From assembly GCF_005771675.1 (NCBI RefSeq), contig NZ_VAJM01000015.1, positions 1 to 64,000 of the forward strand: a stretch of 64,000 nucleotides of DNA, in the 5' to 3' direction. A program made the translations under genes and the position numbers. Positions 1 to 64,000 of this stretch are shown piece after piece. This DNA is from Hymenobacter jeollabukensis. GTDB lineage: Bacteria > Bacteroidota > Bacteroidia > Cytophagales > Hymenobacteraceae. Each line of letters opens with the position of its first letter. Positions within the stretch are counted from its first letter, which is position 1. The notes beneath the pieces are model-generated. The model ran no database searches, had not been told where the DNA came from, and was given only the letters and a program-made list of their open reading frames with translations.

Positions 1-385
1 CTCCCGCACTTGCCGCAGCTCATCGTGGTCTGAATCATACCGCTTGTACGTAAAAACCACGCATTAGACCACCGCCAGCTGAACAAACCAAGCCAGAAGT
101 TATTCCCCTGTTTGGGAAATAACATGCAAGGACATAAAGTGCTGAATTTTAATATATTACTTAACTGAGAGGTAGTGTTTAGCTATAGATGAGCAAAAGA
201 GCACAAAAAAAAATTATCAGTAGAATTGCAATGTACGGGCCAAATAAGTTATATTCAATATAAGGTTAATCCAAGGGTAAAATGTGGGAGTATATGGTTA
301 AGATGCAATATTCATTCTATTGTACAATAGTTCAATTGTAGATGCAGGGTAGCGAAGCCGAAAAATGGATTTCTTCTGATGCAAT
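1..385. other. AT-rich leader with no complete gene
   Basis: No complete gene is visible. The first ~100 bases are less AT-rich and could hold the edge of a gene running out of the window; neither strand gives enough residues to name one. From about base 100 the sequence is clearly AT-rich, like the three-gene cassette that follows and unlike the GC-rich DNA beyond 2.1 kb. The last 70 bases probably hold the promoter and operator of the cassette. Confidence 0.5.
317..330. promoter_or_regulatory. Perfect 14-bp palindrome upstream of the diiron cassette
   Basis: CTATTGTACAATAG is identical to its own reverse complement. It lies 55 bases before the start codon at 386, followed at once by a shorter related palindrome (CAATTG). 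The position and symmetry suit an operator for a dimeric regulator. No regulator gene for it is in the window, so the role is inferred. Confidence 0.35.
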
Positions 386-1138
386 ATGAAAACACAACCC
401 GACGCACTGCCAATTGAACAGTTCATTCATGAGTTGTCAGAAATAAGAGCAAATGCTCTTAATGATATTAGAGCTGGAAAATTCGGCCTTCCGGTTTTTT
501 TACAGAATGAGAATAGCACCGAAGCGCAAAGACGACCTGAAATTATATTCTTGTTACAACTCGGTGTTTACCCGGAATATAGAGAAACACATTTCTTGTC
601 GCGACAAATCCAAAGGTTAGATGATGTTGATTTTATTTACCGAATAGGCGAACAGATATTCGATGAAGCTAAACATACTAAGGTATTAGTAGATCAATTG
701 CGAGTTTGGGGTGCTGAGCCTTTTGTGTTTTGGGAGCAACCTATCATTGAATGGTCTGGTGCGTTTGACTACATGGACAGACAGGTTCATCCTGCCGAAT
801 ACTTTGTGGGTTCTAACTTTATTGGTGAGGGTTTATTTTTAGGCTCTATTATGGCTCCAATGTCTAAATATGATCCTGAAACATTTCAGGTGTATGTTGA
901 ACATATTATGCCTGATGAGCCAAGGCACATTAATATAGGCAAAGATATTATTGCGAAATATTGTACCACGTATGAATTGCAAGAAAGGGTTAGAAGGGTC
1001 GCCACAATTGTTGCGAAGCAATACTGCCTCGGCTTTGAAGCTGCTATGAATTATGCTAATTGTGCTAAGAATGGCAATGATCCTTCTGACTTTAGAGATC
1101 AAACTCAAAAACAACGGGCAAGCCATTTTGTGATATGA
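386..1138 (+). CDS. Ferritin-like diiron protein, probable oxygenase or oxidase
   Basis: A 250-residue soluble protein. Two ExxH motifs, E94-A-K-H97 and E178-P-R-H181, plus glutamates near residues 67 and 148, give the four-helix diiron ligand pattern (E, ExxH, E, ExxH) of ferritin-like enzymes such as N-oxygenases and ribonucleotide-reductase-like proteins. The exact family and substrate are not recognisable. It is the first gene of a compact three-gene cassette: its TGA overlaps the ATG of the next gene (ATGA), so the two are probably translationally coupled. The AT-rich codons differ sharply from the GC-rich genes downstream, which points to horizontal acquisition. The ATG at 386 is the first in frame; no strong ribosome binding site is seen. 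The diiron fold is well supported, the reaction is unknown. Confidence 0.65.
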   Translation: MKTQPDALPIEQFIHELSEIRANALNDIRAGKFGLPVFLQNENSTEAQRRPEIIFLLQLGVYPEYRETHFLSRQIQRLDDVDFIYRIGEQIFDEAKHTKVLVDQLRVWGAEPFVFWEQPIIEWSGAFDYMDRQVHPAEYFVGSNFIGEGLFLGSIMAPMSKYDPETFQVYVEHIMPDEPRHINIGKDIIAKYCTTYELQERVRRVATIVAKQYCLGFEAAMNYANCAKNGNDPSDFRDQTQKQRASHFVI

Positions 1139-1539
1139 GTAAAAAATCTGATCTCGAAATGGTGCTTGGTGTTAAGGTGACACCTGAAAGTTTACTTTGC
1201 TTTGGCACTGAAGATGGAAGAAAATTATCAGTGAAAGCATATGCTATAACACATGTTTATTTCAAAGTGCCAGAAGAAGTTGACTTTGAAAGATGCCTTA
1301 AAGATTTGAAGTTTTTTTCGTCTGTACTCCGTATCCGGAAGGCCGAGGATGTACATTATGGATGGGATGCGCTTTACTATTCTAGAATAACTAGGATAGT
1401 AGCATTTGATATTATTTGGTATGGTGAAGACTTTTTCAACAAAAGAAAAGATGCCTACAAATCCACAATGCATCAAAAAATATTTAGGGAATATAACCTG
1501 AATATAGACGATGTAACGGTAGAACACCTGAAAATCTAA
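1135..1539 (+). CDS. Conserved-looking hypothetical protein of the diiron cassette
   Basis: A 134-residue protein I do not recognise. It is rich in aromatic and charged residues, without signal peptide or membrane segment, so it is probably cytoplasmic. Its start overlaps the stop of the ferritin-like gene by four bases, and the next gene follows after 13 bases. This spacing and the shared AT-rich composition argue that it is a real member of the operon. It may be a partner or accessory subunit of the diiron enzyme, but nothing in the sequence shows this directly. Confidence 0.55.
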   Translation: MSKKSDLEMVLGVKVTPESLLCFGTEDGRKLSVKAYAITHVYFKVPEEVDFERCLKDLKFFSSVLRIRKAEDVHYGWDALYYSRITRIVAFDIIWYGEDFFNKRKDAYKSTMHQKIFREYNLNIDDVTVEHLKI

Positions 1540-1552
1540 ATATCTTTGGCTT

Positions 1553-2140
1553 ATGAGAGCGCTACAACTCGACCAACTTCAGTATGTTGCCAATTTTCGG
1601 GGGATTATGTATGAAGCTCCTGAAGAGTTAATTGATGGTGATTTGAGAACGGTAGTAACATCGATATCAAAAGCGTTTGCAATTGATAAAGAAGCTGCCT
1701 TTGCGACATTCGCAGATCCTCAAGAGCATGTGAAATATTTTGAAATAATAAAATCCACTACGCCATTGATTCCAATGGAGGGTGTGCTTGAGGCGAATCA
1801 ATACTATGTATTTGAACATGTGCAAGAAGAACGATTGCCTCCTAGAATGATGTTGATCAGATACACATTAAATCCCCCAAACTCGATATTGAAAGAAGCA
1901 ATTGCTGATCCATTTAATGAGCTTGATCCATTAGCAGATAAAAAGAAAGGTAGAGTCGAGATTGATTTCAGAGATTTGGGTAGAAATTCTACAGAAATAA
2001 CTTGTAGATCTACATTTGTTACAAATAATGGCCCAGTTTTCGTTCGTGGTTTCATTGATCATGTATGGTTGAATTTTTATGAACGATTAATGGTGGAAAC
2101 TGGCGAGATTTCTAAGGATGATATGTTAACTGGTGTTTGA
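1553..2140 (+). CDS. START/SRPBCC-like ligand-binding protein
   Basis: A 195-residue protein with the rough pattern of the SRPBCC (START/polyketide cyclase-like) fold: an early alpha/beta segment with a phrase like those of that fold (ATFADPQEHVKYFEII), central strands, and a long C-terminal helix after residue 160 (HVWLNFYERLMVE). Such proteins bind hydrophobic ligands in a deep pocket and often act as cyclases, aromatases or carriers. With a diiron enzyme upstream, a small oxidative pathway on an aromatic or lipid-like substrate is plausible. The fold call rests on pattern alone. The cassette ends here; the next 340 bases are transposase debris, so further pathway genes may have been lost. 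Confidence 0.45.
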   Translation: MRALQLDQLQYVANFRGIMYEAPEELIDGDLRTVVTSISKAFAIDKEAAFATFADPQEHVKYFEIIKSTTPLIPMEGVLEANQYYVFEHVQEERLPPRMMLIRYTLNPPNSILKEAIADPFNELDPLADKKKGRVEIDFRDLGRNSTEITCRSTFVTNNGPVFVRGFIDHVWLNFYERLMVETGEISKDDMLTGV

Positions 2141-2166
2141 TGGACATATGGCTGCATCGTAGTGGC

Positions 2167-2478
2167 TCAACGAAGATACCGCGTAGCCTTATAGCCGTAT
2201 AGGAACAGGCGCACGCAGGCATTTAGCAGCTTGAGGGAACGGGAAAAGGACTGGGACTTGCGCTCGAGCCGGCCGAGGCGGGCGCGCAACATAGCGTTGA
2301 ACCGCTCAATGTGGTTGGTCGTGCCGCGACACGTGGCGAGCAGGTGCTGGCGTCAGGGCACCACGCCTTGGTAGGCATCACACAAATCGGTATAGCACCA
2401 GGCGCGGCGATAATCCGGCGGCAGGCGCCGCCAGAGTCGGTGGGCGTTACGCTTGCCGCGGCAGCCCAGCGCGTAGGC
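2167..2478 (-). pseudogene. IS1-family transposase, C-terminal remnant
   Basis: Read on the minus strand this gives a recognisable IS1-type transposase C-terminus: residues like WCYTD, then NHIERFNAMLRARLGRL and KSQSFSRSLKLLN, ending in a TGA at 2169-2167. An in-frame stop lies at 2355-2353. The N-terminal half is missing because the IS3-family element at 2479 abuts it, and I do not find it on the far side of that element. It is dead, and marks an older insertion beside the diiron cassette. Confidence 0.75.
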
Positions 2479-2531
2479 TGTAGTACTCCCCAATTTTTGG
2501 ACAGCTACGGCGGTCTACCTTAGACAACGCC

Positions 2532-2819
2532 ATGACTCCAAAACGCACCCGTCGCCGCTTTACCGCCGAGTTCAAGGCGGAAGTGGCCTTGGCCGCCCTG
2601 ACCGAGCGGCAGCCACTGGCCGAGTTAGCTGCCCGTTATCAGCTGACCGTGGCCCAGACCAGCCACTGGAAGCTGCAACTGCGCCAGCAGGCGGCCCAGG
2701 TCTTTGCGCCTGCTGCCGGTAGCGCGGCCCCGCCTGCTCCGGACCTGGAGCCGCTGTACGCCGCCATTGGGAAGCTGCAGATGGAAAACCAGTTGCTAAA
2801 AAAAATACAGCGGCCGTGA
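2532..2819 (+). CDS. IS3-family transposase OrfA
   Basis: A 95-residue helix-turn-helix protein (RRRFTAEFKAEVALAAL, then a second helix pair around LAELAARYQLTVAQTSHWK) with a C-terminal leucine-rich helix, as usual for OrfA of IS3 elements. It binds the terminal repeats. The slippery A8 run at 2798-2805 lies just before its stop, so ribosomes can shift by -1 into orfB and make the OrfAB transposase. The orfA frame itself is intact. Confidence 0.85.
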   Translation: MTPKRTRRRFTAEFKAEVALAALTERQPLAELAARYQLTVAQTSHWKLQLRQQAAQVFAPAAGSAAPPAPDLEPLYAAIGKLQMENQLLKKIQRP

Positions 2820-3688
2820 CGGTTGCCCAGCAACGGGCGCTGGTGCAGGCCGGCACCGAGGGCAGCGTGGCAGCCCGCTGCCAGGCCGTGGGGCTGGCCC
2901 GCAGTAGCTACTATTACCGCCCACAGGGCGAAACGGCACTGAACCTGCAGCTCATGCGCCTGCTGGACGAGGAATATACCCGCCACAGTTTCAAGGGCGT
3001 CGTGGGGATGCGTGACCACCTGCGCCTGCTGGGCTACGCCGTCAACGAGAAGCGCGTGCGCCGGCTCTTGCGCCTAATGGGTCTACAGGCCGTCTATCCC
3101 AAGCCGCGCCTGTCGGTACCGGGCGCCGGTGTCACGCGCTATCCGTACCTGCTGCGCGAGCGGGCGGTGGCGGCGCCCAACGAAGTGTGGAGCACCGACA
3201 TCACCTACATCCCGATGGCCCGCGGCTTCCTCTACCTGGTAGCCGTGCTAGACTGGCACTCGCGCTACGTGCTCAGCTGGGGGCTGAGCAACACGCTAGA
3301 CGTGGGCTTTTGCCTCACTGCCCTGGCCGAGGCGCTGCGTCAGCAACCGGCCCCGTACATCTTCAACTCCGACCAGGGCAGCCAGTTCACCAGCGCCGCC
3401 TTCGAGCAGGCCCTGCTAGCGGCCGGCTGCCAGATCAGCCGCGACGGGCGCGGCCGCGCTACCGACAACGCCTTCGTCGAACGGCTATGGCGCTCCGTGA
3501 AATGGGAGTGTGTTTACCTCAACCCCGCCGAGGACGGCCGCCATCTCTACCAGCAACTGTAGGCCTATTTCACCTACTACAATCACCACCGCCCCCACCA
3601 AGCCCTGAAAGGCCAAACGCCTGCCACCATCTACGCCCAAACGCCTACCTTCAAGCCCGAGCCCATTTGCTTAACGAACCCCGCTTAA
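2816..3688 (+). pseudogene. IS3-family transposase OrfB, interrupted by an amber codon
   Basis: The DDE integrase part of the transposase. The catalytic motifs are present: STDITYIP (first Asp), FNSDQGSQFTS (second Asp) and DNAFVERLWRSVKWE (Glu). A TAG at 3560-3562 sits where related copies have CAG (Gln); the same frame then continues with AYFTYYNHHRPHQAL to a TAA at 3688. The lost tail of 41 residues includes a conserved part of the catalytic domain, so this copy is probably inactive unless the amber codon is suppressed. OrfB lies in the -1 frame relative to OrfA, overlapping it by four bases. Confidence 0.8.
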
Positions 3689-3775
3689 GCTGTCCAGTTT
3701 TTGGGGAGTAGTACAGATTACACTCCCTACAGCCTCTGAATCTTTTGCGGCTGATCTTCCACCACTCCTTGTTAT

Positions 3776-3970
3776 ATGTGTCCAACGCCCGACCCCGAAG
3801 AAGAGCCAACGGTTCCTTCTCACAACATCACGGACAAGGAACTCGACCGGGACTTGATCAATCTACACTTGCCGGAGCCGGACAGCTACATCGGCACCGA
3901 GGCCGAGCTTCGGAAGCTCTACGGTTCGGAGGAGTACGACCGCATGATGGAGGGGTTTAAAAATCTATAA
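3776..3970 (+). CDS. Small acidic hypothetical protein
   Basis: A 64-residue acidic protein with a loose Pro/Glu-rich start and a predicted C-terminal helical part (TEAELRKLYGSEEYDRMMEGF). Not recognised. It starts 60 bases after the IS3 element and is followed 36 bases later by another small gene on the same strand, so it may be the first gene of the + arm of the deiminase/DprA locus. Small acidic proteins at the head of such loci are sometimes antitoxins or inhibitors, but there is no direct sign of that here. Confidence 0.4.
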   Translation: MCPTPDPEEEPTVPSHNITDKELDRDLINLHLPEPDSYIGTEAELRKLYGSEEYDRMMEGFKNL

Positions 3971-4006
3971 GTTGGAAAGCTGATCGTACGGCACCAAAGC
4001 TTGGTT

Positions 4007-4288
4007 ATGGAATCTACTGAGTACAGAGAAAGCCTGCAGCAGGCTGCCACCGCGCTGGTTGGTATTCGCGGGCAGCTGTTTGACCTGGTTTTCCAGGTCG
4101 CCATCACCGGCGAGCTGAAAGAGTGGGCTGACAGCATCGCGGTCGGAGAGCAGGTTACGTTCTCCAAAGAGATGTTCGCGGGCTGTGAGGATACCAATGT
4201 CCGGTTGCTCACGCAGCTGCTCACGGGCGTTGAGCAAACCTGCGACTCGTTGCTAAACCTGAACAACCTGCACCTCGGAGACGACTGA
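4007..4288 (+). CDS. Small helical hypothetical protein
   Basis: A 93-residue protein from the ATG at 4007 (a TTG six bases upstream is in frame). It appears wholly helical, without signal peptide or membrane segment, and acidic overall. Not recognised. It sits between the small acidic protein and the deiminase/DraG fusion, all on the same strand with short gaps, so co-transcription is likely. Confidence 0.45.
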   Translation: MESTEYRESLQQAATALVGIRGQLFDLVFQVAITGELKEWADSIAVGEQVTFSKEMFAGCEDTNVRLLTQLLTGVEQTCDSLLNLNNLHLGDD

Positions 4289-4340
4289 GCGTGGTTGCAG
4301 CCGATCTGCTTATCCCTTTATCACTGTGTTACCGCAACGT

Positions 4341-6290
4341 ATGGCGCACATTTTCCCCATCAACACTCTTTACTTTTCCGGCCAACTGCCGACGCAGGCC
4401 CCTCGGCTGTGGCAAGAGCTCACGGCGGTGCTGGAAGAGCACCACATACCCTATTCCCTACTGCCGCTGACCAAAGACATCTGGGCTGTCGACTACATGC
4501 CGGTACAGGTGAGCCGGACGGAATTTGTGCAGTTCCGCTATGATCCATCGTACTTGAAGTACAAGAAGTACGCCGACAAGCGAACCGATGCCGCTCCGAT
4601 CATGGCGACGCTGCCCCTGGGGGCGGCAGCTACCAGTACGCTGCGCCTCGACGGCGGCAACATAGTCCGGGTGGGACAGAAGGTTATCATTACTGACCGG
4701 GTGTTTGCCGAAAACCCCGGTATTCCGGCTAACCAGGTGCGCCGGCAGCTCAGCGAGGAATTGCGGGCCGAACTGATTATTATTCCCGCCGATCCGCGCG
4801 ACTTCACAGGCCATGCCGACGGCATGGTGTACGCTTTGGATGAGCGAACGGTGCTCGTCAACGACTACCAGGGCAAAGAGGCCACTTTGGGGCAGCAGGT
4901 AACCAGTGTATTGCAGAACGCCGGCCTGACGGTCATCCCGTTTCCCTACTTTCCCCAGGAAGAAAACGCTACCTCGGCGGTGGGCGCCTACATCAACTTC
5001 GTACGGGTGGGGCCCTTGGTGCTCTTGCCGGTGTTCGGGCTGCCTGCCGACGAGGCGGCGGTGTACCAGACCGAGCTATTGTTTCCCGGGTGCCAGGTGG
5101 TGCCACTGCTGGCAAACGAGTTGGCTCCTCTAGGAGGATTGCTACATTGCGTGACCTGGGCCGTAGACCAGCCCGGAGTACATGCCCTGCCGACGCAACT
5201 GCCCCAGCATAGCCCCCACTCATATTATGGGCGAGTACCGTTTCAGTTATGGGGCGGTGTGACCGAGCCTAACCGTCCTTTAGACCGGCGGGACCGGTAC
5301 CGCGGGAGCCTGCTCGGCGCTACCTACGGCGATGCCCTGGCTGCCCAAAGCACTCCCACCGGGATTCCGGCGCAGGCCACAGCGGTGACGCAACTAATGC
5401 TGTTCACAGCGGAAGGGCTGCTCCGGGCCGAGCACCGCGCCATGCAAAAAGGGATCGGCGGGGCCGAACCCCAGATCGTTTGGGAAAGCTGGCTGCGCTG
5501 GCTCAGCACGCAGGGTATTGACCGCCCCGGGTGGCATAGCGCCGACGAATGGCCTTCGGGCTGGCTCAGCCGGCAGCCGGTGCTGAAGCACTCACGTAAG
5601 CCGGCTCCCACGACCTGGCAAGCCTTGACAACCGCGCCTGCTCACCCGCCACAGCCCTTCGTGAATGCCAGTATGGGTGCGGATCCACTCGTGCGGGTAG
5701 TACCGTTTGGGTTGTTTCATTTTCAATCTGCGGCGTATGCCATGGAACAGGCCACAACTGTAGCCGCCTACACCCATGGTCATGCCGTAGCCCAGGCGTC
5801 GGCTGGCATGGTAGCTGCTATCGTGGCCCTGCTGGTGCGAGGTATTACCCTCGAAGAAGCAGTCCGGGTTGCCTACCACCTGCTGCCTCCCAATTCGGAA
5901 ACGGGCGCAAAGTGCCGACACGCCGTGAATATGGCCCTGCAGCTGCACGACAAACCGACCCACTTGCTCGCAGAAGAATACCACCAGTACATGCAGGCGC
6001 GAACCGCGCCGGCGGCGCTGATGGGTGCGCTCTATCACGCGCTGCACTTCCAGGATAGTCCCGAAAACGCCCTCATGAAAGCGTCCCAGGCAGGCGGACG
6101 TACCATGGCCGCGTTGACGGGTGCCCTACTCGGGGCGCATCTGGGAGAATCGGCTTGGCCCAGCGCCTGGCGAAGCCGGCATGACTTGGCTGGGCTTACG
6201 TTAACTATTGCTGACGATTTGTTTACGCGCGTTAAGGGTAGTTCCTATACCTTAGACACCGAATGGTGGGATCGTTATCCCGGCTACTAA
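4341..6290 (+). CDS. Peptidylarginine/agmatine deiminase-fold protein fused to a DraG-like ADP-ribosylglycohydrolase domain
   Basis: A 649-residue two-domain protein, starting at the ATG at 4341 (a GTG 15 bases upstream is in frame). Residues ~1-285 have the guanidine-modifying (PAD_porph/agmatine deiminase) core: W-x-x-D-Y-M-P near residue 50, L-D104-G-G-N, G-H158-A-D160-G and the catalytic H269-C270 before V-T-W. This part looks catalytically complete. Residues ~315-640 match the DraG/ADP-ribosylglycohydrolase fold: YRGSLLGATYGDALA (G330-D331), TQLMLFTAEGLLRA, and a late GG-x3-AALTGALLGAHLG. The usual metal-binding signatures are altered: S/T-D-D-T before Q is T347-A-V-T350, and the late G-G-D-x-D is G585-G-R-T-M589. 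The C-terminal half may therefore be a pseudo-enzyme or a binding domain. The fusion is unusual to me. It lies 97 bases before dprA on the same strand. The domains are certain; the role is unknown. Confidence 0.8.
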   Translation: MAHIFPINTLYFSGQLPTQAPRLWQELTAVLEEHHIPYSLLPLTKDIWAVDYMPVQVSRTEFVQFRYDPSYLKYKKYADKRTDAAPIMATLPLGAAATSTLRLDGGNIVRVGQKVIITDRVFAENPGIPANQVRRQLSEELRAELIIIPADPRDFTGHADGMVYALDERTVLVNDYQGKEATLGQQVTSVLQNAGLTVIPFPYFPQEENATSAVGAYINFVRVGPLVLLPVFGLPADEAAVYQTELLFPGCQVVPLLANELAPLGGLLHCVTWAVDQPGVHALPTQLPQHSPHSYYGRVPFQLWGGVTEPNRPLDRRDRYRGSLLGATYGDALAAQSTPTGIPAQATAVTQLMLFTAEGLLRAEHRAMQKGIGGAEPQIVWESWLRWLSTQGIDRPGWHSADEWPSGWLSRQPVLKHSRKPAPTTWQALTTAPAHPPQPFVNASMGADPLVRVVPFGLFHFQSAAYAMEQATTVAAYTHGHAVAQASAGMVAAIVALLVRGITLEEAVRVAYHLLPPNSETGAKCRHAVNMALQLHDKPTHLLAEEYHQYMQARTAPAALMGALYHALHFQDSPENALMKASQAGGRTMAALTGALLGAHLGESAWPSAWRSRHDLAGLTLTIADDLFTRVKGSSYTLDTEWWDRYPGY

Positions 6291-6387
6291 CCGGATTGAG
6301 GGTAGTCTGCTGATGAATGAACATTGATTTTCTTTCTTGGTCATTTACCCAGGAATGCAAGCCCGCTAATACTTTTAACTCGGCAGT

Positions 6388-7365
6388 ATGAATGCAAAGG
6401 ATCAATTCCTCTTTGTTGTTTCACAGGTAGTAGGTGCTGTTACTCTCAAACATGCAGCAGACCTGCTGACTGATTACAGCTCTCCACCAGATACGCTGAG
6501 TGAACAACTGGCCTTTCTGCGTGCATTAAAGAAGCGAACGCCTCATTTTAAGAAAGAGGTCAGTGCTGAGCTCTGGGATGAAGCGTTGCTGAAGACAGAT
6601 AAAGTGCTTAATGCAGCCGCTAAGCACAACATCACTACGCTTAGTATTCAGGATTCCCGCTACCCTACCTTGTTGCGTCGGTTACCGGACGCACCTTATT
6701 TCCTGGACGTCAAAGGAGATGTAAACTGCCTGACCAACCGGTGCGTGGCGGTAGTTGGTACTCGTGAGATTACTGAGCACGGCCGCTTGTCCGGAAAGCG
6801 ACTGACCGAGGTTTTTATTGACCATAAACTCACCATTGTAAGTGGGCTCGCCGTGGGTTGTGATACCGTTGCCCACCAGGCTGCCGTCGATGCTGGTTCG
6901 CCTACTATTGCTGCAATGGCCGGAGGGTTGGATAACATTTACCCCAAAGAGAACCGGAAGCTGGCCGAGCAGATCGAAGCCCGTGGCTGTTTGATCAGTG
7001 AATACCGCTGTGGAGTCCGACCCATGGCGCAGATGTTTGTCCAGCGCGACCGGCTTCAGAGTGGACTGAGCTTGGGGGTCGTGGTGATCGAAACCGGAGT
7101 AACCGGTGGAACCATGCACACGGTTGGCTTTGCCCGCAAACAGCAGCGGCGTCTGGGGTGTCTGTATACGCACGCACAGCCCAAGTATGCCGCTCAATGG
7201 GCCAATGCGGAGAAATTCCAGGGTAATGCTTCTTTGGTGTCAGAGGGCAAAGCTGAGCCTCTGTACGATTTGCCCTCGATTACCACCTTTATTGATTCTC
7301 TGGCCAGTGTAGAAGCCGCCATTCCCGGCTCCAATCAATCCCGAGGTCAGCTTAACCTGCTATAA
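6388..7365 (+). CDS. dprA: DprA/Smf-family DNA-processing protein (paralogue)
   Basis: A 325-residue DprA homologue. DprA binds single-stranded DNA and loads RecA during transformation. The Rossmann core is clear: VVGTRE at 122-127, SGLAVGCD at 152-159 followed by a His in the next helix, GGLDNIYPKEN near 180-190, and an R-DR-(I/L)-x-SGLS-like loop (RDRLQSGLSLGVVVIE). The N-terminal ~85 residues carry a helical region. The C-terminal winged helix found in many housekeeping DprA proteins is short or absent. The next gene, a HAD phosphatase, starts nine bases later, so the two form an operon. The setting beside an atypical ComF-like gene suggests a specialised paralogue rather than the transformation gene. 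Confidence 0.85.
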   Translation: MNAKDQFLFVVSQVVGAVTLKHAADLLTDYSSPPDTLSEQLAFLRALKKRTPHFKKEVSAELWDEALLKTDKVLNAAAKHNITTLSIQDSRYPTLLRRLPDAPYFLDVKGDVNCLTNRCVAVVGTREITEHGRLSGKRLTEVFIDHKLTIVSGLAVGCDTVAHQAAVDAGSPTIAAMAGGLDNIYPKENRKLAEQIEARGCLISEYRCGVRPMAQMFVQRDRLQSGLSLGVVVIETGVTGGTMHTVGFARKQQRRLGCLYTHAQPKYAAQWANAEKFQGNASLVSEGKAEPLYDLPSITTFIDSLASVEAAIPGSNQSRGQLNLL

Positions 7366-7374
7366 TAAATATTC

Positions 7375-7896
7375 ATGCAGGCGGCCATATTTGACCTTGA
7401 CCAAACGCTGGTCGACTCGAGCGCAGTACTGGCACTGCGGCAGGCCCGTCGTTGGACAGAGGTGATCAGGGAGTTAGGCCAAGTACAAGCCTACCCCAAT
7501 GCATCGGCGTACCTGAAAGCTTTGGAAGAGCACGGAATTCCGTATGCCATCGTAACCAATGCGCCGCGTATGTACTGCGAGGCGGTTGTCAGTCGATTTG
7601 GCTGGCAGCCGCAGGCGATAGTTGCCTGGCACTGTACGACCCAGCATAAGCCCCACCCTGCTCCGGTCTTGAAGGCGCTTGCTGCACTGAATCTCTCCAG
7701 GCTCGACGACGTCTATGGCTTTGGAGATGATCCTAACGATGTTATTGCCTACGCACGAGCGGGTATTGTTCCGGTAGGGTGTCTATGGGGCGCAGGGAAG
7801 CCCGAGGAGCTGCAGCGAACTATCTCCCTGCATCAGGGTCGGCTCGTTCAACAGCTACAGCCCGACCGGGTGAAAAAAACGGTGATAAGCCGTTGA
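7375..7896 (+). CDS. HAD-superfamily phosphatase
   Basis: A 173-residue HAD hydrolase. Motif I is FDLDQTLVD with D7 (nucleophile) and D9; motif II is the Thr of AIVTNAP; motif III the Lys of HKPHP; motif IV is GFGDDPND. The short helical cap after motif I suggests a phosphoglycolate phosphatase-like enzyme acting on a small phosphoester. It is nine bases downstream of dprA and ends 25 bases before the convergent phosphoribosyltransferase gene. A product or by-product phosphate (sugar phosphate or nucleotide) of that enzyme is a natural guess for the substrate; the sequence does not identify it. Confidence 0.8.
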   Translation: MQAAIFDLDQTLVDSSAVLALRQARRWTEVIRELGQVQAYPNASAYLKALEEHGIPYAIVTNAPRMYCEAVVSRFGWQPQAIVAWHCTTQHKPHPAPVLKALAALNLSRLDDVYGFGDDPNDVIAYARAGIVPVGCLWGAGKPEELQRTISLHQGRLVQQLQPDRVKKTVISR

Positions 7897-7921
7897 GTAC
7901 CCTGGCCGCGAACCAATGGGG

Positions 7922-10009
7922 TCAAAAACCACGCGTATCGACGGTGCGGGCCAGGAAGAGTCCTGTAACCTGGCTGGCGCCGTGCGTTCGCAGGGCTGCA
8001 GCATTTTGCAGGAACGAAGCACCTGACGTCATTACATCGTCAAATAAAAGAATGTGACGACCAGGGATGCGGGCATCCGTGTAGCGAAGGTTGTTGACCT
8101 TGTTCACGTTCACCAGCCCCTTTTTGGGTTCCTCGTCTACAACCCGCTGAATGCACTCGTAGCCGTTCTCTATGCCCGTTAACTGGCAGAGTAGCTGACA
8201 AAAAGTTTGATACCGCGATTTGGTTTTTGCCTGGGTGGAAGCGGGGATCACTACCAGCATCATCTGCTGAAGCACCACCGGGCTGAAGGAACGCAGCAGG
8301 GTTGTGGCCAATCGGTAAGCCACAAGGGCAGGGTTCTGACCGTCTTTGAAGTTGTAAACGCACTGACGATCCTGCTGCTGGGCGGGAGTGGCCTGTACCC
8401 GGGTGGGCAGATATGAAATCAGGCAATGATACGGATACCCGCTTTTGCTGCTCGTTTCGTAAAACAGCTCTTGGATTGCGCGCGCGTAAAGCGCCTGTTC
8501 CGTTGAAGTTGAGCCTGGCGAGGCACTTAATGTGGCGCGAAGAGCTTCTTTGGCCGTAGCTGCCTCCCGCTGAGCTGCAGTTGCCTGTTGCTGGGCGGTC
8601 CGGAGCCGTTGTTCAAGCTGTTGGTTCGCACTTAAACGCAGCCGGTTAGACGCCTGCTGTTGACTCAGTTCTTCCCGAGTCGCCTCCAGCGAGGATTGCA
8701 AGCGCGTCACTGTCTGTTGAGCCACTTCCAGCTGGGTCTGAATTACACTCAGCTGCTGGCTTTGTTGCCGCTGCTGTTCCTGCCGCTGCTTTTGCTCGGC
8801 ATCCAATTCAAGCCGGGCGGTTTCCAGCGCGGCGGCAAATTCATCAGCCTGCCGGTGCCATTGCTCCTGATGGAGGGCGTGCTCCGTTTGCTGCTGCTCA
8901 ACCAGCGCAACCTGAGCTGCGGCCTGTGCTTGCCAACTTTCAACCTCTGCCAGGGCTTGGTCACGCGCCGTTGCAGTGCTTTGCAGCCGTTGAAGCAGCT
9001 CCTTGAAGCGCGGCCATTGGCTTAGCGGAAAAGGAAGCCGGACGCTCAAGCGCCGCTGTGCGGCGTCCACGTGCTCGATGAGAACCAGCGCCTCGTCTCC
9101 GACACTGAAATGGTCTTTTAATTCGACGTCTGCGGGCGCGTCCGGAATAGCAGAGCGGTGAAGCAAGCCTTCAACTCCCGGCTCCAGCTCGACAAACAGG
9201 CCGAAGTTGGCAATGTTAATGACTTTGGCTACGGACTCTTTTTGAGGAGGATAGTTGACTTCGGCGCTGAGCCAAGGGTCGGGCGTTAGTAACCGGATGC
9301 TGCCGTGTAACAACATCTTTTCCTCATCACGGGAGGTGATCACCACCTGCTTGATATCGCCAAGCTCTGGGACAGGATGGTCTCGCCCCCACCCAAGCTC
9401 GTCCAGACCTACCCGAATGGTCAAGGCGCCGGCACGAAGCGCGATAAACTTTGGATTGCAGTAGTCTACCTGGCCCTCGATAATGTGGCCGATGCTTACG
9501 AGGCTCATTTCCAGAGCTCGTTGTTGCATTAAGGCCTCGCGGGCTTGCTGCCGTGCCATTCGTGCCGCTTCTGCAGCCTCCCGCTCACGGGCCGCGAGTT
9601 CCTGCTTGGCTTCCCGGTGTGAGACCACCAGCTGCTTGGATACGGGCTTGATTTCCAGAATCAGGACAGGAATGGTTTTCCCGACCAAAGGGTCATCCTC
9701 CGACGCAACGGTTGCCATTTTCACGGTAGAATGCGACCCCGGGATGAATGCTTCCCGTCCCAGTACCTGGGCTACGTATCCTCCTGTATTGCGGCGGAGT
9801 ACTTCTGCCTGCACAATATCACGTACTTCCAGGTGCGCTTTGACAACATCCAATGCAGCTCCTGGAGTCACGGGGCGAGGACGCGCCGCGGTGCTTCCCC
9901 GGGTAAGCAGAACCGGAAGTTCTATTCTGCCAAGTGCCGTTAAGCCCTTTAACGGCAAAGCCGTGTCAGCTGCGCGAATAACAGGGTCGGTAGCAGTAAA
10001 GTCCTCCAT
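7922..10009 (-). CDS. S1 RNA-binding / coiled-coil / ComF-like phosphoribosyltransferase
   Basis: A 695-residue protein of unusual make-up. Two S1-type OB folds are visible at ~60-132 and ~257-325 (the latter with the classic NFGLFVELEPGVEGLLH phrase), and a weaker one at ~172-240. A long Gln/Ala/Glu-rich coiled coil spans ~340-505. Residues ~515-690 form a type I phosphoribosyltransferase resembling ComF: VYNFKDG...ALVAYRLA, a middle segment with VIPAST, and the PRPP-binding loop ILLFDDVMTSGAS with D657-D658. So it could bind nucleic acid, oligomerise, and use PRPP or a nucleotide. It faces the dprA-HAD pair tail to tail (25 bases apart). DprA and ComF proteins act together in DNA uptake elsewhere, which makes the pairing notable. 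A 227-base gap with an inverted repeat separates it from the upstream gene, so it may have its own promoter. Confidence 0.8.
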   Translation of the reverse strand: MEDFTATDPVIRAADTALPLKGLTALGRIELPVLLTRGSTAARPRPVTPGAALDVVKAHLEVRDIVQAEVLRRNTGGYVAQVLGREAFIPGSHSTVKMATVASEDDPLVGKTIPVLILEIKPVSKQLVVSHREAKQELAAREREAAEAARMARQQAREALMQQRALEMSLVSIGHIIEGQVDYCNPKFIALRAGALTIRVGLDELGWGRDHPVPELGDIKQVVITSRDEEKMLLHGSIRLLTPDPWLSAEVNYPPQKESVAKVINIANFGLFVELEPGVEGLLHRSAIPDAPADVELKDHFSVGDEALVLIEHVDAAQRRLSVRLPFPLSQWPRFKELLQRLQSTATARDQALAEVESWQAQAAAQVALVEQQQTEHALHQEQWHRQADEFAAALETARLELDAEQKQRQEQQRQQSQQLSVIQTQLEVAQQTVTRLQSSLEATREELSQQQASNRLRLSANQQLEQRLRTAQQQATAAQREAATAKEALRATLSASPGSTSTEQALYARAIQELFYETSSKSGYPYHCLISYLPTRVQATPAQQQDRQCVYNFKDGQNPALVAYRLATTLLRSFSPVVLQQMMLVVIPASTQAKTKSRYQTFCQLLCQLTGIENGYECIQRVVDEEPKKGLVNVNKVNNLRYTDARIPGRHILLFDDVMTSGASFLQNAAALRTHGASQVTGLFLARTVDTRGF

Positions 10010-10056
10010 ACGTTGCGGAGTTGGGTGAAATAGACTTAAAGCGGGGATGTTGTGTC

Positions 10057-10089
10057 TTTATCAGCGAGGGGGCCTAACTTACTGATAAA
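10057..10089. promoter_or_regulatory. Inverted repeat upstream of the S1-phosphoribosyltransferase gene
   Basis: TTTATCAG (10057-10064) and CTGATAAA (10082-10089) are perfect 8-bp arms with a 17-base spacer, 48-80 bases before the start at 10009. It could be an operator, or a weak hairpin ending the upstream transcript. The lack of a GC-rich stem and T-tract favours the former. Confidence 0.3.
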
Positions 10090-10236
10090 ATAAGTGGCTC
10101 CAACCGGGCCTTACAGCCGTTGGACAGCATCTTGAGCGCCGACCAACATATCAGACTGTAGATCGAGCTGCAACGAGCCCGTCGGGTGAGCTTTGTGCTG
10201 CAGCAGCTGGTAGTGAAAGCGGGTATTTCCGCCTGT

Positions 10237-11229
10237 CTACAGGAGGCGGCCGTGGCCGCCACTGAACTGATTGATTGCCGCTTGAGCATTTTGCACTCGG
10301 CTGTCCTGAAGCTGGGGGTCGAAGGACAGCGAGGTATTCTCCAGAATCTTGTGAGCTCGAAAAAGTATTAGTTGCTCTTTGGCCTCTTCCAGCTTTTCAT
10401 CGATGGATTTTTCGCTGTAGGCTTTGATCACAACGACGATGAATTCGAAGCAAAAGAAAGCCGCCGTGAAGAGCAGATACACAAATAGCATGACGCCATC
10501 GGCGCGGATTAACTCATGCATAGCTTTCAGGCGTAGCAGCAGCGCACTTCCTTTGAAGTCCTGACGAGCACTGTCCTGCGCGGCCCGGGCAAGAGTCGCA
10601 CACTCCTGCTTTAACGTTTCAAGTTTGTCCGCCTCCGTACGGTACGCTTTTTCAAAATCACCGGCGAGCTGCAGCTTAAGCCGGGCAATACGCCCCACTT
10701 TTGCGATGCCGCTGCCAGCCGTCCCATCTGCTTCCGCACTCGCAGCAGCGAGCGCTTCTTGCCAGAGCTTGTCTTTGGCGCTCACCAGCTGTTGTTGCGC
10801 TTCGATCCGGGCCCGGTAGCTGGAATCGACCCTGGTAGCTTCCTGCGCAGTATACGCAGTACGATAGCTGGCTACCCGATTGCTGATGTCATCTTCAAAG
10901 ACCACCTGGTCCATGCTGATGGAGCCGAGCAAGGCGATCACGAGGCCCAGCATAAAGCGAAAGGCAGTGATTACTTTGTTGCCCCTGGACATGATCACGG
11001 AGCGCTCGATGAGGAATATGACCATCGCGGCGATTGATGCGGTGGCTAAGGCTGCTGCGACGCTTCCCTGTATTACCTGACGGACCAGGAGAAAGCCATT
11101 GATGAACCAAAGGCATACCGGCAGCAGAAGGCAGGATGCGAGCAGGATGATTTTCCGCTTGCTGGCCGGTTGGAAAGCGGCCGTGTAGGCAGGGTCTTCC
11201 CCGATGAGGATACTGGCGAATTTCAGCAT
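10237..11229 (-). CDS. DUF4407 family membrane protein
   Basis: A 330-residue protein with the DUF4407 layout: three membrane segments in the first ~115 residues (about 30-50, 58-76, 90-112), a conserved I-E-R-S-V-I motif and R-F-M-L-G-L-V-I-A segment, a long cytoplasmic or periplasmic coiled-coil insert (~120-230), a fourth membrane segment (~237-262) and a charged tail. The family's function is not established; members occur in accessory regions. The gene lies 14 bases after its upstream neighbour on the minus strand, so they are one operon. After its TAG the same frame stays open for 42 more codons to a TAA, which could mean a recent nonsense mutation. Confidence 0.7.
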   Translation of the reverse strand: MLKFASILIGEDPAYTAAFQPASKRKIILLASCLLLPVCLWFINGFLLVRQVIQGSVAAALATASIAAMVIFLIERSVIMSRGNKVITAFRFMLGLVIALLGSISMDQVVFEDDISNRVASYRTAYTAQEATRVDSSYRARIEAQQQLVSAKDKLWQEALAAASAEADGTAGSGIAKVGRIARLKLQLAGDFEKAYRTEADKLETLKQECATLARAAQDSARQDFKGSALLLRLKAMHELIRADGVMLFVYLLFTAAFFCFEFIVVVIKAYSEKSIDEKLEEAKEQLILFRAHKILENTSLSFDPQLQDSRVQNAQAAINQFSGGHGRLL

Positions 11230-11243
11230 GATGGTGCAGTAGG

Positions 11244-11801
11244 TTAAAATAGGGAACCGTGCTTGAGCAGCGCCTCGCCCTCCACATACTCTTTGAGCCC
11301 TTGGGTAAAGCCCAGCTGATAGCCGTGCAGCACGCTCATAATCCAGCCTTCATCAACGGCTGATAACTCCTTTTGAGTAGTTAAGCGCTCGATATCCGAT
11401 TCCACTTCCCGAATGGCGTTCGTCAGTTGGGAGGAAGTGGCATCGTGCATGGTCCCGATGCTTACGATATGGTTCAGCAGAGTTAGGCGCTGGGTGCTTT
11501 TCTCCTGAATCAGCTGGTCCACTACCAATTGAAATTCCGCTTTGGTCTTCTTCTTCCAGATCGCAAAGCTTTCCGCCGTGTGGTAGAGGTAGCCATCGCG
11601 CCGCCCCAGGTTCCAATAGTCCTTGTTTAGAAAGAGCGTCAGCTTGGTCGGCTGGGCTTCTTTCGGGTTGGTAGTCGCTGCGGAGTGGGGCGGGGTAGAA
11701 TCGACAAACAGGTCCGCTGAGGGTACATTCTGGCTCGTCGGCAATTCGGTTGCAACGGTAACCGGGACGGGCTTCTTCTTGAAAAAGTTGAATTTAAACA
11801 T
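11244..11801 (-). CDS. Hypothetical protein of the DUF4407 operon
   Basis: A 185-residue protein I do not recognise. A basic N-terminus (FKFNFFKKKP) and a Pro/Thr/Ser-rich linker to residue ~55 precede a mostly helical domain with the phrase YWNLGRRDGYLYHTAESF and a later YQLGFTQGLKEYVEGE. No signal peptide or membrane segment. Tight spacing to the genes on both sides (23 and 14 bases) supports a real gene whose product may work with the DUF4407 protein. Confidence 0.55.
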   Translation of the reverse strand: MFKFNFFKKKPVPVTVATELPTSQNVPSADLFVDSTPPHSAATTNPKEAQPTKLTLFLNKDYWNLGRRDGYLYHTAESFAIWKKKTKAEFQLVVDQLIQEKSTQRLTLLNHIVSIGTMHDATSSQLTNAIREVESDIERLTTQKELSAVDEGWIMSVLHGYQLGFTQGLKEYVEGEALLKHGSLF

Positions 11802-11824
11802 GGCTGTTGGCTCCTATAGGCGAG

Positions 11825-12103
11825 TTAGATGGCGAAAACCGGGACGCGAAAGCTGGCGTGCCCATTCCTGTGGCAGGAGGCGCAAAGGGTGATGAGAAGA
11901 TGGGCTGGGTAACACCAGGGAGCCACGAACTCACCTGGATGACGAAGCCAGTGGTACTGGCGGTGGTGAACCTGCAGATCAGCAGTAGCGCCGCAGTTGC
12001 GGCACCTGTGCTCATCCCGGGCCAGGATTTGCTGCCTTTTGTGGCGCCACTGGGGCGTTTGGAGCAAATCAGCGTAGCTAGGGGACAACTTGCTGCCCGT
12101 CAT
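11825..12103 (-). CDS. HNH endonuclease-like protein
   Basis: A 92-residue protein with an HNH zinc-finger nuclease pattern: WRHKRQQILARD, C-R-N-C (first metal pair), LQVHH (catalytic His), and LCASCHRNGH (second Cys pair with His). The small size suits a stand-alone nuclease of the McrA-like group. It sits three bases after the DUF4258-like gene and 23 before the next gene, in the minus-strand operon. A nuclease in an operon with a membrane protein and a nucleic-acid-binding phosphoribosyltransferase fits a defence role, but the target is unknown. Confidence 0.75.
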   Translation of the reverse strand: MTGSKLSPSYADLLQTPQWRHKRQQILARDEHRCRNCGATADLQVHHRQYHWLRHPGEFVAPWCYPAHLLITLCASCHRNGHASFRVPVFAI

Positions 12104-12106
12104 AAC

Positions 12107-12499
12107 CTAGGCGGCCAAGCCGAGACTAAGGCGCTTGGATTTCAGCCGGATGTGCTTGAATGGGTTATTGGAGCGATAGCAGGTGACGACTTGATTTGAA
12201 TCACCCGCGACAATCACTACCAGGTTCTTCAACTCCTTGCCCACTTTGAGCAGGCTTGCCGGAATGTTTTTTTCACCCAGGATATAGTACAGCAACTTCT
12301 GCTTGCACAGGCATTCCCCATACTGCAGCACTAAGGCAATTTTGTCGGTGTCGATGCCGCGCTGGGCAGCCCGCACGGCAGAGTGCCGGGTGTGATTGAA
12401 TTCCAGCACTTCGCTGCGCTCAGTCTTGGGGTCGCTGACCTCAAAGCGGAAGTTGAGCAGTGGATCGGGCGCGGGGCGCGGGGTGAGGGTTGGCTTCAT
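12107..12499 (-). CDS. DUF4258-like small protein
   Basis: A 130-residue protein from the ATG at 12499; a longer form from 12544 is possible but adds residues unlike the rest. The core (HTRHSAVRAAQRGIDTDKIALVLQYGE ... LVVIVAGDSNQVVTCYR) has the His-rich helix and final V-x-T-x-Y-R of DUF4258/BrnT-like proteins, a fold related to small RNase-type toxins. It is the first gene of the minus-strand operon. Function is not shown. A toxin-like RNase or a partner of the HNH protein are both possible. Confidence 0.55.
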   Translation of the reverse strand: MKPTLTPRPAPDPLLNFRFEVSDPKTERSEVLEFNHTRHSAVRAAQRGIDTDKIALVLQYGECLCKQKLLYYILGEKNIPASLLKVGKELKNLVVIVAGDSNQVVTCYRSNNPFKHIRLKSKRLSLGLAA

Positions 12500-12862
12500 G
12501 TTGTGAACTTCTAAGGGTACAACAGTGAATAGCAACCTGGCCAAAACCTCAACCCTGCTTGTGGCTATATTTTTGAAAATCTTCCGACTTCAGAATTAAT
12601 TCATTGGCTGACAATGCAATAAAATTTAAAAATCATTTTGTTGACGGCTACTCTGACCTGGTTAATGCTACTCCGCGCTTGGCAAGCGTGCTGTTTTGAG
12701 TAGCTTCGGAATAATTCAATGACGAGCAATAGCTACCGGCAGCAGATAGAATCAGTCAACTGCTGCTTTTGCCGGAACCGCTAAGCCCGTTTTCCCTAAA
12801 AGGTGTTGTTTGGACGTCGCACCACGGCCAATCATATTTATCATCGCCAAAGAGCCTGGCAC

Positions 12863-13408
12863 GTGTTTCAGTCAGACGAAGAGATAATTAAAGCCATCCG
12901 TACCGGAGATCGACGAGAAGCGGCACTCGAATGGGTGTACCAGGAATGTAAGCCTCAGGTCAAAAGCCTGGAGTGGAAGTTTCAGTGTTCTCCGGAGGAT
13001 TGTGCCGACGCGTTGCAGGAAGCCGTTTGGTCGCTCTATGACAAAGTGGTCAGGGGAAGGCTGGTTCTCACGGCTAAGCTGACGACCTACATGTACCGGG
13101 TATGTCAGAATCAGTTGATGACCCTGAAGCGGGGCAGCCGCAACATGCCGCTGGTGGAGCTGGGGGAGGAAGATGGGCTAGTGGAGGAAGAAAGTACCGA
13201 AGAAGAGCTATCAGTGCTGGAGCAGCAGCTGGATCGCTTGCTAAACGAGCTGGGGGAGCGCTGCCGCGCTATTATCGTGGAGTTTTATGCCGGGGGCACG
13301 AGTCTAAAGACGTTGGCCGCTAAATACCAATACAGCAGTGTAGAGACTGTTTCTTCCCAGAAACACAAGTGCATGACGCAGCTCAGACGAAAATTTCAGG
13401 GTGCCTGA
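12863..13408 (+). CDS. ECF-type RNA polymerase sigma factor
   Basis: An ECF-like sigma-70 factor of 181 residues from the GTG at 12863 (a further in-frame GTG at 12803 would add 20 residues that do not look like sigma). The start FQSDEEIIKAIRTGD and region 2 (ADALQEAVWSLYDKVVRG ... LTTYMYRVCQNQL) are typical; region 4 is the segment LGERCRAIIVEFYAGGTSLKTLAAKY. It directs transcription of a specific set of genes, very likely starting with its own operon: the anti-sigma-like gene begins right at its stop, followed by the CHAT gene. About 300 bases upstream separate it from the divergent DUF4258-like gene and should contain promoters for both. Confidence 0.85.
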   Translation: MFQSDEEIIKAIRTGDRREAALEWVYQECKPQVKSLEWKFQCSPEDCADALQEAVWSLYDKVVRGRLVLTAKLTTYMYRVCQNQLMTLKRGSRNMPLVELGEEDGLVEEESTEEELSVLEQQLDRLLNELGERCRAIIVEFYAGGTSLKTLAAKYQYSSVETVSSQKHKCMTQLRRKFQGA

Positions 13409-13412
13409 CGCT

Positions 13413-14288
13413 ATGGATTCCGAACAAGACCTCACGTTAATTGACGCGTACCTCAACGGCACCTTGTCGGCTGAAGAACAGGCGGCCGTAGTTGAGCGGT
13501 TGGCCCGCGACAATGATTTTCAGGAGCTATACAAGTTTACCCAGTCCGTGCAACGGGTTGCCCGGCAACAGGAACGCCGGCGGATCAAGGCGATGCTGCA
13601 GGCGCTGGACGATAAAAGCGCTAGCCCGGAGCCCGTTGACGAAACTGGTTCCAAAGTCATTCCAATAACCAGTCAGCCTCAAGACGACTTAACGATCAAA
13701 GCGCATACCCCCAAGGTCATCCGGTGGCCTCTTACCAGTATCGGCATTGCGGCGTCTATTGCAGCAATCTTACTGGTGTGGCAGCCCACCAGAAGCAGTA
13801 ATGATGAAGTATTTGCGGCCTACGCCGGAACGACGGCCAGTACCGTCACGCTGCCAGAGTCGGTCGGGCCGGAAGTAGCGGGAGGAATGCGGGGGGCGGA
13901 AACTGTTGTGGAAGGCTTCAGTGCAGCTGAAACGGAAGCGCTTGCCCAAGCAGTTTATATGCTGCAGGCTAAAGAGTACGACAACGCCAAGGTGCTCCTG
14001 AATGAGTTGGTGCAGGCCAAGGGCGAACAGCCCATTCTGCTGCAAAACCTGGCGGTTGCCCAGCTGAACTCTAATGAGGTAGCCGAAGCTGTCCGTAATC
14101 TGGAAAGTCTACGCCAACATCCGACGCAGGCTTCCCGGAATCAGGTAGAATTTGACCTGGCCCTCGGCTACATCAAGCAGGGGAAGTTGCGTCAGGCCCG
14201 GGCACTGCTGCAAAGGGTCGCCCAATCCCGTTCAACGCTTGCCAGACCGGCGGCCGCCATTCTGGATAAGATGCGCTGGTGGTTTTAG
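13413..14288 (+). CDS. Membrane anti-sigma-like protein with periplasmic TPRs
   Basis: About 291 residues from the ATG at 13413 (a GTG at 13401 is in frame and overlaps the sigma gene). The N-terminus (LIDAYLNGTLSAEEQAAVVERLA) is the short helical module found in many anti-sigma factors of this phylum. A single membrane segment lies at ~112-132 (WPLTSIGIAASIAAILLVW), followed by a C-terminal region with tetratricopeptide-like helices (YDNAKVLLNELVQAKG ... GYIKQGKLRQARALLQRVAQ). The likely role is to hold the sigma factor at the inner membrane and release it when the outer part senses a signal or partner. The TPRs resemble those of the CHAT protein next door, so direct contact is possible. Confidence 0.7.
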   Translation: MDSEQDLTLIDAYLNGTLSAEEQAAVVERLARDNDFQELYKFTQSVQRVARQQERRRIKAMLQALDDKSASPEPVDETGSKVIPITSQPQDDLTIKAHTPKVIRWPLTSIGIAASIAAILLVWQPTRSSNDEVFAAYAGTTASTVTLPESVGPEVAGGMRGAETVVEGFSAAETEALAQAVYMLQAKEYDNAKVLLNELVQAKGEQPILLQNLAVAQLNSNEVAEAVRNLESLRQHPTQASRNQVEFDLALGYIKQGKLRQARALLQRVAQSRSTLARPAAAILDKMRWWF

Positions 14289-14334
14289 CGATTGCGTAGC
14301 GGATTAGCTTAGCGGCTTATCAACTAAAATGTGA

Positions 14335-17300
14335 ATGAGTAAACATCTATCCACCGTTGCGGTACTGGGCTTATTTGGTCTTGTTGCGTATCTGTTAGTG
14401 AATATTGTTCACTTGGTGTGGACGTACGTCAACCCCGAGGGATTCTGGAGCTTTCAGGTTTTTCTTGACGTACTACGCACTACGTTCTTCGGCTTGCTAT
14501 TCGTGGTGCTTCTGTTGGTAGCCTTCGGAATCCTCTGTAACAGCATCTACCGGTATGTGAGAGGCTCGTTGCGCCGCGATATCAATAAGGGCAATCCCTT
14601 GCATGATCTGGCTTATGTGGTGGTGTTACTGGTATCAGCCCTGGTTGAGTACTGGTGGGCAAGGTGGTGGGTGGATAAAATAGACTCCGCGCTGGCCGAT
14701 AAGTATAGCTACGTCACCCAATCCAAAAAGCTAATCGCCGCAGGAAGTTACGATCAGGCCTTAACAGAAGCTAGGGCAGCTTATGAGCACGCGCAGGCCG
14801 CAAATGTCGGTTCCGGTAAGTTTTTTCTGCTGACTCATATATATCAGAAGTCTTCCTATGCTCGGTTGCAACAGCTGTCAAACACCTATGCTACAACCGT
14901 TAACTACGCTTTCTGCTTGGCAGAAACGAACACCTCCACTAGTCAAGCAGACAGCTTGTATTCGGTTGCATTGCGCCTTGCGGAAAGCAAGCAATTCAGC
15001 ACGCAACCGGAGTATCGGATATTCCCTTTGGTTAGCCTGAGCCAGCTAAGCTTGGCTCAAGGCCAATACCAGCGGGCCGAGCGCTACTTCGACGCACTGT
15101 TGCCTTATGCGCAGTTAGCCCAAGGGGAGGATATTGATTACGCCATTTCAGCATTATTCATTTTCGCTCAGCGGGCGTACCAGACCGGACAACCGGAAAA
15201 AGCTCTTGGGTTAATCACCCATGCCGTAACGCTCTACGAGCAGAGTGAGGAAAGCCGGGAGACTTCTTTCTACGCTCGGCTGCTGATAAGTGCCGGTCTG
15301 GCGGAGTTACGCGCGCAGCGCTTGACCCAAGCAGGACAGTATCTGGTCAAAGCCCAGCAGGTAGTGGACTCGAAGCGCAGCAAGCAGGTTTACCTCGACT
15401 TTTTGCACGCCAAGGGCATCTACTGTATGCAAGCGGCTCAGGCCGGCACGGGCGATGAGGCATTACTTCAATCAGGCTTCTGGCACAAATTGGGGCAGCT
15501 GCTGGAACCGGCGCGGCCGCTCACCGAGCAGTTTCGTCTCGAAGCCGAACAATGCTTGCAGGAGCTTGCAGCGGAAAGCAAGGATCGCAACGGAGCCAAA
15601 TCGGTAGCGTACGCGCAGAACATGCTGGCTTTAGCCCAGCTTTACACCAGGCAACGGCAGTTCTCTCAGGCACAGCCGCTGAATGACCAGGCATTAGGCA
15701 TCCTCCGGGAAGTCAGAAGCAGTAACCAGGATGCCTACTTTGAGGCGCAACTTCAGGGCACAGTAAATCGCTACTACGCCAATAAGAAGCAGCCGTTAGA
15801 GCCAGCCATACGCGAGGTCGAGCAGTACTACTTCACGGCACTAGCCTCCCGATTCGCCTTGTTTACCGAGGAAGAGCGTGAGCACTATGTGCTAGGGGTA
15901 AGCAATGTCACCAATACGCTTAACAGTATTCGGCTCCTACAAGGGGGAGGTACAGCCGGCGAGCAGGTGTACAACAGTATATTGGGAACCAAAAGCGTCG
16001 CGCTGTTCGCCACGCAGCATCTGCGGCAGGCGCTGGCCGGAGCCAAAGGCCAGGAGTTAAGTAATTATCACCGCCTGCTCAGCGACCGGGCCGCGCTTAA
16101 CCGGCGTAGGCTTACAGGGGCATCCGAAGCCATTGTGGAGGAGACGGAGTTGAAAAGTCGGGAAAAACAGTTGCTGTACCAACTGGCTACAACTTCTCAT
16201 TTTACTCCTTTCAATCCTGGCGCTGTGCGGTGGAACGACGTGCGCCAAGCGCTTCAGGACCGGGAGACTGCTATTGAAATCGTTGCCCTGCCGACGCGGC
16301 CTCTGGCGCCTGATTCGCTTACCTATTACGCCCTGCTTACCCAGCGGGCATACGCGCAGCCCAAAGTGGTACCGTTGTTTCAGGAACATAGATTGACCCG
16401 GTTACTTAATCAGGCTGGTGCAACGGAAGCTCGTGTTAACCGCATTTACCAGGAAAAGCGCGATTCCCTGTATCAACTCATCTGGGCTCCTATAGCGTCT
16501 GAAGTCGCAGGGTCGCGTAAGATCTACCTTTCTGTAAGCGGCGTATTGCACACGGTTTCCTTTGCGGGCTTTTTACCACCAACAACGCCCGAAGTCGTGC
16601 TGCTCAGCAGCACGCGACAACTAACCACCCGACGGGATGCTGCCGTCGGCTATAAAGCAGCCGCTTTATTTGGCAACATCAATTATGATTACACAACGAA
16701 ACGGGCTGATTCAGCGGCTGCTCTCCGCTCTGCTGTCAACACTGCTAAGTGGCCGCGTTCCCATTTTGCCCCATTGCCCTACACTGCAGTGGAGTTGGCG
16801 TCTATCCAAAATCTGCTGGAGAGAAGGGTGCCGGGAGCAGTTACCCTTTTTGAAGACACGGTAGCTTCTGAGGCTGCTTTCATGCGCGTGGCCCAAGCGA
16901 ATCCCACTGTGCTGCACGTAGCCACGCATGGGTTCTTTTTACCAAGTAAAAGTTCAACGAATCAGTTCAATTTGTCTGTCGGTAGTAGCGCTTATGATGA
17001 GCAGCCCCTAAGCCGTAGCGGGATTATTCTGGCTGGGGCGAACGCTGCTGGGGCGACGCAGGCAGATCACGACGGAATCCTGACCGCCGAAGAACTCGCC
17101 CGGCTGGATATGGCGCACGTTGATTTGGTGGTGCTCTCCGCTTGTGAAACAGCTTTGGGAACCGTCAAGGGCAGTGAAGGTATTTATGGGTTGCAACGAG
17201 CTTTGAAAATGGCTGGCGTACGAAGTTTCCTGGTTAGCCTTTGGAAAGTGCCGGATAAGCAGACTGCGGAACTTATGGCTCTTTTCTACGAAGGGTATGT

Positions 17301-17406
17301 ACAAGGCCTGCCTAAAAATATTGCCTTGAAGCGCGCACAGCTAGCAATGCAGACGAAATACGCACAGCCTTTTTATTGGGCTGGATTTCAGTTGCTGACG
17401 GATTAG
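14335..17406 (+). CDS. Membrane-anchored TPR-CHAT (caspase-like) protein
   Basis: A 1,023-residue protein. Three membrane segments fill the first ~115 residues (about 8-30, 44-68, 92-112). A long TPR array spans ~120-520 (repeated YxxAL...A and QxxYxxAxxYF patterns). The C-terminal CHAT protease domain (~690-1020) has the catalytic His865 in VLHVATHGFF and Cys937 in LVVLSACETALG, followed by EGIYGLQRALKMAGVRSFLVSLW. CHAT proteases cleave proteins and include effectors activated by TPR sensing. The gene follows the sigma and anti-sigma genes after 46 bases on the same strand, so it is probably controlled by them. It could instead act as the protease that cuts the anti-sigma factor. Both catalytic residues are intact. 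Confidence 0.85.
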   Translation: MSKHLSTVAVLGLFGLVAYLLVNIVHLVWTYVNPEGFWSFQVFLDVLRTTFFGLLFVVLLLVAFGILCNSIYRYVRGSLRRDINKGNPLHDLAYVVVLLVSALVEYWWARWWVDKIDSALADKYSYVTQSKKLIAAGSYDQALTEARAAYEHAQAANVGSGKFFLLTHIYQKSSYARLQQLSNTYATTVNYAFCLAETNTSTSQADSLYSVALRLAESKQFSTQPEYRIFPLVSLSQLSLAQGQYQRAERYFDALLPYAQLAQGEDIDYAISALFIFAQRAYQTGQPEKALGLITHAVTLYEQSEESRETSFYARLLISAGLAELRAQRLTQAGQYLVKAQQVVDSKRSKQVYLDFLHAKGIYCMQAAQAGTGDEALLQSGFWHKLGQLLEPARPLTEQFRLEAEQCLQELAAESKDRNGAKSVAYAQNMLALAQLYTRQRQFSQAQPLNDQALGILREVRSSNQDAYFEAQLQGTVNRYYANKKQPLEPAIREVEQYYFTALASRFALFTEEEREHYVLGVSNVTNTLNSIRLLQGGGTAGEQVYNSILGTKSVALFATQHLRQALAGAKGQELSNYHRLLSDRAALNRRRLTGASEAIVEETELKSREKQLLYQLATTSHFTPFNPGAVRWNDVRQALQDRETAIEIVALPTRPLAPDSLTYYALLTQRAYAQPKVVPLFQEHRLTRLLNQAGATEARVNRIYQEKRDSLYQLIWAPIASEVAGSRKIYLSVSGVLHTVSFAGFLPPTTPEVVLLSSTRQLTTRRDAAVGYKAAALFGNINYDYTTKRADSAAALRSAVNTAKWPRSHFAPLPYTAVELASIQNLLERRVPGAVTLFEDTVASEAAFMRVAQANPTVLHVATHGFFLPSKSSTNQFNLSVGSSAYDEQPLSRSGIILAGANAAGATQADHDGILTAEELARLDMAHVDLVVLSACETALGTVKGSEGIYGLQRALKMAGVRSFLVSLWKVPDKQTAELMALFYEGYVQGLPKNIALKRAQLAMQTKYAQPFYWAGFQLLTD

Positions 17407-17986
17407 TAGGCTGTTCCAGCCAGCGCTAACATTTGCGGAACGACAAGTCGACTCTGTTGGGAACTCTCGGCTGAGTTTCGACTACGCCGGCAAATACGGT
17501 AATTGATACTTGAGTTTTCAATTTGCAAATCGCAAACAGCCAGTTTGCTCATTTTGTAAAGTTTTTCTGCTGCGAAACATTACAAAATGATAGGTGTATT
17601 GCTTGATAAACAGTTGGTTGTTCCTAGTGGATGATCATAGCTGCGCTGCCAGTGCGGACGAGTTTCAACAGGTGAGCCAAGGAACTGGCTTGGCCGTTAG
17701 ACGCCAGCCCCATCTATTCAGGGGCCAGAGTGAATATTCTCCGCAGCTATCCAATAATCCAGCAGATAAGCAGGACTTTTGAAGCCAAAATCGGAGTAAT
17801 TAATACAGGGTATGATTTAAGATTAAACTTCAGCTAATTGGCTCACAATAGGCTCAGCATGCACGGTCGGGATGTGATAAATGGCGTTTTCTGATACATA
17901 AGGGCCGTTTTTTGTGTGCGGCCGTGCCAGGGCAATGGGCTCACTAAGGGCTCACAGGTGCTTGGGGGGGCGAACCCGGGCCAAGG
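17407..17986. other. Gene-free 580-bp region with paired GGCTCAC repeats
   Basis: No convincing gene. It separates the convergent CHAT and Fic genes. The 3' third holds GGCTCA(C) at 17840, 17851, 17938 and 17949: two pairs, each with 11-base periodicity, 98 bases apart. This is the spacing expected for a protein binding one face of the helix. It may be an attachment or arm-type site of a lost recombinase. No clear T-tract terminator was seen. Confidence 0.4.
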
Positions 17987-19453
17987 CTACCACACCATCT
18001 CTTCGTTGGCTTCGTCAAACGCCCGGACCTGGGTAAGCTGTGCTTTCAGCGAACCATAGGAATCCGGCCGCAGCTCCGCCGTAAACGCCTGGGCCCGGTC
18101 AAGCATCCGCAGGTACAACCCTGGGTCACGTTGCCGGCTCAGCCGGCGCAATGCCCGCAGGTAGTCCTGGCGGTAGCTGGTGGTGATGATGAGGCGACTC
18201 AGCCCCCCGCGCACCAGCTCCGCATTCATCATGATGCGGGCTAGGCGGCCGTTGCCGTCGTCGAAGGGGTGCACCTCGCTGACGATGAACATCATCATGG
18301 CCGCCCGGGCCAGTGGGTGTTCCAAGGCGTTGTAGCACGCGAAACCCTGGTGCAGGGTGCCGCGCACCAGCTCAGGCTCCACGAAGTTGGTGTTGCCGGC
18401 CTGGTTGGCGCGCTCCTTCCACTGGCCGGGGCGCTTGTCGGGCCGCTCGCGCAGCAGCGTGGCGTGCCGGCGCTGCAGCAGGGCCAGCAGCTCGTCGGCC
18501 GTCGCGGGCACCACCCGCATTTCCGCGGGGTTGCTGACCAGGTGGTACGTGCTCAGCACGTCGTGCGAATCCGCGTGCCGGCCGGGCACGGGCGCGTTAC
18601 CCAGCACCATGTCGTGCGCCTCGTCCACTTCGAAGACGGTTCCCTCGATGAAGTTGGAGAAGTAGGCCTCGAAGAAGGCCAGTTCGTAGTAGGCCGGCGG
18701 CTGGGGCGCCGAGTCGGGGCGGCTGGGTAATGGGTGCTGGCGCAGGGACGTGAGCAGGGTGGTGAACAGCTCCAGCCGGTCCGGGTCGTAGGGTAGGCCC
18801 AACACCCGCGCCCGGGCAACGGGCGAAGTGAGTAGCTTGCTGGGGGCCGTGGTCAGCAGCGCGGCGATAACCTTAGTGAGACGGTCAAACTCGCTTTCCC
18901 AGCCCAAGTGGGCGGCCATTGTGCGGGCCTGGTCGCGCAGCGCGTTGAGGCCCTCCTCGCCGCGCACGCGCAGCAGGCGCTCCAAGTACTCCTCTACGGC
19001 CGACCCAGGCAGGGTTTTGCTGATGCCACCGCGGGTGCGCCCCGGCTGAAAGTTCTCGAGCAGGGCCCTGGTTTCGGACGCAAAATACAAGGTGCTGTTG
19101 CCAAAGGGACGGTCCAGCTCCTGTGGCCCCGGGCCGGGAACCAGGTGCACGGTAAGCCCCGGCAAGGACACTTTTTTGGCGTATTTGTAGGTAAGGAAAA
19201 TATCCCCTTCCGGCGTAGGCTGCGCGTCCAGGCCCGAGCGGTGGCTGATGACGGCGTTAGGGTAGAGGTGGCCGAGCAGCGGCAGCCACTGCCGGCGCAC
19301 GAGCAGGGCTGGGTCAGTGGTCAGGTCCGGGGTGTACACACGGGGCAGCAGCTCCCGCAGCTCCCCGGCCTGGCGGGCCTGCTGGATACGCCGGCTGGCA
19401 GCTTTATCAGAAGTACCAAAAACCAACAAGGGCCAATAGCTCTTTTTTTCCAT
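17987..19453 (-). CDS. Fic-domain AMP transferase with AbiEi-like N-terminus
   Basis: A 488-residue protein. Residues ~10-150 resemble the AbiEi-type antitoxin/winged-helix region (RIQQARQAGELRELLPRVYT, then ISHRSGLDAQPTPEGDIFLTY). The Fic core carries the complete motif H395-P-F-D-D-G-N-G-R403, so it should bind ATP and transfer AMP or a related group to a protein. Upstream, S266-N-F-I-E-G271 fits the inhibitory [S/T]xxxE[G/N] helix that clamps the active site; E270 would be the inhibitory Glu. So the enzyme carries its own brake and possibly its own DNA-binding part. A Fic protein (SoFic) is known to give phage defence, which makes that role reasonable here. Three copies of TTTTCCA(T)TTA lie at and upstream of the start. 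Confidence 0.85.
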   Translation of the reverse strand: MEKKSYWPLLVFGTSDKAASRRIQQARQAGELRELLPRVYTPDLTTDPALLVRRQWLPLLGHLYPNAVISHRSGLDAQPTPEGDIFLTYKYAKKVSLPGLTVHLVPGPGPQELDRPFGNSTLYFASETRALLENFQPGRTRGGISKTLPGSAVEEYLERLLRVRGEEGLNALRDQARTMAAHLGWESEFDRLTKVIAALLTTAPSKLLTSPVARARVLGLPYDPDRLELFTTLLTSLRQHPLPSRPDSAPQPPAYYELAFFEAYFSNFIEGTVFEVDEAHDMVLGNAPVPGRHADSHDVLSTYHLVSNPAEMRVVPATADELLALLQRRHATLLRERPDKRPGQWKERANQAGNTNFVEPELVRGTLHQGFACYNALEHPLARAAMMMFIVSEVHPFDDGNGRLARIMMNAELVRGGLSRLIITTSYRQDYLRALRRLSRQRDPGLYLRMLDRAQAFTAELRPDSYGSLKAQLTQVRAFDEANEEMVW

Positions 19454-19529
19454 TAAGCGAGAGTAGCAAACCAGGCAGATGGATAATTTTCCAATTACAA
19501 ACTAAAATTAGCGAATATTTTCCATTAAG
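19446..19529. promoter_or_regulatory. Repeated TTTTCCATTAAG boxes at the Fic start
   Basis: TTTTCCATTAAG occurs at 19446-19457 (spanning the Fic start codon on the minus strand) and again, identical, at 19518-19529. A partial copy (TTTTCCAATTA) lies between them at 19487-19497. The copies are in direct orientation. They may be binding sites for the winged-helix part of the Fic protein itself, which would give autoregulation. Confidence 0.35.
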
Positions 19530-20032
19530 ACACGTAGGGTTTTACTACAGGGCGGATTTAGAGAACAAGCGTAGCTGACGGTCTATGCCGGACTACAGCG
19601 CAGGATAAAATCTCCGGGCGATTAGAAAAGTGAGGTGAGATTGCGGTCCTTTCATGCAAAATCGCTTGTTAAACGCCGGAAAAAATCATGCTACTAAGCT
19701 TAACGGCGGCTTGTCTTATGCGTATTGGCTAGCTTTGCTGTCCTAAGCAGTTACCGAGCATGCTGGCCTTGACATCTACCGATTTGCATCGTTGCCCCCG
19801 GTCAGCAGGTCTCTCTGCGAACTGGCTGGGCTGGACGCACCGGCAGTCGCTGCCTATTCAGGAGCGGCCTGCCCTCTTCGTGGGTTCCCTCGGGTAATGC
19901 TTCCGTGCAGGTAGCAATCGGCACGCTCAAACGCCTTATGGGCTCGTTGAGGCTGATTCCCTGTTTTCTGTCCGGCCCCAAAGGCGGCCGCAGGCAGCGC
20001 GTTTCCCATCCTTTCCGAAGACAAGCTATTTT
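19530..20032. other. Gene-free region, about 500 bp
   Basis: No gene is supported. Short open frames on both strands have no recognisable content. It lies between the Fic promoter and a small + strand gene, and probably holds promoters for both plus decayed sequence. Confidence 0.4.
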
Positions 20033-20293
20033 ATGGCCGCGAGTCCCTATCGCCGCTTTTCCAGCATTTGCCCTACCGTACAGGCGCTGCTGATTCGGCT
20101 CATTCAAGAAGAATTTACCCCTTTGCTACCATTCGCCACCGAAGTGCCTGCCGCCGCCTGGGTCCGGGCAATTACGCTGGCTGATCCGAGCTTTCTGTAT
20201 TGCGCCGCCCAGGAGCCTGTGATTCGGATTTGCCCGGAGTCCTATAAGCAGCTACAAGAGCACCTGGAGCAGGAACTGGTACCGGCTGCATAG
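20033..20293 (+). CDS. Small hypothetical protein
   Basis: An 86-residue protein with helix-rich ends and no signal peptide. Not recognised. Its best support is context: a perfect 15-bp terminator stem begins 11 bases after the stop. It is a lone + strand gene before the minus-strand conjugation operon and may belong to the element. Confidence 0.45.
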   Translation: MAASPYRRFSSICPTVQALLIRLIQEEFTPLLPFATEVPAAAWVRAITLADPSFLYCAAQEPVIRICPESYKQLQEHLEQELVPAA

Positions 20294-20304
20294 TAGGGGC
20301 AAAA

Positions 20305-20339
20305 AGCAAGGCCGACCAGAAATCCTGGTCGGCCTTGCT
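20305..20339. terminator. Bidirectional terminator
   Basis: A perfect 15-bp stem (AGCAAGGCCGACCAG with its complement CTGGTCGGCCTTGCT) and a 5-base loop. An A-run on the left acts as a T-tract for minus-strand transcripts. It can end both the small + strand gene and the conjugation operon that arrives from the right. Confidence 0.8.
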
Positions 20340-20377
20340 GTTCAAGCCATTCCGGCCGTGCACCGCAATTTTTTTCC

Positions 20378-20765
20378 CTACTGCCCCAGCACATACACCG
20401 GAACGGCCTGCGCGTCAGCGCCGCGGCCGGTTTCCTTTTTCACCTCCCGGCCATCGAACAGGATGGCAGCCGTGATTTCCGAGGAGGCCGTGCCCCCTTC
20501 AGGCTGGCCAGCAGACTCAGGTGGTCCCCCTGCTTCATGGTGCGCTGAAGCGGTAGGCGGCCGGCAGTGAGACGTTATTGACTGTGGTACCGCCGCCGCT
20601 CTCGTTGTCGTAGCTGATGTAGTCCGACGCCGGGGCAGTGGTAGAGGAAATGCGATATTCCACCTCGTATCCTTTAAGGCCGGTGGACGTCGCGTCGTCT
20701 TTGGAGCAGCTGCTGGCCGTGGCCAGGGCGGCGCAGCTCAGCAGTAATCAGGCAAATTGTTTCAT
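20378..20765 (-). pseudogene. Small lipoprotein pseudogene, last gene of the conjugation operon
   Basis: The minus strand from the ATG at 20765 reads MKQFA, an immediate TGA, then a lipoprotein signal (LLLSCAALATASSC) and the mature start SKDDATSTGLKGYEVEYRIS. Frame changes near 20545 and 20500 are needed to follow the rest (MKQGDHLSLLASL, then ITAAILFDGREVKKETGRG) to a TAG at 20380-20378. The pattern of strands and the phrase YEVEYRI...YISYDNESGG resemble small MmpS-like or immunoglobulin-like secreted lipoproteins. With a stop at codon 6 and at least two frameshifts it is dead. Confidence 0.65.
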
Positions 20766-20778
20766 CGGTCGGAAAGCA

Positions 20779-21318
20779 TTAGCGGAAGTGATACCGCAGG
20801 CCGGCGCCGGCGTAACCCGGCCACTGGTCGAGCAGCGGATTGTTGAACAGGTAGCCCTTAGTGGCGGTGGCCACGAGCGAGATGCGGTTGCCGAGGAACA
20901 CGTCCACTTCGGCCCCGGCCTGCGGACCGTAGGTAAAGCGCTGCGGCTGTCTGGCGTCGGCCGGTAGCTCCGTAGTGCCGTGCTCACCGGTGCGCTCGTA
21001 GCCCGCTGCGGCCCCTAGCAGCAGGTGCACATAGGCTACTTCCCCGAAATGCAGCAGCTGCGGAGCCAGCAGCACCCGGCCCGCGTAGCTGGCGTATTCG
21101 CCGCGGCCATCCAGCCTGCCGGTTTCGCGCAGACCGCTGGCCCGCAGGGCCAAGTGATTGGTGAGCATGCTGATGTAGCTCAGTTCGTAGTAGGTGCCTT
21201 GTTCGGAGCGGCCCAGGTGGGCGCCCCAGCTAGAAATATGTCGGACGTGGCGCTGGGCGAGCGCCGGCACGGTGCCGACCCCCACCAGCAGCAAAGCCGC
21301 TAGCAATAAGTTCTTCAT
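20779..21318 (-). CDS. traO: Conjugal transfer outer-membrane protein TraO
   Basis: A 179-residue protein with a signal peptide (1-21, cut after ALA), then alternating strands of a small outer-membrane beta-barrel ending in the aromatic-basic terminus YHFR. The segment GPQAGAEVDVFLGNRISLVATATKGYLFNN is characteristic of Bacteroidetes TraO. It is the last intact gene of the mating-pair operon, seven bases or less after its neighbour. TraO is required for assembly of the transfer apparatus in CTnDOT-type elements, but its exact role is unclear. Confidence 0.75.
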   Translation of the reverse strand: MKNLLLAALLLVGVGTVPALAQRHVRHISSWGAHLGRSEQGTYYELSYISMLTNHLALRASGLRETGRLDGRGEYASYAGRVLLAPQLLHFGEVAYVHLLLGAAAGYERTGEHGTTELPADARQPQRFTYGPQAGAEVDVFLGNRISLVATATKGYLFNNPLLDQWPGYAGAGLRYHFR

Positions 21319-21324
21319 GGAAGG

Positions 21325-22215
21325 TTAGTTGCGGGGACGAGACCGGTCCGCTTTGATTAGGGCGTTTTGCACCAGGATGTCAGAGTACACCATTTCAGCC
21401 GCTTGCCGCGAGGGGCCGGGCTGGGCAGCTTCGGCCAGCAGCCGGTCGGCTTCCTGGCGCAGTTGCATGGCCTTAATCATGTTTTCGTTAGAAGTATTCA
21501 GGGCCACCATCCGCTCGCCCTCGGTCATGGCGTAGCGGCCGGGGTTCTTGAGCGTAGCATTCATCTCGATGCTCTGCTGGGTCATCTCGTCGGCAATCTT
21601 GTAGTAGCCGAAGGCCGTGGCAATCTTTTTCTTCTGCATCATCTCCTCGTAGGCAAACGTGGAGACGGCGGCTTCCTCGCGCTTGAGCTGGTACTCGCGG
21701 GAGCTCATGCGGTTGTTGCCCGCCGTAGCGCCCGAGCCGAAGCGCGAAAACACGTCATACACCGTGTTCAAATCCTGCTGGGGGTTATTGAGCTGCAGGG
21801 CCTGGCGCAGGCGCTCGGCCTTCTGAAACACGGGCATGTACTGGTTGCTCTGCCCCCGGCCCGACATGGCCAGGGCGCGGGCGAACAGCTCCTGGGGGTT
21901 GGAGAGCCGCAGATCCTGAATGCTCTGCACCTTGCGCAGGTCGGCCTGCACCTGGCGCTGCAGCTGCAGGGTCTCGTCGGTAATGTCTTTGACCTGCCCG
22001 GTAATGTCCTTGGTGACACCAGCAATGTGCTTGGCGTCCTTAATGACCTGATAGTTTTTGACTGTTTCGGTCCACTGCGCGAGGCGCTTGGCAAACTCAC
22101 CAATCTGCACGCCCATGTGCAGCGGGTCGTTCACTACCATCTGCGCCCGGGCGGCCGGGGCCGACGCCAGGGCCAGGGCGAAGGCCACGAGGGTCGGAAA
22201 AAGCGTCTTTTTCAT
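21325..22215 (-). CDS. VirB5/TraI-like periplasmic conjugation protein
   Basis: A 296-residue protein with a signal peptide (cut near residue 24, ARA) and a mature start QMVVNDPLHMGVQIGEFAKRL. The following helical region (ETVKNYQVIKDAKHIAGVTKDI) is typical of VirB5-like and DUF4141 (TraI-type) proteins of Bacteroidetes conjugation systems. The rest is almost wholly helical. It would lie in the periplasm and may be a minor pilus or core component. Located between traM and traO on one transcript. Family assignment is by pattern and position. Confidence 0.6.
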   Translation of the reverse strand: MKKTLFPTLVAFALALASAPAARAQMVVNDPLHMGVQIGEFAKRLAQWTETVKNYQVIKDAKHIAGVTKDITGQVKDITDETLQLQRQVQADLRKVQSIQDLRLSNPQELFARALAMSGRGQSNQYMPVFQKAERLRQALQLNNPQQDLNTVYDVFSRFGSGATAGNNRMSSREYQLKREEAAVSTFAYEEMMQKKKIATAFGYYKIADEMTQQSIEMNATLKNPGRYAMTEGERMVALNTSNENMIKAMQLRQEADRLLAEAAQPGPSRQAAEMVYSDILVQNALIKADRSRPRN

Positions 22216-22239
22216 CGTTGTATCCGGTTTAGTGAAAGG

Positions 22240-23640
22240 TTAGCGGGCCGCGGCTTCGGGGCCGAGCTGGCCGGCCGCCGCGGTGGTAATCAGAATGGGG
22301 TAGCCATCGGGCAGCAGCACGTCGCGCAGCCGGGTGCGGGTTTTGGGCCGCGAGAGCACCGAGGCGGCCACGCGGCCACCCACGCCCACCACGGAGTTGG
22401 CAGCTGAGGCGGAGCGGTCGATGGCCGTGCTGATTTCCTGGGTAGTTTGCTGCTGCAGTTCGTGGCTGGCCATGTTCGCCTCGCGGGCCACGCGCTTTAC
22501 CGGGTCAATCATGATGCCCGGCATGTAGTTGAAGTCGTAGATATCGGCCTGCACCCGCGTCGGGCCGAGGCGGTTGACTTCCAGCGTCACGTTGTTGGTG
22601 CCCACGGTGGCCACGCAGGCGAAAACCATGTTCTTGGGAAAGGTCACGCCCGAGATAACGGCATCCTCCAGTAGGCGCAGGATGACCACCGAGCCGGTGC
22701 GCACCTTCTGTTCCCCGTTGATGACGCACTTGAAAAACACGTCCGAGGCCAGCTGTTGCTCGCGCTGGCTGCCCTGGGCCATCATCCGCGCCGAATTGCC
22801 CACCTTAACCGTACTGAAGCCGTTCAAGCCGGGGGCATTCAGGCGGGTAGCCAGCAGCTGCGCGGTCTGGTTGGGGTCGCGGTAGCGCTTGCCGGTCATG
22901 CGCTCGTAGGCCGCGCGGGTTTCAGGTGGGGAGGAGCCCAGCATGGCCAGCACGTCCGGGTCGGTTTCAAACGGAGTGCCGTCCACGTCGCGGGCTGGGA
23001 CCAGGCTGCGGCCGGCCCAGCCGGAACCAGCGCCCGCGCGGCGCCCACTGCCGCCCCCGGCCGTCAGCCGCCGGCGGGGCACGACCAGCGTCTGCGCCCG
23101 GTAGGAGCCCGTGGCCGGGTCCTGAATGGTAGTTTCGATGGTGTCCACGTCGGCCGCGGCTAGGCGGGCGGCTTCTGCCCGGCGGCTGGCAGCCTGCGCG
23201 GCCGCCTGGGCGCGGCGCCGCTTGCGCAGGGCCAGGCCGGTGGTGTCAACGGCAAATACGTCCACGACATCCTGGTCGGTGGTGCGGGCCGGGGCGCTCT
23301 GGGCGTCCTGCTCGGCGCGGCGCTGGGCTTCTATCTGGGCGGAGGGCGAGGCAGCGGGCACCGGAGGAGCCGTTTCCACCGAAGGTATTTCGGGCTCGAT
23401 GTTGGCCGATGCGGCTGCCACTGGTTCGCGCTCCTGCTGGGCCGCCCGTTGCGCGGCTTTCAGCCACAGCAGCAGGCCACCGATGATGAGCACCAGCAGC
23501 AGGCCGGCTAGGGCCATCCAATTGGCGCGGAGGAGCTCAGCAGGGGTGCGCTTAACCGGGGCAGAGGCCGGAGCAGATTGCTCGGCTTCCGGATTGGAAA
23601 CGGTTCGGTCGTCTGACGTTGGGGGAATGATGGGTTCCAT
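22240..23640 (-). CDS. traM: Conjugative transposon protein TraM (VirB10-like)
   Basis: A 466-residue protein: a short cytoplasmic Pro/Ala-rich start, one membrane segment (41-61), a long periplasmic linker rich in Ala, Arg and Gln, and a C-terminal beta domain from ~300 with the TraM signatures FFKCVINGEQKVRTGSVVILRLLEDAVISGV and LEVNRL. It spans the periplasm like VirB10 and links the inner and outer parts of the channel. It lies downstream of traN, the reverse of the order known from CTnDOT. Confidence 0.85.
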   Translation of the reverse strand: MEPIIPPTSDDRTVSNPEAEQSAPASAPVKRTPAELLRANWMALAGLLLVLIIGGLLLWLKAAQRAAQQEREPVAAASANIEPEIPSVETAPPVPAASPSAQIEAQRRAEQDAQSAPARTTDQDVVDVFAVDTTGLALRKRRRAQAAAQAASRRAEAARLAAADVDTIETTIQDPATGSYRAQTLVVPRRRLTAGGGSGRRAGAGSGWAGRSLVPARDVDGTPFETDPDVLAMLGSSPPETRAAYERMTGKRYRDPNQTAQLLATRLNAPGLNGFSTVKVGNSARMMAQGSQREQQLASDVFFKCVINGEQKVRTGSVVILRLLEDAVISGVTFPKNMVFACVATVGTNNVTLEVNRLGPTRVQADIYDFNYMPGIMIDPVKRVAREANMASHELQQQTTQEISTAIDRSASAANSVVGVGGRVAASVLSRPKTRTRLRDVLLPDGYPILITTAAAGQLGPEAAAR

Positions 23641-23657
23641 AGCAGAGAATAGCGGCG

Positions 23658-24557
23658 TTAGATGGTAGCGGCGCGGTTAATCACGCGGGAGGGCACGGGC
23701 AACACCAGCACCCGGGCGCCATTGAGTTCGCGCAGGGTTACTTCCAGGTAGCCGCGCTCGGTGGCCGCATACAGCGGAATGGCATAGGTTAAGTAGCCCG
23801 TAGAGCGCCCGGTAATCACCTGGTTCGGCCGCCCGCCTGAGGGGGCCAGCGGGCGCCGGGCCTCGTTCTTCTTGCGGGCCAGAAACTTCTTCTGGGCGTT
23901 TTCCACCAGCTGGAAGTCGGTGAAATCCACGTTGTAGTCAATGTTGGTCTTGTTGATGACTTTGAAGCGCAGATAGGTAAAGTCCTTATCGTTGCGCACG
24001 TTGGCCAGCGACAGCACTAGGTCGTTGTCGACCACGGCCACGGCCTGGTGCTCTTCCCGGGCTTTGCGCAGTTGGCTGAGCTTACCCTCAACGACGGCTT
24101 TTTTTTCGCGCTCCTTGTCCAGGGCCAGCTCGTTTTCCGGCGCGGCCCCCGTGGACGAGACGCTTTTGCCGTTAATGCTCAGCACGCCGTCCTTCTGGAA
24201 ATCGTAGAGCTGCATAACCGGCCGGTTGGCGTACACGAGGCGGCCCATCCAGTACTTGGATCCGTAGCGGATGAGCATGGGCGTGGGCGGGGCATGCTTG
24301 CGCTTAGCGCGCACGAACACGGCATTGGCTTCAATCTTGACCAGGTAGTTGCCGGCCATGCCCACGTCGACCAGCGACACGGGCCCGCCAAACACCAGGT
24401 AGGTCGTGGAGGAATCGGATACGGCCACGTCTAGCAGGTTGTCCGAGGTAGCCAACGCCGTAGTCGAGGTGGAGGCAGTACTTTGCGCAGCAGCCGGCGC
24501 CATTTGCAGCAGTAGTAAAAACAGCCCCAGCAAGGCCGGGAGGGTGTAAAGTCGCAT
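23658..24557 (-). CDS. traN: Conjugative transposon protein TraN (DUF4138, VirB9-like)
   Basis: A 299-residue periplasmic protein with a signal peptide (1-24, cut after AAA). The beta-rich body with VKIEANAVFVRAKRKHAPPTPMLIRYG and the later LRFKVINKTNIDYNVDFTDFQLVE matches DUF4138/TraN, the VirB9-like subunit of the outer-membrane core. The C-terminal GYLTYAIPLYAATERGYLEVTLRELNGAR is also typical. It probably pairs with the TraM beta domain. Confidence 0.85.
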   Translation of the reverse strand: MRLYTLPALLGLFLLLLQMAPAAAQSTASTSTTALATSDNLLDVAVSDSSTTYLVFGGPVSLVDVGMAGNYLVKIEANAVFVRAKRKHAPPTPMLIRYGSKYWMGRLVYANRPVMQLYDFQKDGVLSINGKSVSSTGAAPENELALDKEREKKAVVEGKLSQLRKAREEHQAVAVVDNDLVLSLANVRNDKDFTYLRFKVINKTNIDYNVDFTDFQLVENAQKKFLARKKNEARRPLAPSGGRPNQVITGRSTGYLTYAIPLYAATERGYLEVTLRELNGARVLVLPVPSRVINRAATI

Positions 24558-24576
24558 CGGAGGAAGGAATTAGTGA

Positions 24577-25326
24577 TTAGTTAACGGGGGCGGTTGGGGC
24601 GGGCGTGGTGACCGGAGCTGTTGGCTCGGCGGTCGTGCCGGACGGAGCCAGGCCGCGCTGGGCTTCCTGCAGGCGGCGTTGGCGGTCGGCCTCCTGGGCC
24701 TGCAGCAGTTCCTGCTCTTCCCGCGTCAGCTGCGGGTTGTAGGAGATGTAGTCGAAGTTGGTGATGAGCAGCCCGTAGGGGTTGGCATCCGAGCGGTTGG
24801 TTTCCTCCAGGTTGAACTTGGCGGCCAGCGGCAGGGGCTCCTTCTGCTGGCCGCCGATGAAAATGCGCTGCTTGATGTAGACCGCGCCCGACCAGGGGCG
24901 CTTGCTCATGTCCACCAGCACGCTGTCCACGGTCACCGCGTTGCGGGCCGCGTAGCGCTCGTAGTTCTGCAGCACCTGCCCGCGGGTGAAGCCCTCGTAG
25001 ATGCGCCGGCCGCCGCGGCCCTCAATCAGAGGCAGGGCCGCGTCCAGGTTGGCCTTGAAGGTGTATTGGTCGTGGCCGAACATGGTTTGCATGAACTGGC
25101 GCATCAGGTTGCGGGCCTCGTAGGGCGTGTGGGCGTCGTTGCCGGCCGAGAGGGCCGCCATCGAGCCGGTTTGCGAGACGACGTACACGCGCCGGCCGCT
25201 GTTTTCGTAGGCGCGGTACACCAGGAAGCCCGAGGCCAGGGCCACGAGCAGCAGGGCCAGCACGCTGCCCAGCGCCAGGTTGCGCATGGTGGAGAAAGAG
25301 GTACTTAAGTCTTTGGCGGAATCCAT
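24577..25326 (-). CDS. traK: Conjugative transposon protein TraK (VirB8-like)
   Basis: About 249 residues from the ATG at 25326; a longer form from 25374 would add 16 residues not seen in the family. One N-terminal membrane segment (15-38) is followed by a periplasmic domain with YVVSQTGSMAALSAGNDAHTP and YEARNLMRQFMQTMFGHD, as in TraK, the VirB8-like inner-membrane scaffold. The C-terminus is a Pro/Thr/Ala-rich tail (PSGTTAEPTAPVTTPAP) that may cross peptidoglycan or be disordered. Confidence 0.85.
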   Translation of the reverse strand: MDSAKDLSTSFSTMRNLALGSVLALLLVALASGFLVYRAYENSGRRVYVVSQTGSMAALSAGNDAHTPYEARNLMRQFMQTMFGHDQYTFKANLDAALPLIEGRGGRRIYEGFTRGQVLQNYERYAARNAVTVDSVLVDMSKRPWSGAVYIKQRIFIGGQQKEPLPLAAKFNLEETNRSDANPYGLLITNFDYISYNPQLTREEQELLQAQEADRQRRLQEAQRGLAPSGTTAEPTAPVTTPAPTAPVN

Positions 25327-25379
25327 TGAGGTGTTGAGAGTCTGGTTGAGGTGAATGGTGCATTGCTTCCCCACTGCCC

Positions 25380-26024
25380 TTACCGGGGGATGGGCAGCAG
25401 CACCTTTTTGAAGGAGTCATCGAAGCTGCCAGCGCGGCCGCGGTACGGATAGACCACCAAAGCGGGTTGTTTCTGCTCGTTCTGGCCCACAAAGGCGTAG
25501 AGTGTGCCGCGCACAGTCAGGGGCTTGCGGGGCTCGATGGGCGTGACGGTGTACCGCTCGCGGCCGGGCACGTTCATGTTCTGGCCCCCCACGCGAAACG
25601 AGGCGAGGGTGTCCCGCCTGTTGGGAGCATAGAGCGGCAGCGAGGCCGGTACCTTCTGCCGGCCGAAGCCCTGCGGTATCCACTGCAGCACGGCCTCGTA
25701 GGCAATGCGGTAGCCCGGCGCGGTTTTCACGCCATCGGCCCGGTCCGGGTCCGACTGCCACATGGCCGGCAGCCGCAGCTGCAGCGGTTCGGCTTTCAGG
25801 AATTTGGCGGAAACGACCTGCAGATAGCCTTCGCGGGGAGTTTGCTCGGCTACGCCAAGCTTAAGGTCCACAGCCGAGATGGACAGTGGGGCCGGTGCGG
25901 CCGTTGCTGGTGGGGTTGAGGCCGGCGCCTCCGCCGCAACTTCTTCGTGGGCAGCATTTGATTGGCAGCTGGCCGTTACGCCGAGGGTAAAGCCCACGGC
26001 GATGAATAGCGGAAGATTCTTCAT
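25380..26024 (-). CDS. Lipoprotein of the mating-pair operon
   Basis: A 214-residue lipoprotein: signal LFIAVGFTLGVTASC with the lipid-carrying Cys at 20, an Ala/Pro-rich tether, and a beta-rich body (SAVDLKLGVAEQTPREGYLQVVSAKFLKAEP). I do not recognise the family. It lies between traJ and traK in the conjugation operon, where CTnDOT-type operons have no lipoprotein that I know of, so it may play a VirB7-like role for the TraN/TraM core. That role is inferred from location only. Confidence 0.65.
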   Translation of the reverse strand: MKNLPLFIAVGFTLGVTASCQSNAAHEEVAAEAPASTPPATAAPAPLSISAVDLKLGVAEQTPREGYLQVVSAKFLKAEPLQLRLPAMWQSDPDRADGVKTAPGYRIAYEAVLQWIPQGFGRQKVPASLPLYAPNRRDTLASFRVGGQNMNVPGRERYTVTPIEPRKPLTVRGTLYAFVGQNEQKQPALVVYPYRGRAGSFDDSFKKVLLPIPR

Positions 26025-26046
26025 GGATAGGAAGTCAGGGAATGGG

Positions 26047-27174
26047 TTATTTGGTCCAGATGCCCGAGGCCCTCTGACGGTAGGACGGGTTCAGCGCTTC
26101 CGACATGGTGATGGTGGGCAGGCCCGAGGAAGCCGATGCCGCGGATTCACCCGAGTCGCCGGTGCTGGCCGTGCCTCCCCCACCGGGGCTATGTCCCCCT
26201 CCCCCGCCACGGTTGCCGCCGTTGCTGAGGGCCCGGCCCACGGCGCTCGACAGGCCCCCACCCCCGGGCGAGGCTACGCCGGCCACGGCCGTCGCGGCAC
26301 CCACGGCCGAGCCAACCATGGAGCCCACGAAGCCTTGCACGGCCGAGGAGCCGATGAACATGGAGGTGAGGTAGGGCACCATCACGTAGAGCAGCACGAA
26401 GGCCACCGACATGACCATGAACTTCTCATCGTCCACCGACTGCTGCGGGCCGTTGGTAATGCCGCTGAACAGGCCGTTGGGGGCCTGCGCCGTTTCGGCA
26501 TAAAAGCTGTAGATGGTGTCGAGCAGCACAAACGTGAGGCCCCAGAGCTGCACGGCCAGGAAATTCTGCAGCCACTTCATGGCCAGCTGCCCAAAGGCCG
26601 GAATCACCGACAGGGTCATGGCAATTGGCCCGCACACGTACAGAAAACCCAGGATGAACTGCTGGATAAACTGCATGATGTGGCGGATGATGAGCACCGC
26701 CGTCGCGGTGAACAGCTTGGTCAGGATGCCCGAGAGCGTGAACGAGTTCAGCGTCTGGGAAATGCTGGTCATCAGCGAACTGGCGCCGGCCACGATGTCG
26801 CCAATGCCCATGGAGTCGTTGCGCGCCGCCGCGGCTACCGCGGCCGGCGTGGTCAGGTCCCGAATGGCTTCCGCGGCCGATTTATCAGTGGAGAACATGG
26901 CCGTAAAGGCGGCCAGGCCCGCTCCCAGCGTGTCCACCAGCGTCTGGTAGAAGAAGAGCAGAAAGAATATCCAGGTGGCCTTGATAATCGGCCCCCAGTC
27001 CATGGCCAGCCCGCTGCCCGAGATAAAGCCGCGTCCGATGGTGTAGAGCAGCGCAATGCCCATCAGCGAGGGCGTGATGAAGCGGCAGGCGGTGAGCACC
27101 ACCTGCAGGGTCTGGTCGCAGGCCCGCAGAAAGCCCGGGTCGATGCCGTAGGCTACCATTGCCAGCATACTCAT
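26047..27174 (-). CDS. traJ: Conjugative transposon protein TraJ (VirB6-like)
   Basis: A 375-residue polytopic inner-membrane protein with about six or seven hydrophobic segments, e.g. WIFFLLFFYQTLVDTLGAGL and YVMVPYLTSMFIG, and a large periplasmic loop. The arrangement matches TraJ, the VirB6-like channel subunit. The last ~70 residues are Gly/Ser-rich (GGNRGGGGGHSPGGGG) and probably disordered. Its start overlaps the traG stop by four bases, so the two are translationally coupled. Confidence 0.85.
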   Translation of the reverse strand: MSMLAMVAYGIDPGFLRACDQTLQVVLTACRFITPSLMGIALLYTIGRGFISGSGLAMDWGPIIKATWIFFLLFFYQTLVDTLGAGLAAFTAMFSTDKSAAEAIRDLTTPAAVAAAARNDSMGIGDIVAGASSLMTSISQTLNSFTLSGILTKLFTATAVLIIRHIMQFIQQFILGFLYVCGPIAMTLSVIPAFGQLAMKWLQNFLAVQLWGLTFVLLDTIYSFYAETAQAPNGLFSGITNGPQQSVDDEKFMVMSVAFVLLYVMVPYLTSMFIGSSAVQGFVGSMVGSAVGAATAVAGVASPGGGGLSSAVGRALSNGGNRGGGGGHSPGGGGTASTGDSGESAASASSGLPTITMSEALNPSYRQRASGIWTK

Positions 27175-29786
27175 CGGCTCAGGGCCCCTTTGCGGGCCTG
27201 TTTATCTTCCACAAACTGGTCGACGGCGTAGTCCAGGCGCTGCACCCGCACGGGCTCGTATTCTATCTGCCCCTCGGCGTTGAGCAGCACGTGGCCGTTC
27301 CTGTCGGTTTTGGGCCGCTGCTGGGTCTGCTGGTAGAACTTGACCAGCTTGTTGAGGTGGTTGCGCTCCACTGGCTTGGAGGTCAGGATGGCATCGAGCT
27401 GGGGCGAGGCTTCCAGCGCAAACACCTTCCCCTTGGCGCCCTGCTTGATGAAAAACTCGCGCAGGGCCTCGGTGGAGCGCACCGACTTAATCAAATCCAT
27501 CTCGTGGCCGGTCAGGCCCAGCGGGGCCTGCAGCTGCGCCAGCGAGTCGGGGTTGACGTGGCGCAGGATAATCTTGGTGGCCGAGTTGTTGATGATGGCC
27601 GGCCCGATTTTGCTGCTGGTAATCTCGGTGATGCCCTGGGTGATGATGGTGACCGAGCCGTTGGTTTTGCGGATGGTGCGGTACATCGACTCGATGAACT
27701 CGGAGAGCACGCCCGAAAGCATGGTCCAGGCCTCGTCCAGGGCGATGTACTTGATGTCGTCGGGAAACTTGCGGAACAAATCCAGGCTCAGCTCGGTGAT
27801 GAGCATGGCCACCACCGGGTAGAGGTCGGGGTCGGCCTGCACCTTGGCCAGGTCAAAGCAGATGAGCCGGTACTCCGACAAATCCACGTCGCGCTTGGCG
27901 TTGAGCACCCGCTCGTAGCGGCCGCCGGTTATGTACTGGCCCAGCACCAGGAAGAACTGGTGCATGTCGATGTACTTCAGGTTTTTCTGGTACTGCCGGC
28001 GGGCGCCATCCAGCGGGTCGGGCTCTACGCCCTCCCCCGGCACGGCCACCGGCTTCTGCATTTCCTGGTCGTAGCCCTCCACGAAGCGGTAGAAGCTTTC
28101 CATGCCGGGAAACTCCTCGTCCTTCTGGTTCAGGCGCGGGCTCTCGTTGAGGCAGGCGTAGTACTCAATCAGAAAGCGCGAGAGAATGGTGCGCTCCGAC
28201 TTATCCAGGGCCGTGTCCTTGCCCCCCTTCCAGAGCGCGGCCAGCAGGGCCAGGTGAAAGTTGGTTTTCTCGTCGTTGTAGAGCCACTTGCCCGCCGCGT
28301 CGCGTGGCACCACGAAGGGGTTAAATTCGATGGGGCGCTGCGGGTCGTATTCGAAATAGGTGTTATCGAAGTCTTCGCCGTTGAGCGACTGCAGCACGTT
28401 GCGGTAGGTGCCGCCCACGTCCATGATGATTTGCCGGGCGCCCTTCTCGAAGCGCTGCACAATCAGGTTGCCGAAGGTGTAGCTCTTGCCTGAGCCCGAG
28501 GGCCCGATGACAATGGCGTTCTGGTTGTCCAGGGCCGTGTTGAAGAGGTTTACCTGTACTAGGTTGCGGAACCGATCGGTGAGGTACTCGCCCACCGGGT
28601 CGGTTTTGTAGGTGGCCGTCCAGTGGGAGTAGCAGGCGCCGCGGTCGGCGGTGCTCGTCAGCCAGCGGTCCGGTACCTGCCAGGCGTTGCCGGGCAGCAG
28701 GCCGAAGAAGACGGGCAGCGCTAGGTAGCTTTCGACCACGCTTTCCGTGCCGAACATGTAGCGAAAGGCCGCGGTGGCTCGCTCCACGTTCTCGCGCCGG
28801 CTCGTGTCATTCGTGTCCCAGAGCACGCAGCTCAGGTGCAGGCCCACAATCTGCTTGTTTTCGGCCCGCACCTCGGCGGTGAACTCCTCGACTTCGGCCG
28901 CGCGCAGGTGGTTGTCCTGCGTGGCCAGAAACGAAAGGGAGGCGTTGAGCTTGCGGTCGGTATCCAGCGAGCTGAGCTCGGCGCGGGTGTCCTGAATGAG
29001 CAGGGCCTGGGTGAGCACGTGCGGGCACTGCAGGATGTGGGTGAGCGGGTAGAGCATCGGCGCCGTCACCCCGTAGGAGTTGCGCACGGCCGGGTAGGCG
29101 TCGGAACCCTGCCCCACCATCGACAGCACGTTCACCTTCTGCTCGCCCACGCTGAAGGTGCCCAGGTCGTTGCCGATTTCGCGCTCCTGCCGGGTGGGCT
29201 GGCCGTCGAAGTTGAGGTTGAAGTACTGCAGGTAGAGCTGGTGAATCTCCGCGCTGGCCAGCCGCTCGAAGGTCACGCCGCCCAGGTTCTTGATGCCCTG
29301 AATAAATTCCACGGCGCCGCTTTCGGCCGCTTCGAGTGTGTGCACGAGCTGGGCAAACGGGTTTTTGAGCACGGCCTCGCCGGCGCGGGCCACCAGGGCA
29401 TTTACGGCATTGGTCTTGGGCGACTTCACGGCTACCGGGGCGAAGGAGAGGAACAGGTAGGACTTCTGGAACAGCACCAGCCGCTCGAAGAAGTGCTTGT
29501 TCATCTTGTTTTCGAAGTAGGTCTGCTGGGTTTTGTCCTCGCGATAGGGGCGGTCATAATAGATGTCGGTTTTCTGCACGATGGTGCCTACCGGCAGGGG
29601 CCGCAGTACGCCCACCAGCGCGGTCTGGAAGGCCTCGTAGTCGTCCGAGGTCCAGCTCTCCATCTCGGCGGGCTCCACGCGGAAGCCTACCGCAACGCGG
29701 CCGTCCTTGAAGACCACCTTGTCGCCCTCGAAGCTGTGCACGGGCATCACGGCGTTAAGCGCGGCCGTTTTGGGCTTTTTGGTCAT
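27171..29786 (-). CDS. traG: Conjugation ATPase TraG (VirB4-like)
   Basis: An 871-residue VirB4-type ATPase, the motor that powers assembly of the transfer channel. Walker A is GPSGSGKSYTFGN with K434; Walker B is YIALDEAW near 690; ITQGITEI follows as the sensor region. The N-terminal ~400 residues are the VirB4 interaction region. Its first 32 bases overlap the end of the DUF4133 gene. Note that in this phylum TraG is the VirB4 protein, not the VirD4 coupling protein, which is not in this window. Confidence 0.95.
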   Translation of the reverse strand: MTKKPKTAALNAVMPVHSFEGDKVVFKDGRVAVGFRVEPAEMESWTSDDYEAFQTALVGVLRPLPVGTIVQKTDIYYDRPYREDKTQQTYFENKMNKHFFERLVLFQKSYLFLSFAPVAVKSPKTNAVNALVARAGEAVLKNPFAQLVHTLEAAESGAVEFIQGIKNLGGVTFERLASAEIHQLYLQYFNLNFDGQPTRQEREIGNDLGTFSVGEQKVNVLSMVGQGSDAYPAVRNSYGVTAPMLYPLTHILQCPHVLTQALLIQDTRAELSSLDTDRKLNASLSFLATQDNHLRAAEVEEFTAEVRAENKQIVGLHLSCVLWDTNDTSRRENVERATAAFRYMFGTESVVESYLALPVFFGLLPGNAWQVPDRWLTSTADRGACYSHWTATYKTDPVGEYLTDRFRNLVQVNLFNTALDNQNAIVIGPSGSGKSYTFGNLIVQRFEKGARQIIMDVGGTYRNVLQSLNGEDFDNTYFEYDPQRPIEFNPFVVPRDAAGKWLYNDEKTNFHLALLAALWKGGKDTALDKSERTILSRFLIEYYACLNESPRLNQKDEEFPGMESFYRFVEGYDQEMQKPVAVPGEGVEPDPLDGARRQYQKNLKYIDMHQFFLVLGQYITGGRYERVLNAKRDVDLSEYRLICFDLAKVQADPDLYPVVAMLITELSLDLFRKFPDDIKYIALDEAWTMLSGVLSEFIESMYRTIRKTNGSVTIITQGITEITSSKIGPAIINNSATKIILRHVNPDSLAQLQAPLGLTGHEMDLIKSVRSTEALREFFIKQGAKGKVFALEASPQLDAILTSKPVERNHLNKLVKFYQQTQQRPKTDRNGHVLLNAEGQIEYEPVRVQRLDYAVDQFVEDKQARKGALSR

Positions 29787-30081
29787 GGTTGGGGGTGGGA
29801 AGGGGCCCCACCGCCAGGCGGCGGGGCTGTATGAAGGTGAAGGAGAGCCAGCCCATCAGAAAGCCGGGCGCCTGCCGCTTGCTCAGGTAGCGCAGGCCCA
29901 GAATCAGGCCCAGCTCCACCAGGATGACGAGCAGGTACACTAGGCGCGGAATCTTAACGGCCATGCCCAGAAAGCCGAGCAGCAGCACCGAGCCGATGAA
30001 CAGGCCGACCATGATGCCCAGGTCCTGAATGTTCATGCCCAGCACCTGCGCGGGCCGCTCAATGGATTTGTAGGAGCGCAT
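29755..30081 (-). CDS. traF: DUF4133 membrane protein (TraF-like)
   Basis: A 108-residue protein with two membrane segments around 25-45 and 48-68 and a basic tail (LSKRQAPGFLMGWLSFTF). This layout matches DUF4133, the small VirB3-like protein that sits before the VirB4 ATPase in Bacteroidetes elements. It overlaps traG by 32 bases and follows traE after six bases. Confidence 0.85.
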   Translation of the reverse strand: MRSYKSIERPAQVLGMNIQDLGIMVGLFIGSVLLLGFLGMAVKIPRLVYLLVILVELGLILGLRYLSKRQAPGFLMGWLSFTFIQPRRLAVGPLPTPNHDQKAQNGRA

Positions 30082-30087
30082 GGCCGG

Positions 30088-30507
30088 TTAGCGTACGCCT
30101 CCGTCCCCGCCGCCCACGGCGCTGACCAAATCGTCCTTGAACAGCTGGAAGCCGAACCACAGAATCACGCCGCCCACGAGCCAGCCCAGGGAGCCCAGCG
30201 CGTCGGGTGCGCCCTGCACGAACTTCATCACCACCCGAATCAGGCCCACGATGAGCACGATGGCGAAAATGACCTGCACGATGCCTACGACAGTTTCCTG
30301 CACGCCTTCGAGCGCCGCCGCGGCGCCCCCGCCGCCCAGCTGGGCGCGGGCCGGGCTGGTGGCCAGGGTCAGGGTGGTGAGCAGGGCCGCCACGCGCTGC
30401 TCGGTTTTGGAAGGCTGGTAAGTCCGGCCGGCCGCGGCCAGCGAGTGCATCGTTTCAGTTGCCGCTAGGGCGTGGGTACGGGCCCGGGAAAGAAGGTTGG
30501 TTAGCAT
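30088..30507 (-). CDS. traE: DUF4134 conjugation protein (TraE-like)
   Basis: A 139-residue protein with a signal-like N-terminus (cut near SPARA) and two membrane segments, with the DUF4134 phrase AAAALEGVQETVVGIVQVIF and VRVVMKFVQGAPDA-like connecting part. It is VirB2/TraE-like, a possible pilin or small channel subunit. It is the first recognised gene of the conjugation operon. Confidence 0.85.
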   Translation of the reverse strand: MLTNLLSRARTHALAATETMHSLAAAGRTYQPSKTEQRVAALLTTLTLATSPARAQLGGGGAAAALEGVQETVVGIVQVIFAIVLIVGLIRVVMKFVQGAPDALGSLGWLVGGVILWFGFQLFKDDLVSAVGGGDGGVR

Positions 30508-30564
30508 AGAAAGGAGGGTGGATGGAAACAGGGCGCTTATCTCCCCGAAAAGCAGGTGTGACGG

Positions 30565-31248
30565 TTAGGAAGGCTTGGCAGTGGGCACGGGGCTGCCGGT
30601 GCCGGGGAACAGGTCATTGAGGGCGGCGCGCTGCGCGGCTGCGTCCTTGTTCATGCGGGCCCGCCGCTGCTGGCGCAAGGCGATTTCGGCGGCGCGGTTG
30701 GCCTGGTCGTTGGCCGTGGGGGCCGGCGCGGTGATGGGGTTGTGAAACAGCGCTTCGGCCGGCTCTTCATCCGGGTCTGAGGCGGTTTGAGCGTCGGGCG
30801 ATACGTTGCTGGGAGACTCGTCCACCGCGTCCAGCAGCACGGCAACAGCGCCAGCCGCGTGGCGAATGGAGGCCGGCCGAGGCGTTTCTTCTGTTGCCGG
30901 CCCAGCGGTGGCATTCAGCTCATCCGGCTGGGGTACCTGCGGGCTGTCGACCTCGCTGGCCGCAGTGACGGCTTCTTCCGGCAACTGGCCCGCCGCCGGG
31001 GCTTCGAGGTCTTCCGGGGGCAGCAGGCTAGCCAGGGCCGCACCCGTTGCGGCAGCCTCTACTGATACCGCAGCTTTGGGGATAGCGCTGGAAGGTGCGT
31101 AGTGGAAGGTGCGCAGGGAATGATGGTTGCGGGTGGCCGTCGCGGCAGGAGCCGCCGGCAGACCGCTACCCTTAAAGCGCCACCACAGCAGCGCCGCCAA
31201 CGCGGCCAGGGCCAGAACAACCACCAACAAGAGTATACCAGAACGCAT
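30565..31248 (-). CDS. Single-pass, Ala/Pro/Glu-rich protein heading the conjugation operon
   Basis: A 227-residue protein with one N-terminal membrane segment (~4-23, LLLVVVLALAALAALLWW) and a long, low-complexity body rich in Ala, Pro, Glu and Thr, probably disordered, then a short charged helix near the C-terminus (RAAEIALRQQRRARMNKD). Not recognised. It precedes traE by 57 bases on the same strand and has the only long promoter region of the operon in front of it, so it is probably co-transcribed with the transfer genes. Confidence 0.5.
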   Translation of the reverse strand: MRSGILLLVVVLALAALAALLWWRFKGSGLPAAPAATATRNHHSLRTFHYAPSSAIPKAAVSVEAAATGAALASLLPPEDLEAPAAGQLPEEAVTAASEVDSPQVPQPDELNATAGPATEETPRPASIRHAAGAVAVLLDAVDESPSNVSPDAQTASDPDEEPAEALFHNPITAPAPTANDQANRAAEIALRQQRRARMNKDAAAQRAALNDLFPGTGSPVPTAKPS

Positions 31249-31279
31249 ACCGCCCCCTTACGGCAGGATGCATTGTGGT

Positions 31280-31301
31280 GTTAGTAAAAAGTTAGTGAAA
31301 A
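31280..31301. promoter_or_regulatory. Tandem 11-bp repeat in the conjugation promoter
   Basis: GTTAGTAAAAA (31280-31290) is followed at once by GTTAGTGAAAA (31291-31301), one turn of helix apart, 32-53 bases before the start of the operon's first gene. This suits a regulator binding side by side, or a curved AT-rich promoter. It lies in the divergent region between the conjugation operon and the 31.5 kb gene. Confidence 0.35.
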
Positions 31302-31496
31302 CTTAAAAATTACTTGGTCGTATGAAGCGACTATCCGTGAGGTGGAGTGTTGCCGGTTGCGACACGGCAATCGGTGGTAAATAGAAGATTTGAGTTTTTC
31401 CCGGAGGGCATGGCATCTTGTAGCCGTGGTTTGCGTCCTTTGGAGTATTGCTCCGATTTTTTAGCCCCTACTGCCCCCAGCAGCACACCTCCTCGC

Positions 31497-31883
31497 ATGT
31501 CGTCATCTGACCATCTAGCCACCCCGTTGGGGTTTCCTGACCTTAGCCTGTCCGCGCCCTATTCGGAGTGCCTGCGCTACGTGCAGTTTCGTCTTAAAGC
31601 CCTGCCTCAGGGTGAGTTAACCGCTTTTTGTGCCCAACATGGCCTGACTTATACCAACGTCGTCAACCTGAAGAATGGCAAGCTCAAGCGCGACGAGCCC
31701 CGCCTCGTGCAAAAGGTGCTGCGCGCCCTGGGCGTGCCCACAGAAATTGTGCGCATCGACATCGGCAGCGGTGCCAACCAGTACGTGTTCGGCGGCAGCG
31801 AGCTGTTAGCCCAATTCCGCGAGCAGCTGGCCTTCTTCGACACGACCGCACAGCGCGCCGGCAGTTCGCCGCCGACCACCTAA
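31497..31883 (+). CDS. Helix-turn-helix-like small regulator
   Basis: 128 residues from the ATG at 31497; the in-frame upstream extension to 31347 has no family-like content. The middle has a probable HTH: ELTAFCAQHGLTYTNVVNLKNGKLKRDEPRLVQKVLRALG, with the spacing of Cro/XRE-type motifs. It is divergent from the conjugation operon and 87 bases upstream of the Toprim gene, so it is a good candidate for the regulator of either. Specific targets are not known. Confidence 0.55.
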   Translation: MSSSDHLATPLGFPDLSLSAPYSECLRYVQFRLKALPQGELTAFCAQHGLTYTNVVNLKNGKLKRDEPRLVQKVLRALGVPTEIVRIDIGSGANQYVFGGSELLAQFREQLAFFDTTAQRAGSSPPTT

Positions 31884-31970
31884 CCCCGGATAGCTTTCCT
31901 GCTTGGGGCCCCGCCCCCGGGTGCTGGCAAGGAGATGGAGCTGTCCGGCTCCACTCCCCCAGCCCACCCC

Positions 31971-34544
31971 ATGAACGCACCCCGGGAAAACGACCCTACC
32001 GAGCTCGACCGCTTCAAGCGCGACATTGACTTGGTTGACTACGCCCAGCGCCAGGGCTACACCATCAAGAAGGAAGGCCGCCGTGGTGACTGGCACCACC
32101 TGGTCAAAGACGATGAGCACGTCATCGTCACCCGCAAGGGCGACCATCAGGTGTACCTGAACACCGGCGACGACCGCGACGCGGGCTCCATCATCGACTT
32201 TGCCAAAACCCGGGGCGGCAACGGCCACGGCCTCAACCTGGGCCAGGTGCGCCAGCAATTGCGCGAATACCTCGACGGCGCCCCTGCCCCGGCGCGGGTG
32301 TACGCCACCCCGCCCGAACCCGTACGGCTCAGCAGCCTGCCGGTGGGCGACCTGGAGCAGGCGGCCCGGCAGGCCGAGGAGGAGCGTCGTACCCGGCTGA
32401 TTTCCGAGGTGCTGGGCGTCAATAAAGAACTCACCGACCGCAGCTACCTGCACGGGCGCGGCATTACCGACGAGACGCTGGATAACCCGGCCTTTCAGGG
32501 GCGCATCTTCACCGCGCAGCAGAACGAGCACAAAAACACGGCCTTCCCCCTCTACAACGAGCACGGGCTGGCCAGCGTCGAGCAGAAGAACGAGCACTAC
32601 AAAAGCCTGCTGCCCCTGCCCAAAAACGGCATCTGGGTGTCGCACCCCACCGAGGGCAAGGACACGCAGGTGGAGCGCGTGGTGGTGAGCGAGTCGGCCA
32701 TCGATTCGCTTTCTCACTTCCAGCTCAAGCACGGACAGGACCCCAAGAACACGCTCTACATTGCTACCAGCGGCACGCCCACCGAGGCGCAGGTGGCCCT
32801 GATTCAGCGCGTCATCGACAAGCAGCAGCCCCGGGAGGTGGTGCTGGCCAACGACCGCGACGCCGGCGGCCGCCAGTTCAACATTAATTACCTCAACGAG
32901 CTGCAGCCGGCCCGGCCGATGGTGTCGGTGGCCGAGCAGGAAGCCTACCGCGAGGCCTCACGGCCGGTGGAGTGGCACGCTACTAGCGACAAGTACCACA
33001 CCAGCCTCAAGGTGACTTTTCACCACGACTCGGCCGAACAGCGCGCCGGCCAGGTGCAGCAGCTTCGCGAGCGGGTAGACCACATCAACCAGACCCAGCA
33101 GGACGGCCCTTCGCTTGCCGTGGAAGTGCAGCGCAGCACCGAGCAGGCCACCATCGTGCGCCTGACCGTGGCCCGGGCCGACACGGCCCAGCTGGAAGTC
33201 GTGGCCCAGGAGCTATACCAGCAGCGGGAGCAACAGCGCCCGGAGGTCGAGCGCCAGCAGGATAGTTTTCTGCGCGTGGACTACCCGCTGGCCAAGGACT
33301 TCAACAAGGAGCTGGAGTACACCAGCCAAGGCCTGAGCGCCGAGCAAATCCGGGCTGCGGCTCAGCGCGAGGAGCAGCAGCGCGAGTCGGAGGGCCAGCA
33401 GCGCCTGGCCGAAGCCCAGCGCCAGGAGCGCGAGCAGCGGGCCCTGGAGCGACAAGCGCAACGGGAGCAGGAGAATACCCCGGAAGCGCAGCAGGAGCGC
33501 GAGCGGAACGACCAGCGCTTTAATCAAGCTGTGCTTGGAGCCGCTGCAGCTGAAGAACAGCAACGTCCAGCGCGCTCCTACCGCAGCGAGCAGGAAGCCG
33601 CCGAGCACACGGCGCAGTTTGTGCACGCCAAAGATGCCGGGCTGGTGCTGCTGAAGGAGTATATCCACGACAACCCGCCGCCCGCCGGCCGCAAAGTCGA
33701 CGAAGCCGAGCGTGAGGAACTGCGCGACCGGGCCCGCTTTGCCGCGACGGTTGCCGGGCCGGCCCCCGTGGTTGATGCCGCTGAAGTGAAAACGGCAACG
33801 TGGAAGATTGACGAGCTGGAGCCGGGCGCCACCGGCCGCGCGGAGGCCTGGAAAGCTATTCTGGACAACTCCGGCTACTCCATGCGCACGAGTGACGTGC
33901 GCAGTACGGTAGATGAGCAGGGCATTCGGCGGGCAGAGTTTGATATGACTTACCGCAACGACCAGCCGGATATTGCCATCATCCACGCCATTGTGACCAA
34001 CACCAATGCCCGCGCTGTGGCCAACAAGGAGCAGTACGCTGGGGTAAGCGTCGTCGAGCGCGACGAAGACCGGGCTGCCCGGCAACTGGCCGCCGAGGCT
34101 GCCCCCTTCCAGCCCCACAACCGCGACCGGAGTCTGGACGTGGCGGCCAAGCCGGATGCCGCGATTGGTGCAGCTGCACCCGAGGCCATTCGCGCCGACA
34201 CGTCAGGCACCGAAAAGCAGGTAATTATTCGGGTGGACGAACCAGCCCTTACTACGGGCGAGCGAGGTCAGGCCGAGGCCGTGCAGGCAGCCGTCGAAAC
34301 CAGTGGGGCCAAGGTAGGCAGCGTACAAAGCACAACCGATGAGCAAGGCATCCGATACTCGGAGATGAAAGTGTCGTACCGCACCGACCAGCCCGAGATT
34401 ACGCAGATAAGCCAGACGCTTGATGCCGTGGCGGAGCAGCGCGGCAGTCAACTGGTGGAGCACAGCAGCGACCGGGCGGAGCGGCACGAGGCAGCCCGCC
34501 ATAGCTTAGAGGCCAAGCAGCCAGCTCAGCAACTGGAGCGATGA
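31971..34544 (+). CDS. Toprim-domain protein (DUF3991/TraP-like primase relative)
   Basis: 857 residues from the ATG at 31971 (an ATG at 31935 is in frame). The N-terminal ~150 residues resemble DUF3991 (LVDYAQRQGYTIKKEGRRGDWHHLV...YLNTGDDRDAGSIIDF). A Toprim fold follows with catalytic E241 (SESAIDSLSH) and D295/D297 (NDRDAGG), as in mobile-element primases. The next ~150 residues carry a beta/alpha region, then a long Glu/Gln/Arg-rich helix (~460-530). The C-terminal ~250 residues contain two related ~75-residue copies, around 610-685 and 745-815, both with TDEQGI/VDEQGI and YR(N/T)DQP(D/E)I. The likely role is DNA priming or relaxation in the recipient during transfer. No zinc finger typical of DnaG is seen. 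Confidence 0.75.
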   Translation: MNAPRENDPTELDRFKRDIDLVDYAQRQGYTIKKEGRRGDWHHLVKDDEHVIVTRKGDHQVYLNTGDDRDAGSIIDFAKTRGGNGHGLNLGQVRQQLREYLDGAPAPARVYATPPEPVRLSSLPVGDLEQAARQAEEERRTRLISEVLGVNKELTDRSYLHGRGITDETLDNPAFQGRIFTAQQNEHKNTAFPLYNEHGLASVEQKNEHYKSLLPLPKNGIWVSHPTEGKDTQVERVVVSESAIDSLSHFQLKHGQDPKNTLYIATSGTPTEAQVALIQRVIDKQQPREVVLANDRDAGGRQFNINYLNELQPARPMVSVAEQEAYREASRPVEWHATSDKYHTSLKVTFHHDSAEQRAGQVQQLRERVDHINQTQQDGPSLAVEVQRSTEQATIVRLTVARADTAQLEVVAQELYQQREQQRPEVERQQDSFLRVDYPLAKDFNKELEYTSQGLSAEQIRAAAQREEQQRESEGQQRLAEAQRQEREQRALERQAQREQENTPEAQQERERNDQRFNQAVLGAAAAEEQQRPARSYRSEQEAAEHTAQFVHAKDAGLVLLKEYIHDNPPPAGRKVDEAEREELRDRARFAATVAGPAPVVDAAEVKTATWKIDELEPGATGRAEAWKAILDNSGYSMRTSDVRSTVDEQGIRRAEFDMTYRNDQPDIAIIHAIVTNTNARAVANKEQYAGVSVVERDEDRAARQLAAEAAPFQPHNRDRSLDVAAKPDAAIGAAAPEAIRADTSGTEKQVIIRVDEPALTTGERGQAEAVQAAVETSGAKVGSVQSTTDEQGIRYSEMKVSYRTDQPEITQISQTLDAVAEQRGSQLVEHSSDRAERHEAARHSLEAKQPAQQLER

Positions 34545-34821
34545 GGTAACCGGTAGCAGGGGGCAATCCGCTGCTTTCCTGCTTTCTTTGGCTAAGGGTG
34601 ACGCGTATCGTAGGTGCTTAGTGAGGGTCTAGGCTTCGGCTTGGATGCAACGGTTGCGGCGCCCCTACCGGTCGGTTTCCATTGAGGGAAGTCTGGTGAC
34701 TCCTTGGAGTTGCCTAAGCGACTGGGGAGCGGCCGCCTACCCGGGCGGCCGCTTTGCATTACCGGAAGCTGTACCTGAAGTGGCGGAGCCTGTTTCTGAC
34801 CGTTAGAAGAGAGCAGGACAG
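34545..34821. other. Intergenic region with terminator, about 280 bp
   Basis: No gene. It separates the convergent Toprim gene and the 34.8-35.5 kb gene. Besides the hairpin at 34728, no repeats or clear sites were seen. Confidence 0.5.
34728..34753. terminator. GC-rich hairpin between convergent genes
   Basis: AGCGGCCGCC and its complement GGCGGCCGCT form a perfect 10-bp stem with a 6-base loop, followed by TTTGC. It is likely to end the Toprim transcript. Confidence 0.6.
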
Positions 34822-35508
34822 CTAGAATTTACGCCTGCGGCGCTTGCTGGCAGGTGCCGGGACCGGAATGTACACTGGGGGCGCAGGACGGGGCGGCCCG
34901 TATTGAGAACGCAGGTAATCCTCGATGCCATAGTCACCCAGCTCAATAATCTTCCCATAATCGAGCTTGCCCTCAAAGAGTGCCTGCTCTTTTAGGTAGG
35001 CCATGTGCTGGTTGTAGATGCCGTTTTTCAGGTGCACGGTAATGCACACCTTATCTTCCTCGTATTCGTGCTCGATGCTGTACACGTAGTAGCGCCCGCT
35101 GCCGGTAACGCCGGCCAGAAACGGCAGGTAAATGGTATCGCCCACGCGCGGCGTGACAGCGAGCCGGCATTGAAAAGTCCGGTAGTCACGGAAGCCAGGG
35201 GCGCAGAACGTGTGCACCACCTGGGTGAACTGCAGCACGTCGGGGTTCTCCTCAATGGCCGTCAGGAAATCCCCGTGGAGCGTTTCAATCTGCTTGCGCA
35301 GCTTCCCAGCCGTAAGGCCTAGCTTCTCCTGCAGGACCTTGCTGACGGGGTATGGCCAAGTCATGGTTTGAATTTCATCAATAAGCGGGTCGTAGGCCTT
35401 GCCCTGCCCGCGAAGTTTAAGCAGTCCCGAGCGGGCCGAGGTAAGGTCGGAGAGCATGTCCCGAACCCGCAGTGGGTCCTTGGGGCGTTCCTGGTAGCGT
35501 TTAGCCAT
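34822..35508 (-). CDS. Hypothetical protein, basic tail
   Basis: A 228-residue protein I do not recognise. A basic start (MAKRYQERPKDPLRVRDML), helical part to ~80 and a beta-rich middle (GDTIYLPFLAGVTGSGRYYVYSIEHEYEEDKVCITVHLKNG) are followed by a Pro-rich and strongly basic C-terminus (ASKRRRRKF). The basic ends suggest contact with nucleic acid. It is a single gene with an inverted repeat at its promoter. It lies in the leading-region-like block near umuDC and ardC. Confidence 0.55.
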   Translation of the reverse strand: MAKRYQERPKDPLRVRDMLSDLTSARSGLLKLRGQGKAYDPLIDEIQTMTWPYPVSKVLQEKLGLTAGKLRKQIETLHGDFLTAIEENPDVLQFTQVVHTFCAPGFRDYRTFQCRLAVTPRVGDTIYLPFLAGVTGSGRYYVYSIEHEYEEDKVCITVHLKNGIYNQHMAYLKEQALFEGKLDYGKIIELGDYGIEDYLRSQYGPPRPAPPVYIPVPAPASKRRRRKF

Positions 35509-35520
35509 AGCAGTAGTAGG

Positions 35521-35544
35521 TTAGAGTCTGGTGTTTAACTCTAA
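35521..35544. promoter_or_regulatory. Inverted repeat upstream of the 34.8-35.5 kb gene
   Basis: TTAGAGT and ACTCTAA are perfect 7-bp arms with a 10-base spacer, 13-36 bases before the start codon at 35508. The position suits an operator overlapping the promoter. Confidence 0.3.
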
Positions 35545-35679
35545 AATAGTCGTTGGCACCCGCCGACCAGGGTGTGCTAGACTTTAAGCTTGGCATTGTG
35601 TACCCCCATCATTAAAGAACATTGACGTCCGGCTGCGCATCTGTTATGCAGCAGTCAAGTAAGCTGACTTACGACCATT

Positions 35680-35717
35680 AAAACGCCCTGCTGAGCAACT
35701 GCTTTGCAGGGCGTTTT
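35680..35717. terminator. Terminator of umuDC
   Basis: AAAACGCCCTGC (35680-35691) pairs perfectly with GCAGGGCGTTTT (35706-35717) around a 14-base loop, with T- and A-tracts on both sides, so it can work in either direction. It lies 66 bases past the umuC stop. Confidence 0.8.
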
Positions 35718-35782
35718 CGTGCATGCTAACCGACTAGTGTTCCGTAGCTACGGCCACTGGTGGCTATTGTCCGAAACAGTGC

Positions 35783-37081
35783 TCATCCTACCAAGAGCAA
35801 ATCTTCCAACCGGGTGGTGTACTGCGGCGTACGCCACTGCGCTTGCCCTTCCCAGGGTGCCTGCGCCTTGCCCGGCGGCAGCACCAGCGAGGCCAGTTTC
35901 ACGGTGCCTTTGCCGAAGCGGCGGTTCAGTGCGTCCAACTCGGCCATCAGCTTGGCCCGTTTTTCCGAAACGGGCGCGGGTTCAAACAGCGTGAGCTGGG
36001 TTTGTCCTTCCGGCTCCAGGCCGTTGAGTATCACGCCGGCCTTGGTGTAACGGTTGCCCGGCTGCCAGAGGCGCTTGAGCGCCGCCCGGGCAAAGCGGAC
36101 CAGCTCAATGGTGTCGTTAGTGGCCACGGGCAGGGTGAGCACGGCGGAGCAGGAATAGGGCGGCGGTTCCAGACCGAAGCGGCTCTTACTCAGGAATACG
36201 GTCATTAGGTGCGCCGCATCGCCCTGCCGGCGCAGCTTCTCCGCGGCCCGGGAGGCAAACGCGCTGACAGCGCCCGTCACGTCGGGAAAGTCCGTGAGCG
36301 GCCGGCCAAACGTTCGCGATACGCACAGCGTGCGGCGCGATAAGGTGCCGTCTTCGCTTGGGGCCAGCCCCTGGCAAGGGTAACCCTGCAGCTCGCGCAC
36401 CAGCCGGGCGCCCACCACCCCGCCCAGGTGCTTGCGGGCAAAGGCTTCCGAGCAGCCCGCCAGCCCGGCGGCTGTGGTGATGCCGGCGGTGTAGAGCTTT
36501 TGGGCATACTGCCGGCCAATGCCCCAGACATCTTCCACGTCGACCTGCTCCAGGGTCCAGCGGCGGCGCTCTGCCGTGTCGAGGTGGCACACGCCGCCCA
36601 TCTCCGGGTTCTTCTTGGCCAGGCGGTTGGCCAGCTTGGCCAGCGTCTTGGTGGGCGCAATGCCCACACAGGTCGGGATGCCGGTGCGGGCCAGCACGTT
36701 GGCTCGCACGGTGCGGGCAAAGCTTTCCAGGCTGTTAACCACGAAGCGTTCCATGCCGTGCAGGTCCAGAAAGGCCTCGTCGATGGAATACACTTCCACG
36801 GCCGGCGCCACCTGGCTCAGGTACCACATCACCCGGCGCGACATGTCGCCGTACAGCGCGTAGTTGCTGGAAAACACGGCCACCTGGTGCTGCTCCAGCA
36901 GGGGTTTGACCTGAAAGTACGGGTCGCCCATCTGCAGGCCCAAGGCCTTGGCTTCCGCGCTCCGGGATATCAAACAGCCATCATTATTGCTCAATACAAC
37001 AACTGGCCGGCCGTCGAGTCGGGGCTGAAAAACCCGCTCGCAGCTGACGTAGAAGTTGTTGCAGTCGACTAAGGCGTACAT
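35783..37081 (-). CDS. umuC: UmuC-like Y-family DNA polymerase
   Basis: 432 residues from the ATG at 37081, which is the start seen in the family ([18 protein letters not shown]); a longer frame upstream overlaps umuD and is not used. Catalytic residues are visible: D6 in LVDCNNFY, and the conserved [10 protein letters not shown] near 100. It copies damaged DNA with UmuD' as a low-fidelity polymerase. The start is two bases after the umuD stop, so the two genes form an operon. UmuDC on mobile elements often serves lesion tolerance in a new host. Confidence 0.9.
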
Positions 37082-37083
37082 GG

Positions 37084-37551
37084 CTAGTCGCGGGTGCGCA
37101 GCAGGGCCGCCAGTTTGCCGGGAATCAGCTCGTGCAACACGTGGGTGACCACGCTCCATATACGCACGGCACCGGCGTCGTGAATCTCCCAGGGTTGGTA
37201 GTCCGGATTTTCCGGCTTCAGCCACCAGGTACCGTGCTCACAGACCAGGCGCTTGACGGTGCATTCTCCGTCCACTACGGCCACCACGATGTGATTGTGG
37301 TCGGCCTCCATCTGCTTGTCCACAGCCAGCAGGTCGCCTTCGTGAATCTCGGCGTTTTTCATGCTCTCCCCGCTCACCCGCACCAGGTAGGTGGCGTCGG
37401 GGTGTCGCAAGAGCAGGCGGTTCAAGTCGAAGAGCTCGTCGGTGTAATCGGAAGCAGGCGAGGGAAAGCCGGCGGATACCGAACAGCTGAAAAGCGGGAG
37501 CAAAAAAGGCGTTTGGGAGTCTTGGACCGGGATTAATTCGACGTTGCGCAT
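37084..37551 (-). CDS. umuD: UmuD-like SOS-response S24 peptidase
   Basis: 155 residues from the ATG at 37551. The self-cleavage site is A27-G28 in [11 protein letters not shown]; the catalytic Ser63 is in GESM and Lys100 in CTVKRL. After RecA-stimulated cleavage the product activates UmuC. An inverted repeat lies 57-83 bases upstream and may bind LexA or a LexA-like repressor. Confidence 0.9.
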
Positions 37552-37607
37552 GGGTGGTATAGAGTAGGCGTGTCCACAATAATACGCGCTGCTAATATAA
37601 TTAGTAA

Positions 37608-37634
37608 TGACAAGGCTAAAAATAGTAGTTGTCA
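37608..37634. promoter_or_regulatory. Inverted repeat in the umuDC promoter region
   Basis: TGACAA (37608-37613) and TTGTCA (37629-37634) are perfect 6-bp arms with a 15-base spacer; a shorter near-palindrome (CTAATATAATTAG, 37592-37604) lies closer to the gene. Candidate SOS operator; the match to a known box was not tested. Confidence 0.35.
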
Positions 37635-37820
37635 AATCCGTTCGCTCAACTGTTTCTGGCTGTCCAATACCGCGCCGGCCACACCAGACCCCAACGCCAG
37701 CCGGCTCAAAATCAGGCCCGCGTCGGGGCATCCTGCGCTTATAAAAAGTGGTTTTTCAACTCCTCAGCCCGCAGGCTGACCAGTTGAAAGAAGCAGCTGT
37801 TTGAGGGCTTTTTCGCAGGG

Positions 37821-37863
37821 GGCAGTGGGGAAAAGAAGGTTGAATAAAAAGAGCAAAAAGATA
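37821..37863 (+). promoter_or_regulatory. Repeated leader element, copy A (before ardC)
   Basis: A 43-bp block that starts GGCAGTGGGGAAAAGAAGGT and ends AGAGCAAAAAGATA. It is matched at ~37 of 43 positions by a block at 39824-39866. In both cases exactly 85 bases separate it from the start codon of the next gene. The conserved spacing over AT-rich, otherwise divergent sequence suggests a shared promoter or leader RNA for genes needed at the same time. Confidence 0.6.
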
Positions 37864-37948
37864 TAAAATAAAGAGCACAATGTAAACTTAGCGGCGGCTG
37901 TTTTCGTTTATATAATATAGGAAACGCTCACAAAAACAGCGCTTTATT

Positions 37949-38956
37949 ATGAAAAAGACCCGCAAGCCCGCCCCCCGCAAAGCTGCCACGGCCGCAACTT
38001 CTCGCCCCGATGTGTATCAGATTGTGACTGACCGGATTGTGTCCGCGTTAGAAGGCGGCGTGATTCCGTGGCACAAGCCGTGGAGCGCGATGTACGGCCT
38101 GCCCCGCAACTACGCCACGGGGGCCGCTTACTCAGGCATCAACGCCTTTCTGCTACACTTTAGCGGAGCGCTGCCCTTTTTCCTGACGTTCAAGCAGACG
38201 CTGGCTCTGGGTGGGAACGTGCGCAAGGGCGCCAAGGGGCATCCGGTGGTGTACTATAACGTATCGGTGCGCGAGAACGAGCAGACCGGCAAGGAGGAAA
38301 AGCTTCCCTTTCTGAAGTACTACACCGTGTTTTCGGTGGAAGACATCGAAGGCATCGAATTTGATTTGCCGGCGGTGGAGCGCCACGCGCATACGCCCAT
38401 TGAAGCGGCGGAAGCCATTGTGAGCGGCTGGGAGGAGCGCCCGGCCATTGAGCACCGGCACCAGCGCGCTTACTACTCCCCGGCGCTGGATATGGTCAAC
38501 ATGCCCGAGCGGACCACCTTTACCACGGCCGAAGGCTATTATGCTACCCTGTTTCACGAGCTGACCCACAGCACGGGCCACGCCTCCCGGTTGGACCGCC
38601 CGGACCTGACCGCCGGCGAAGGCAAACTATCAGCCAGCTACGCCCGCGAGGAGCTGACGGCGGAGATGGGCGCCTCCTTCCTATGCGCGGCCGCCGGCCT
38701 CAATCCCGAGATGACCGAGCCCAATGCCGTGGCCTACATCCAGTCATGGCTGGAGCGCCTGAAAAACGATAAAAAGCTGGTGCTGCAAGCCGCCAGCAAG
38801 GCCCAGCGCGCCACTCGGCTGATTCTGGGCCTGCCGGAGGAAGGGGAGGCCGTGCCGGCCCCGGCTCCTGCCCGCGTGCTGGAATTCGCCGCCGAAGAAG
38901 ACGAAGTCAGCCGGCAGTACCGGGAGGCGGAGCTCAGCTGGCTGGCCGCCGCCTGA
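37949..38956 (+). CDS. ardC: ArdC-like antirestriction protein
   Basis: 335 residues. The N-terminal half has the ArdC ssDNA-binding region (VYQIVTDRIVSALEGGVIPWHKPW, then NYATGAAYSGINAFLL). The C-terminal half is a zinc metallopeptidase with H203-E-L-T-H207 in LFHELTHSTGHASRLDR and a later Glu in REELTAEMGASFL. ArdC proteins protect incoming single-stranded plasmid DNA from restriction. A Pro/Ala-rich tail ends the protein. The gene follows the 43-bp repeated element. It opens a run of small + strand genes. Confidence 0.9.
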   Translation: MKKTRKPAPRKAATAATSRPDVYQIVTDRIVSALEGGVIPWHKPWSAMYGLPRNYATGAAYSGINAFLLHFSGALPFFLTFKQTLALGGNVRKGAKGHPVVYYNVSVRENEQTGKEEKLPFLKYYTVFSVEDIEGIEFDLPAVERHAHTPIEAAEAIVSGWEERPAIEHRHQRAYYSPALDMVNMPERTTFTTAEGYYATLFHELTHSTGHASRLDRPDLTAGEGKLSASYAREELTAEMGASFLCAAAGLNPEMTEPNAVAYIQSWLERLKNDKKLVLQAASKAQRATRLILGLPEEGEAVPAPAPARVLEFAAEEDEVSRQYREAELSWLAAA

Positions 38957-38963
38957 GCCGCGC

Positions 38964-38989
38964 CGCGGGCCGCTGTTTCCGGCGGCCCG
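38964..38989. terminator. GC-rich hairpin after ardC
   Basis: GCGGGCCGC and GCGGCCCGC form a 9-bp stem around 8 bases, just past the ardC stop. There is no T-tract, so it may be a weak terminator or only slow transcription into the next gene. Confidence 0.35.
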
Positions 38990-39027
38990 CCCGGCCTTGG
39001 GTTCACTCATTTCTCCCCTACCGCCCC

Positions 39028-39318
39028 ATGAATGCAAGCGAAGCCCCCGTTTTCGGGGAGCCCAACTGGAACCGGTACCGTACCCGGGTAGCCGAGATGC
39101 TGACCGACGTGGAAGCCGACATGCAGCAGCGCGGCTACGGCCTCAGCCTCGAAGGCCTGACGTTGGAAGTAGCCGAGCGCCTGTCGTTGGGCGTGGCAAC
39201 GCTGGAAGACTTTCAGGTGCTGGAGGCCCTGGTAAAGGCCCTGCGGCCCGTTGCCCGCGAGGCGGTCCGTACCATCCGTGAGCAGCAGGGCGGGCAGTTT
39301 GCGCTGCTCTTGCTGTAA
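39028..39318 (+). CDS. Small hypothetical protein downstream of ardC
   Basis: 96 residues, mostly helical, with WNRYRTRVAEMLTDVEADMQQRGYG and an LEGLTLEVAERLSLG segment. Not recognised. It is 71 bases after ardC on the same strand. The ATG comes right after a CCCTACCGCCCC leader, a pyrimidine-rich pattern also seen before other genes here. Probably part of the element's early-entry cargo. Confidence 0.5.
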   Translation: MNASEAPVFGEPNWNRYRTRVAEMLTDVEADMQQRGYGLSLEGLTLEVAERLSLGVATLEDFQVLEALVKALRPVAREAVRTIREQQGGQFALLLL

Positions 39319-39354
39319 TCCATTCCCCTTCTACTCCTCATTTTAACAAATCCC

Positions 39355-39750
39355 GTGAACCAGCATTTAAAATCCACTCCCCTGGCGGACCCGTTTCCGC
39401 CGCAGCAGGCTTACCTGGCTATCGAGTTAAAGCCCGTTGATGCGGCGGAGCGGCACCGTCTGCAGGCCCTGCGCCAGCACGTGCAGGCTCATACCCACAC
39501 TACCGATTTGCGCGGGCTGGCGGGGGCGGTGAAGAAGCTCCTGGGCGCCGGTTATGAAGTCGGCTGTGGCAGCTCCCACATCTGGATACTGCGCGCCGGC
39601 GACACCGCGCGCCTGGCCATTGTAGCTGACCTGCTGACTACGGCTTACCGGGACTGGTTTGAGCCCTTGCCTGAAGCTCCCGCCACCAGCCGCCTTTCCT
39701 GCCCCTGCCCTACCGGGGAGCCGCCTGCTCCTAGCCGTATGGGAGGCTAA
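39355..39750 (+). CDS. Small hypothetical protein, GTG start
   Basis: 131 residues from a GTG at 39355. A basic and helical N-terminal part (AERHRLQALRQHVQAHTHTTDLRGLAGAVKKLL) is followed by YEVGCGSSHIWILRAGDTARLAIVAD, which looks like a small alpha/beta domain, and a Pro/Cys-rich tail. Not recognised. It is 36 bases after the previous gene and is followed by a terminator. Confidence 0.5.
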   Translation: MNQHLKSTPLADPFPPQQAYLAIELKPVDAAERHRLQALRQHVQAHTHTTDLRGLAGAVKKLLGAGYEVGCGSSHIWILRAGDTARLAIVADLLTTAYRDWFEPLPEAPATSRLSCPCPTGEPPAPSRMGG

Positions 39751-39770
39751 CGGCTCCAAGTGCTTTTCTT

Positions 39771-39805
39771 AAAGCGCCGCTAACCAGTCAGGTGGTGCTT
39801 TTTTT
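39771..39805 (+). terminator. Terminator after the small-gene run
   Basis: AAAGCGCC (39771-39778) pairs with GGTGCTTT (39794-39801; one wobble pair) and is followed by a T-run. It lies 20 bases past the stop at 39750. Confidence 0.6.
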
Positions 39806-39823
39806 CGGGTGTCATTCCAGGTG

Positions 39824-39866
39824 GGCAGCGGGGCAAAGAAGGTCGAAATAAAAGAGCAAAATGATA
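39824..39866 (+). promoter_or_regulatory. Repeated leader element, copy B
   Basis: A 43-bp block that starts GGCAGCGGGGCAAAGAAGGT and ends AGAGCAAAATGATA. It is the partner of the block at 37821, with the same 85-base distance to its gene at 39952. The sequences that follow differ but both end in a similar CGCTTTAT/AGCTTTAT just before the ATG. Confidence 0.6.
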
Positions 39867-39951
39867 CGAATAATGATTAAAAATGAGAACGACGGGAGGC
39901 GGTGTGATGTTGTTACTATAGAATTAACATTCAATAAATCAGCTTTATATC

Positions 39952-40554
39952 ATGGAAAACGCGCTCTGCTTACCCCTCGCCAAATCATTGCTTTTCAGCC
40001 TGCACACCACCGAGCTGGTGAAGCCCGGGGGCGCTAACTTACCGCTGCCGCCCCGCCTGTTTCTGCGCACCGCGCCCGGCCAGCCCGCCCTGATTATGGC
40101 CCTGTGCGGCACCACGGGCAAGCTTTTCCCCACCACGAGCTACGACGGTGGCCCGTTCCAGGTAGTAGGTGGCACGGCCTACGCTAGCCGGCAGGACCTG
40201 GGGGCTTTCTTCCAGACCCAGCACGCCGGCATGCTGCCTGCTGAGGGAGCCGCCACGCTGCTGAGGGTGGACGGCAGCACCCGCGAAGTGCGCCCTGAGA
40301 AAGGCCGCAAAAGCTTTGGCTTAGCCCAGCTGTACGCCGTGCTGGAAGCCACTTACATCGACGTGCACTGCCCGCAGCACGGGCCTTACGAGGGCTATAT
40401 TATCGTGTTTGACGACGAGGGCAAGGACCGCCGGCGCCCCATCAACCCGCTGACCACGGCTATGTGGTACGAAACCTATCCGCTGGAGCACTACGCGCCC
40501 GTTGACGTGGTGGCTGGGCCAGTGCTGCTGATGAAGTCTGACCTGCTGCGCTAA
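39952..40554 (+). CDS. Hypothetical protein with DUF3846-like C-terminus
   Basis: 200 residues. The N-terminal half (SLLFSLHTTELVKPGGANLPLPP ... YDGGPFQVVGGTAYASRQDL) is not recognised. The second half (FGLAQLYAVLEATYIDVHCPQHGPYEGYIIVFDDEGKDRRRPINPLT, then VVAGPVLLMKSDLL) has the pattern of DUF3846, a small domain found on plasmids and phages. The function is not known. It has its own copy of the 43-bp leader element and probably its own transcript, ending at the hairpin at 40563. Confidence 0.55.
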   Translation: MENALCLPLAKSLLFSLHTTELVKPGGANLPLPPRLFLRTAPGQPALIMALCGTTGKLFPTTSYDGGPFQVVGGTAYASRQDLGAFFQTQHAGMLPAEGAATLLRVDGSTREVRPEKGRKSFGLAQLYAVLEATYIDVHCPQHGPYEGYIIVFDDEGKDRRRPINPLTTAMWYETYPLEHYAPVDVVAGPVLLMKSDLLR

Positions 40555-40562
40555 GTTCTGCT

Positions 40563-40592
40563 GGCAGCCGCTCCGATACCGGAGCGGCTGCC
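40563..40592. terminator. Perfect 13-bp hairpin
   Basis: GGCAGCCGCTCCG and CGGAGCGGCTGCC around ATAC, eight bases after the stop at 40554. No T-tract. Likely a terminator or stabilising stem. Confidence 0.55.
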
Positions 40593-40627
40593 TGACTGCG
40601 CGTCTCACTTCCTACTGACCCAAGCCG

Positions 40628-40873
40628 ATGCCCGTTACCCCGAAAATGCCCCCTGCTGCCGCCCTTACCTGCAAGCTGGAGGCCCTGCGGGCGGAGCTGC
40701 GCTGCATCCTGCAGCACCCGGCCATTGCGCCGGTGCGCCGGCAGGCAGCGGAAGCCTTTATTTGCCAGTGCACAGACGCAGTACGGTTAGAGCAGTGGCT
40801 GGCCCTGGCTGTGACCGAGTGCGGGCAGTGGGAAGAGCGGGTCCTGGCCATGGAGGAAAAGCCGGAAAGGTAA
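40628..40873 (+). CDS. Small helical hypothetical protein
   Basis: 81 residues, helical, with two Cys residues and a repeated LxxLRAEL type heptad. Not recognised. Placed between the hairpin at 40563 and the HTH gene at 40953, same strand. Confidence 0.45.
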   Translation: MPVTPKMPPAAALTCKLEALRAELRCILQHPAIAPVRRQAAEAFICQCTDAVRLEQWLALAVTECGQWEERVLAMEEKPER

Positions 40874-40952
40874 TTCGTAAATCAAGTGAGCACCCCGCAC
40901 GTAAACAGGCTACCTTTCGCGCTTTATTCTGTGCCTTTTTAGCCTTGCTTCC

Positions 40953-41249
40953 ATGCCCAAATTACCTAGCCCCACTGTAGCCTTTACCGAACCCCTGACC
41001 AGCCCGCCGCGCGTGCACCGCGTCAGCACGCTGGCTGAGCTGTTGAAGATATCTGGCACGCGTAAGCGCATCGTGGAGGCCTGGGGGGTGTCGGCCCGCA
41101 CCTACGACACCCGCAAGCGCAGTCCTATTACCTGTACTGTGGGCGAACTGCAGCAGCTGGCGCTGGTGCTGCAGGTGTCGGAGGAGGAACTCTTTGCCGT
41201 CGTGCGGGCCGAGGCTGCACAGGCAGATGTAGATGACACTGGTGCCTGA
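40953..41249 (+). CDS. Small HTH-like protein
   Basis: 98 residues. RVSTLAELLKISGTRKRIVEAWGVSARTYDTRKRS, then ITCTVGELQQLALVLQVSEEELFAV, reads as a helix-turn-helix resembling Cro/C1 proteins. It could regulate the neighbouring small genes. The IS element starts 30 bases after the stop, so the original downstream partner may have been displaced. Confidence 0.5.
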   Translation: MPKLPSPTVAFTEPLTSPPRVHRVSTLAELLKISGTRKRIVEAWGVSARTYDTRKRSPITCTVGELQQLALVLQVSEEELFAVVRAEAAQADVDDTGA

Positions 41250-41313
41250 CTAACCTCGTCCAGGGTCAGGCTAGACGATGTCCTGGGGTGGTCTACCTGT
41301 GGTGGACACGTTG

Positions 41314-42181
41314 CTAAGGTAGGTGATGGGCAAGATCGGTTTCGAACTGGTGGGGCGAGCGGTAGCCCAGGGCGGAGTGGCGGCGGTCGAGGTTGAAGTA
41401 GGTGTCGAGGTAGTAGGCCACTTCCAGGCGTGCTTCCTCCAGACTGACAAAAGAGCCAATATGAAGCAGTAACTCGGTTTTGAGGCTACTCCAGCCAGCT
41501 TCGGCCTGGGCGTTGTCATAAGGGTTGCCCGGCCGGGCGTAGCTGGCGACGGCTCCCGCCTCGTGGATGCGCTGGCGGCACGCGTGACTGGTGTACTGGC
41601 TACCGCGGTCGGCATGGATGATGAGGCCCGGGGCGGGCTGGCGCAGCGTCAGCGCCTGCTCCAGGGCCGCCAACACCAGTTCCGTAGGCATCTGCGCGGC
41701 TAGGTGCTGGCCCACCACGCGGCGCGAGCAGGCGTCGCGCCACGTGGCCAGGTAGCACCAGCGCCGCCCACCAGCGGCAGGTAGGTGATGTCCCCGACCC
41801 ACACCTGGTCGGGGGCAGTGGGGACCGGCCGGCCCAGCAGCCGGTTGTCGGCCACAACCGCGTCCGGATCGGCCTGCGTGGTGCGCGGCCGCTGGGGGCG
41901 GGTGCTAAGCGCCCGTTGCCCGCTGGCACGCAGCTAGCCACGCAACGCACAGCGGCCCCCCGGTGGCCCTCGGCCTGTAGCTCAGCGCGCAGACGCCGGG
42001 TGCCGTAGGGCCCGGTGTGGCGCGTAAGCGCCTGCTGGGCGGCGGGCTGCCAAGTGGGTGCCGGCAGGGGCACGGCGGTGCACCATTGGTAGTAACCGCC
42101 GCGGCTCGCGCCCAGCACCCGGTACAGGTCGCTGACGGGCCAGGTGCCGGCATGGGCATTGACGAACAGGTACTTGCTCAC
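41314..42181 (-). pseudogene. IS3-family transposase OrfB, frameshifted
   Basis: The N-terminal half is readable from 42181 (GASRGGYYQW ... GPYGTRRLRAELQAEGHR). Then the frame is broken at least twice, near 41950 and 41790. The catalytic second half is in another frame: DACSRRVVGQHLAA, IIHADRGSQYTSHACR (second Asp), NPYDNAQAEAGWSSLKTELL (Glu region) and LDRRHSALGYRSPHQFE. The element cannot make full transposase. Confidence 0.8.
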
Positions 42182-42483
42182 GGCTGAGGCGTCGCGAAGA
42201 TGGTCACCGCTTTTTTTAAAATGTCGCGCTCGGTTTCCACGTGCTTTAGCTCGGCGCGCAGGCGCTTAATTTCGTCGCGTTCGGCGCTGCTGGGCACGGC
42301 CTGCGCCAACGCCGCGCGTTGCCAGCGGCCCAGCAGCGCCGGGGAAAGGCCCTGAGCACGGGCCACATCGCTCTGGCGGGCACCGGCGGCGACTTGGCGC
42401 ACGCACTCGGCTTTGAATGCGGGCGTATATTTCTTGCGGGGGACGGGCTGGCCGTCAGGTGCTTTCTGGTCTGGCATCGGCAA
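42178..42483 (-). CDS. IS3-family transposase OrfA
   Basis: 101 residues with the HTH pattern KKYTPAFKAECVRQVAAGARQSDVARAQGLSPALLGRW, then a coiled-coil (IKRLRAELKHVETERDILKKAV) that ends in the phrase typical of the frameshift zone. Intact frame, but without functional OrfB in cis. Confidence 0.8.
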   Translation of the reverse strand: MPMPDQKAPDGQPVPRKKYTPAFKAECVRQVAAGARQSDVARAQGLSPALLGRWQRAALAQAVPSSAERDEIKRLRAELKHVETERDILKKAVTIFATPQP

Positions 42484-42533
42484 GGAAAGGTAAGACTCCT
42501 CCGTGTCCGCTCGCGTTAGACCACCTCAGAAAA

Positions 42534-43248
42534 TGAAACGGGCAATGACAAGAATTAAGCTTCAGGCAAAGTCATGTCGCTGGCGTGAAACGCGACCATG
42601 AAGGATTGGTGGAAAAAGGCATATGCCAAGCTAGCGCTATCAGTAATGAACGGCACCTGCGGGTCGTTGGCACTGCTGCCAATAGTGGGGGGGACTGTAA
42701 GTCAGTAATGTGGTGAGAGCTGTTAACCATACTGTCCGGGCACCTAGCCACTACCAACTCAACGTACTGGTTCGTTTGACTTTTAGCTATAGCCACGTTC
42801 CCAAGCGCACTCTTATCAGATAATTGATTTTATATAAATATTATAATTAATATTTGTATTTATGAAATAAATTTCGAAGTTGCACATGCAGCTTCTTATT
42901 CCTAAGTAGTGGCTTCTTCCAGGCATTTTACAAAGCGCAGTAGGCTAAGCTCCACCCATTGCGCATGAGGAAAAAAGTGGAAGGAGTGCCGAATCCGATA
43001 ACCGTATATTAGAAAAGTTAAAGATTTAGCGCCCTATCACTAGTACTTAAACCAGGTATGGATAGAGCCACATCCGGTACTAGAACTCCTTCACCAGTTA
43101 TCGTTTTGTACCTGCCTTAACAGACAAGCGCATGGCATTGCATCTTTACCCCAACTTCGGGATTTTCCCCGTCTGCGCCTGGAAAACCGAACTATTCAGC
43201 GCAAAAGAGCACCATCCAAAACCTCCGCATGTGAGGAAAACAAGGGGG
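42534..43248. other. Leader region of the adhesin gene, about 700 bp
   Basis: No gene is supported except a possible longer form of the adhesin from 43132. A strongly AT-rich stretch at 42815-42885 contains the promoter candidate at 42824. The remaining ~390 bases would form a long 5' leader; no riboswitch or clear hairpin was recognised. Confidence 0.45.
42824..42856 (+). promoter_or_regulatory. Candidate Bacteroidetes promoter for the adhesin
   Basis: TTG at 42824-42826 and AATATTTG ending at 42856 match the Bacteroidetes -33/-7 pattern (TTG, TANNTTTG) at all but one position, in the most AT-rich stretch of the leader. It lies ~390 bases before the start at 43249. Confidence 0.3.
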
Positions 43249-46200
43249 ATGGTTAAACCGACATGGCTATTGCTATTGGCGTTGCTATTGTGGCACACGG
43301 CGGCACGTGCCCAATGGACTTCGCAAAACTTGGGCACCACGACCACTAATCGCGGAATCCAGGATTTCGATATGCCAAATGCTAACGTTATCTGGGGTGT
43401 CCAATACGATGCCAGCGGAACGACTCCCTCAGCACCTGGTTCGGGGGTAATCTTATCTACGAACGGTGGTACGAGCTGGCTCAGCACGAATGTGGCGACC
43501 CCAAACTTCGGCACCAAGAATATTGCCAACGTCTCGGCCATTGATGCGGCAACTGCCTACTTTTCATGCTACAACCCAACCAGTGGCGGAGGGCTTCTGG
43601 TAAAAACCACCAATGGGGGCGCCAGCTTTACTGAGGTTGCCACGCCCACTTTTACCTTTTTGGATTTTGTACACTTCTTTAACGCTACTACAGGTCTTCT
43701 GGTGAGTGACCCGAGCGCCGGGGAATACGAAGTGTTTCGCACAACGAACGCAGGAGCTACCTGGACGCGGGTACCTGGTGCTAGCCTGCCAAACCCACAG
43801 GCGGGTGATGCCGCCATCGTTAATCAATTTTCCACATTTGGCACTCATATCTGGTTCGGAACGGCCTTAGGCCGTGTGTACCACTCGCCAGACCAAGGCG
43901 TAACCTGGACACAAAGCGACACCGGCATTCCTGCGCCGAATGGAGTAGCGTTGGATAACTTGACGTTCACGGATGCGCTCAATGGGTTGGCAGTAGGCAG
44001 CAATGGTACTGTGGCACGCACCACCGACGGCGGAACAACATGGACGACCATCACTCCTTGCGGGGCGTTTGCAAGAAGGCGAATTTCTGCGGTTCCAGGT
44101 TTGCCAACCACTATGGTTGGCATCAGCTACGATGCAACAAATTTAGCTTCTTCCGTTACCTATGACGGCGGTCAAAGCTGGACTCCTATCAACACCGGCA
44201 CTTCCTTTTCAACGGTGTATTTTTTTGATGCCACGCACGGTTGGGCCGGTGGCTACTCCCAAGCCGGTGGTGTGGGAGGCGTATACAAGTATACAGGAAC
44301 AGCGCTTTCACCGCCCGTTGTAACGGCTCTGGGGGGGCTTCGGTGTGGCGCCGGCCCCGTTACGCTAACAGCTAGTGGCGCCCCGACAGGAGGGCAGTAC
44401 CGCTGGTACACCGCGCCTGCCGGGGGCACGTCAATACCCGGCGCGATTACGGCTTCATTCACGACCCCCAGCTTAAGCAACACGACAACATACTATGTGA
44501 GCGCAACCACCGCGTGCGGAACTTACGAAACTGCTCGTACGGCCGTAACAGCCACAATTGCGACCGCACCCAGCGCACCCGTGACCGTAGGCGCCTGCGG
44601 CATCAGTTCGGTTACCCTTACTGCTTCCGGTAGTCCTGTTGGCGGCTCATACAGGTGGTACACGGTATCCTCGGGGGGAACGCCCATAGCCGGCGCCACC
44701 TCGGCAACCTATACCACGCCCGCGCTAAGCACGACCACTACGTATTATGTGAGTGCTGTGACCAGTACGGCGAACGGGGGCTGCGAAAGCACCCGCACTC
44801 CCGTTACCGCAACCCTGACCTCAAACTTGAGCGCGCCAACCGCAACCGGCGCTACTACTACCGGTTGCGGCGCCGGCTCCGTCACACTAACTGCCACTGG
44901 CGCTCCGGCGGGCGGAACCTATGGGTGGTACACAACTGTAACCGGCGGCACCCCCATACTAGGCATTACCTCGGGCTCCTATACCACACCGGTGCTGAGT
45001 GCGACCACCACTTACTACGTAAGCACTTTCACAAGCGCGGCTAATGGTGGCTGCGAAAGCCCAAGAACGGCGGTCACGGCGGTCGTCAAACTTCAGCCCA
45101 CCGCCGCCATTGTGCCTGCAAGCAGCACAACGTTCTGTTCCGGCAGCGTGACATTGGCCGCGAATGCCGGGGCTGCCCTGTCGGCTGGGAGTACTACCGC
45201 GCTCAACGCGCTGGCAGGAAGCGGCACGCCCATAATCTGCGATTGTCCACCTGGTTATGTGGCCGTAGGCTACACGGGGCGTACAGGTTCTTGGATGGAC
45301 CAAGTGCAGTTGGCTTGTAAACAGTTACGCGCTGACGGCACGCTGGGCAACACGGTCGTGTACACCAGCTCCAATGGAACGAGTACCGGAGGAGGAGCCA
45401 CCGGCCCTTATTTGTTCCCCGACAATACCGTCATGGTAGGTGCCACGGCTTATACCAATAGCAATTATATTGCCAGCCTGCAAGGATATGGCCAATCCGT
45501 CGCCTACATCGCGGGAGTGGGGGCGAACAACAATACGCCGACTACCAATGGCCTGATGAGTGCTGCCAGCCTTGGGAATGTACTGGGTACGGTGTATGCG
45601 CCGAGCGGAGCGGTCATCACGGGCATGTCTGGCTGGAGCGGCTTGTATACGTCAGGAATCACCTTCCGCTACACTCCCATTGCCCAATTCCTGGAAACGT
45701 ATCTGTGGAGTAACGGTGCTACCACTCCCACCATTGTAGCGGGCACATTGGGAACTTATACCGTTACGGTGAGCAACGCCCAAGGCTGTTCGGTTACTTC
45801 TGCACCGATCACCGTGACCGCAACAACAGCCCCACCGGCCCCCAGTGTAACAGGCAACCGCCGGTGTGGCACCGGGGTCGTCACGCTTACAGCAACCGGT
45901 GCGCCTTCCGGTGGATCGTACGCTTGGTACACGACGGCTACGGGGGGAGTTCCGATTAACGGCGCTACCTCAGGCTCCTACACGACTCCGGTGCTGGCGC
46001 TTTCCACCACTTACTATGTGAGCGCTCTGAGCGCATCAAGCTGCGAGGGGCCTCGAACTCCGGTCATCGCTACGATTGACCCAGCGGTGCCCATTCCCAC
46101 CGTTACTGCTCTGCCCTCTACGGTCTCGTTGGGGCAAGCAACTACTCTGAGCGTCACAAGCCCCGTCGCCGGGACCATCTATGCGTGGTCGGGCCCTGGT

Positions 46201-49200
46201 TTGACCAACGCAACGGGTCCGACCGTGACCGTGGCGCCACCAGCGACCGGCCCCAACACCTATACCATAACGGCCAATGTGGGGAACTGCTCAGCCAATA
46301 GCCAGTTGACCGTTGCTGTTACGCTTCCGCCACCCACTATTACCGGCTTTACGCCTTCCGCCGGTCCAGCCGGTACCAGCGTGGTGATCACGGGCTCGGG
46401 CCTCCTGGGTAACACCGCTGTAAGCTTCAATGGCGTAGCGGCCACCTTCTCCGGCGTAACGAACACCGCCATTACGGCCATTGTGCCACCCGGCGCTACG
46501 ACCGGCCCCGTTTCAGTGACAACCCCGGGCGGAACGACCAGCGGCACCAGTAACTTCACGGTAGTGCCCGTGACGCTGGCGGTCCAAGCCGCGGTGTGTC
46601 TCAACGCGGGCACGTTTGCCTTGACGGGCGGTTCGCCCGCGGGCGGCACGTACACCGGCCCAGGCGTGAGTGGCGGACAGTTCAACCCGCTTACGGCTGG
46701 TGCTGGCAGGCACACCATCACCTACTCGTACACGCTGAATGGTGTGACCAGCACGGCCACGCAGCCGCTGACGGTATCTGCCTTGCCCAGCGTGACGTTG
46801 GCGGCCTTTGTCCCGCGCTGTCAAGGCAGCGCGGCTTTCATTCTGGCCGGTGGGCTACCAACTGGCGGCACGTACTCTGGGGTGGGCGTGAGCGGCGGGC
46901 TCTTTAACCCGACCATGGCGGGCGTAGGCACGCACACCATCACTTACAGCTATACGGATGGCAACGGCTGTACGGCGTCGGCCATCCAGACCATTACTGT
47001 GCTGCCGACGCCCACGTTTGCCAGCTCGGCCACACAGGTGTGCACCGGTCAGCCCGTGACGCTGACGGTGAGCAACGCCGGCCCCGGCGCCACTTACCTG
47101 TGGAGCCCCGGCGGCCAGACCACGGCCAGCATTACTAATTCGCCCACGGCGGCCACTACCTACTCAGTGACGGTGACTAACGCAGCGGGCTGCACCTATC
47201 CGTTTAGTCAAGTTGTTACCATTAGTCCCTACACCATTCCGTTGGGGACGGTGAACCTATCGTTGCCGCTTGCCAACGCGCAAAACCTTGAGCCTGCAGG
47301 AACTACCCTATCGTGGGCCCCCGTCGCGCAAGCCGTGAGCTACGATGTGTATCTGTGGCTGTCATCGAGCCCAGTAGGCCAGCCGGCGACGCCACTAATT
47401 TCCAACCTGACCAGTATTAACCTAGCGCTACCAGCTGCGTCGTTAGCCTTTGGACAAACCTACAACTGGCAGGTGGTGGCCCGTAACCCATGTTTTAGTC
47501 GGGCCAGCGCGGTGCGCACTTTCTCCACTAGGTTCCTGCCTGACTTACGAGTCACCAACTTGGCAGCCCCGGCTACCGCTACGGTGAATCAGACCCTCAC
47601 CGTAAGTTGGCGGGTAACTAATAGCGGCGCGGGTGGTACAGGAAGCACGACCTGGACCGATTATGTGTACTTGTCCCCCGACCACGACATTAGGGTTGCG
47701 GAAGATGTATTGCTTGGACAATTCCCAAACCAGCAAGCCCTACAGCCCAATCAATCCTATGTGCAAACGTTAGATTTAGCAATTCCGTCGACTGTTAGAG
47801 CTGGGAGTTATCATCTGTATGTGCTTACTAATCGAATCGATGCCTATTGCCAGAGTGTGTTCATTAATGGGACAGATTCGTGTTCCACGGTTAGGGGAAT
47901 CCACTCTCCCCCAACCGTGACCGAAACCAATATAGCAAACAACTGGCGCCATCAACCACTCACGATTCAGTACCCCGCAAGTCTGCCGGACCTGGCGTTA
48001 GGACCAATAGGAGTGCCGTCGGTCGCCTTCACCAGCAGCCAACTAAATGCGACCTACCGCCTGATAAACCGAGGTACTGCGTCGGCCCGCGGTAATCTTT
48101 CCTTCCCTAGTGGTCCCTACCTCTGTGACGGAAATTATTGGTTGAATAGCTTTTATCTATCCCGTGACTCGATGCTGAGCACCGCGACCGATGTATTGCT
48201 GAGCACAGAGAGATTTTTCCCGCGAGACGTAAAGTTTGGCGCGCGTGCAACCGTATTCGTGCCTGGGACCGTCACATCTGGTGGGGGAGGCTCCAGCGGT
48301 AGCTACCAATGCGCACCAGGAGCATTAACTCACTCTGATGTTATTGAGGTAGACAGCTCCCTAGTCACCCGTGCGGCTCTTGTAATTCCCTTCAATACCC
48401 TCAGCGGCACTTATTACGTGCTAGCGGTGGCCGACGCTGGCGATAACGTGCTGGAAGGTTACGGCGAAAACAACAACGTGCGGGCCAGTTCCCCTATCGC
48501 CATCACCTTGGCTCCTCCTCCCGACTTGGTGGTGACACAGGTGACGGCTCCGGCGACGGCCGGAGTAGGCCATACCCTGGCCGTAAGTTGGCAGGTACAA
48601 AATGACGGCGCCAAGGCGCCTGACGCGAGTGAAACGGTATGGTACGACAAGGTTTTCCTTTCCCGGCTGCCCACCTTTAACCCCGACTCAGCCATAGCAT
48701 TGGGTGAACTTATGCATACGGTGGCCACCGCGCCTTTCGGACCGGGTGCTCGTTATAGCCAAAGCCAATCGCTACCATTGCCCCGGGGGCTGAGTGGACA
48801 GTTCTACGTCTACGTTTGGACTGATGCGCACAACCAAGTATTTGAATACAATGCCGATGGCAATAATATCAGCCGCAGCCCCAATCGAGTCAATCTGACC
48901 TACACCACCTATCCCGACCTGGTGGTTACCAGCATCAGCTTGCCCGATACCGTCGTGTTCGGCCAACCCTACACGATGAGCTGGACTATCAAGAACCAAG
49001 GCCTCGCAGCTACGGCGGGGGCCTTTGTCGACCAGATCGTAGCTTCTGCGGACACGTTGCTTAGTAGCAGCTACGCGGTTCAGAGCAGTGCGGCTTATAG
49101 CGGGATTATACAACCTGGCCAGTCCGTGACCCGGCAGCTCACTCACACCTTTTCTTACCAGCCGGCTTTGGCTAACCGCCGGGCGTACTATTTTGTGCGC

Positions 49201-52200
49201 ACCGATGCCACCGATGCCGTGTACGAATACGGCCACGAGAACAACAACCAGTCGGGCACGCACCGCGTGGGAAGGGGCGGAGTGTTCATGAAAGTGGTCG
49301 TGAGCAGCGGGACTGGGCCAAGTAGTGGGCCTTTGCCCGTACACGACTTACGCCCACTTGCGCTGAGTGCGCCCGCCAGCGCTGGCTCCGGCAGTCGCAT
49401 AAATATGACGGCACGAGTCCGCAACTTTGGCCCCGATTCTATTGCCAGTGGGACTTGGCGTGACGTGGTGTACCTCTCTACCGATACAGTACTCAGCGCA
49501 GGTGACCAAAACCTAACCTATATAAGTCGGCAAGCTACCCGCGCAGCGGGCAATAGTTATAGCCAGAGCCTGGCCGTGACGCTGCCCAACGGCATCAGCG
49601 GCATGTATTACCTACTTTACTCTACTGGTGAATCAGCCAGCGGCGTATACGACGCTGTACCGGCCAATAACGTGCGGTTTCGACCAATCGCTATGCAACT
49701 TACATCTCCTGCCGACCTGGTTGTGACATCAATGGTCAGCCCTGACAGCTTGTATGCTGGCCAAACAATCCGGCTGCCCTACCGACTGGCGAACCAAGGT
49801 GCGGGTACTACCGTGCTGAGTCGTTCCCCTTGGTACGTGGGTGCCTACTTAAGCACCACGCCTACGTTGACTGGGACCGCGCGACAAGTAGGCAGCCGTC
49901 CCCTCACCCAGACTCTGGCCGCCGGCGCTGCCCTGGTCGATACGGTTACCTTTACGGTTCCGAGTACTTATCTAGGCAATTACTACCTAATCGTAAAAGC
50001 TGACAATAGCGACGACATCTATGAGTACAATGCTGAAGGCAACAATACGCGGAACCAGCCCGTGTACGTGCAAGCGGCCCCACAAGCTGACTTGGTGGTG
50101 ACGGACGTAAGCGGTCCTGCCACGGCCCTGTTAGGTGTTCCAACCACGCTCAGCTATACCGTCCGTAATACGGGAGCGTATGCTACGGTTGGCACTCTCA
50201 CCAACAACCTATACGTATCTAACAACCGACCCTACCTCAGCGCGGGTGATCGTTTCTTTGGACAACAGACCCTTCAGGGGCTGGTACTGGCACCAGGTGC
50301 CCAGCTAACCCGTACCGTCACGGCCACGCCCCTTGCCCTTAAACCCGGCTACTATCGCAGCGTTGCCCAGGCTAATGCTCTTCAGCAAGTAGCTGAAACC
50401 AACTACACCAACAACCGGCTGGTTGGCAGCGACTCCACGCACTGGGACGTGTCAGTGCTACCACTAGGTGTCCAGGTGCGTAACATCCCGTTGGCTGCTA
50501 CCGACCACCTCTTTTACCAATTGACCGTAGCCGCTAACCTAGACGTATTGTTAACCCTGTCCAGCAATCTGACAACTGGCTCGAACGAGTTGTACGTAGC
50601 CTACGACCGCATTCCGACCAGTTCCGATTACGATTATCGGTTTACCACGCCGGAATCGCCAATTCAGCAGATTGTGCTGCCGGCTACACATGCGGGCACC
50701 TACTATATCTATGTCCGAAACGCTTCGCAGAGCCCAATACAACAAGTGAGCCTGCTGGCGCAACCCCTCCCTTATTCAATTCGGAGCATTACCCCATCCA
50801 CAGTGGGTAAAGGCGTGGTTACTACGGCGCTTAATGGGGCCGGATTCCGCAGCGGCATCAGGGTGCGCCTGCGCAACAGCAGTTCCTCGATAGTAGCGAC
50901 GGCACAGGTAACCCGTTTCATCAGCACCATGGAATTGCGGCTGCGCTGGGACCTCACCACAGTGCCGGCAGGAGCTTATACCGTAGAAACCGAAAACCCT
51001 AACGGGGATATGCAACAGCTGCCTGACGGCTTGCATATAGTGCCAGCGACTACTTTCTCGGTTGACTATCAAGAACAGGCACCGAGCACGCTACGAGCCG
51101 GACGTTCGGGAGAGTTTGTCTACAGCTTTCGCAACACATCGAACGTCGACATTCCCGTATTGCACGGTCAGTTTAGCATGCTTAGTGGCGCCCAGATAAC
51201 CAATGTGCGGGGCACAGCTGGCAATCCTCTACTAGGCTCTCGCTGGAATTTGACTTCAACAGCTGGTGCCACGGCCGTGAAGGATTGGTATGCTCCAGGT
51301 GATGGCCTCGTTTACGTGCCCTTCATCGCACGCAATGTGCCTCCTGGAGGCCAGGTTACCATACAATTCACGGCAGGTTTACAACACTACCGCAGTAACG
51401 AACTTACCGTGAGGCAGCAGGCATTCGCCTACGAAACCTCCGACCTACTTGCACGGTTAGGTGCGCAAATTGAAACAATGCGTCGCTTTCTGCTGGCAAA
51501 TCCTGTAGAACTAAAAGTGAACGTCTCACCGGCCATGATGGCACTGGTCGCGAACCGAAAGGCTTACGCTGATACCTTGCTTACCCGCTTGTTCAGAGTC
51601 GGGCTACTTGAGCCCGCTGATACGGTAGGGTTTGATTTTACCTGTGATAGCTGCCTGCATTTGGACAGTGCTCCTGTAACAAGCACTGGCCAATTGTTCA
51701 ACTCTGGCTATGCTATAGCGACACAGGACACCACTGGCGTCGCATTGTCTGCCAATGGGGCCTATCGGTGGAAAATAAACAAGTATGGTGGCCAGGCGGG
51801 GCAAGCCCTGGGATGGGACCTGCTACGCGTAAACGGTACCTTGGCGGTACAAGCCAGCCCGTCCCAACCTTTTGTAATTCAAGTCACCTCTTTTTCATAC
51901 CTAAATCAACCGGGCCTGCTGGCGGGTTGGTATCCTGCGGTCGATGCTAGTTGGCCCATTGCCATTGCCAGTGGCGGCATTACCGGCTTCGCCGCAACAA
52001 AGTTTAGCGTTGACGCCAGCCGATTTAGCGCACATAACAACCTGTACGGCGGGAGTTTTAGCGTGCACCAAGCCGGCGATACGCTAAAACTTGTTTTCAC
52101 GGCCGCGCGTCCTGGTCTTGGCATGGCCGGTATACCCGGGGCCCCCGGGGCCCCGGGCGAGCCTGGTAGCCCAGGTGGGAAGGGAGGATCTGGCAACAAT

Positions 52201-55200
52201 ACGATAGCTCCCGGAGTCGGAGGGAAGGGTGGACAAGGCGGCCCGGGCATTCCAGACTGGGCTGCTCCTAACGGCATTGCTGTGCCGGCGGGCAATGGCG
52301 GCCGGGGTGGCGAAGGCGGCGACCCGCTCCCGAATACCTCAAACCGGGGGGGGCACGGCGGTGACGGCGGAGATGCAGGTGATTTTGCCCTGAACTCCAA
52401 TGGTACTCTGACTGGAGCAGGGACTGTAGGGTTGGGTGGTAGCCCGGGGCAAAGCAGCGCTGGCTACCCGTCGGGGAACCCTGGCAACGCCGGACAGGTA
52501 AGCAGTCGAACAACTGCGCCTGTCTCAACTTCACCAGACGCTGGTACTGTGGTATTGAGTAGGGGGTTGGGTGATATCAATAATCCTGCAGGGAAATCAT
52601 GTAATCCCTTACCGGTTTCGGACGACTTATGCGACGCGACAGTTGATGCGCTTGGCACTATGGAAACATTTTTCAATGAAAAAGCCAAGTTCAAAAGAAA
52701 GGGGGTTGCTTACGTTACAAAGTACTTATCAAAGGCTGTTGCGCCAGGTGACCCAATGACTGCTTGTACCCTGGATGCAATGGTAAACTTTGTAGGCGAT
52801 AGAGTTGAGTTGATTGGGCCAGAAGACCTAAATCCTGTAGGTGTAGCGGTATTTTTTAAGGATTTTACTATCGCAGGGTTACAGTTGGGCCTTCGGCTTT
52901 ACAACTGCCAAAACCAGTTTGGTAGGGGTAAAGGGCAGGTTGAACCAGGCCATATTGACCAGGTAGGAGAGTGGATAAATCTACTGGATATTGGAAAGGG
53001 TTTTAAACTGGATTGGCTTGTTAATGGCAGCATTTATGCCTTGAAAAAGCTGTGTGTCCCAATAGTGAACCCTTGTGACCCGAACGAAATCCAAGGACCA
53101 GAGGGATACGGTCCTGCTAAGATCGTAGCGGCCTCGGCTACGTTGCCTTATAAAGTGCTGTTTGAGAATGACTCAGCACAGGCATCTGCCTCTGCTCAAC
53201 GCATTAACATCCGGGTGCCTATTGATCGAAATCTCAACCCGCTGAGCGTACAATTGGGGGATGTGAATTTCCATAACCGCACCATGCATATTCCCTCTGG
53301 GCTGGCTAGTTACCACACAGTATTCCCACTGGCAGACTCCATTGGAGTGGATGTAGAATTAACAGCTGGGGTAGATGTGGTGCGTCGGGAATTGTTTTGG
53401 GAGTTCCAAGCTATTGACCGGGCAACCGGCCTACCGCCGGCTAACCCACTGGCTGGATTCCTGCCAGCTAATTCCTCAACCCACGATGGTGAAGGGTTCG
53501 TCTTGTTCTCCATGCGTCCACGCCGAGGGGCGGTCACGGGTGATTCCATCAAGGTAAAAGCCGCTATCGTCTTTGACAACAATGACGTGATTGACACGAA
53601 TGAAACGCTAAACACCGTTGATGCCGTGGCTCCGCATTCCTTGGTTAGCCCCATAGCGGCAGCGGCCGACTCCGTATACCAGATTCGTGTTCTGGCCCAG
53701 GATGATACCGGTGGTAGCGGGGTGCGCAGCTTTGACCTCTATGTTTCAACGGACGCACAAAACTATCAGCCCTACCTAGCCGGACTTACCGCTTCTCCAG
53801 TATCGTTTACGGCGCGCGCAGGCCAGAACTACTATTTCTACGCGCTAGTGACCGACAATGTCGGCAATGCGGAAAGTGCGAAAACCGCATTTGAAGCCTC
53901 AATAGCACCTTGTCCGCTGCCAACAGCAGTACAGGTGCTGAATATTACGACCACTACAGCCGGCGTAGCCTTTGTGGGCAGTCTTCTAGCCACCGGGGGA
54001 TATCAGGCAATTGCCACACCCGTAGGTGGTGGAGCTCCCGTTAGCGTGCAGGGAACAAGTTCACCATTAGTCTTAAACGGACTCAGTCCAGGCACTAGTT
54101 ACACGCTCATTATACGTGGCGACTGCGGCGGGGCGGATAGCTTCACATCTCCAATCCTTTTCACTACTGCGGGAACACCATTACCCGACCTGGTGGTGAG
54201 CACCAACCAGACCCTACACGGCGGTAATTATCGCAACGTGACCATCGTGGCCGGCGGCATCCTGCACCTCACCTCATCGCTGACGGTGGCGGGGGCTATG
54301 AGCGTACAAACCGGTGGAATGCTCGACACGCACCCGGCTGGTACTGCTTCTTGCGCGCTGGTGAGCGGTACGGGTAGCTTCGAGCTAATGGCTGGGGCCA
54401 CCTTACGCATCTGCGACCCAGCCGGGATTACGCTCAGCGGCAGTACGGGCAGCGTCCAGGTGGAGGGAACCCGCCGCTTCAGCAGCGATGCCAGCTACGT
54501 GTATGACGGCCTTGCGCCCCAGGTAACTGGCGCGGGCCTGCCAGCTCAGGTACGCTACCTCGGCAACGTGGGTGAGCCACTCGCGCTAAGTCAGGCCGTG
54601 AGCATCGCGCAGGTGCTGGAAGCCAACGCCGCCTTCAACACGGCCGGCATGAGCTGCACGCTGCTATCTTCTGCCCAGGGCACGGCCCTAGTGCGCTACA
54701 ACGACACCACGAACCCAACCATGACTGGTAACGTGACCGTGCAGCGCTATATAGACCCGGCCCAGAACCCCGGCCCCGGCTACCGCCACTACGCCTCGCC
54801 GGTCATCAACGCGCCGTTTGCCGACCTGACCACGTCGGGTTTCACGCCCACGCTGAATCCGGCATATAATACGGCCGCCCAGCCCAATACTGTAACGCCC
54901 TTCCCCACCGTGTTTGGCTACGACGAAAGCCGGATTCCAACCACCGTGAGCAACTACGGGGCCTTCGACAAGGGCTGGTTCTCGCCCGGCGGCAACTTGG
55001 TAACAGGCCGCGGCTACACGGTGAACATCCCGGCCACGGAGAAGGTGGACTTTGTGGGCCTGCTCTACAACGGCACCCTGAATCTGCCGTTGAGCTTTGT
55101 GCCCAGCGCCGTGCCTGGCTGGCAGTTGCTGGGCAATCCCTATGCCGCGCCCCTCGACTGGAGCCTAGTGAACCGCCCGGTCGGCATGGACGCTGCCATG

Positions 55201-56130
55201 TACGTATTCAGCTCGACCGGACAGTATACCGGCAACTACCGCGCCTATCTCAACGGCATCGGCAGCGGCAGTCCCATAGTGCCCAGCAGCCAGGGATTCT
55301 TCGTGCGCACCACGGCTGCGGCCACGCTCACCGTCACCAATGCGGCCCGGGTCATTGAGTTCCGCACCACCGACCCCACGTTCCAGCGCGGCAACGACCC
55401 GCGGCCCCAGCTGAAGCTGGAATTGCAGGCCGGCACGCCCGCGGCCCCCACAGGCCTAGCCGATGCCAGCTACCTTTACTTGGAAGCCGGCGCCACTACT
55501 GGGGTAGATGCTGCCTACGACGCCGTGAAGTTGGGCAACCCCAGCGGCCTCAACCTATCATCGGAAGGTCCAGGCGCTGCTACGGCATTAGCCATCAACG
55601 GCATGCCGCTGACCAGCCTAAGTTCAGCTACTGTGATTCCGTTGCACGTGGCCCTGCCGTCATCGGGCACCTATACGCTGCGCGCGGCCAGCCGGCTCAA
55701 CCTGCCGGACAACTTAGATATAGTACTCACCGACATGCTCACCGGCCAGCGCATCGACCTGCGCCACCAGCCGGACTACCAGTTCGCGGCCGTGGCAACT
55801 GCGCCGGTTACCGGCCGCTTCTTCCTCAACCTAGTGCCCGGGGCGAACCCGCTGGCCACTACGACTGGTCTCACCGCCTCTAACGTGAGCGTGTTTCCAA
55901 ACCCCACGCACCAAGCAGTGACGGTATTAGTGCCCGCCGTACGCGGCGCGGCCACCGTGGAGGCCACCCTTCTGAGCGTGCTTGGCCAGACAGTACACCA
56001 GCAGAAAGCGGAACTGCCTGCCACGGGCACCCGCCTCACGCTCGACGTCTCGGGCCTGGCATCTGGGGTGTACATGCTGCGCCTGCAGGCAGCCAGCGCA
56101 ACCCTTATCCACCGCGTGGTGGTGGAATGA
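43249..56130 (+). CDS. Giant secreted multi-domain adhesin with type IX sorting domain
   Basis: About 4,293 residues from the ATG at 43249, chosen because it follows AGGGGG and opens a signal peptide (MVKPTWLLLLALLLWHTAARA); an upstream in-frame ATG at 43132 lacks one. In order: YCF48/BNR-like propeller (~21-355); Ig-like repeats with GxYxWYT (~358-620), one split by a lectin-like insert (~644-815); IPT/TIG (~1028-1104); two SprB-like repeats and a PKD/Ig unit (~1114-1323); FN3-like (~1330-1430); seven CARDB units beginning DLxVT... (~1431-2400); a PPC-like domain (~2405-2505); a second IPT (~2510-2600); a Gly-rich collagen-like stretch (~2955-3084); a DUF7619-like domain (~3298-3465) with GFLPAN and IVFDNN; Ig-like and FN3 (~3468-3645); a beta region; and the T9SS tail (~4208-4293; SVFPNPT ... 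SGVYMLRL ... HRVVVE). It should be exported and fixed on the surface, for adhesion, gliding or biofilm. Flanked by decayed IS3-type elements. Confidence 0.9.
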   Translation: MVKPTWLLLLALLLWHTAARAQWTSQNLGTTTTNRGIQDFDMPNANVIWGVQYDASGTTPSAPGSGVILSTNGGTSWLSTNVATPNFGTKNIANVSAIDAATAYFSCYNPTSGGGLLVKTTNGGASFTEVATPTFTFLDFVHFFNATTGLLVSDPSAGEYEVFRTTNAGATWTRVPGASLPNPQAGDAAIVNQFSTFGTHIWFGTALGRVYHSPDQGVTWTQSDTGIPAPNGVALDNLTFTDALNGLAVGSNGTVARTTDGGTTWTTITPCGAFARRRISAVPGLPTTMVGISYDATNLASSVTYDGGQSWTPINTGTSFSTVYFFDATHGWAGGYSQAGGVGGVYKYTGTALSPPVVTALGGLRCGAGPVTLTASGAPTGGQYRWYTAPAGGTSIPGAITASFTTPSLSNTTTYYVSATTACGTYETARTAVTATIATAPSAPVTVGACGISSVTLTASGSPVGGSYRWYTVSSGGTPIAGATSATYTTPALSTTTTYYVSAVTSTANGGCESTRTPVTATLTSNLSAPTATGATTTGCGAGSVTLTATGAPAGGTYGWYTTVTGGTPILGITSGSYTTPVLSATTTYYVSTFTSAANGGCESPRTAVTAVVKLQPTAAIVPASSTTFCSGSVTLAANAGAALSAGSTTALNALAGSGTPIICDCPPGYVAVGYTGRTGSWMDQVQLACKQLRADGTLGNTVVYTSSNGTSTGGGATGPYLFPDNTVMVGATAYTNSNYIASLQGYGQSVAYIAGVGANNNTPTTNGLMSAASLGNVLGTVYAPSGAVITGMSGWSGLYTSGITFRYTPIAQFLETYLWSNGATTPTIVAGTLGTYTVTVSNAQGCSVTSAPITVTATTAPPAPSVTGNRRCGTGVVTLTATGAPSGGSYAWYTTATGGVPINGATSGSYTTPVLALSTTYYVSALSASSCEGPRTPVIATIDPAVPIPTVTALPSTVSLGQATTLSVTSPVAGTIYAWSGPGLTNATGPTVTVAPPATGPNTYTITANVGNCSANSQLTVAVTLPPPTITGFTPSAGPAGTSVVITGSGLLGNTAVSFNGVAATFSGVTNTAITAIVPPGATTGPVSVTTPGGTTSGTSNFTVVPVTLAVQAAVCLNAGTFALTGGSPAGGTYTGPGVSGGQFNPLTAGAGRHTITYSYTLNGVTSTATQPLTVSALPSVTLAAFVPRCQGSAAFILAGGLPTGGTYSGVGVSGGLFNPTMAGVGTHTITYSYTDGNGCTASAIQTITVLPTPTFASSATQVCTGQPVTLTVSNAGPGATYLWSPGGQTTASITNSPTAATTYSVTVTNAAGCTYPFSQVVTISPYTIPLGTVNLSLPLANAQNLEPAGTTLSWAPVAQAVSYDVYLWLSSSPVGQPATPLISNLTSINLALPAASLAFGQTYNWQVVARNPCFSRASAVRTFSTRFLPDLRVTNLAAPATATVNQTLTVSWRVTNSGAGGTGSTTWTDYVYLSPDHDIRVAEDVLLGQFPNQQALQPNQSYVQTLDLAIPSTVRAGSYHLYVLTNRIDAYCQSVFINGTDSCSTVRGIHSPPTVTETNIANNWRHQPLTIQYPASLPDLALGPIGVPSVAFTSSQLNATYRLINRGTASARGNLSFPSGPYLCDGNYWLNSFYLSRDSMLSTATDVLLSTERFFPRDVKFGARATVFVPGTVTSGGGGSSGSYQCAPGALTHSDVIEVDSSLVTRAALVIPFNTLSGTYYVLAVADAGDNVLEGYGENNNVRASSPIAITLAPPPDLVVTQVTAPATAGVGHTLAVSWQVQNDGAKAPDASETVWYDKVFLSRLPTFNPDSAIALGELMHTVATAPFGPGARYSQSQSLPLPRGLSGQFYVYVWTDAHNQVFEYNADGNNISRSPNRVNLTYTTYPDLVVTSISLPDTVVFGQPYTMSWTIKNQGLAATAGAFVDQIVASADTLLSSSYAVQSSAAYSGIIQPGQSVTRQLTHTFSYQPALANRRAYYFVRTDATDAVYEYGHENNNQSGTHRVGRGGVFMKVVVSSGTGPSSGPLPVHDLRPLALSAPASAGSGSRINMTARVRNFGPDSIASGTWRDVVYLSTDTVLSAGDQNLTYISRQATRAAGNSYSQSLAVTLPNGISGMYYLLYSTGESASGVYDAVPANNVRFRPIAMQLTSPADLVVTSMVSPDSLYAGQTIRLPYRLANQGAGTTVLSRSPWYVGAYLSTTPTLTGTARQVGSRPLTQTLAAGAALVDTVTFTVPSTYLGNYYLIVKADNSDDIYEYNAEGNNTRNQPVYVQAAPQADLVVTDVSGPATALLGVPTTLSYTVRNTGAYATVGTLTNNLYVSNNRPYLSAGDRFFGQQTLQGLVLAPGAQLTRTVTATPLALKPGYYRSVAQANALQQVAETNYTNNRLVGSDSTHWDVSVLPLGVQVRNIPLAATDHLFYQLTVAANLDVLLTLSSNLTTGSNELYVAYDRIPTSSDYDYRFTTPESPIQQIVLPATHAGTYYIYVRNASQSPIQQVSLLAQPLPYSIRSITPSTVGKGVVTTALNGAGFRSGIRVRLRNSSSSIVATAQVTRFISTMELRLRWDLTTVPAGAYTVETENPNGDMQQLPDGLHIVPATTFSVDYQEQAPSTLRAGRSGEFVYSFRNTSNVDIPVLHGQFSMLSGAQITNVRGTAGNPLLGSRWNLTSTAGATAVKDWYAPGDGLVYVPFIARNVPPGGQVTIQFTAGLQHYRSNELTVRQQAFAYETSDLLARLGAQIETMRRFLLANPVELKVNVSPAMMALVANRKAYADTLLTRLFRVGLLEPADTVGFDFTCDSCLHLDSAPVTSTGQLFNSGYAIATQDTTGVALSANGAYRWKINKYGGQAGQALGWDLLRVNGTLAVQASPSQPFVIQVTSFSYLNQPGLLAGWYPAVDASWPIAIASGGITGFAATKFSVDASRFSAHNNLYGGSFSVHQAGDTLKLVFTAARPGLGMAGIPGAPGAPGEPGSPGGKGGSGNNTIAPGVGGKGGQGGPGIPDWAAPNGIAVPAGNGGRGGEGGDPLPNTSNRGGHGGDGGDAGDFALNSNGTLTGAGTVGLGGSPGQSSAGYPSGNPGNAGQVSSRTTAPVSTSPDAGTVVLSRGLGDINNPAGKSCNPLPVSDDLCDATVDALGTMETFFNEKAKFKRKGVAYVTKYLSKAVAPGDPMTACTLDAMVNFVGDRVELIGPEDLNPVGVAVFFKDFTIAGLQLGLRLYNCQNQFGRGKGQVEPGHIDQVGEWINLLDIGKGFKLDWLVNGSIYALKKLCVPIVNPCDPNEIQGPEGYGPAKIVAASATLPYKVLFENDSAQASASAQRINIRVPIDRNLNPLSVQLGDVNFHNRTMHIPSGLASYHTVFPLADSIGVDVELTAGVDVVRRELFWEFQAIDRATGLPPANPLAGFLPANSSTHDGEGFVLFSMRPRRGAVTGDSIKVKAAIVFDNNDVIDTNETLNTVDAVAPHSLVSPIAAAADSVYQIRVLAQDDTGGSGVRSFDLYVSTDAQNYQPYLAGLTASPVSFTARAGQNYYFYALVTDNVGNAESAKTAFEASIAPCPLPTAVQVLNITTTTAGVAFVGSLLATGGYQAIATPVGGGAPVSVQGTSSPLVLNGLSPGTSYTLIIRGDCGGADSFTSPILFTTAGTPLPDLVVSTNQTLHGGNYRNVTIVAGGILHLTSSLTVAGAMSVQTGGMLDTHPAGTASCALVSGTGSFELMAGATLRICDPAGITLSGSTGSVQVEGTRRFSSDASYVYDGLAPQVTGAGLPAQVRYLGNVGEPLALSQAVSIAQVLEANAAFNTAGMSCTLLSSAQGTALVRYNDTTNPTMTGNVTVQRYIDPAQNPGPGYRHYASPVINAPFADLTTSGFTPTLNPAYNTAAQPNTVTPFPTVFGYDESRIPTTVSNYGAFDKGWFSPGGNLVTGRGYTVNIPATEKVDFVGLLYNGTLNLPLSFVPSAVPGWQLLGNPYAAPLDWSLVNRPVGMDAAMYVFSSTGQYTGNYRAYLNGIGSGSPIVPSSQGFFVRTTAAATLTVTNAARVIEFRTTDPTFQRGNDPRPQLKLELQAGTPAAPTGLADASYLYLEAGATTGVDAAYDAVKLGNPSGLNLSSEGPGAATALAINGMPLTSLSSATVIPLHVALPSSGTYTLRAASRLNLPDNLDIVLTDMLTGQRIDLRHQPDYQFAAVATAPVTGRFFLNLVPGANPLATTTGLTASNVSVFPNPTHQAVTVLVPAVRGAATVEATLLSVLGQTVHQQKAELPATGTRLTLDVSGLASGVYMLRLQAASATLIHRVVVE
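52112..52500 (+). repeat. Gly-rich collagen-like coding repeat in the adhesin
   Basis: Codes for about 130 residues with many Gly-x-y triplets, starting IPGAPGAPGEPGSPGGKGG and later GGKGGQGGPG and GGHGGDGGDAG. The triplet pattern is regular in the first part, then Gly-Gly-x rich. It may form an extended or collagen-like rod between the N-terminal adhesive part and the C-terminal anchoring part. Confidence 0.75.
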
Positions 56131-56156
56131 CACTAGTAAAGGGTATCATGTATCCG

Positions 56157-56185
56157 AAAAGTCCCGGCTTATGCTGGGACTTTTT
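56157..56185 (+). terminator. Terminator of the adhesin gene
   Basis: AAAAGTCCC(G/A)GC with its complement GCTGGGACTTTTT around a short loop, 27 bases past the stop, with a T-tract. A clear intrinsic terminator. Confidence 0.85.
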
Positions 56186-56248
56186 ATATACGCATGTATA
56201 GAAATACGTCGTGTGCTTCGTTTCAGCAAGAGCACGAGAAAGGCAATC

Positions 56249-57087
56249 TGAGGTGGTGGAGTTGAGCCGGACAGAATTGGGACGTATTTCCCGACTGTCA
56301 TGACCCCGACTTCCCACGAACCCAAGCCGGACAAACGGCGCAAATACGACGACGCGTTCAAGGCCGAAGCCCTGCGTGACTACCTGTGCCAGTTGGACTA
56401 TCGGGTTAACGAAAAGCGCGTGCGCCGCCTCATGCGACTGATGGCCCAGGAGCCGATCTACTTCAAATCCCGCCTGTCTGCGCCCGGCGAAGGCGTCACG
56501 CGCTGCCCCTACCTGCTCCAGGCGCGGGTGCTGACGGCCCCAATGAGGTCTGAAGCACCGACATCACCTGTATTCTGATAACCGAAGGCTTCCTGTACCT
56601 GGTGGCCGTGTTGGACTGGTACTCCCGCTTCGTGCTGAGTTAGGAGTTGAGCAACACGCTGTACACAGGCTTCTGCCTGAAGACCCTGCATGCAGCGCTG
56701 GCCAGCCAATCCCCCCTTTATTTTCAACTCCAACCAAGGCAGCCAGTTTACCAGTCGACCCTTCAAGCAGGCCCTGCTGGCCGCCGGCTGCCGCATCAGC
56801 CGCGAAGGCTGGGGCCACGCCACGGATAATGACTTTATCGAACGCCTCATTGAACGCCTCTGGTGCTCGGCCAAATGGGAGTGCGTGTACCTGAACCCGG
56901 CCACTGACGGCCACCACCTATACCCGCAATTGCACGCTTACTTCACATACTACAACCACCAGTGCCCCCACCAAGCCCTGAACGGCCGAACCCCGGCCCA
57001 ATTCTTCGCCCAAACCCCTGCATTCATCCCCGAGCACATTTGCTCAATAAAACTCGCATAAGCTGTCCAGTTTTTGGGAGTAGTACA
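56249..57087 (+). mobile_element. Hybrid IS3-type remnant (two elements joined in the coding region)
   Basis: The left end (TGAGGTGGTGGAG...CGGACA from 56249) resembles the 41.3-42.5 kb element, with the start of an orfA at 56300 (KRRKYDDAFKAEALR). At codon ~26 it jumps into orfB of the 2.5-3.7 kb type (DYLCQLDYRVNEKRVRRLMRLM ... RLSAPGEGVTRCPYLL). Beyond that are TGG-to-TGA and TGG-to-TAG stops and frameshifts, yet the second Asp and Glu motifs are still legible (NSNQGSQFTS with Asp lost, then WECVYLNP). The right end at 57061-57087 is the inverted repeat of the first type. It is inactive. Confidence 0.8.
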
Positions 57088-57381
57088 GCCAGCAACCAAG
57101 TTGCCCGGGGCCAGACAGCGGCCGCCGGCGCTTCCGAAGTCCGGTGTGGGCTAGTGGTTGTGTGGCAGTCCAGGCAAGAGGTTGCATTGTTCAGACCCTC
57201 CTTTTACTGCTTCAGGCAATAAGACATTGCCTGCTGAATGAAACCAAATGACCTTCGCCCTTGGCAAAGAAGCCAAAGGTGAATTAGACGGCCATGTCTA
57301 TATAGTTGCTGCCGGCATTCCATCTCTGCTTTTCACCCCCAATACAGCGCAAGTCTTAGCGCCACCATTCTTCTCCCTGTT
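57088..57381. other. Gene-free region, about 290 bp
   Basis: No gene or structured element recognised between the IS remnant and the frameshifted lipoprotein. It probably holds that gene's promoter. Confidence 0.4.
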
Positions 57382-57803
57382 ATGAATGTTTTTTCTTCCC
57401 TTGGTACCCTGGTAGTTCTGGCCTTGCTGGCCGCCAGCTGCAACCTGCTCGGTGTAGACTCAATTATTTGCGGAAAGCCCCCACAAATTGCTTGCGTTAC
57501 AGGAACCGTACTGGGCGAAACCTGTCCAGCCGGGACCATCATCCAGCTGCACCACAGTGTCGGCGGAGAAACCATCACATACGGTTTCGGGGAGCGAACC
57601 AGCGCACCTATTCCCATGTCATCTCGACCTTCGATGACCTGGGTCAACTTGGCGCCACCGGTACTGTCCTGTCGTTTTCTTATCGGTTAGACGGTGATGG
57701 GACTCCCCGCTTGGTCAAATGCCCTGAACCGACCCAAAGTCTTATCGTGCAGCGGTGTTACACGCTGGAAAACCTCTCAGCTGGCAGTTGTTCCGATCAA
57801 TAG
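57382..57803 (+). pseudogene. Small lipoprotein, frameshifted
   Basis: Starts with a lipoprotein signal (LVVLALLAASC) and a Cys-containing body (IICGKPPQIACVTGTVLGETCPAG). Near 57590 the frame changes: the first frame soon reaches a stop at 57690, while the second continues with the same style (STFDDLGQLGATGTVLSFSYRLDGDGTPRLVKCPEPTQ ... CYTLENLSAG) to 57803. One base lost or gained (or a sequencing error) explains it. Not recognised. Confidence 0.55.
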
Positions 57804-58223
57804 GGGCGGTTGCCGGCTGGCTCCTGCCCCGGCCATATCCAAGCCGTGTGGAGAGTAAGCAAAAAACACGTCGTGCTGAGCCCCGCCGAAGCATCTCGTC
57901 CGCTTCGTGCGCCCGAAATCATCCGGTAGCAACACTTCGATGAGTTGCCAGGTGGACGGTCTAAAGCTTCTTATGATACCTACCTCGGTATTGTCCACTG
58001 TCCACAGATCCTGGCAGAAGTTAGCGAAGTCGTTGCTCAGGAGAACTGGCACCGGCACCATTGGGATGTGCTACAGGCATTAGAAATAGGTTCTTCAGCG
58101 AGGCCCGAACCCATACTGCCCAAGCACGAAACCACGCCCGGCAGAGCCGCAAAAAACGGGGAATTCGGCCGTTTTTGCCAAGGCAATTAATCGACAAGCA
58201 AAAAATCAAACTCTTTTCTTGAG
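57804..58223. other. Intergenic region with a possible dispersed repeat, about 420 bp
   Basis: No gene is supported. At 57871-57905 the sequence (TCGTGCTGAG...GAAGCATCTCG) looks like a dispersed repeat that I associate from memory with intergenic DNA of Hymenobacter; only one copy is in this window. The 3' part may hold the cytochrome promoter. Confidence 0.35.
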
Positions 58224-59195
58224 GTGAAAAAAGCGCTTAAACTGCTGGGCCTAGCGGTAGGCTTGCTACTGCTGACCGGGCTGGGTTTTGTTTTGTACGT
58301 GAACCTGCGTGGCATTCCGAGCTACGCGGCTCCCAAGCCGAGCGTGGCGCCCGTTGCCGCCACGCCCGAGCAACTGGCCCAGGGCGAAAAACTGGTGCTG
58401 GCCGCCTGCGCCGATTGCCACCTCGACCGCAGTACCAATACCCTCGCGGGCCAGCGCCTGCGCGACGTACCGCCCGAATTCGGCCAGCTCTACTCCGCCA
58501 ACATCACCCGGGACGAGCAACACGGCATCGGCCGGTGGACCTACCAGGAGCTGGTGGGACTGCTGCGCACCGGCATCGGGCGCGATGGGCGCTACCGCAT
58601 CATCATGCCCAGCTTCGTGCACATGTCCGACGACGACGTGCGCAGCATCGTGGCATTTTTGCGCTCCAACCACCCGCTGGTACGGCCCCAGGCTACGCCC
58701 TCGCACCCGCAGGAACCCTCGTTGCTGGCGAAGGTGCTCGTCAATACGGTGATGAAACCCACGCCCCTGCCCGCGGAGCCGGTGGTGGCGCCCCCCCCCA
58801 CCGATGCCGTGGCCTACGGCCGCTACCTAGTAGTGGGCCGCTACAAGTGCTACGACTGCCACAGCAAGGACTTCAAGACCAACAACCACCTGGAGCCGGA
58901 GAAATCGGCGGGCTACCTGGGCGGTGGCAACCGACTGATGAACCAGCAGGGCCAGCCCGTGGTGGCGCGCAACATCACCGCCGATGCCGAAACCGGCCTG
59001 GGCGACTGGACGGAGCCGCAGTTTGCGCAGGCGCTGCGGTTCGGCCAGTCGCCCAACGGCCCGCTGCACTACCCCATGCCCAAATACTCGCGCCTGACCG
59101 ACGAGGAAGTACACGCGCTGTACGCTTACCTGAACTCGGTGCCCGCGCTGCGCAATGCCACGCACGAAGACGGCGCGGCTACGGCCGCCCGCTAG
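58224..59195 (+). CDS. Membrane-anchored diheme cytochrome c
   Basis: 323 residues from a GTG at 58224. An N-terminal membrane anchor (7-27) is followed by two heme c sites: C62-A-D-C65-H66 and C209-Y-D-C212-H213. Each lies in a cytochrome c-like domain with a downstream Met (IIMPSFVHMSDDDVRSIVAFL; YPMPKYSRLTDEEVHALYAYL). It probably transfers electrons in the periplasm, perhaps for a dehydrogenase coded elsewhere. The next gene follows after 45 bases but appears functionally unrelated. Confidence 0.85.
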   Translation: MKKALKLLGLAVGLLLLTGLGFVLYVNLRGIPSYAAPKPSVAPVAATPEQLAQGEKLVLAACADCHLDRSTNTLAGQRLRDVPPEFGQLYSANITRDEQHGIGRWTYQELVGLLRTGIGRDGRYRIIMPSFVHMSDDDVRSIVAFLRSNHPLVRPQATPSHPQEPSLLAKVLVNTVMKPTPLPAEPVVAPPPTDAVAYGRYLVVGRYKCYDCHSKDFKTNNHLEPEKSAGYLGGGNRLMNQQGQPVVARNITADAETGLGDWTEPQFAQALRFGQSPNGPLHYPMPKYSRLTDEEVHALYAYLNSVPALRNATHEDGAATAAR

Positions 59196-59240
59196 GCCCC
59201 GGCCGCGCCAACGCCCCTCTCCCTCCTACTCTGCCGACCC

Positions 59241-60332
59241 ATGCCCCGCATAATCACGCTACTCCTGCTGGCCGGCCTCGCGCTGGCCGCCACGCCGACC
59301 ACGGCCCAGAAGCGGGCCGCCCCCGCCGTAACTGCGTTTCTGCGCCAAGCCATGCGGGAAAACCACATTCCGGGCCTGGCCTACGCCGTGGTAAAGGATG
59401 GCAAGGTAATTCAGCAGGGCTACGAGGGCGTAGCCAACCTGGCCTGGAACGCGCCGGTGGACGCCGAAACCGTATTTCAGACGGCCTCCTGCTCCAAGCT
59501 GTTCTGCTCGCTGCTGCTGGGCCGGCTGATCGATAAAGGCCTGCTCTCCCCCGACGAAACCATCGGCCAGCTGCAGGACTCCATTCCGTATTACTGGCGC
59601 GATATCACCATCCGGCAGCTGGCCTCGCACCAGTCGGGCATCTGGATAGCCAAATTTGGTCCGACGAAAACATCGCGGGAGGCCTTCAACGCGGCTAAGG
59701 AGCAGCGCATGGAGTACGAGCCCGGCACGCGGGCCGGCTACGTTAGCTCCGACTATTGGATCCTGCAGTATTTGCTGGAGCAGAAGCTGCATCAGCCTTA
59801 TTACACCCTGCTTAAGCAGCACGTACTCGACCCGCTGGGCATGCGCCACACCTTCGTCAACCAGAACGACGACAACGGCATCCGCACGCACGAGGTGCTG
59901 CCCCGGGAGGCCGCCGTGTACAGCTACTTCGACAACCGCTACCACGTCAGCGACATGCAGTTTGGCCGCACGGGCTACACCGCCGGTGGGTTGTACACCT
60001 CGCTGACCGATTTTACCCGCATTGCCCAGGTCCTCGACGAGGGCACGTTTTTAAAGCCGGCTACCCAGGCTATGCTGCTCACCGGCAGCCCGATGAAAAC
60101 CGGCGGCACCGGCTTTGCCGGCCTGGGCTTTATGGTGGAGCAGTACCAGGGCCACCCCGTAGCCGGGCACAGCGGCGGCCCCGCCCTGGCCGATTTCCTC
60201 CGCTTCACCGACCAGAAGCTCACGCTGTTGGTGCTGACCAATCAGCGCGGCTTCTACCCCTACCTGGCTAAGGGTATGGCCACCTTCTACGTGCCCGGCC
60301 TGCAGATGCCGGAAGTGCCCAAGACCTTCTGA
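59241..60332 (+). CDS. Secreted serine hydrolase (beta-lactamase / class C family)
   Basis: 363 residues with a signal peptide (~1-22). The catalytic S83-x-x-K86 is in TASCSKLF; Y167-V-S is the Tyr-x-(Asn) type second motif; HSGGPALADFLRF is the third-motif-like element. This is the beta-lactamase-related serine hydrolase fold used by esterases, D-aminopeptidases and penicillin-binding relatives. The substrate is unknown and a resistance role cannot be assumed. Confidence 0.85.
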   Translation: MPRIITLLLLAGLALAATPTTAQKRAAPAVTAFLRQAMRENHIPGLAYAVVKDGKVIQQGYEGVANLAWNAPVDAETVFQTASCSKLFCSLLLGRLIDKGLLSPDETIGQLQDSIPYYWRDITIRQLASHQSGIWIAKFGPTKTSREAFNAAKEQRMEYEPGTRAGYVSSDYWILQYLLEQKLHQPYYTLLKQHVLDPLGMRHTFVNQNDDNGIRTHEVLPREAAVYSYFDNRYHVSDMQFGRTGYTAGGLYTSLTDFTRIAQVLDEGTFLKPATQAMLLTGSPMKTGGTGFAGLGFMVEQYQGHPVAGHSGGPALADFLRFTDQKLTLLVLTNQRGFYPYLAKGMATFYVPGLQMPEVPKTF

Positions 60333-60410
60333 GCAGTGGCGCCGCACCATTAAACGGTCAGGCAGAGACGCATCATCTTGCGTACTGCTTGATCGGTTGC
60401 GCTTACCGCC

Positions 60411-60460
60411 AAACGCCGCAACGCCTTGCCAGGACAGCCTGGCAAGGCGTTGCGGCGTTT
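60411..60460. terminator. Bidirectional terminator with perfect 23-bp stem
   Basis: 60411-60433 pairs without mismatch with 60438-60460 around the loop ACAG. It starts AAACGCCGCAACGCC and has A- and T-runs at both edges. It separates the converging serine hydrolase and GNAT genes. Confidence 0.9.
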
Positions 60461-60996
60461 TAGGGCCGGGGCAGCGTGGAGGCCGGGCGCTCCAGCAGCA
60501 CCACGGGCTGCTGGTGGTAGTCGGTGCGGGCAAACTCGGCGTACCCGCACTTGGCGGCCACGCGCAGGGAGGCCGCGTGCGCCGCGTGCACCAGGCACAC
60601 GGAGCGCGGCGGCAGGTAGGTATCGGCCCAGGCCAGGATGGCCCGCACCGCCTCGGTGGCGTAGCCGCGGCCGTGGTGGCTGGGGGCCAGCACCCAGCCG
60701 GCCTCGGGGTAGCCCTGGAGCGTGGGTCTGATGGCGCGCTGCCACTCGGCGAAACCCGCCGCGCCGATGCACTGGCCGGTGGCTTTTTCCTCCACGGCCC
60801 AGTAGCCGAAGCCCAGCAGGTGCCAGAGCCCCGTGTTCTGCAACAGGCGTTTCCAGACGTCTTCGGCGGGCAGGGCGGCCCCGTTCAGGTACTGGTAAAA
60901 GGCCGGCTGCTGCCACATGGCCAGCAGGGCCGCAAAGTCGTCGGGGCGGTGGCCGCGCAGCCGCAGCCGCTCGGTTTCGAGTTGGGGAATGGTCAT
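60460..60996 (-). CDS. GNAT-family N-acetyltransferase (RimJ/RimL type)
   Basis: 178 residues from the ATG at 60996, which matches the family start (MTIPQLETERLRLRGHRPDDF); an upstream start at 61032 is less likely. The acetyl-CoA-binding loop is in the segment LAPSHHGRGYATEAVRAILAWAD (Q/R-x-x-G-x-A type, here HHGRGYA). Acceptor unknown; small molecules or N-terminal residues are usual. The TAA overlaps the shared terminator. Confidence 0.8.
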   Translation of the reverse strand: MTIPQLETERLRLRGHRPDDFAALLAMWQQPAFYQYLNGAALPAEDVWKRLLQNTGLWHLLGFGYWAVEEKATGQCIGAAGFAEWQRAIRPTLQGYPEAGWVLAPSHHGRGYATEAVRAILAWADTYLPPRSVCLVHAAHAASLRVAAKCGYAEFARTDYHQQPVVLLERPASTLPRP

Positions 60997-61063
60997 CGGG
61001 GAAGGATTAGATAAGGGAAAAGACAATGGCAAAACCGACGGTCAGGCTGGCAAAGGCACAAAA

Positions 61064-61089
61064 AGCCCCAGCCGGATACGGCCAGGGCT
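61064..61089 (-). terminator. Terminator of the SusCD operon
   Basis: On the minus strand AGCCCTGGCCG pairs over its full length (two wobbles) with CGGCTGGGGCT around TATC, and is followed by TTTTT. It lies 21 bases past the last gene. Confidence 0.75.
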
Positions 61090-61109
61090 ATGGGGACGCA
61101 GTACCGTCG

Positions 61110-61793
61110 TTAGCGTACTACCCGCACGCGCACTTCCATCGGGATGATCTGGGTGCCGTCTTCGAGGGTGAGCAGGAAGAAGTAACTGATCTGGGTGGGC
61201 TTGGTGGCGTCGGCGGCCACCAGCGGGGCGGGGCCGAGCAGGTTCAGGCCGGTGGCGCCCACATCGAGCAGGGCACCTACGCGGCTGCGGTAGGTGGCGT
61301 AGTCGAGCAGGCTGGAAGTGAAAGTGATGCTGTTCGTGCCGTTGCCGGCAATGGGCGTGGCGCCGGGGCTGGCCGCGTTGCCGTTGAAGTTCAGCGCCAG
61401 CTCGGCCGGCGTTACCGGGCGCGAGGCGATGGTAGCCGTGGCCACGCTGGCCACCGTGTTTTGCAGGTAGCGCAGCCCGGCCGCGCCGGTTACCACCCGC
61501 GTAATTTCCTTGATGCGGCCCTTATCGACCGGAATGGAAAACGTGATGGAAAACTGGCCCGGCTGGGCCGCCGTGGGGGCCGTGGCCACCGGGGGCGTGG
61601 CGCTGGTGAAGGCGCCCGGCGCCGTCACGATGGGAAACCGCTCGAAATACTGGGCGTTGCTCACCGTCACCGGGATGGCGGCCAGGCTGTCTTCCAGTGG
61701 CCCCAGGCGGGTGTCGCCGTAGTCTTTTTCGCAGGAGAGCGTACTGCCGGCCAGCAGCAGCAGGGCGCCAAGGCGCAGAATCGTCGTCGTCAT
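61110..61793 (-). CDS. Lipoprotein of the SusCD operon
   Basis: 227 residues from the ATG at 61793: lipoprotein signal (LRLGALLLLAGSTLSC, Cys21) and a beta-rich body (PVTVSNAQYFERFPIV ... FSITFSIPVDKGRIKEITRVVTG). It follows SusD after 32 bases, the usual place for a surface glycan-binding (SusE-like) or accessory lipoprotein. No recognised family. Confidence 0.7.
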   Translation of the reverse strand: MTTTILRLGALLLLAGSTLSCEKDYGDTRLGPLEDSLAAIPVTVSNAQYFERFPIVTAPGAFTSATPPVATAPTAAQPGQFSITFSIPVDKGRIKEITRVVTGAAGLRYLQNTVASVATATIASRPVTPAELALNFNGNAASPGATPIAGNGTNSITFTSSLLDYATYRSRVGALLDVGATGLNLLGPAPLVAADATKPTQISYFFLLTLEDGTQIIPMEVRVRVVR

Positions 61794-61825
61794 CAGAAAG
61801 CAGGGAATAAGGGTGCAAGGGCCGG

Positions 61826-63355
61826 TTAGTCGACGTCCCACCACACCGGGACGGAAGTGCCGGGCACCGGGCTGGGCGCGTTTTTGGTGTTGCCCGACAG
61901 CTCGGAGGCCGGGTACACGAAGCGCTTGGGCAGGGTGCCGTCGTCGCCCTGGGGGTTCAGGGCCAGGGAGAGGCGCGGAAAGCCCGTGCGGCGGTAGTCG
62001 TTGTAGGCTTCGTAGCCGTTGCCCACCCAGGCAATCCACTTCTGGGTGATAATCTTGTTCAGGTTTTTCTGCCGGCTGACCGCGTCCGCGGCCGGCGTCA
62101 GCGTCACCCAGCGCGGGTTGGCCGCGAAGTAGGCGTCCACGTCGGCGTCGGTGAGGCCGGCTTTGCGCATGGAGGCGCGCACGGCCTCGCGCAGCAGGGC
62201 CTGGGCGTCGCCGACGACGCCCAGCATTACCGCCGACTCGGCCCGGATGAACAGCACCTGGAAGTTCGTGAGCAGGCGAATGGGGGCCGCGCCGCTGGTG
62301 CCGGCCGGGTAGGCGCCATAGCGCGAGCGGTTGGCCAGGGCGGGGCCGGCGCCGGGCGTCCCGTTCTGAAAGCCCGTAAACACGCCCACCGAGGTTACCG
62401 TGCCGGTGAGGTTGGTGGTGGCCGTGGGCGTCGGGGTCGTGGTGAAGAACTTCGGCAGGCGCGGGTCGTTGCGCAGGGCCATGCTGTCGAGCAGGCGCTG
62501 GCTCAATAGCAGGTCGGTGGTGCGGTTGACGTAGTTGAAGCTGTAGATCGGGTTCTGGCTGCCGACGGAGGAGCCGTAGGGCACCTCGAAGTCTTCGTCG
62601 TTGGTAGCAATGTAGGCGCCGGGTCCCTTGGCCAGCACTTCCTCGATGATGGCCTTGGCCAGGGCCGGCTCCCGGACGCTGACGGTATTGGCCAGCTTCA
62701 GCAGCAGGGTGTTGCCCATCTTTTTCCACTTGGCCAGGTCGCCGGCATACACCGGGTCGTCGGTGGCGCCGGGCTTGAAGGTGCTGGGCTTGTCCAGGTC
62801 GGCCAGGCCCTCCTTCACCAGGTCGAACAGGCTCTGCACGCCCTGGCCCGCGTTGCCCTTGTAAATGTCTTCCTGCCGGTCGAAGCGCGGCTGCAGGTTG
62901 TCGAAGCGCCGCAGGGCCTCGGAGTACGGTACATCACCCCACAGGTCGGTGACCAGGGCAAAGTTGTAGGCTTTCAGCAGCTTGCCGATGCCCGCGTAGG
63001 CCGGGCTGTTCACGCGGTCGGCGGCCTCGATCATGCTCTGCGCGTTCTGCAGCACCCCGGCGTACAGCTCCAGCTGCCACTGGTTGTCGAGCCCGCCGCG
63101 GATGTTGTACACGTCCTGCCCGGTGCTCTGCGAGCCGGTGCCCGCCACGTGCTGCACCAGCAGGGAGGTGATGCGGCTGATTTCGTTGCCATTAGCGAAG
63201 CCGGTGCTGATGACCGTGCTCGGCAGCAGGTTGGATGGCGAGGCCACCAGCGGGTTGTTGGGATCTGTGTTGACGTTCAGAAAGTCGTCGCAGGCGGTGG
63301 TGCCGGCCAGCAGCAGGGCCAGCGCGGCGGCACCGAAGGATTTCGTTGCGTTCAT
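61826..63355 (-). CDS. SusD/RagB-family outer-membrane lipoprotein
   Basis: 509 residues from the ATG at 63355. Lipobox LLAGTTAC (Cys22), then DDFLNVNTDPNNP and the TPR-like helices of the SusD_2 type (YAGIGKLLKAYNFALVTDLWGDVPYSEAL). It captures a nutrient, often a glycan or peptide, and hands it to the SusC channel. Starts 14 bases after SusC. Confidence 0.9.
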   Translation of the reverse strand: MNATKSFGAAALALLLAGTTACDDFLNVNTDPNNPLVASPSNLLPSTVISTGFANGNEISRITSLLVQHVAGTGSQSTGQDVYNIRGGLDNQWQLELYAGVLQNAQSMIEAADRVNSPAYAGIGKLLKAYNFALVTDLWGDVPYSEALRRFDNLQPRFDRQEDIYKGNAGQGVQSLFDLVKEGLADLDKPSTFKPGATDDPVYAGDLAKWKKMGNTLLLKLANTVSVREPALAKAIIEEVLAKGPGAYIATNDEDFEVPYGSSVGSQNPIYSFNYVNRTTDLLLSQRLLDSMALRNDPRLPKFFTTTPTPTATTNLTGTVTSVGVFTGFQNGTPGAGPALANRSRYGAYPAGTSGAAPIRLLTNFQVLFIRAESAVMLGVVGDAQALLREAVRASMRKAGLTDADVDAYFAANPRWVTLTPAADAVSRQKNLNKIITQKWIAWVGNGYEAYNDYRRTGFPRLSLALNPQGDDGTLPKRFVYPASELSGNTKNAPSPVPGTSVPVWWDVD

Positions 63356-63369
63356 GGAATCGGGCGGAG

Positions 63370-64000
63370 TTAGAGGGAGAAGCGCAGGTTCACGCCGTAG
63401 GTGCGGGCATTGGGCGAGCCTTGCAGCTCCAGCCCGCGGATGTTGCCCGCGCCCTGGGTGTTCACCTCCGGGTCGAAGGGGGCGTTGGGGGCGTAGAAAA
63501 ACAGGTTGCGGCCCGAGAGCGAGATGCTGGCCTGCCCGAAGGGCGTGCGCGCCAGCCACTGCTTGGGCAGCGCGTAGCCCAGCGACACTTCCCGCAGGCG
63601 CACCACCGAGGCGTCGTACACGTTCAGGTCGCTCTGCAGCCCGAAGCTGCTCCAGTAGCTTTGCGCGTCCACCTGGATGTTGTTGGGCCGGTAGGTACCG
63701 TCGCCGTTGGCAATGACGCCGGGAATCACGCGGGGCAATTCGCGGTCGGCGCCGGTTTGCTTGAGCGCGCCCAGGCTGCGGTACTGCCCCGCCGTGAAGG
63801 ATATCACGTCGCCGCCGTAGCTGCCATCTACCAGGAACGAGGCCGTCAGGCCCTTGTAGCTGAAGGTATTGGTGAGGCCCGCCTGCCAGTCCACGTTGGG
63901 GTCGGCAATAACCTGGTTGGGCACGTCGGGCATAAACAGGCCCGAGGACGGATTGATCAGGTACTGCCCGTAGTACGGGCTTTTCTCATCCGTCACGGTG
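63370..64000 (-). CDS. SusC/RagA TonB-dependent receptor, C-terminal part
   Basis: The last ~210 residues of a SusC-type outer-membrane channel, leaving the window at 64000. The strand pattern with TNTFSYKGLTASFLVDG, VVRLREVSLGYALP and the final SGRNLFFY ... YGVNLRFSL is diagnostic. The TonB box, plug and substrate specificity are outside the window. It is the upstream gene of the SusD operon. Confidence 0.9.
   Translation of the reverse strand, partial: TVTDEKSPYYGQYLINPSSGLFMPDVPNQVIADPNVDWQAGLTNTFSYKGLTASFLVDGSYGGDVISFTAGQYRSLGALKQTGADRELPRVIPGVIANGDGTYRPNNIQVDAQSYWSSFGLQSDLNVYDASVVRLREVSLGYALPKQWLARTPFGQASISLSGRNLFFYAPNAPFDPEVNTQGAGNIRGLELQGSPNARTYGVNLRFSL

Follow-up and report, generated by a model that had tools for sequence, protein, structure and literature searches.

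A deiminase-fold domain fused to a DraG-fold domain lacking its metal ligands, at a putative anti-phage locus of Hymenobacter

The fused gene and its surroundings

We analysed a 64,000-nucleotide stretch of Hymenobacter jeollabukensis DNA (contig NZ_VAJM01000015.1, positions 1 to 64,000; hereafter, the window). Between positions 4326 and 6290, the plus strand holds a single uninterrupted reading frame without an internal stop. Translation from the ATG at 4341 yields 649 amino acids followed by a stop; a GTG at 4326 is an alternative start and gives a longer form of 654 amino acids. On the longer form, the Pfam family PAD_porph scores 85.5 bits (cut-off 25; residues 49–278) and ADP_ribosyl_GH (PF03747) scores 117 bits (cut-off 26.2; residues 348–613). 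Both scores lie far above their cut-offs, and therefore neither domain is a chance match. The features of the locus are as follows, with residues numbered from the ATG.

3776–3970, plus strand: 64-codon ORF, inside a block (3715–3949) that is 92% identical to the block preceding the GmrSD genes of Hymenobacter perfusus
4010–4288, plus strand: 92-amino-acid ORF; members of its family, supported by profile matches, precede the AAG-like gene at five loci of standalone deiminases (L103, L105, L109, L111 and L112; 57–63% identity)
4341–6290, plus strand: fused gene, 649 amino acids; each Pfam domain exceeds its cut-off; H. perfusus encodes a fused homologue
4341–5180, plus strand: deiminase-fold domain, residues 1–280 (D46, W48, D51, D104, H158, D160, N219, H269–C270); Foldseek matches 1zbr, 1xkn and 6b10
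5181–5276, plus strand: variable linker, residues 281–312; 66% identity between the two fused proteins; low pLDDT
5277–6287, plus strand: pseudo-DraG/ARH domain, residues 313–649
6388–7365, plus strand: ShosA-like DprA protein (PADLOC ShosA, E 1.5e-70)
7922–10009, minus strand: S1-domain protein with a ShosT-like phosphoribosyltransferase end (PADLOC ShosT, E 3.2e-10)

A HAD protein is encoded between the ShosA-like gene and the convergent S1-domain gene. Transposase genes with rve and HTH_21 domains, presumably of the IS3 type, occupy 2532–3700, just 5′ of the conserved block of the fusion locus. Elsewhere in the window, 43132–56130 is one ORF of 4,332 amino acids.

Modelled alone, the C-terminal domain was predicted with a pLDDT of 88 and a pTM of 0.91, and it matched ARH3, Tri1, ARH1 and DraG with Z scores of 28.6–33.1. 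These included ARH3 at 33.1 (r.m.s.d. 2.6, 285 residues aligned) and Tri1 at 32.1 (6drh); a second Tri1 entry, 6dre, topped the profile search. The full-length model (mean pLDDT 74) matched agmatine deiminases and ARHs, and because its pTM is 0.55 the arrangement of the domains within it is not to be trusted. The fusion of a deiminase fold to a DraG fold, which had been proposed from the letters of the sequence, is thus borne out both by Pfam and by the predicted models.

The fused protein encoded in H. perfusus (NZ_RWIU01000010.1, L034:5001–6950) is 84% identical, with an open frame. There, the same 5′ block is followed by two GmrSD_N proteins, the fusion and a type IV-like HNH protein (E 2.9e-8), with UzuA farther along. 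Defence genes therefore adjoin the fused gene in two of two contexts (ShosA and ShosT-like in one; the GmrSD pair, HNH and UzuA in the other), a sample of two contexts only in which such neighbours can be hitchhikers. The fused protein itself matched none of the PADLOC 2.0.0 families at E 0.01, and Pfam matched no ADP-ribosyltransferase family in the genes scanned near either fused gene.

A conserved deiminase half and a rewritten DraG half

The N-terminal half keeps 37 of the 39 positions that are at least 90% conserved among 46 standalone homologues. Its cysteine and its D/W/D (WxxD), GHxD and YxN motifs align with solved agmatine deiminases, so that the guanidine-modifying landmarks read from the sequence, including H269–C270, are indeed in place. 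Two observations qualify this: each of the 46 standalone homologues has Asp (DGGN) where agmatine deiminases have the Glu of LEGG, and against the equivalog for agmatine deiminase (AguA), TIGR03380, the score is 33.2 bits, far below the cut-off of 381.8. We consequently do not assign the domain as specifically an agmatine or an arginine enzyme. Its PAD_porph score and the presence of the catalytic Cys, His and Asp place it in that family; among solved structures it comes closest to agmatine deiminases and putative peptidyl-arginine deiminases, and as judged from its residues this half is probably an active deiminase-fold hydrolase.

The C-terminal half belongs to the DraG/ARH group by fold and by PF03747, but it lacks the hallmarks of an active hydrolase, namely the Asp pairs and the Glu of the Glu flap. 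We assessed its pocket by alignment rather than from model coordinates. All four metal-binding Asp residues, present in each of the eight intact relatives compared, are missing from both fused proteins (0 of 4 left). Three rewritten segments stand out in the alignment with these relatives.

5379–5390, plus strand: TAVT (residues 347–350) in place of T/S-D-D-T; both Asp gone, Thr retained
5670–5696, plus strand: SMGADPLVR (residues 444–452) in place of the S-K-G-C-G-x-x-M-R loop
6093–6107, plus strand: GGRTM (residues 585–589) in place of GD-S/C-D-S/T; both Asp gone, together with a two-residue deletion

In addition, the Glu-flap Glu, found in eight of eight relatives, is Thr or Ala in the fused proteins and is followed by a 21-residue deletion, and VAEEAL has become TAPAAL in both (two Glu now Pro-Ala); SKGCG and VAEEAL also vary in some of the eight intact relatives. 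Both fused proteins retain the Thr of TDDT, the last Thr/Ser, THGH, the loop Ser and the loop Arg. The nearest intact DraG relatives that we found (L064, L065 and L066; 31–34% identity) are standalone or differently fused. The loss of the S/T-D-D-T and late GGDxD motifs in the original prediction was therefore correct, and it extends to the Glu flap, SKGCG and VAEEAL; the predicted structure has the DraG/ARH fold, and alignment to ARH relatives shows key pocket residues lost from it. In ARH enzymes, substrate positioning needs both metal ions, as described in part of Rack et al. 2020 (PMC7050489), which makes ordinary ADP-ribose binding by the C-terminal domain unlikely.

Comparing the two fused genes allowed us to ask how selection has acted on each half. 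Pairwise dN/dS (Nei–Gojobori) is 0.144 for the deiminase half and 0.115 for the dead DraG half (residues 313–649), indicating purifying selection on both. In segments of the former pocket, hand-picked for this comparison, 5 of 93 sites differ, compared with 46 of 244 in the rest of the domain, and only 1 of 336 circular shifts gave a value as low. The ratio of pocket to remaining divergence is 0.28 for the fused pair, 0.21–0.70 for intact pairs and 0.69–0.82 for the fused protein of the window against intact relatives. The former pocket thus seems, from these alignments, to have been rewritten and then held constant. We read this conservation as constraint rather than as evidence of a ligand, because the segments also contain core helices and intact pairs conserve the pocket likewise.

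That the DraG residues were lost through something other than simple decay, as the original prediction supposed, follows from their shared absence in the 84%-identical H. perfusus protein and the dN/dS of 0.115, and agrees with the low pocket divergence. A decaying fusion without function, which the lost catalytic residues might bring to mind, has next to no chance of being the right account: the frame is open in both genomes, the dead half is under purifying selection, and the synonymous divergence of the fusion between the two genomes (0.64) is close to that of AccA (0.68; Pur_DNA_glyco, 1.12). The same similarity to AccA gives no support to a recent horizontal transfer of the fusion, yet the fusion occurs in only 2 of 204 genomes of the family.

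Distribution of the fusion and partners of the standalone deiminases

Only these two fused proteins were found. A scan of the species collection returned 22 loci, one of them full length, which was that of H. perfusus. The C-terminal domain matched in 12 of 291 genomes of the order, fused only in the same two, and in 18 of 395 genomes of the phylum, fused only in the source genome. The deiminase profile found nothing at 35 DraG loci (L058–L092, with about 1.5 kb of flank), a pattern search of viral contigs with the whole fused protein found nothing, and none of 8 phage and 16 plasmid records covered 80% of the fused protein.

The fused protein has matches in 58 of 200 family genomes, and in 56 of these the deiminase half accounts for the match. 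We examined 40 standalone deiminase loci, each with flanks of up to 8 kb, and counted as a partner any AAG-like, HNH_B or UDG-like gene on the same strand that overlapped the deiminase gene or lay within 30 nucleotides of it. A partner was present at 27 of the 40 loci: AAG-like at 12, HNH_B at 9 (including one fusion with the deiminase) and UDG-like at 6; the other 13 had none within 30 nucleotides. None of 19 control loci, taken from 19 of the 40 genomes, had such a partner. The first 20 loci contributed to building the partner profiles; among the second 20, which did not seed the search, 11 had a partner, although two of these loci (L162 and L164) gave rows to the AAG-like profile. A motif rule applied to an overlapping set of loci found a partner in 30 of 46.

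In the deiminase tree, with midpoint or L043 rooting, the fused pair is the sister group of a 12-member clade (support 0.91), every member of which has an AAG-like partner. The AAG-like profile, which matches 30 of 200 family genomes, has no match in either fused genome, and a partner role for the fused protein is accordingly inferred from its relatives. Of 200 family genomes, 18 carry a strong AAG-like match (E < 1e-25); 14 of the 18 also match the fused protein, and in three of the remaining four a stop interrupts the AAG-like match. An E-x-Y is invariant in the AAG-like family, which aligns with the Pur_DNA_glyco profile along the conserved region (P 1.4e-4; 2.8e-5 in an earlier alignment; 0.34 and 0.38 for unrelated profiles). 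The name is a profile-level lead, as the one example scanned had no Pfam match and the profile no significant PDB match. The UDG-like label, which is based on a motif, is weaker still; neither of two examples scanned had a Pfam match.

The deiminase family is also fused directly to HNH_B (L098) and to an AAG-like domain (L146). With the dead DraG fusion, these cases suggest a physical association with modules that act on nucleic acids. Counting families rather than genes, 265 PADLOC families were matched by 114 genes of 19 deiminase loci and 63 by 112 genes of 19 control loci, a comparison in which many models overlap and from which L103 (no control) and one control gene (L125:9433–14745; 1 of 113) were omitted. 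A DraG gene lies beside a non-fused deiminase at 3 of 62 loci with unequal flanks (L035, L055 and L107) and at none of 19 control loci; three cases are too few to build on.

Related arrangements occur on mobile elements. On a contig labelled as gut phage (MT836602.1), L146:1901–4876 encodes the AAG-like–deiminase fusion, and the ORF just upstream has a weak, altered DraG match (E 0.018, below the Pfam cut-off). Three deiminases of viral contigs (L147:5881–7368, L148:2857–4281 and L152:5941–7479), with AAG-like genes upstream, carry long C-terminal extensions that have no significant DraG match and end in DDVPF or SDLPF, which we take to resemble the acidic tip of SSB proteins. Bacteroides phage SJC03 (L142:5997–7786) encodes a 350-amino-acid relative of the deiminase, preceded at a short distance by an HNH gene, and five related phages also match. 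On two Flammeovirga plasmids (L143:5001–6403 and L144:5001–6412), the deiminase gene is followed directly by an HNH_B gene. At L095:4374–7467, genes for an OLD-type nuclease and a UvrD-type helicase, presumably a Gabija-like pair, lie directly upstream of HNH_B and the deiminase.

Interpretation and known systems

We propose, at roughly even odds (about 0.5), that the fused gene encodes a two-domain protein of an anti-phage locus, in which a live deiminase-fold enzyme is joined to a pseudo-DraG docking or recognition module. The locus would be a defence island to which the protein belongs functionally. Its N-terminal half would be a live guanidine or amidine hydrolase from a family of short Bacteroidota deiminases, whose members may often work next to proteins that act on nucleic acids (HNH nucleases, or glycosylase-like proteins of the AAG-like or UDG-like type). 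The C-terminal DraG/ARH fold, without the four metal-binding Asp and the Glu flap, would no longer hydrolyse ADP-ribose and may instead replace the separate partner as the docking or recognition module.

Other readings of the same protein can be weighed against this evidence. An ordinary metabolic enzyme, acting on agmatine or arginine and carrying the DraG domain as a structural appendage, would fit PAD_porph membership, the catalytic Cys/His/Asp and the nearest solved structures, but we consider it unlikely given the AguA score, the family-wide Glu-to-Asp change, the sporadic distribution and a context of DNA-acting and defence genes. We give somewhat less credence to a more specific idea, reached by analogy, that the deiminase family edits base modifications: it might hydrolyse a guanidine- or amidine-type group on phage nucleobases (for example, formamidine-bearing 7-deazaguanine) and thereby open them to a glycosylase (AAG-like or UDG-like) or a nuclease (HNH or GmrSD), much as BapA prepares the substrate of Brig3, with the dead DraG domain as a reader holding the modified nucleotide or a partner.

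Two readings that keep an ADP-ribosylation theme strike us as improbable. Tri1, of a toxin/immunity pair, blocks its toxin. Since Tri1 entries are among the closest folds and head the profile search, the dead domain might likewise be an immunity or decoy protein that blocks the ADP-ribosyltransferase of some phage or competitor by binding it; no transferase appears in the Pfam matches near either fused gene, however, and the Tri1 equivalog scores 23.2 bits against a cut-off of 490. Alternatively, as the original prediction had it, arginine chemistry would link the halves, with the dead domain reading ADP-ribosylated arginine and the deiminase editing arginine nearby. The retained ARH fold (Z 33.1), THGH, the loop Ser and Arg, the two Thr at the Asp motifs and the pocket conserved between the fused proteins are all compatible with such a reader, as are crystals of ARH3 D77A and D314A with ADP-ribose and Mg, going by their PDB titles (7l9h and 7l9i). 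We nevertheless regard it as no better a prospect than the decoy, because the four Asp, the Glu flap and the SKGCG loop have changed together, because both metals are needed for substrate positioning according to the part of PMC7050489 cited above, and because no ADP-ribosyltransferase family was matched nearby. Context also points away from arginine chemistry: genes for glycosylase-like and HNH proteins frequently accompany those of the deiminase's relatives.

The defence-locus protein with a pseudo-DraG module resembles known enzymes only in part. With agmatine deiminases and other PAD_porph enzymes (6b10, 1xkn, 2jer and 3hvm) it shares the fold, Cys, GHxD, WxxD and YxN, but its deiminase half is about 280 residues long, has Asp for the LEGG Glu, falls far under the equivalog cut-off and sits in another gene context. 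From the DraG/ARH hydrolases (ARH3, Tri1 and Rhodospirillum rubrum DraG; Z 28.6–33.1) it differs by the absence of the four metal-binding Asp and the Glu flap, the rewritten SKGCG loop and the fused deiminase. A scaffold-type role for an ARH fold beyond hydrolysis has a precedent in the pseudoenzyme ADPRHL1, as outlined in parts of PMC7390403 and PMC10601310, and the titles of structure entries place ARH chains in the unexplained settings of the Ycf2/Orf2971–FtsHi motor and mitoribosomes (8xks, 8xqw, 6sga and 9hny); as far as these sources describe them, they are without a fused deiminase and outside defence loci. Here, selection maintains a bacterial DraG fold whose catalytic residues are gone, and the question of which ligands dead ARH folds bind thereby becomes directly testable.

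Many members of the deiminase family in Bacteroidota are encoded beside glycosylase-like proteins and nucleases. The papers searched (the PMC open library, with term look-ups in PMC13092281, PMC13160076 and PMC11078745) hold no link between this deiminase-fold family and phage defence. The nearest parallel is Brig3–BapA, for which the preprint sections consulted (PMC13160076) describe a hydrolase, BapA, that removes the modification from a base and thereby allows a glycosylase to excise it. BapA consists of ASCH-like barrels rather than a deiminase fold, Brig3 belongs to the UDG superfamily, and a comparable pairing with a glycosylase-like partner is seen with the standalone deiminase relatives and not at the fused genes. 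A predicted ADP-ribosyl glycohydrolase adjoins brig1 and its Nocardioides homologue, as noted in a portion of PMC11078745, and another, which the authors excluded for the phage they tested, lies near brig3 (PMC13160076). In these excerpts, the Brig1 and Brig3–BapA loci thus combine an anti-phage DNA glycosylase, in the case of Brig3 with a second, substrate-preparing enzyme, and an ADP-ribosyl glycohydrolase adjoining or near both. We favour a defence-locus enzyme with a pseudo-DraG module because of this model, the glycohydrolases by the brig loci and the fusions of the deiminase family to HNH_B, AAG-like and DraG domains.
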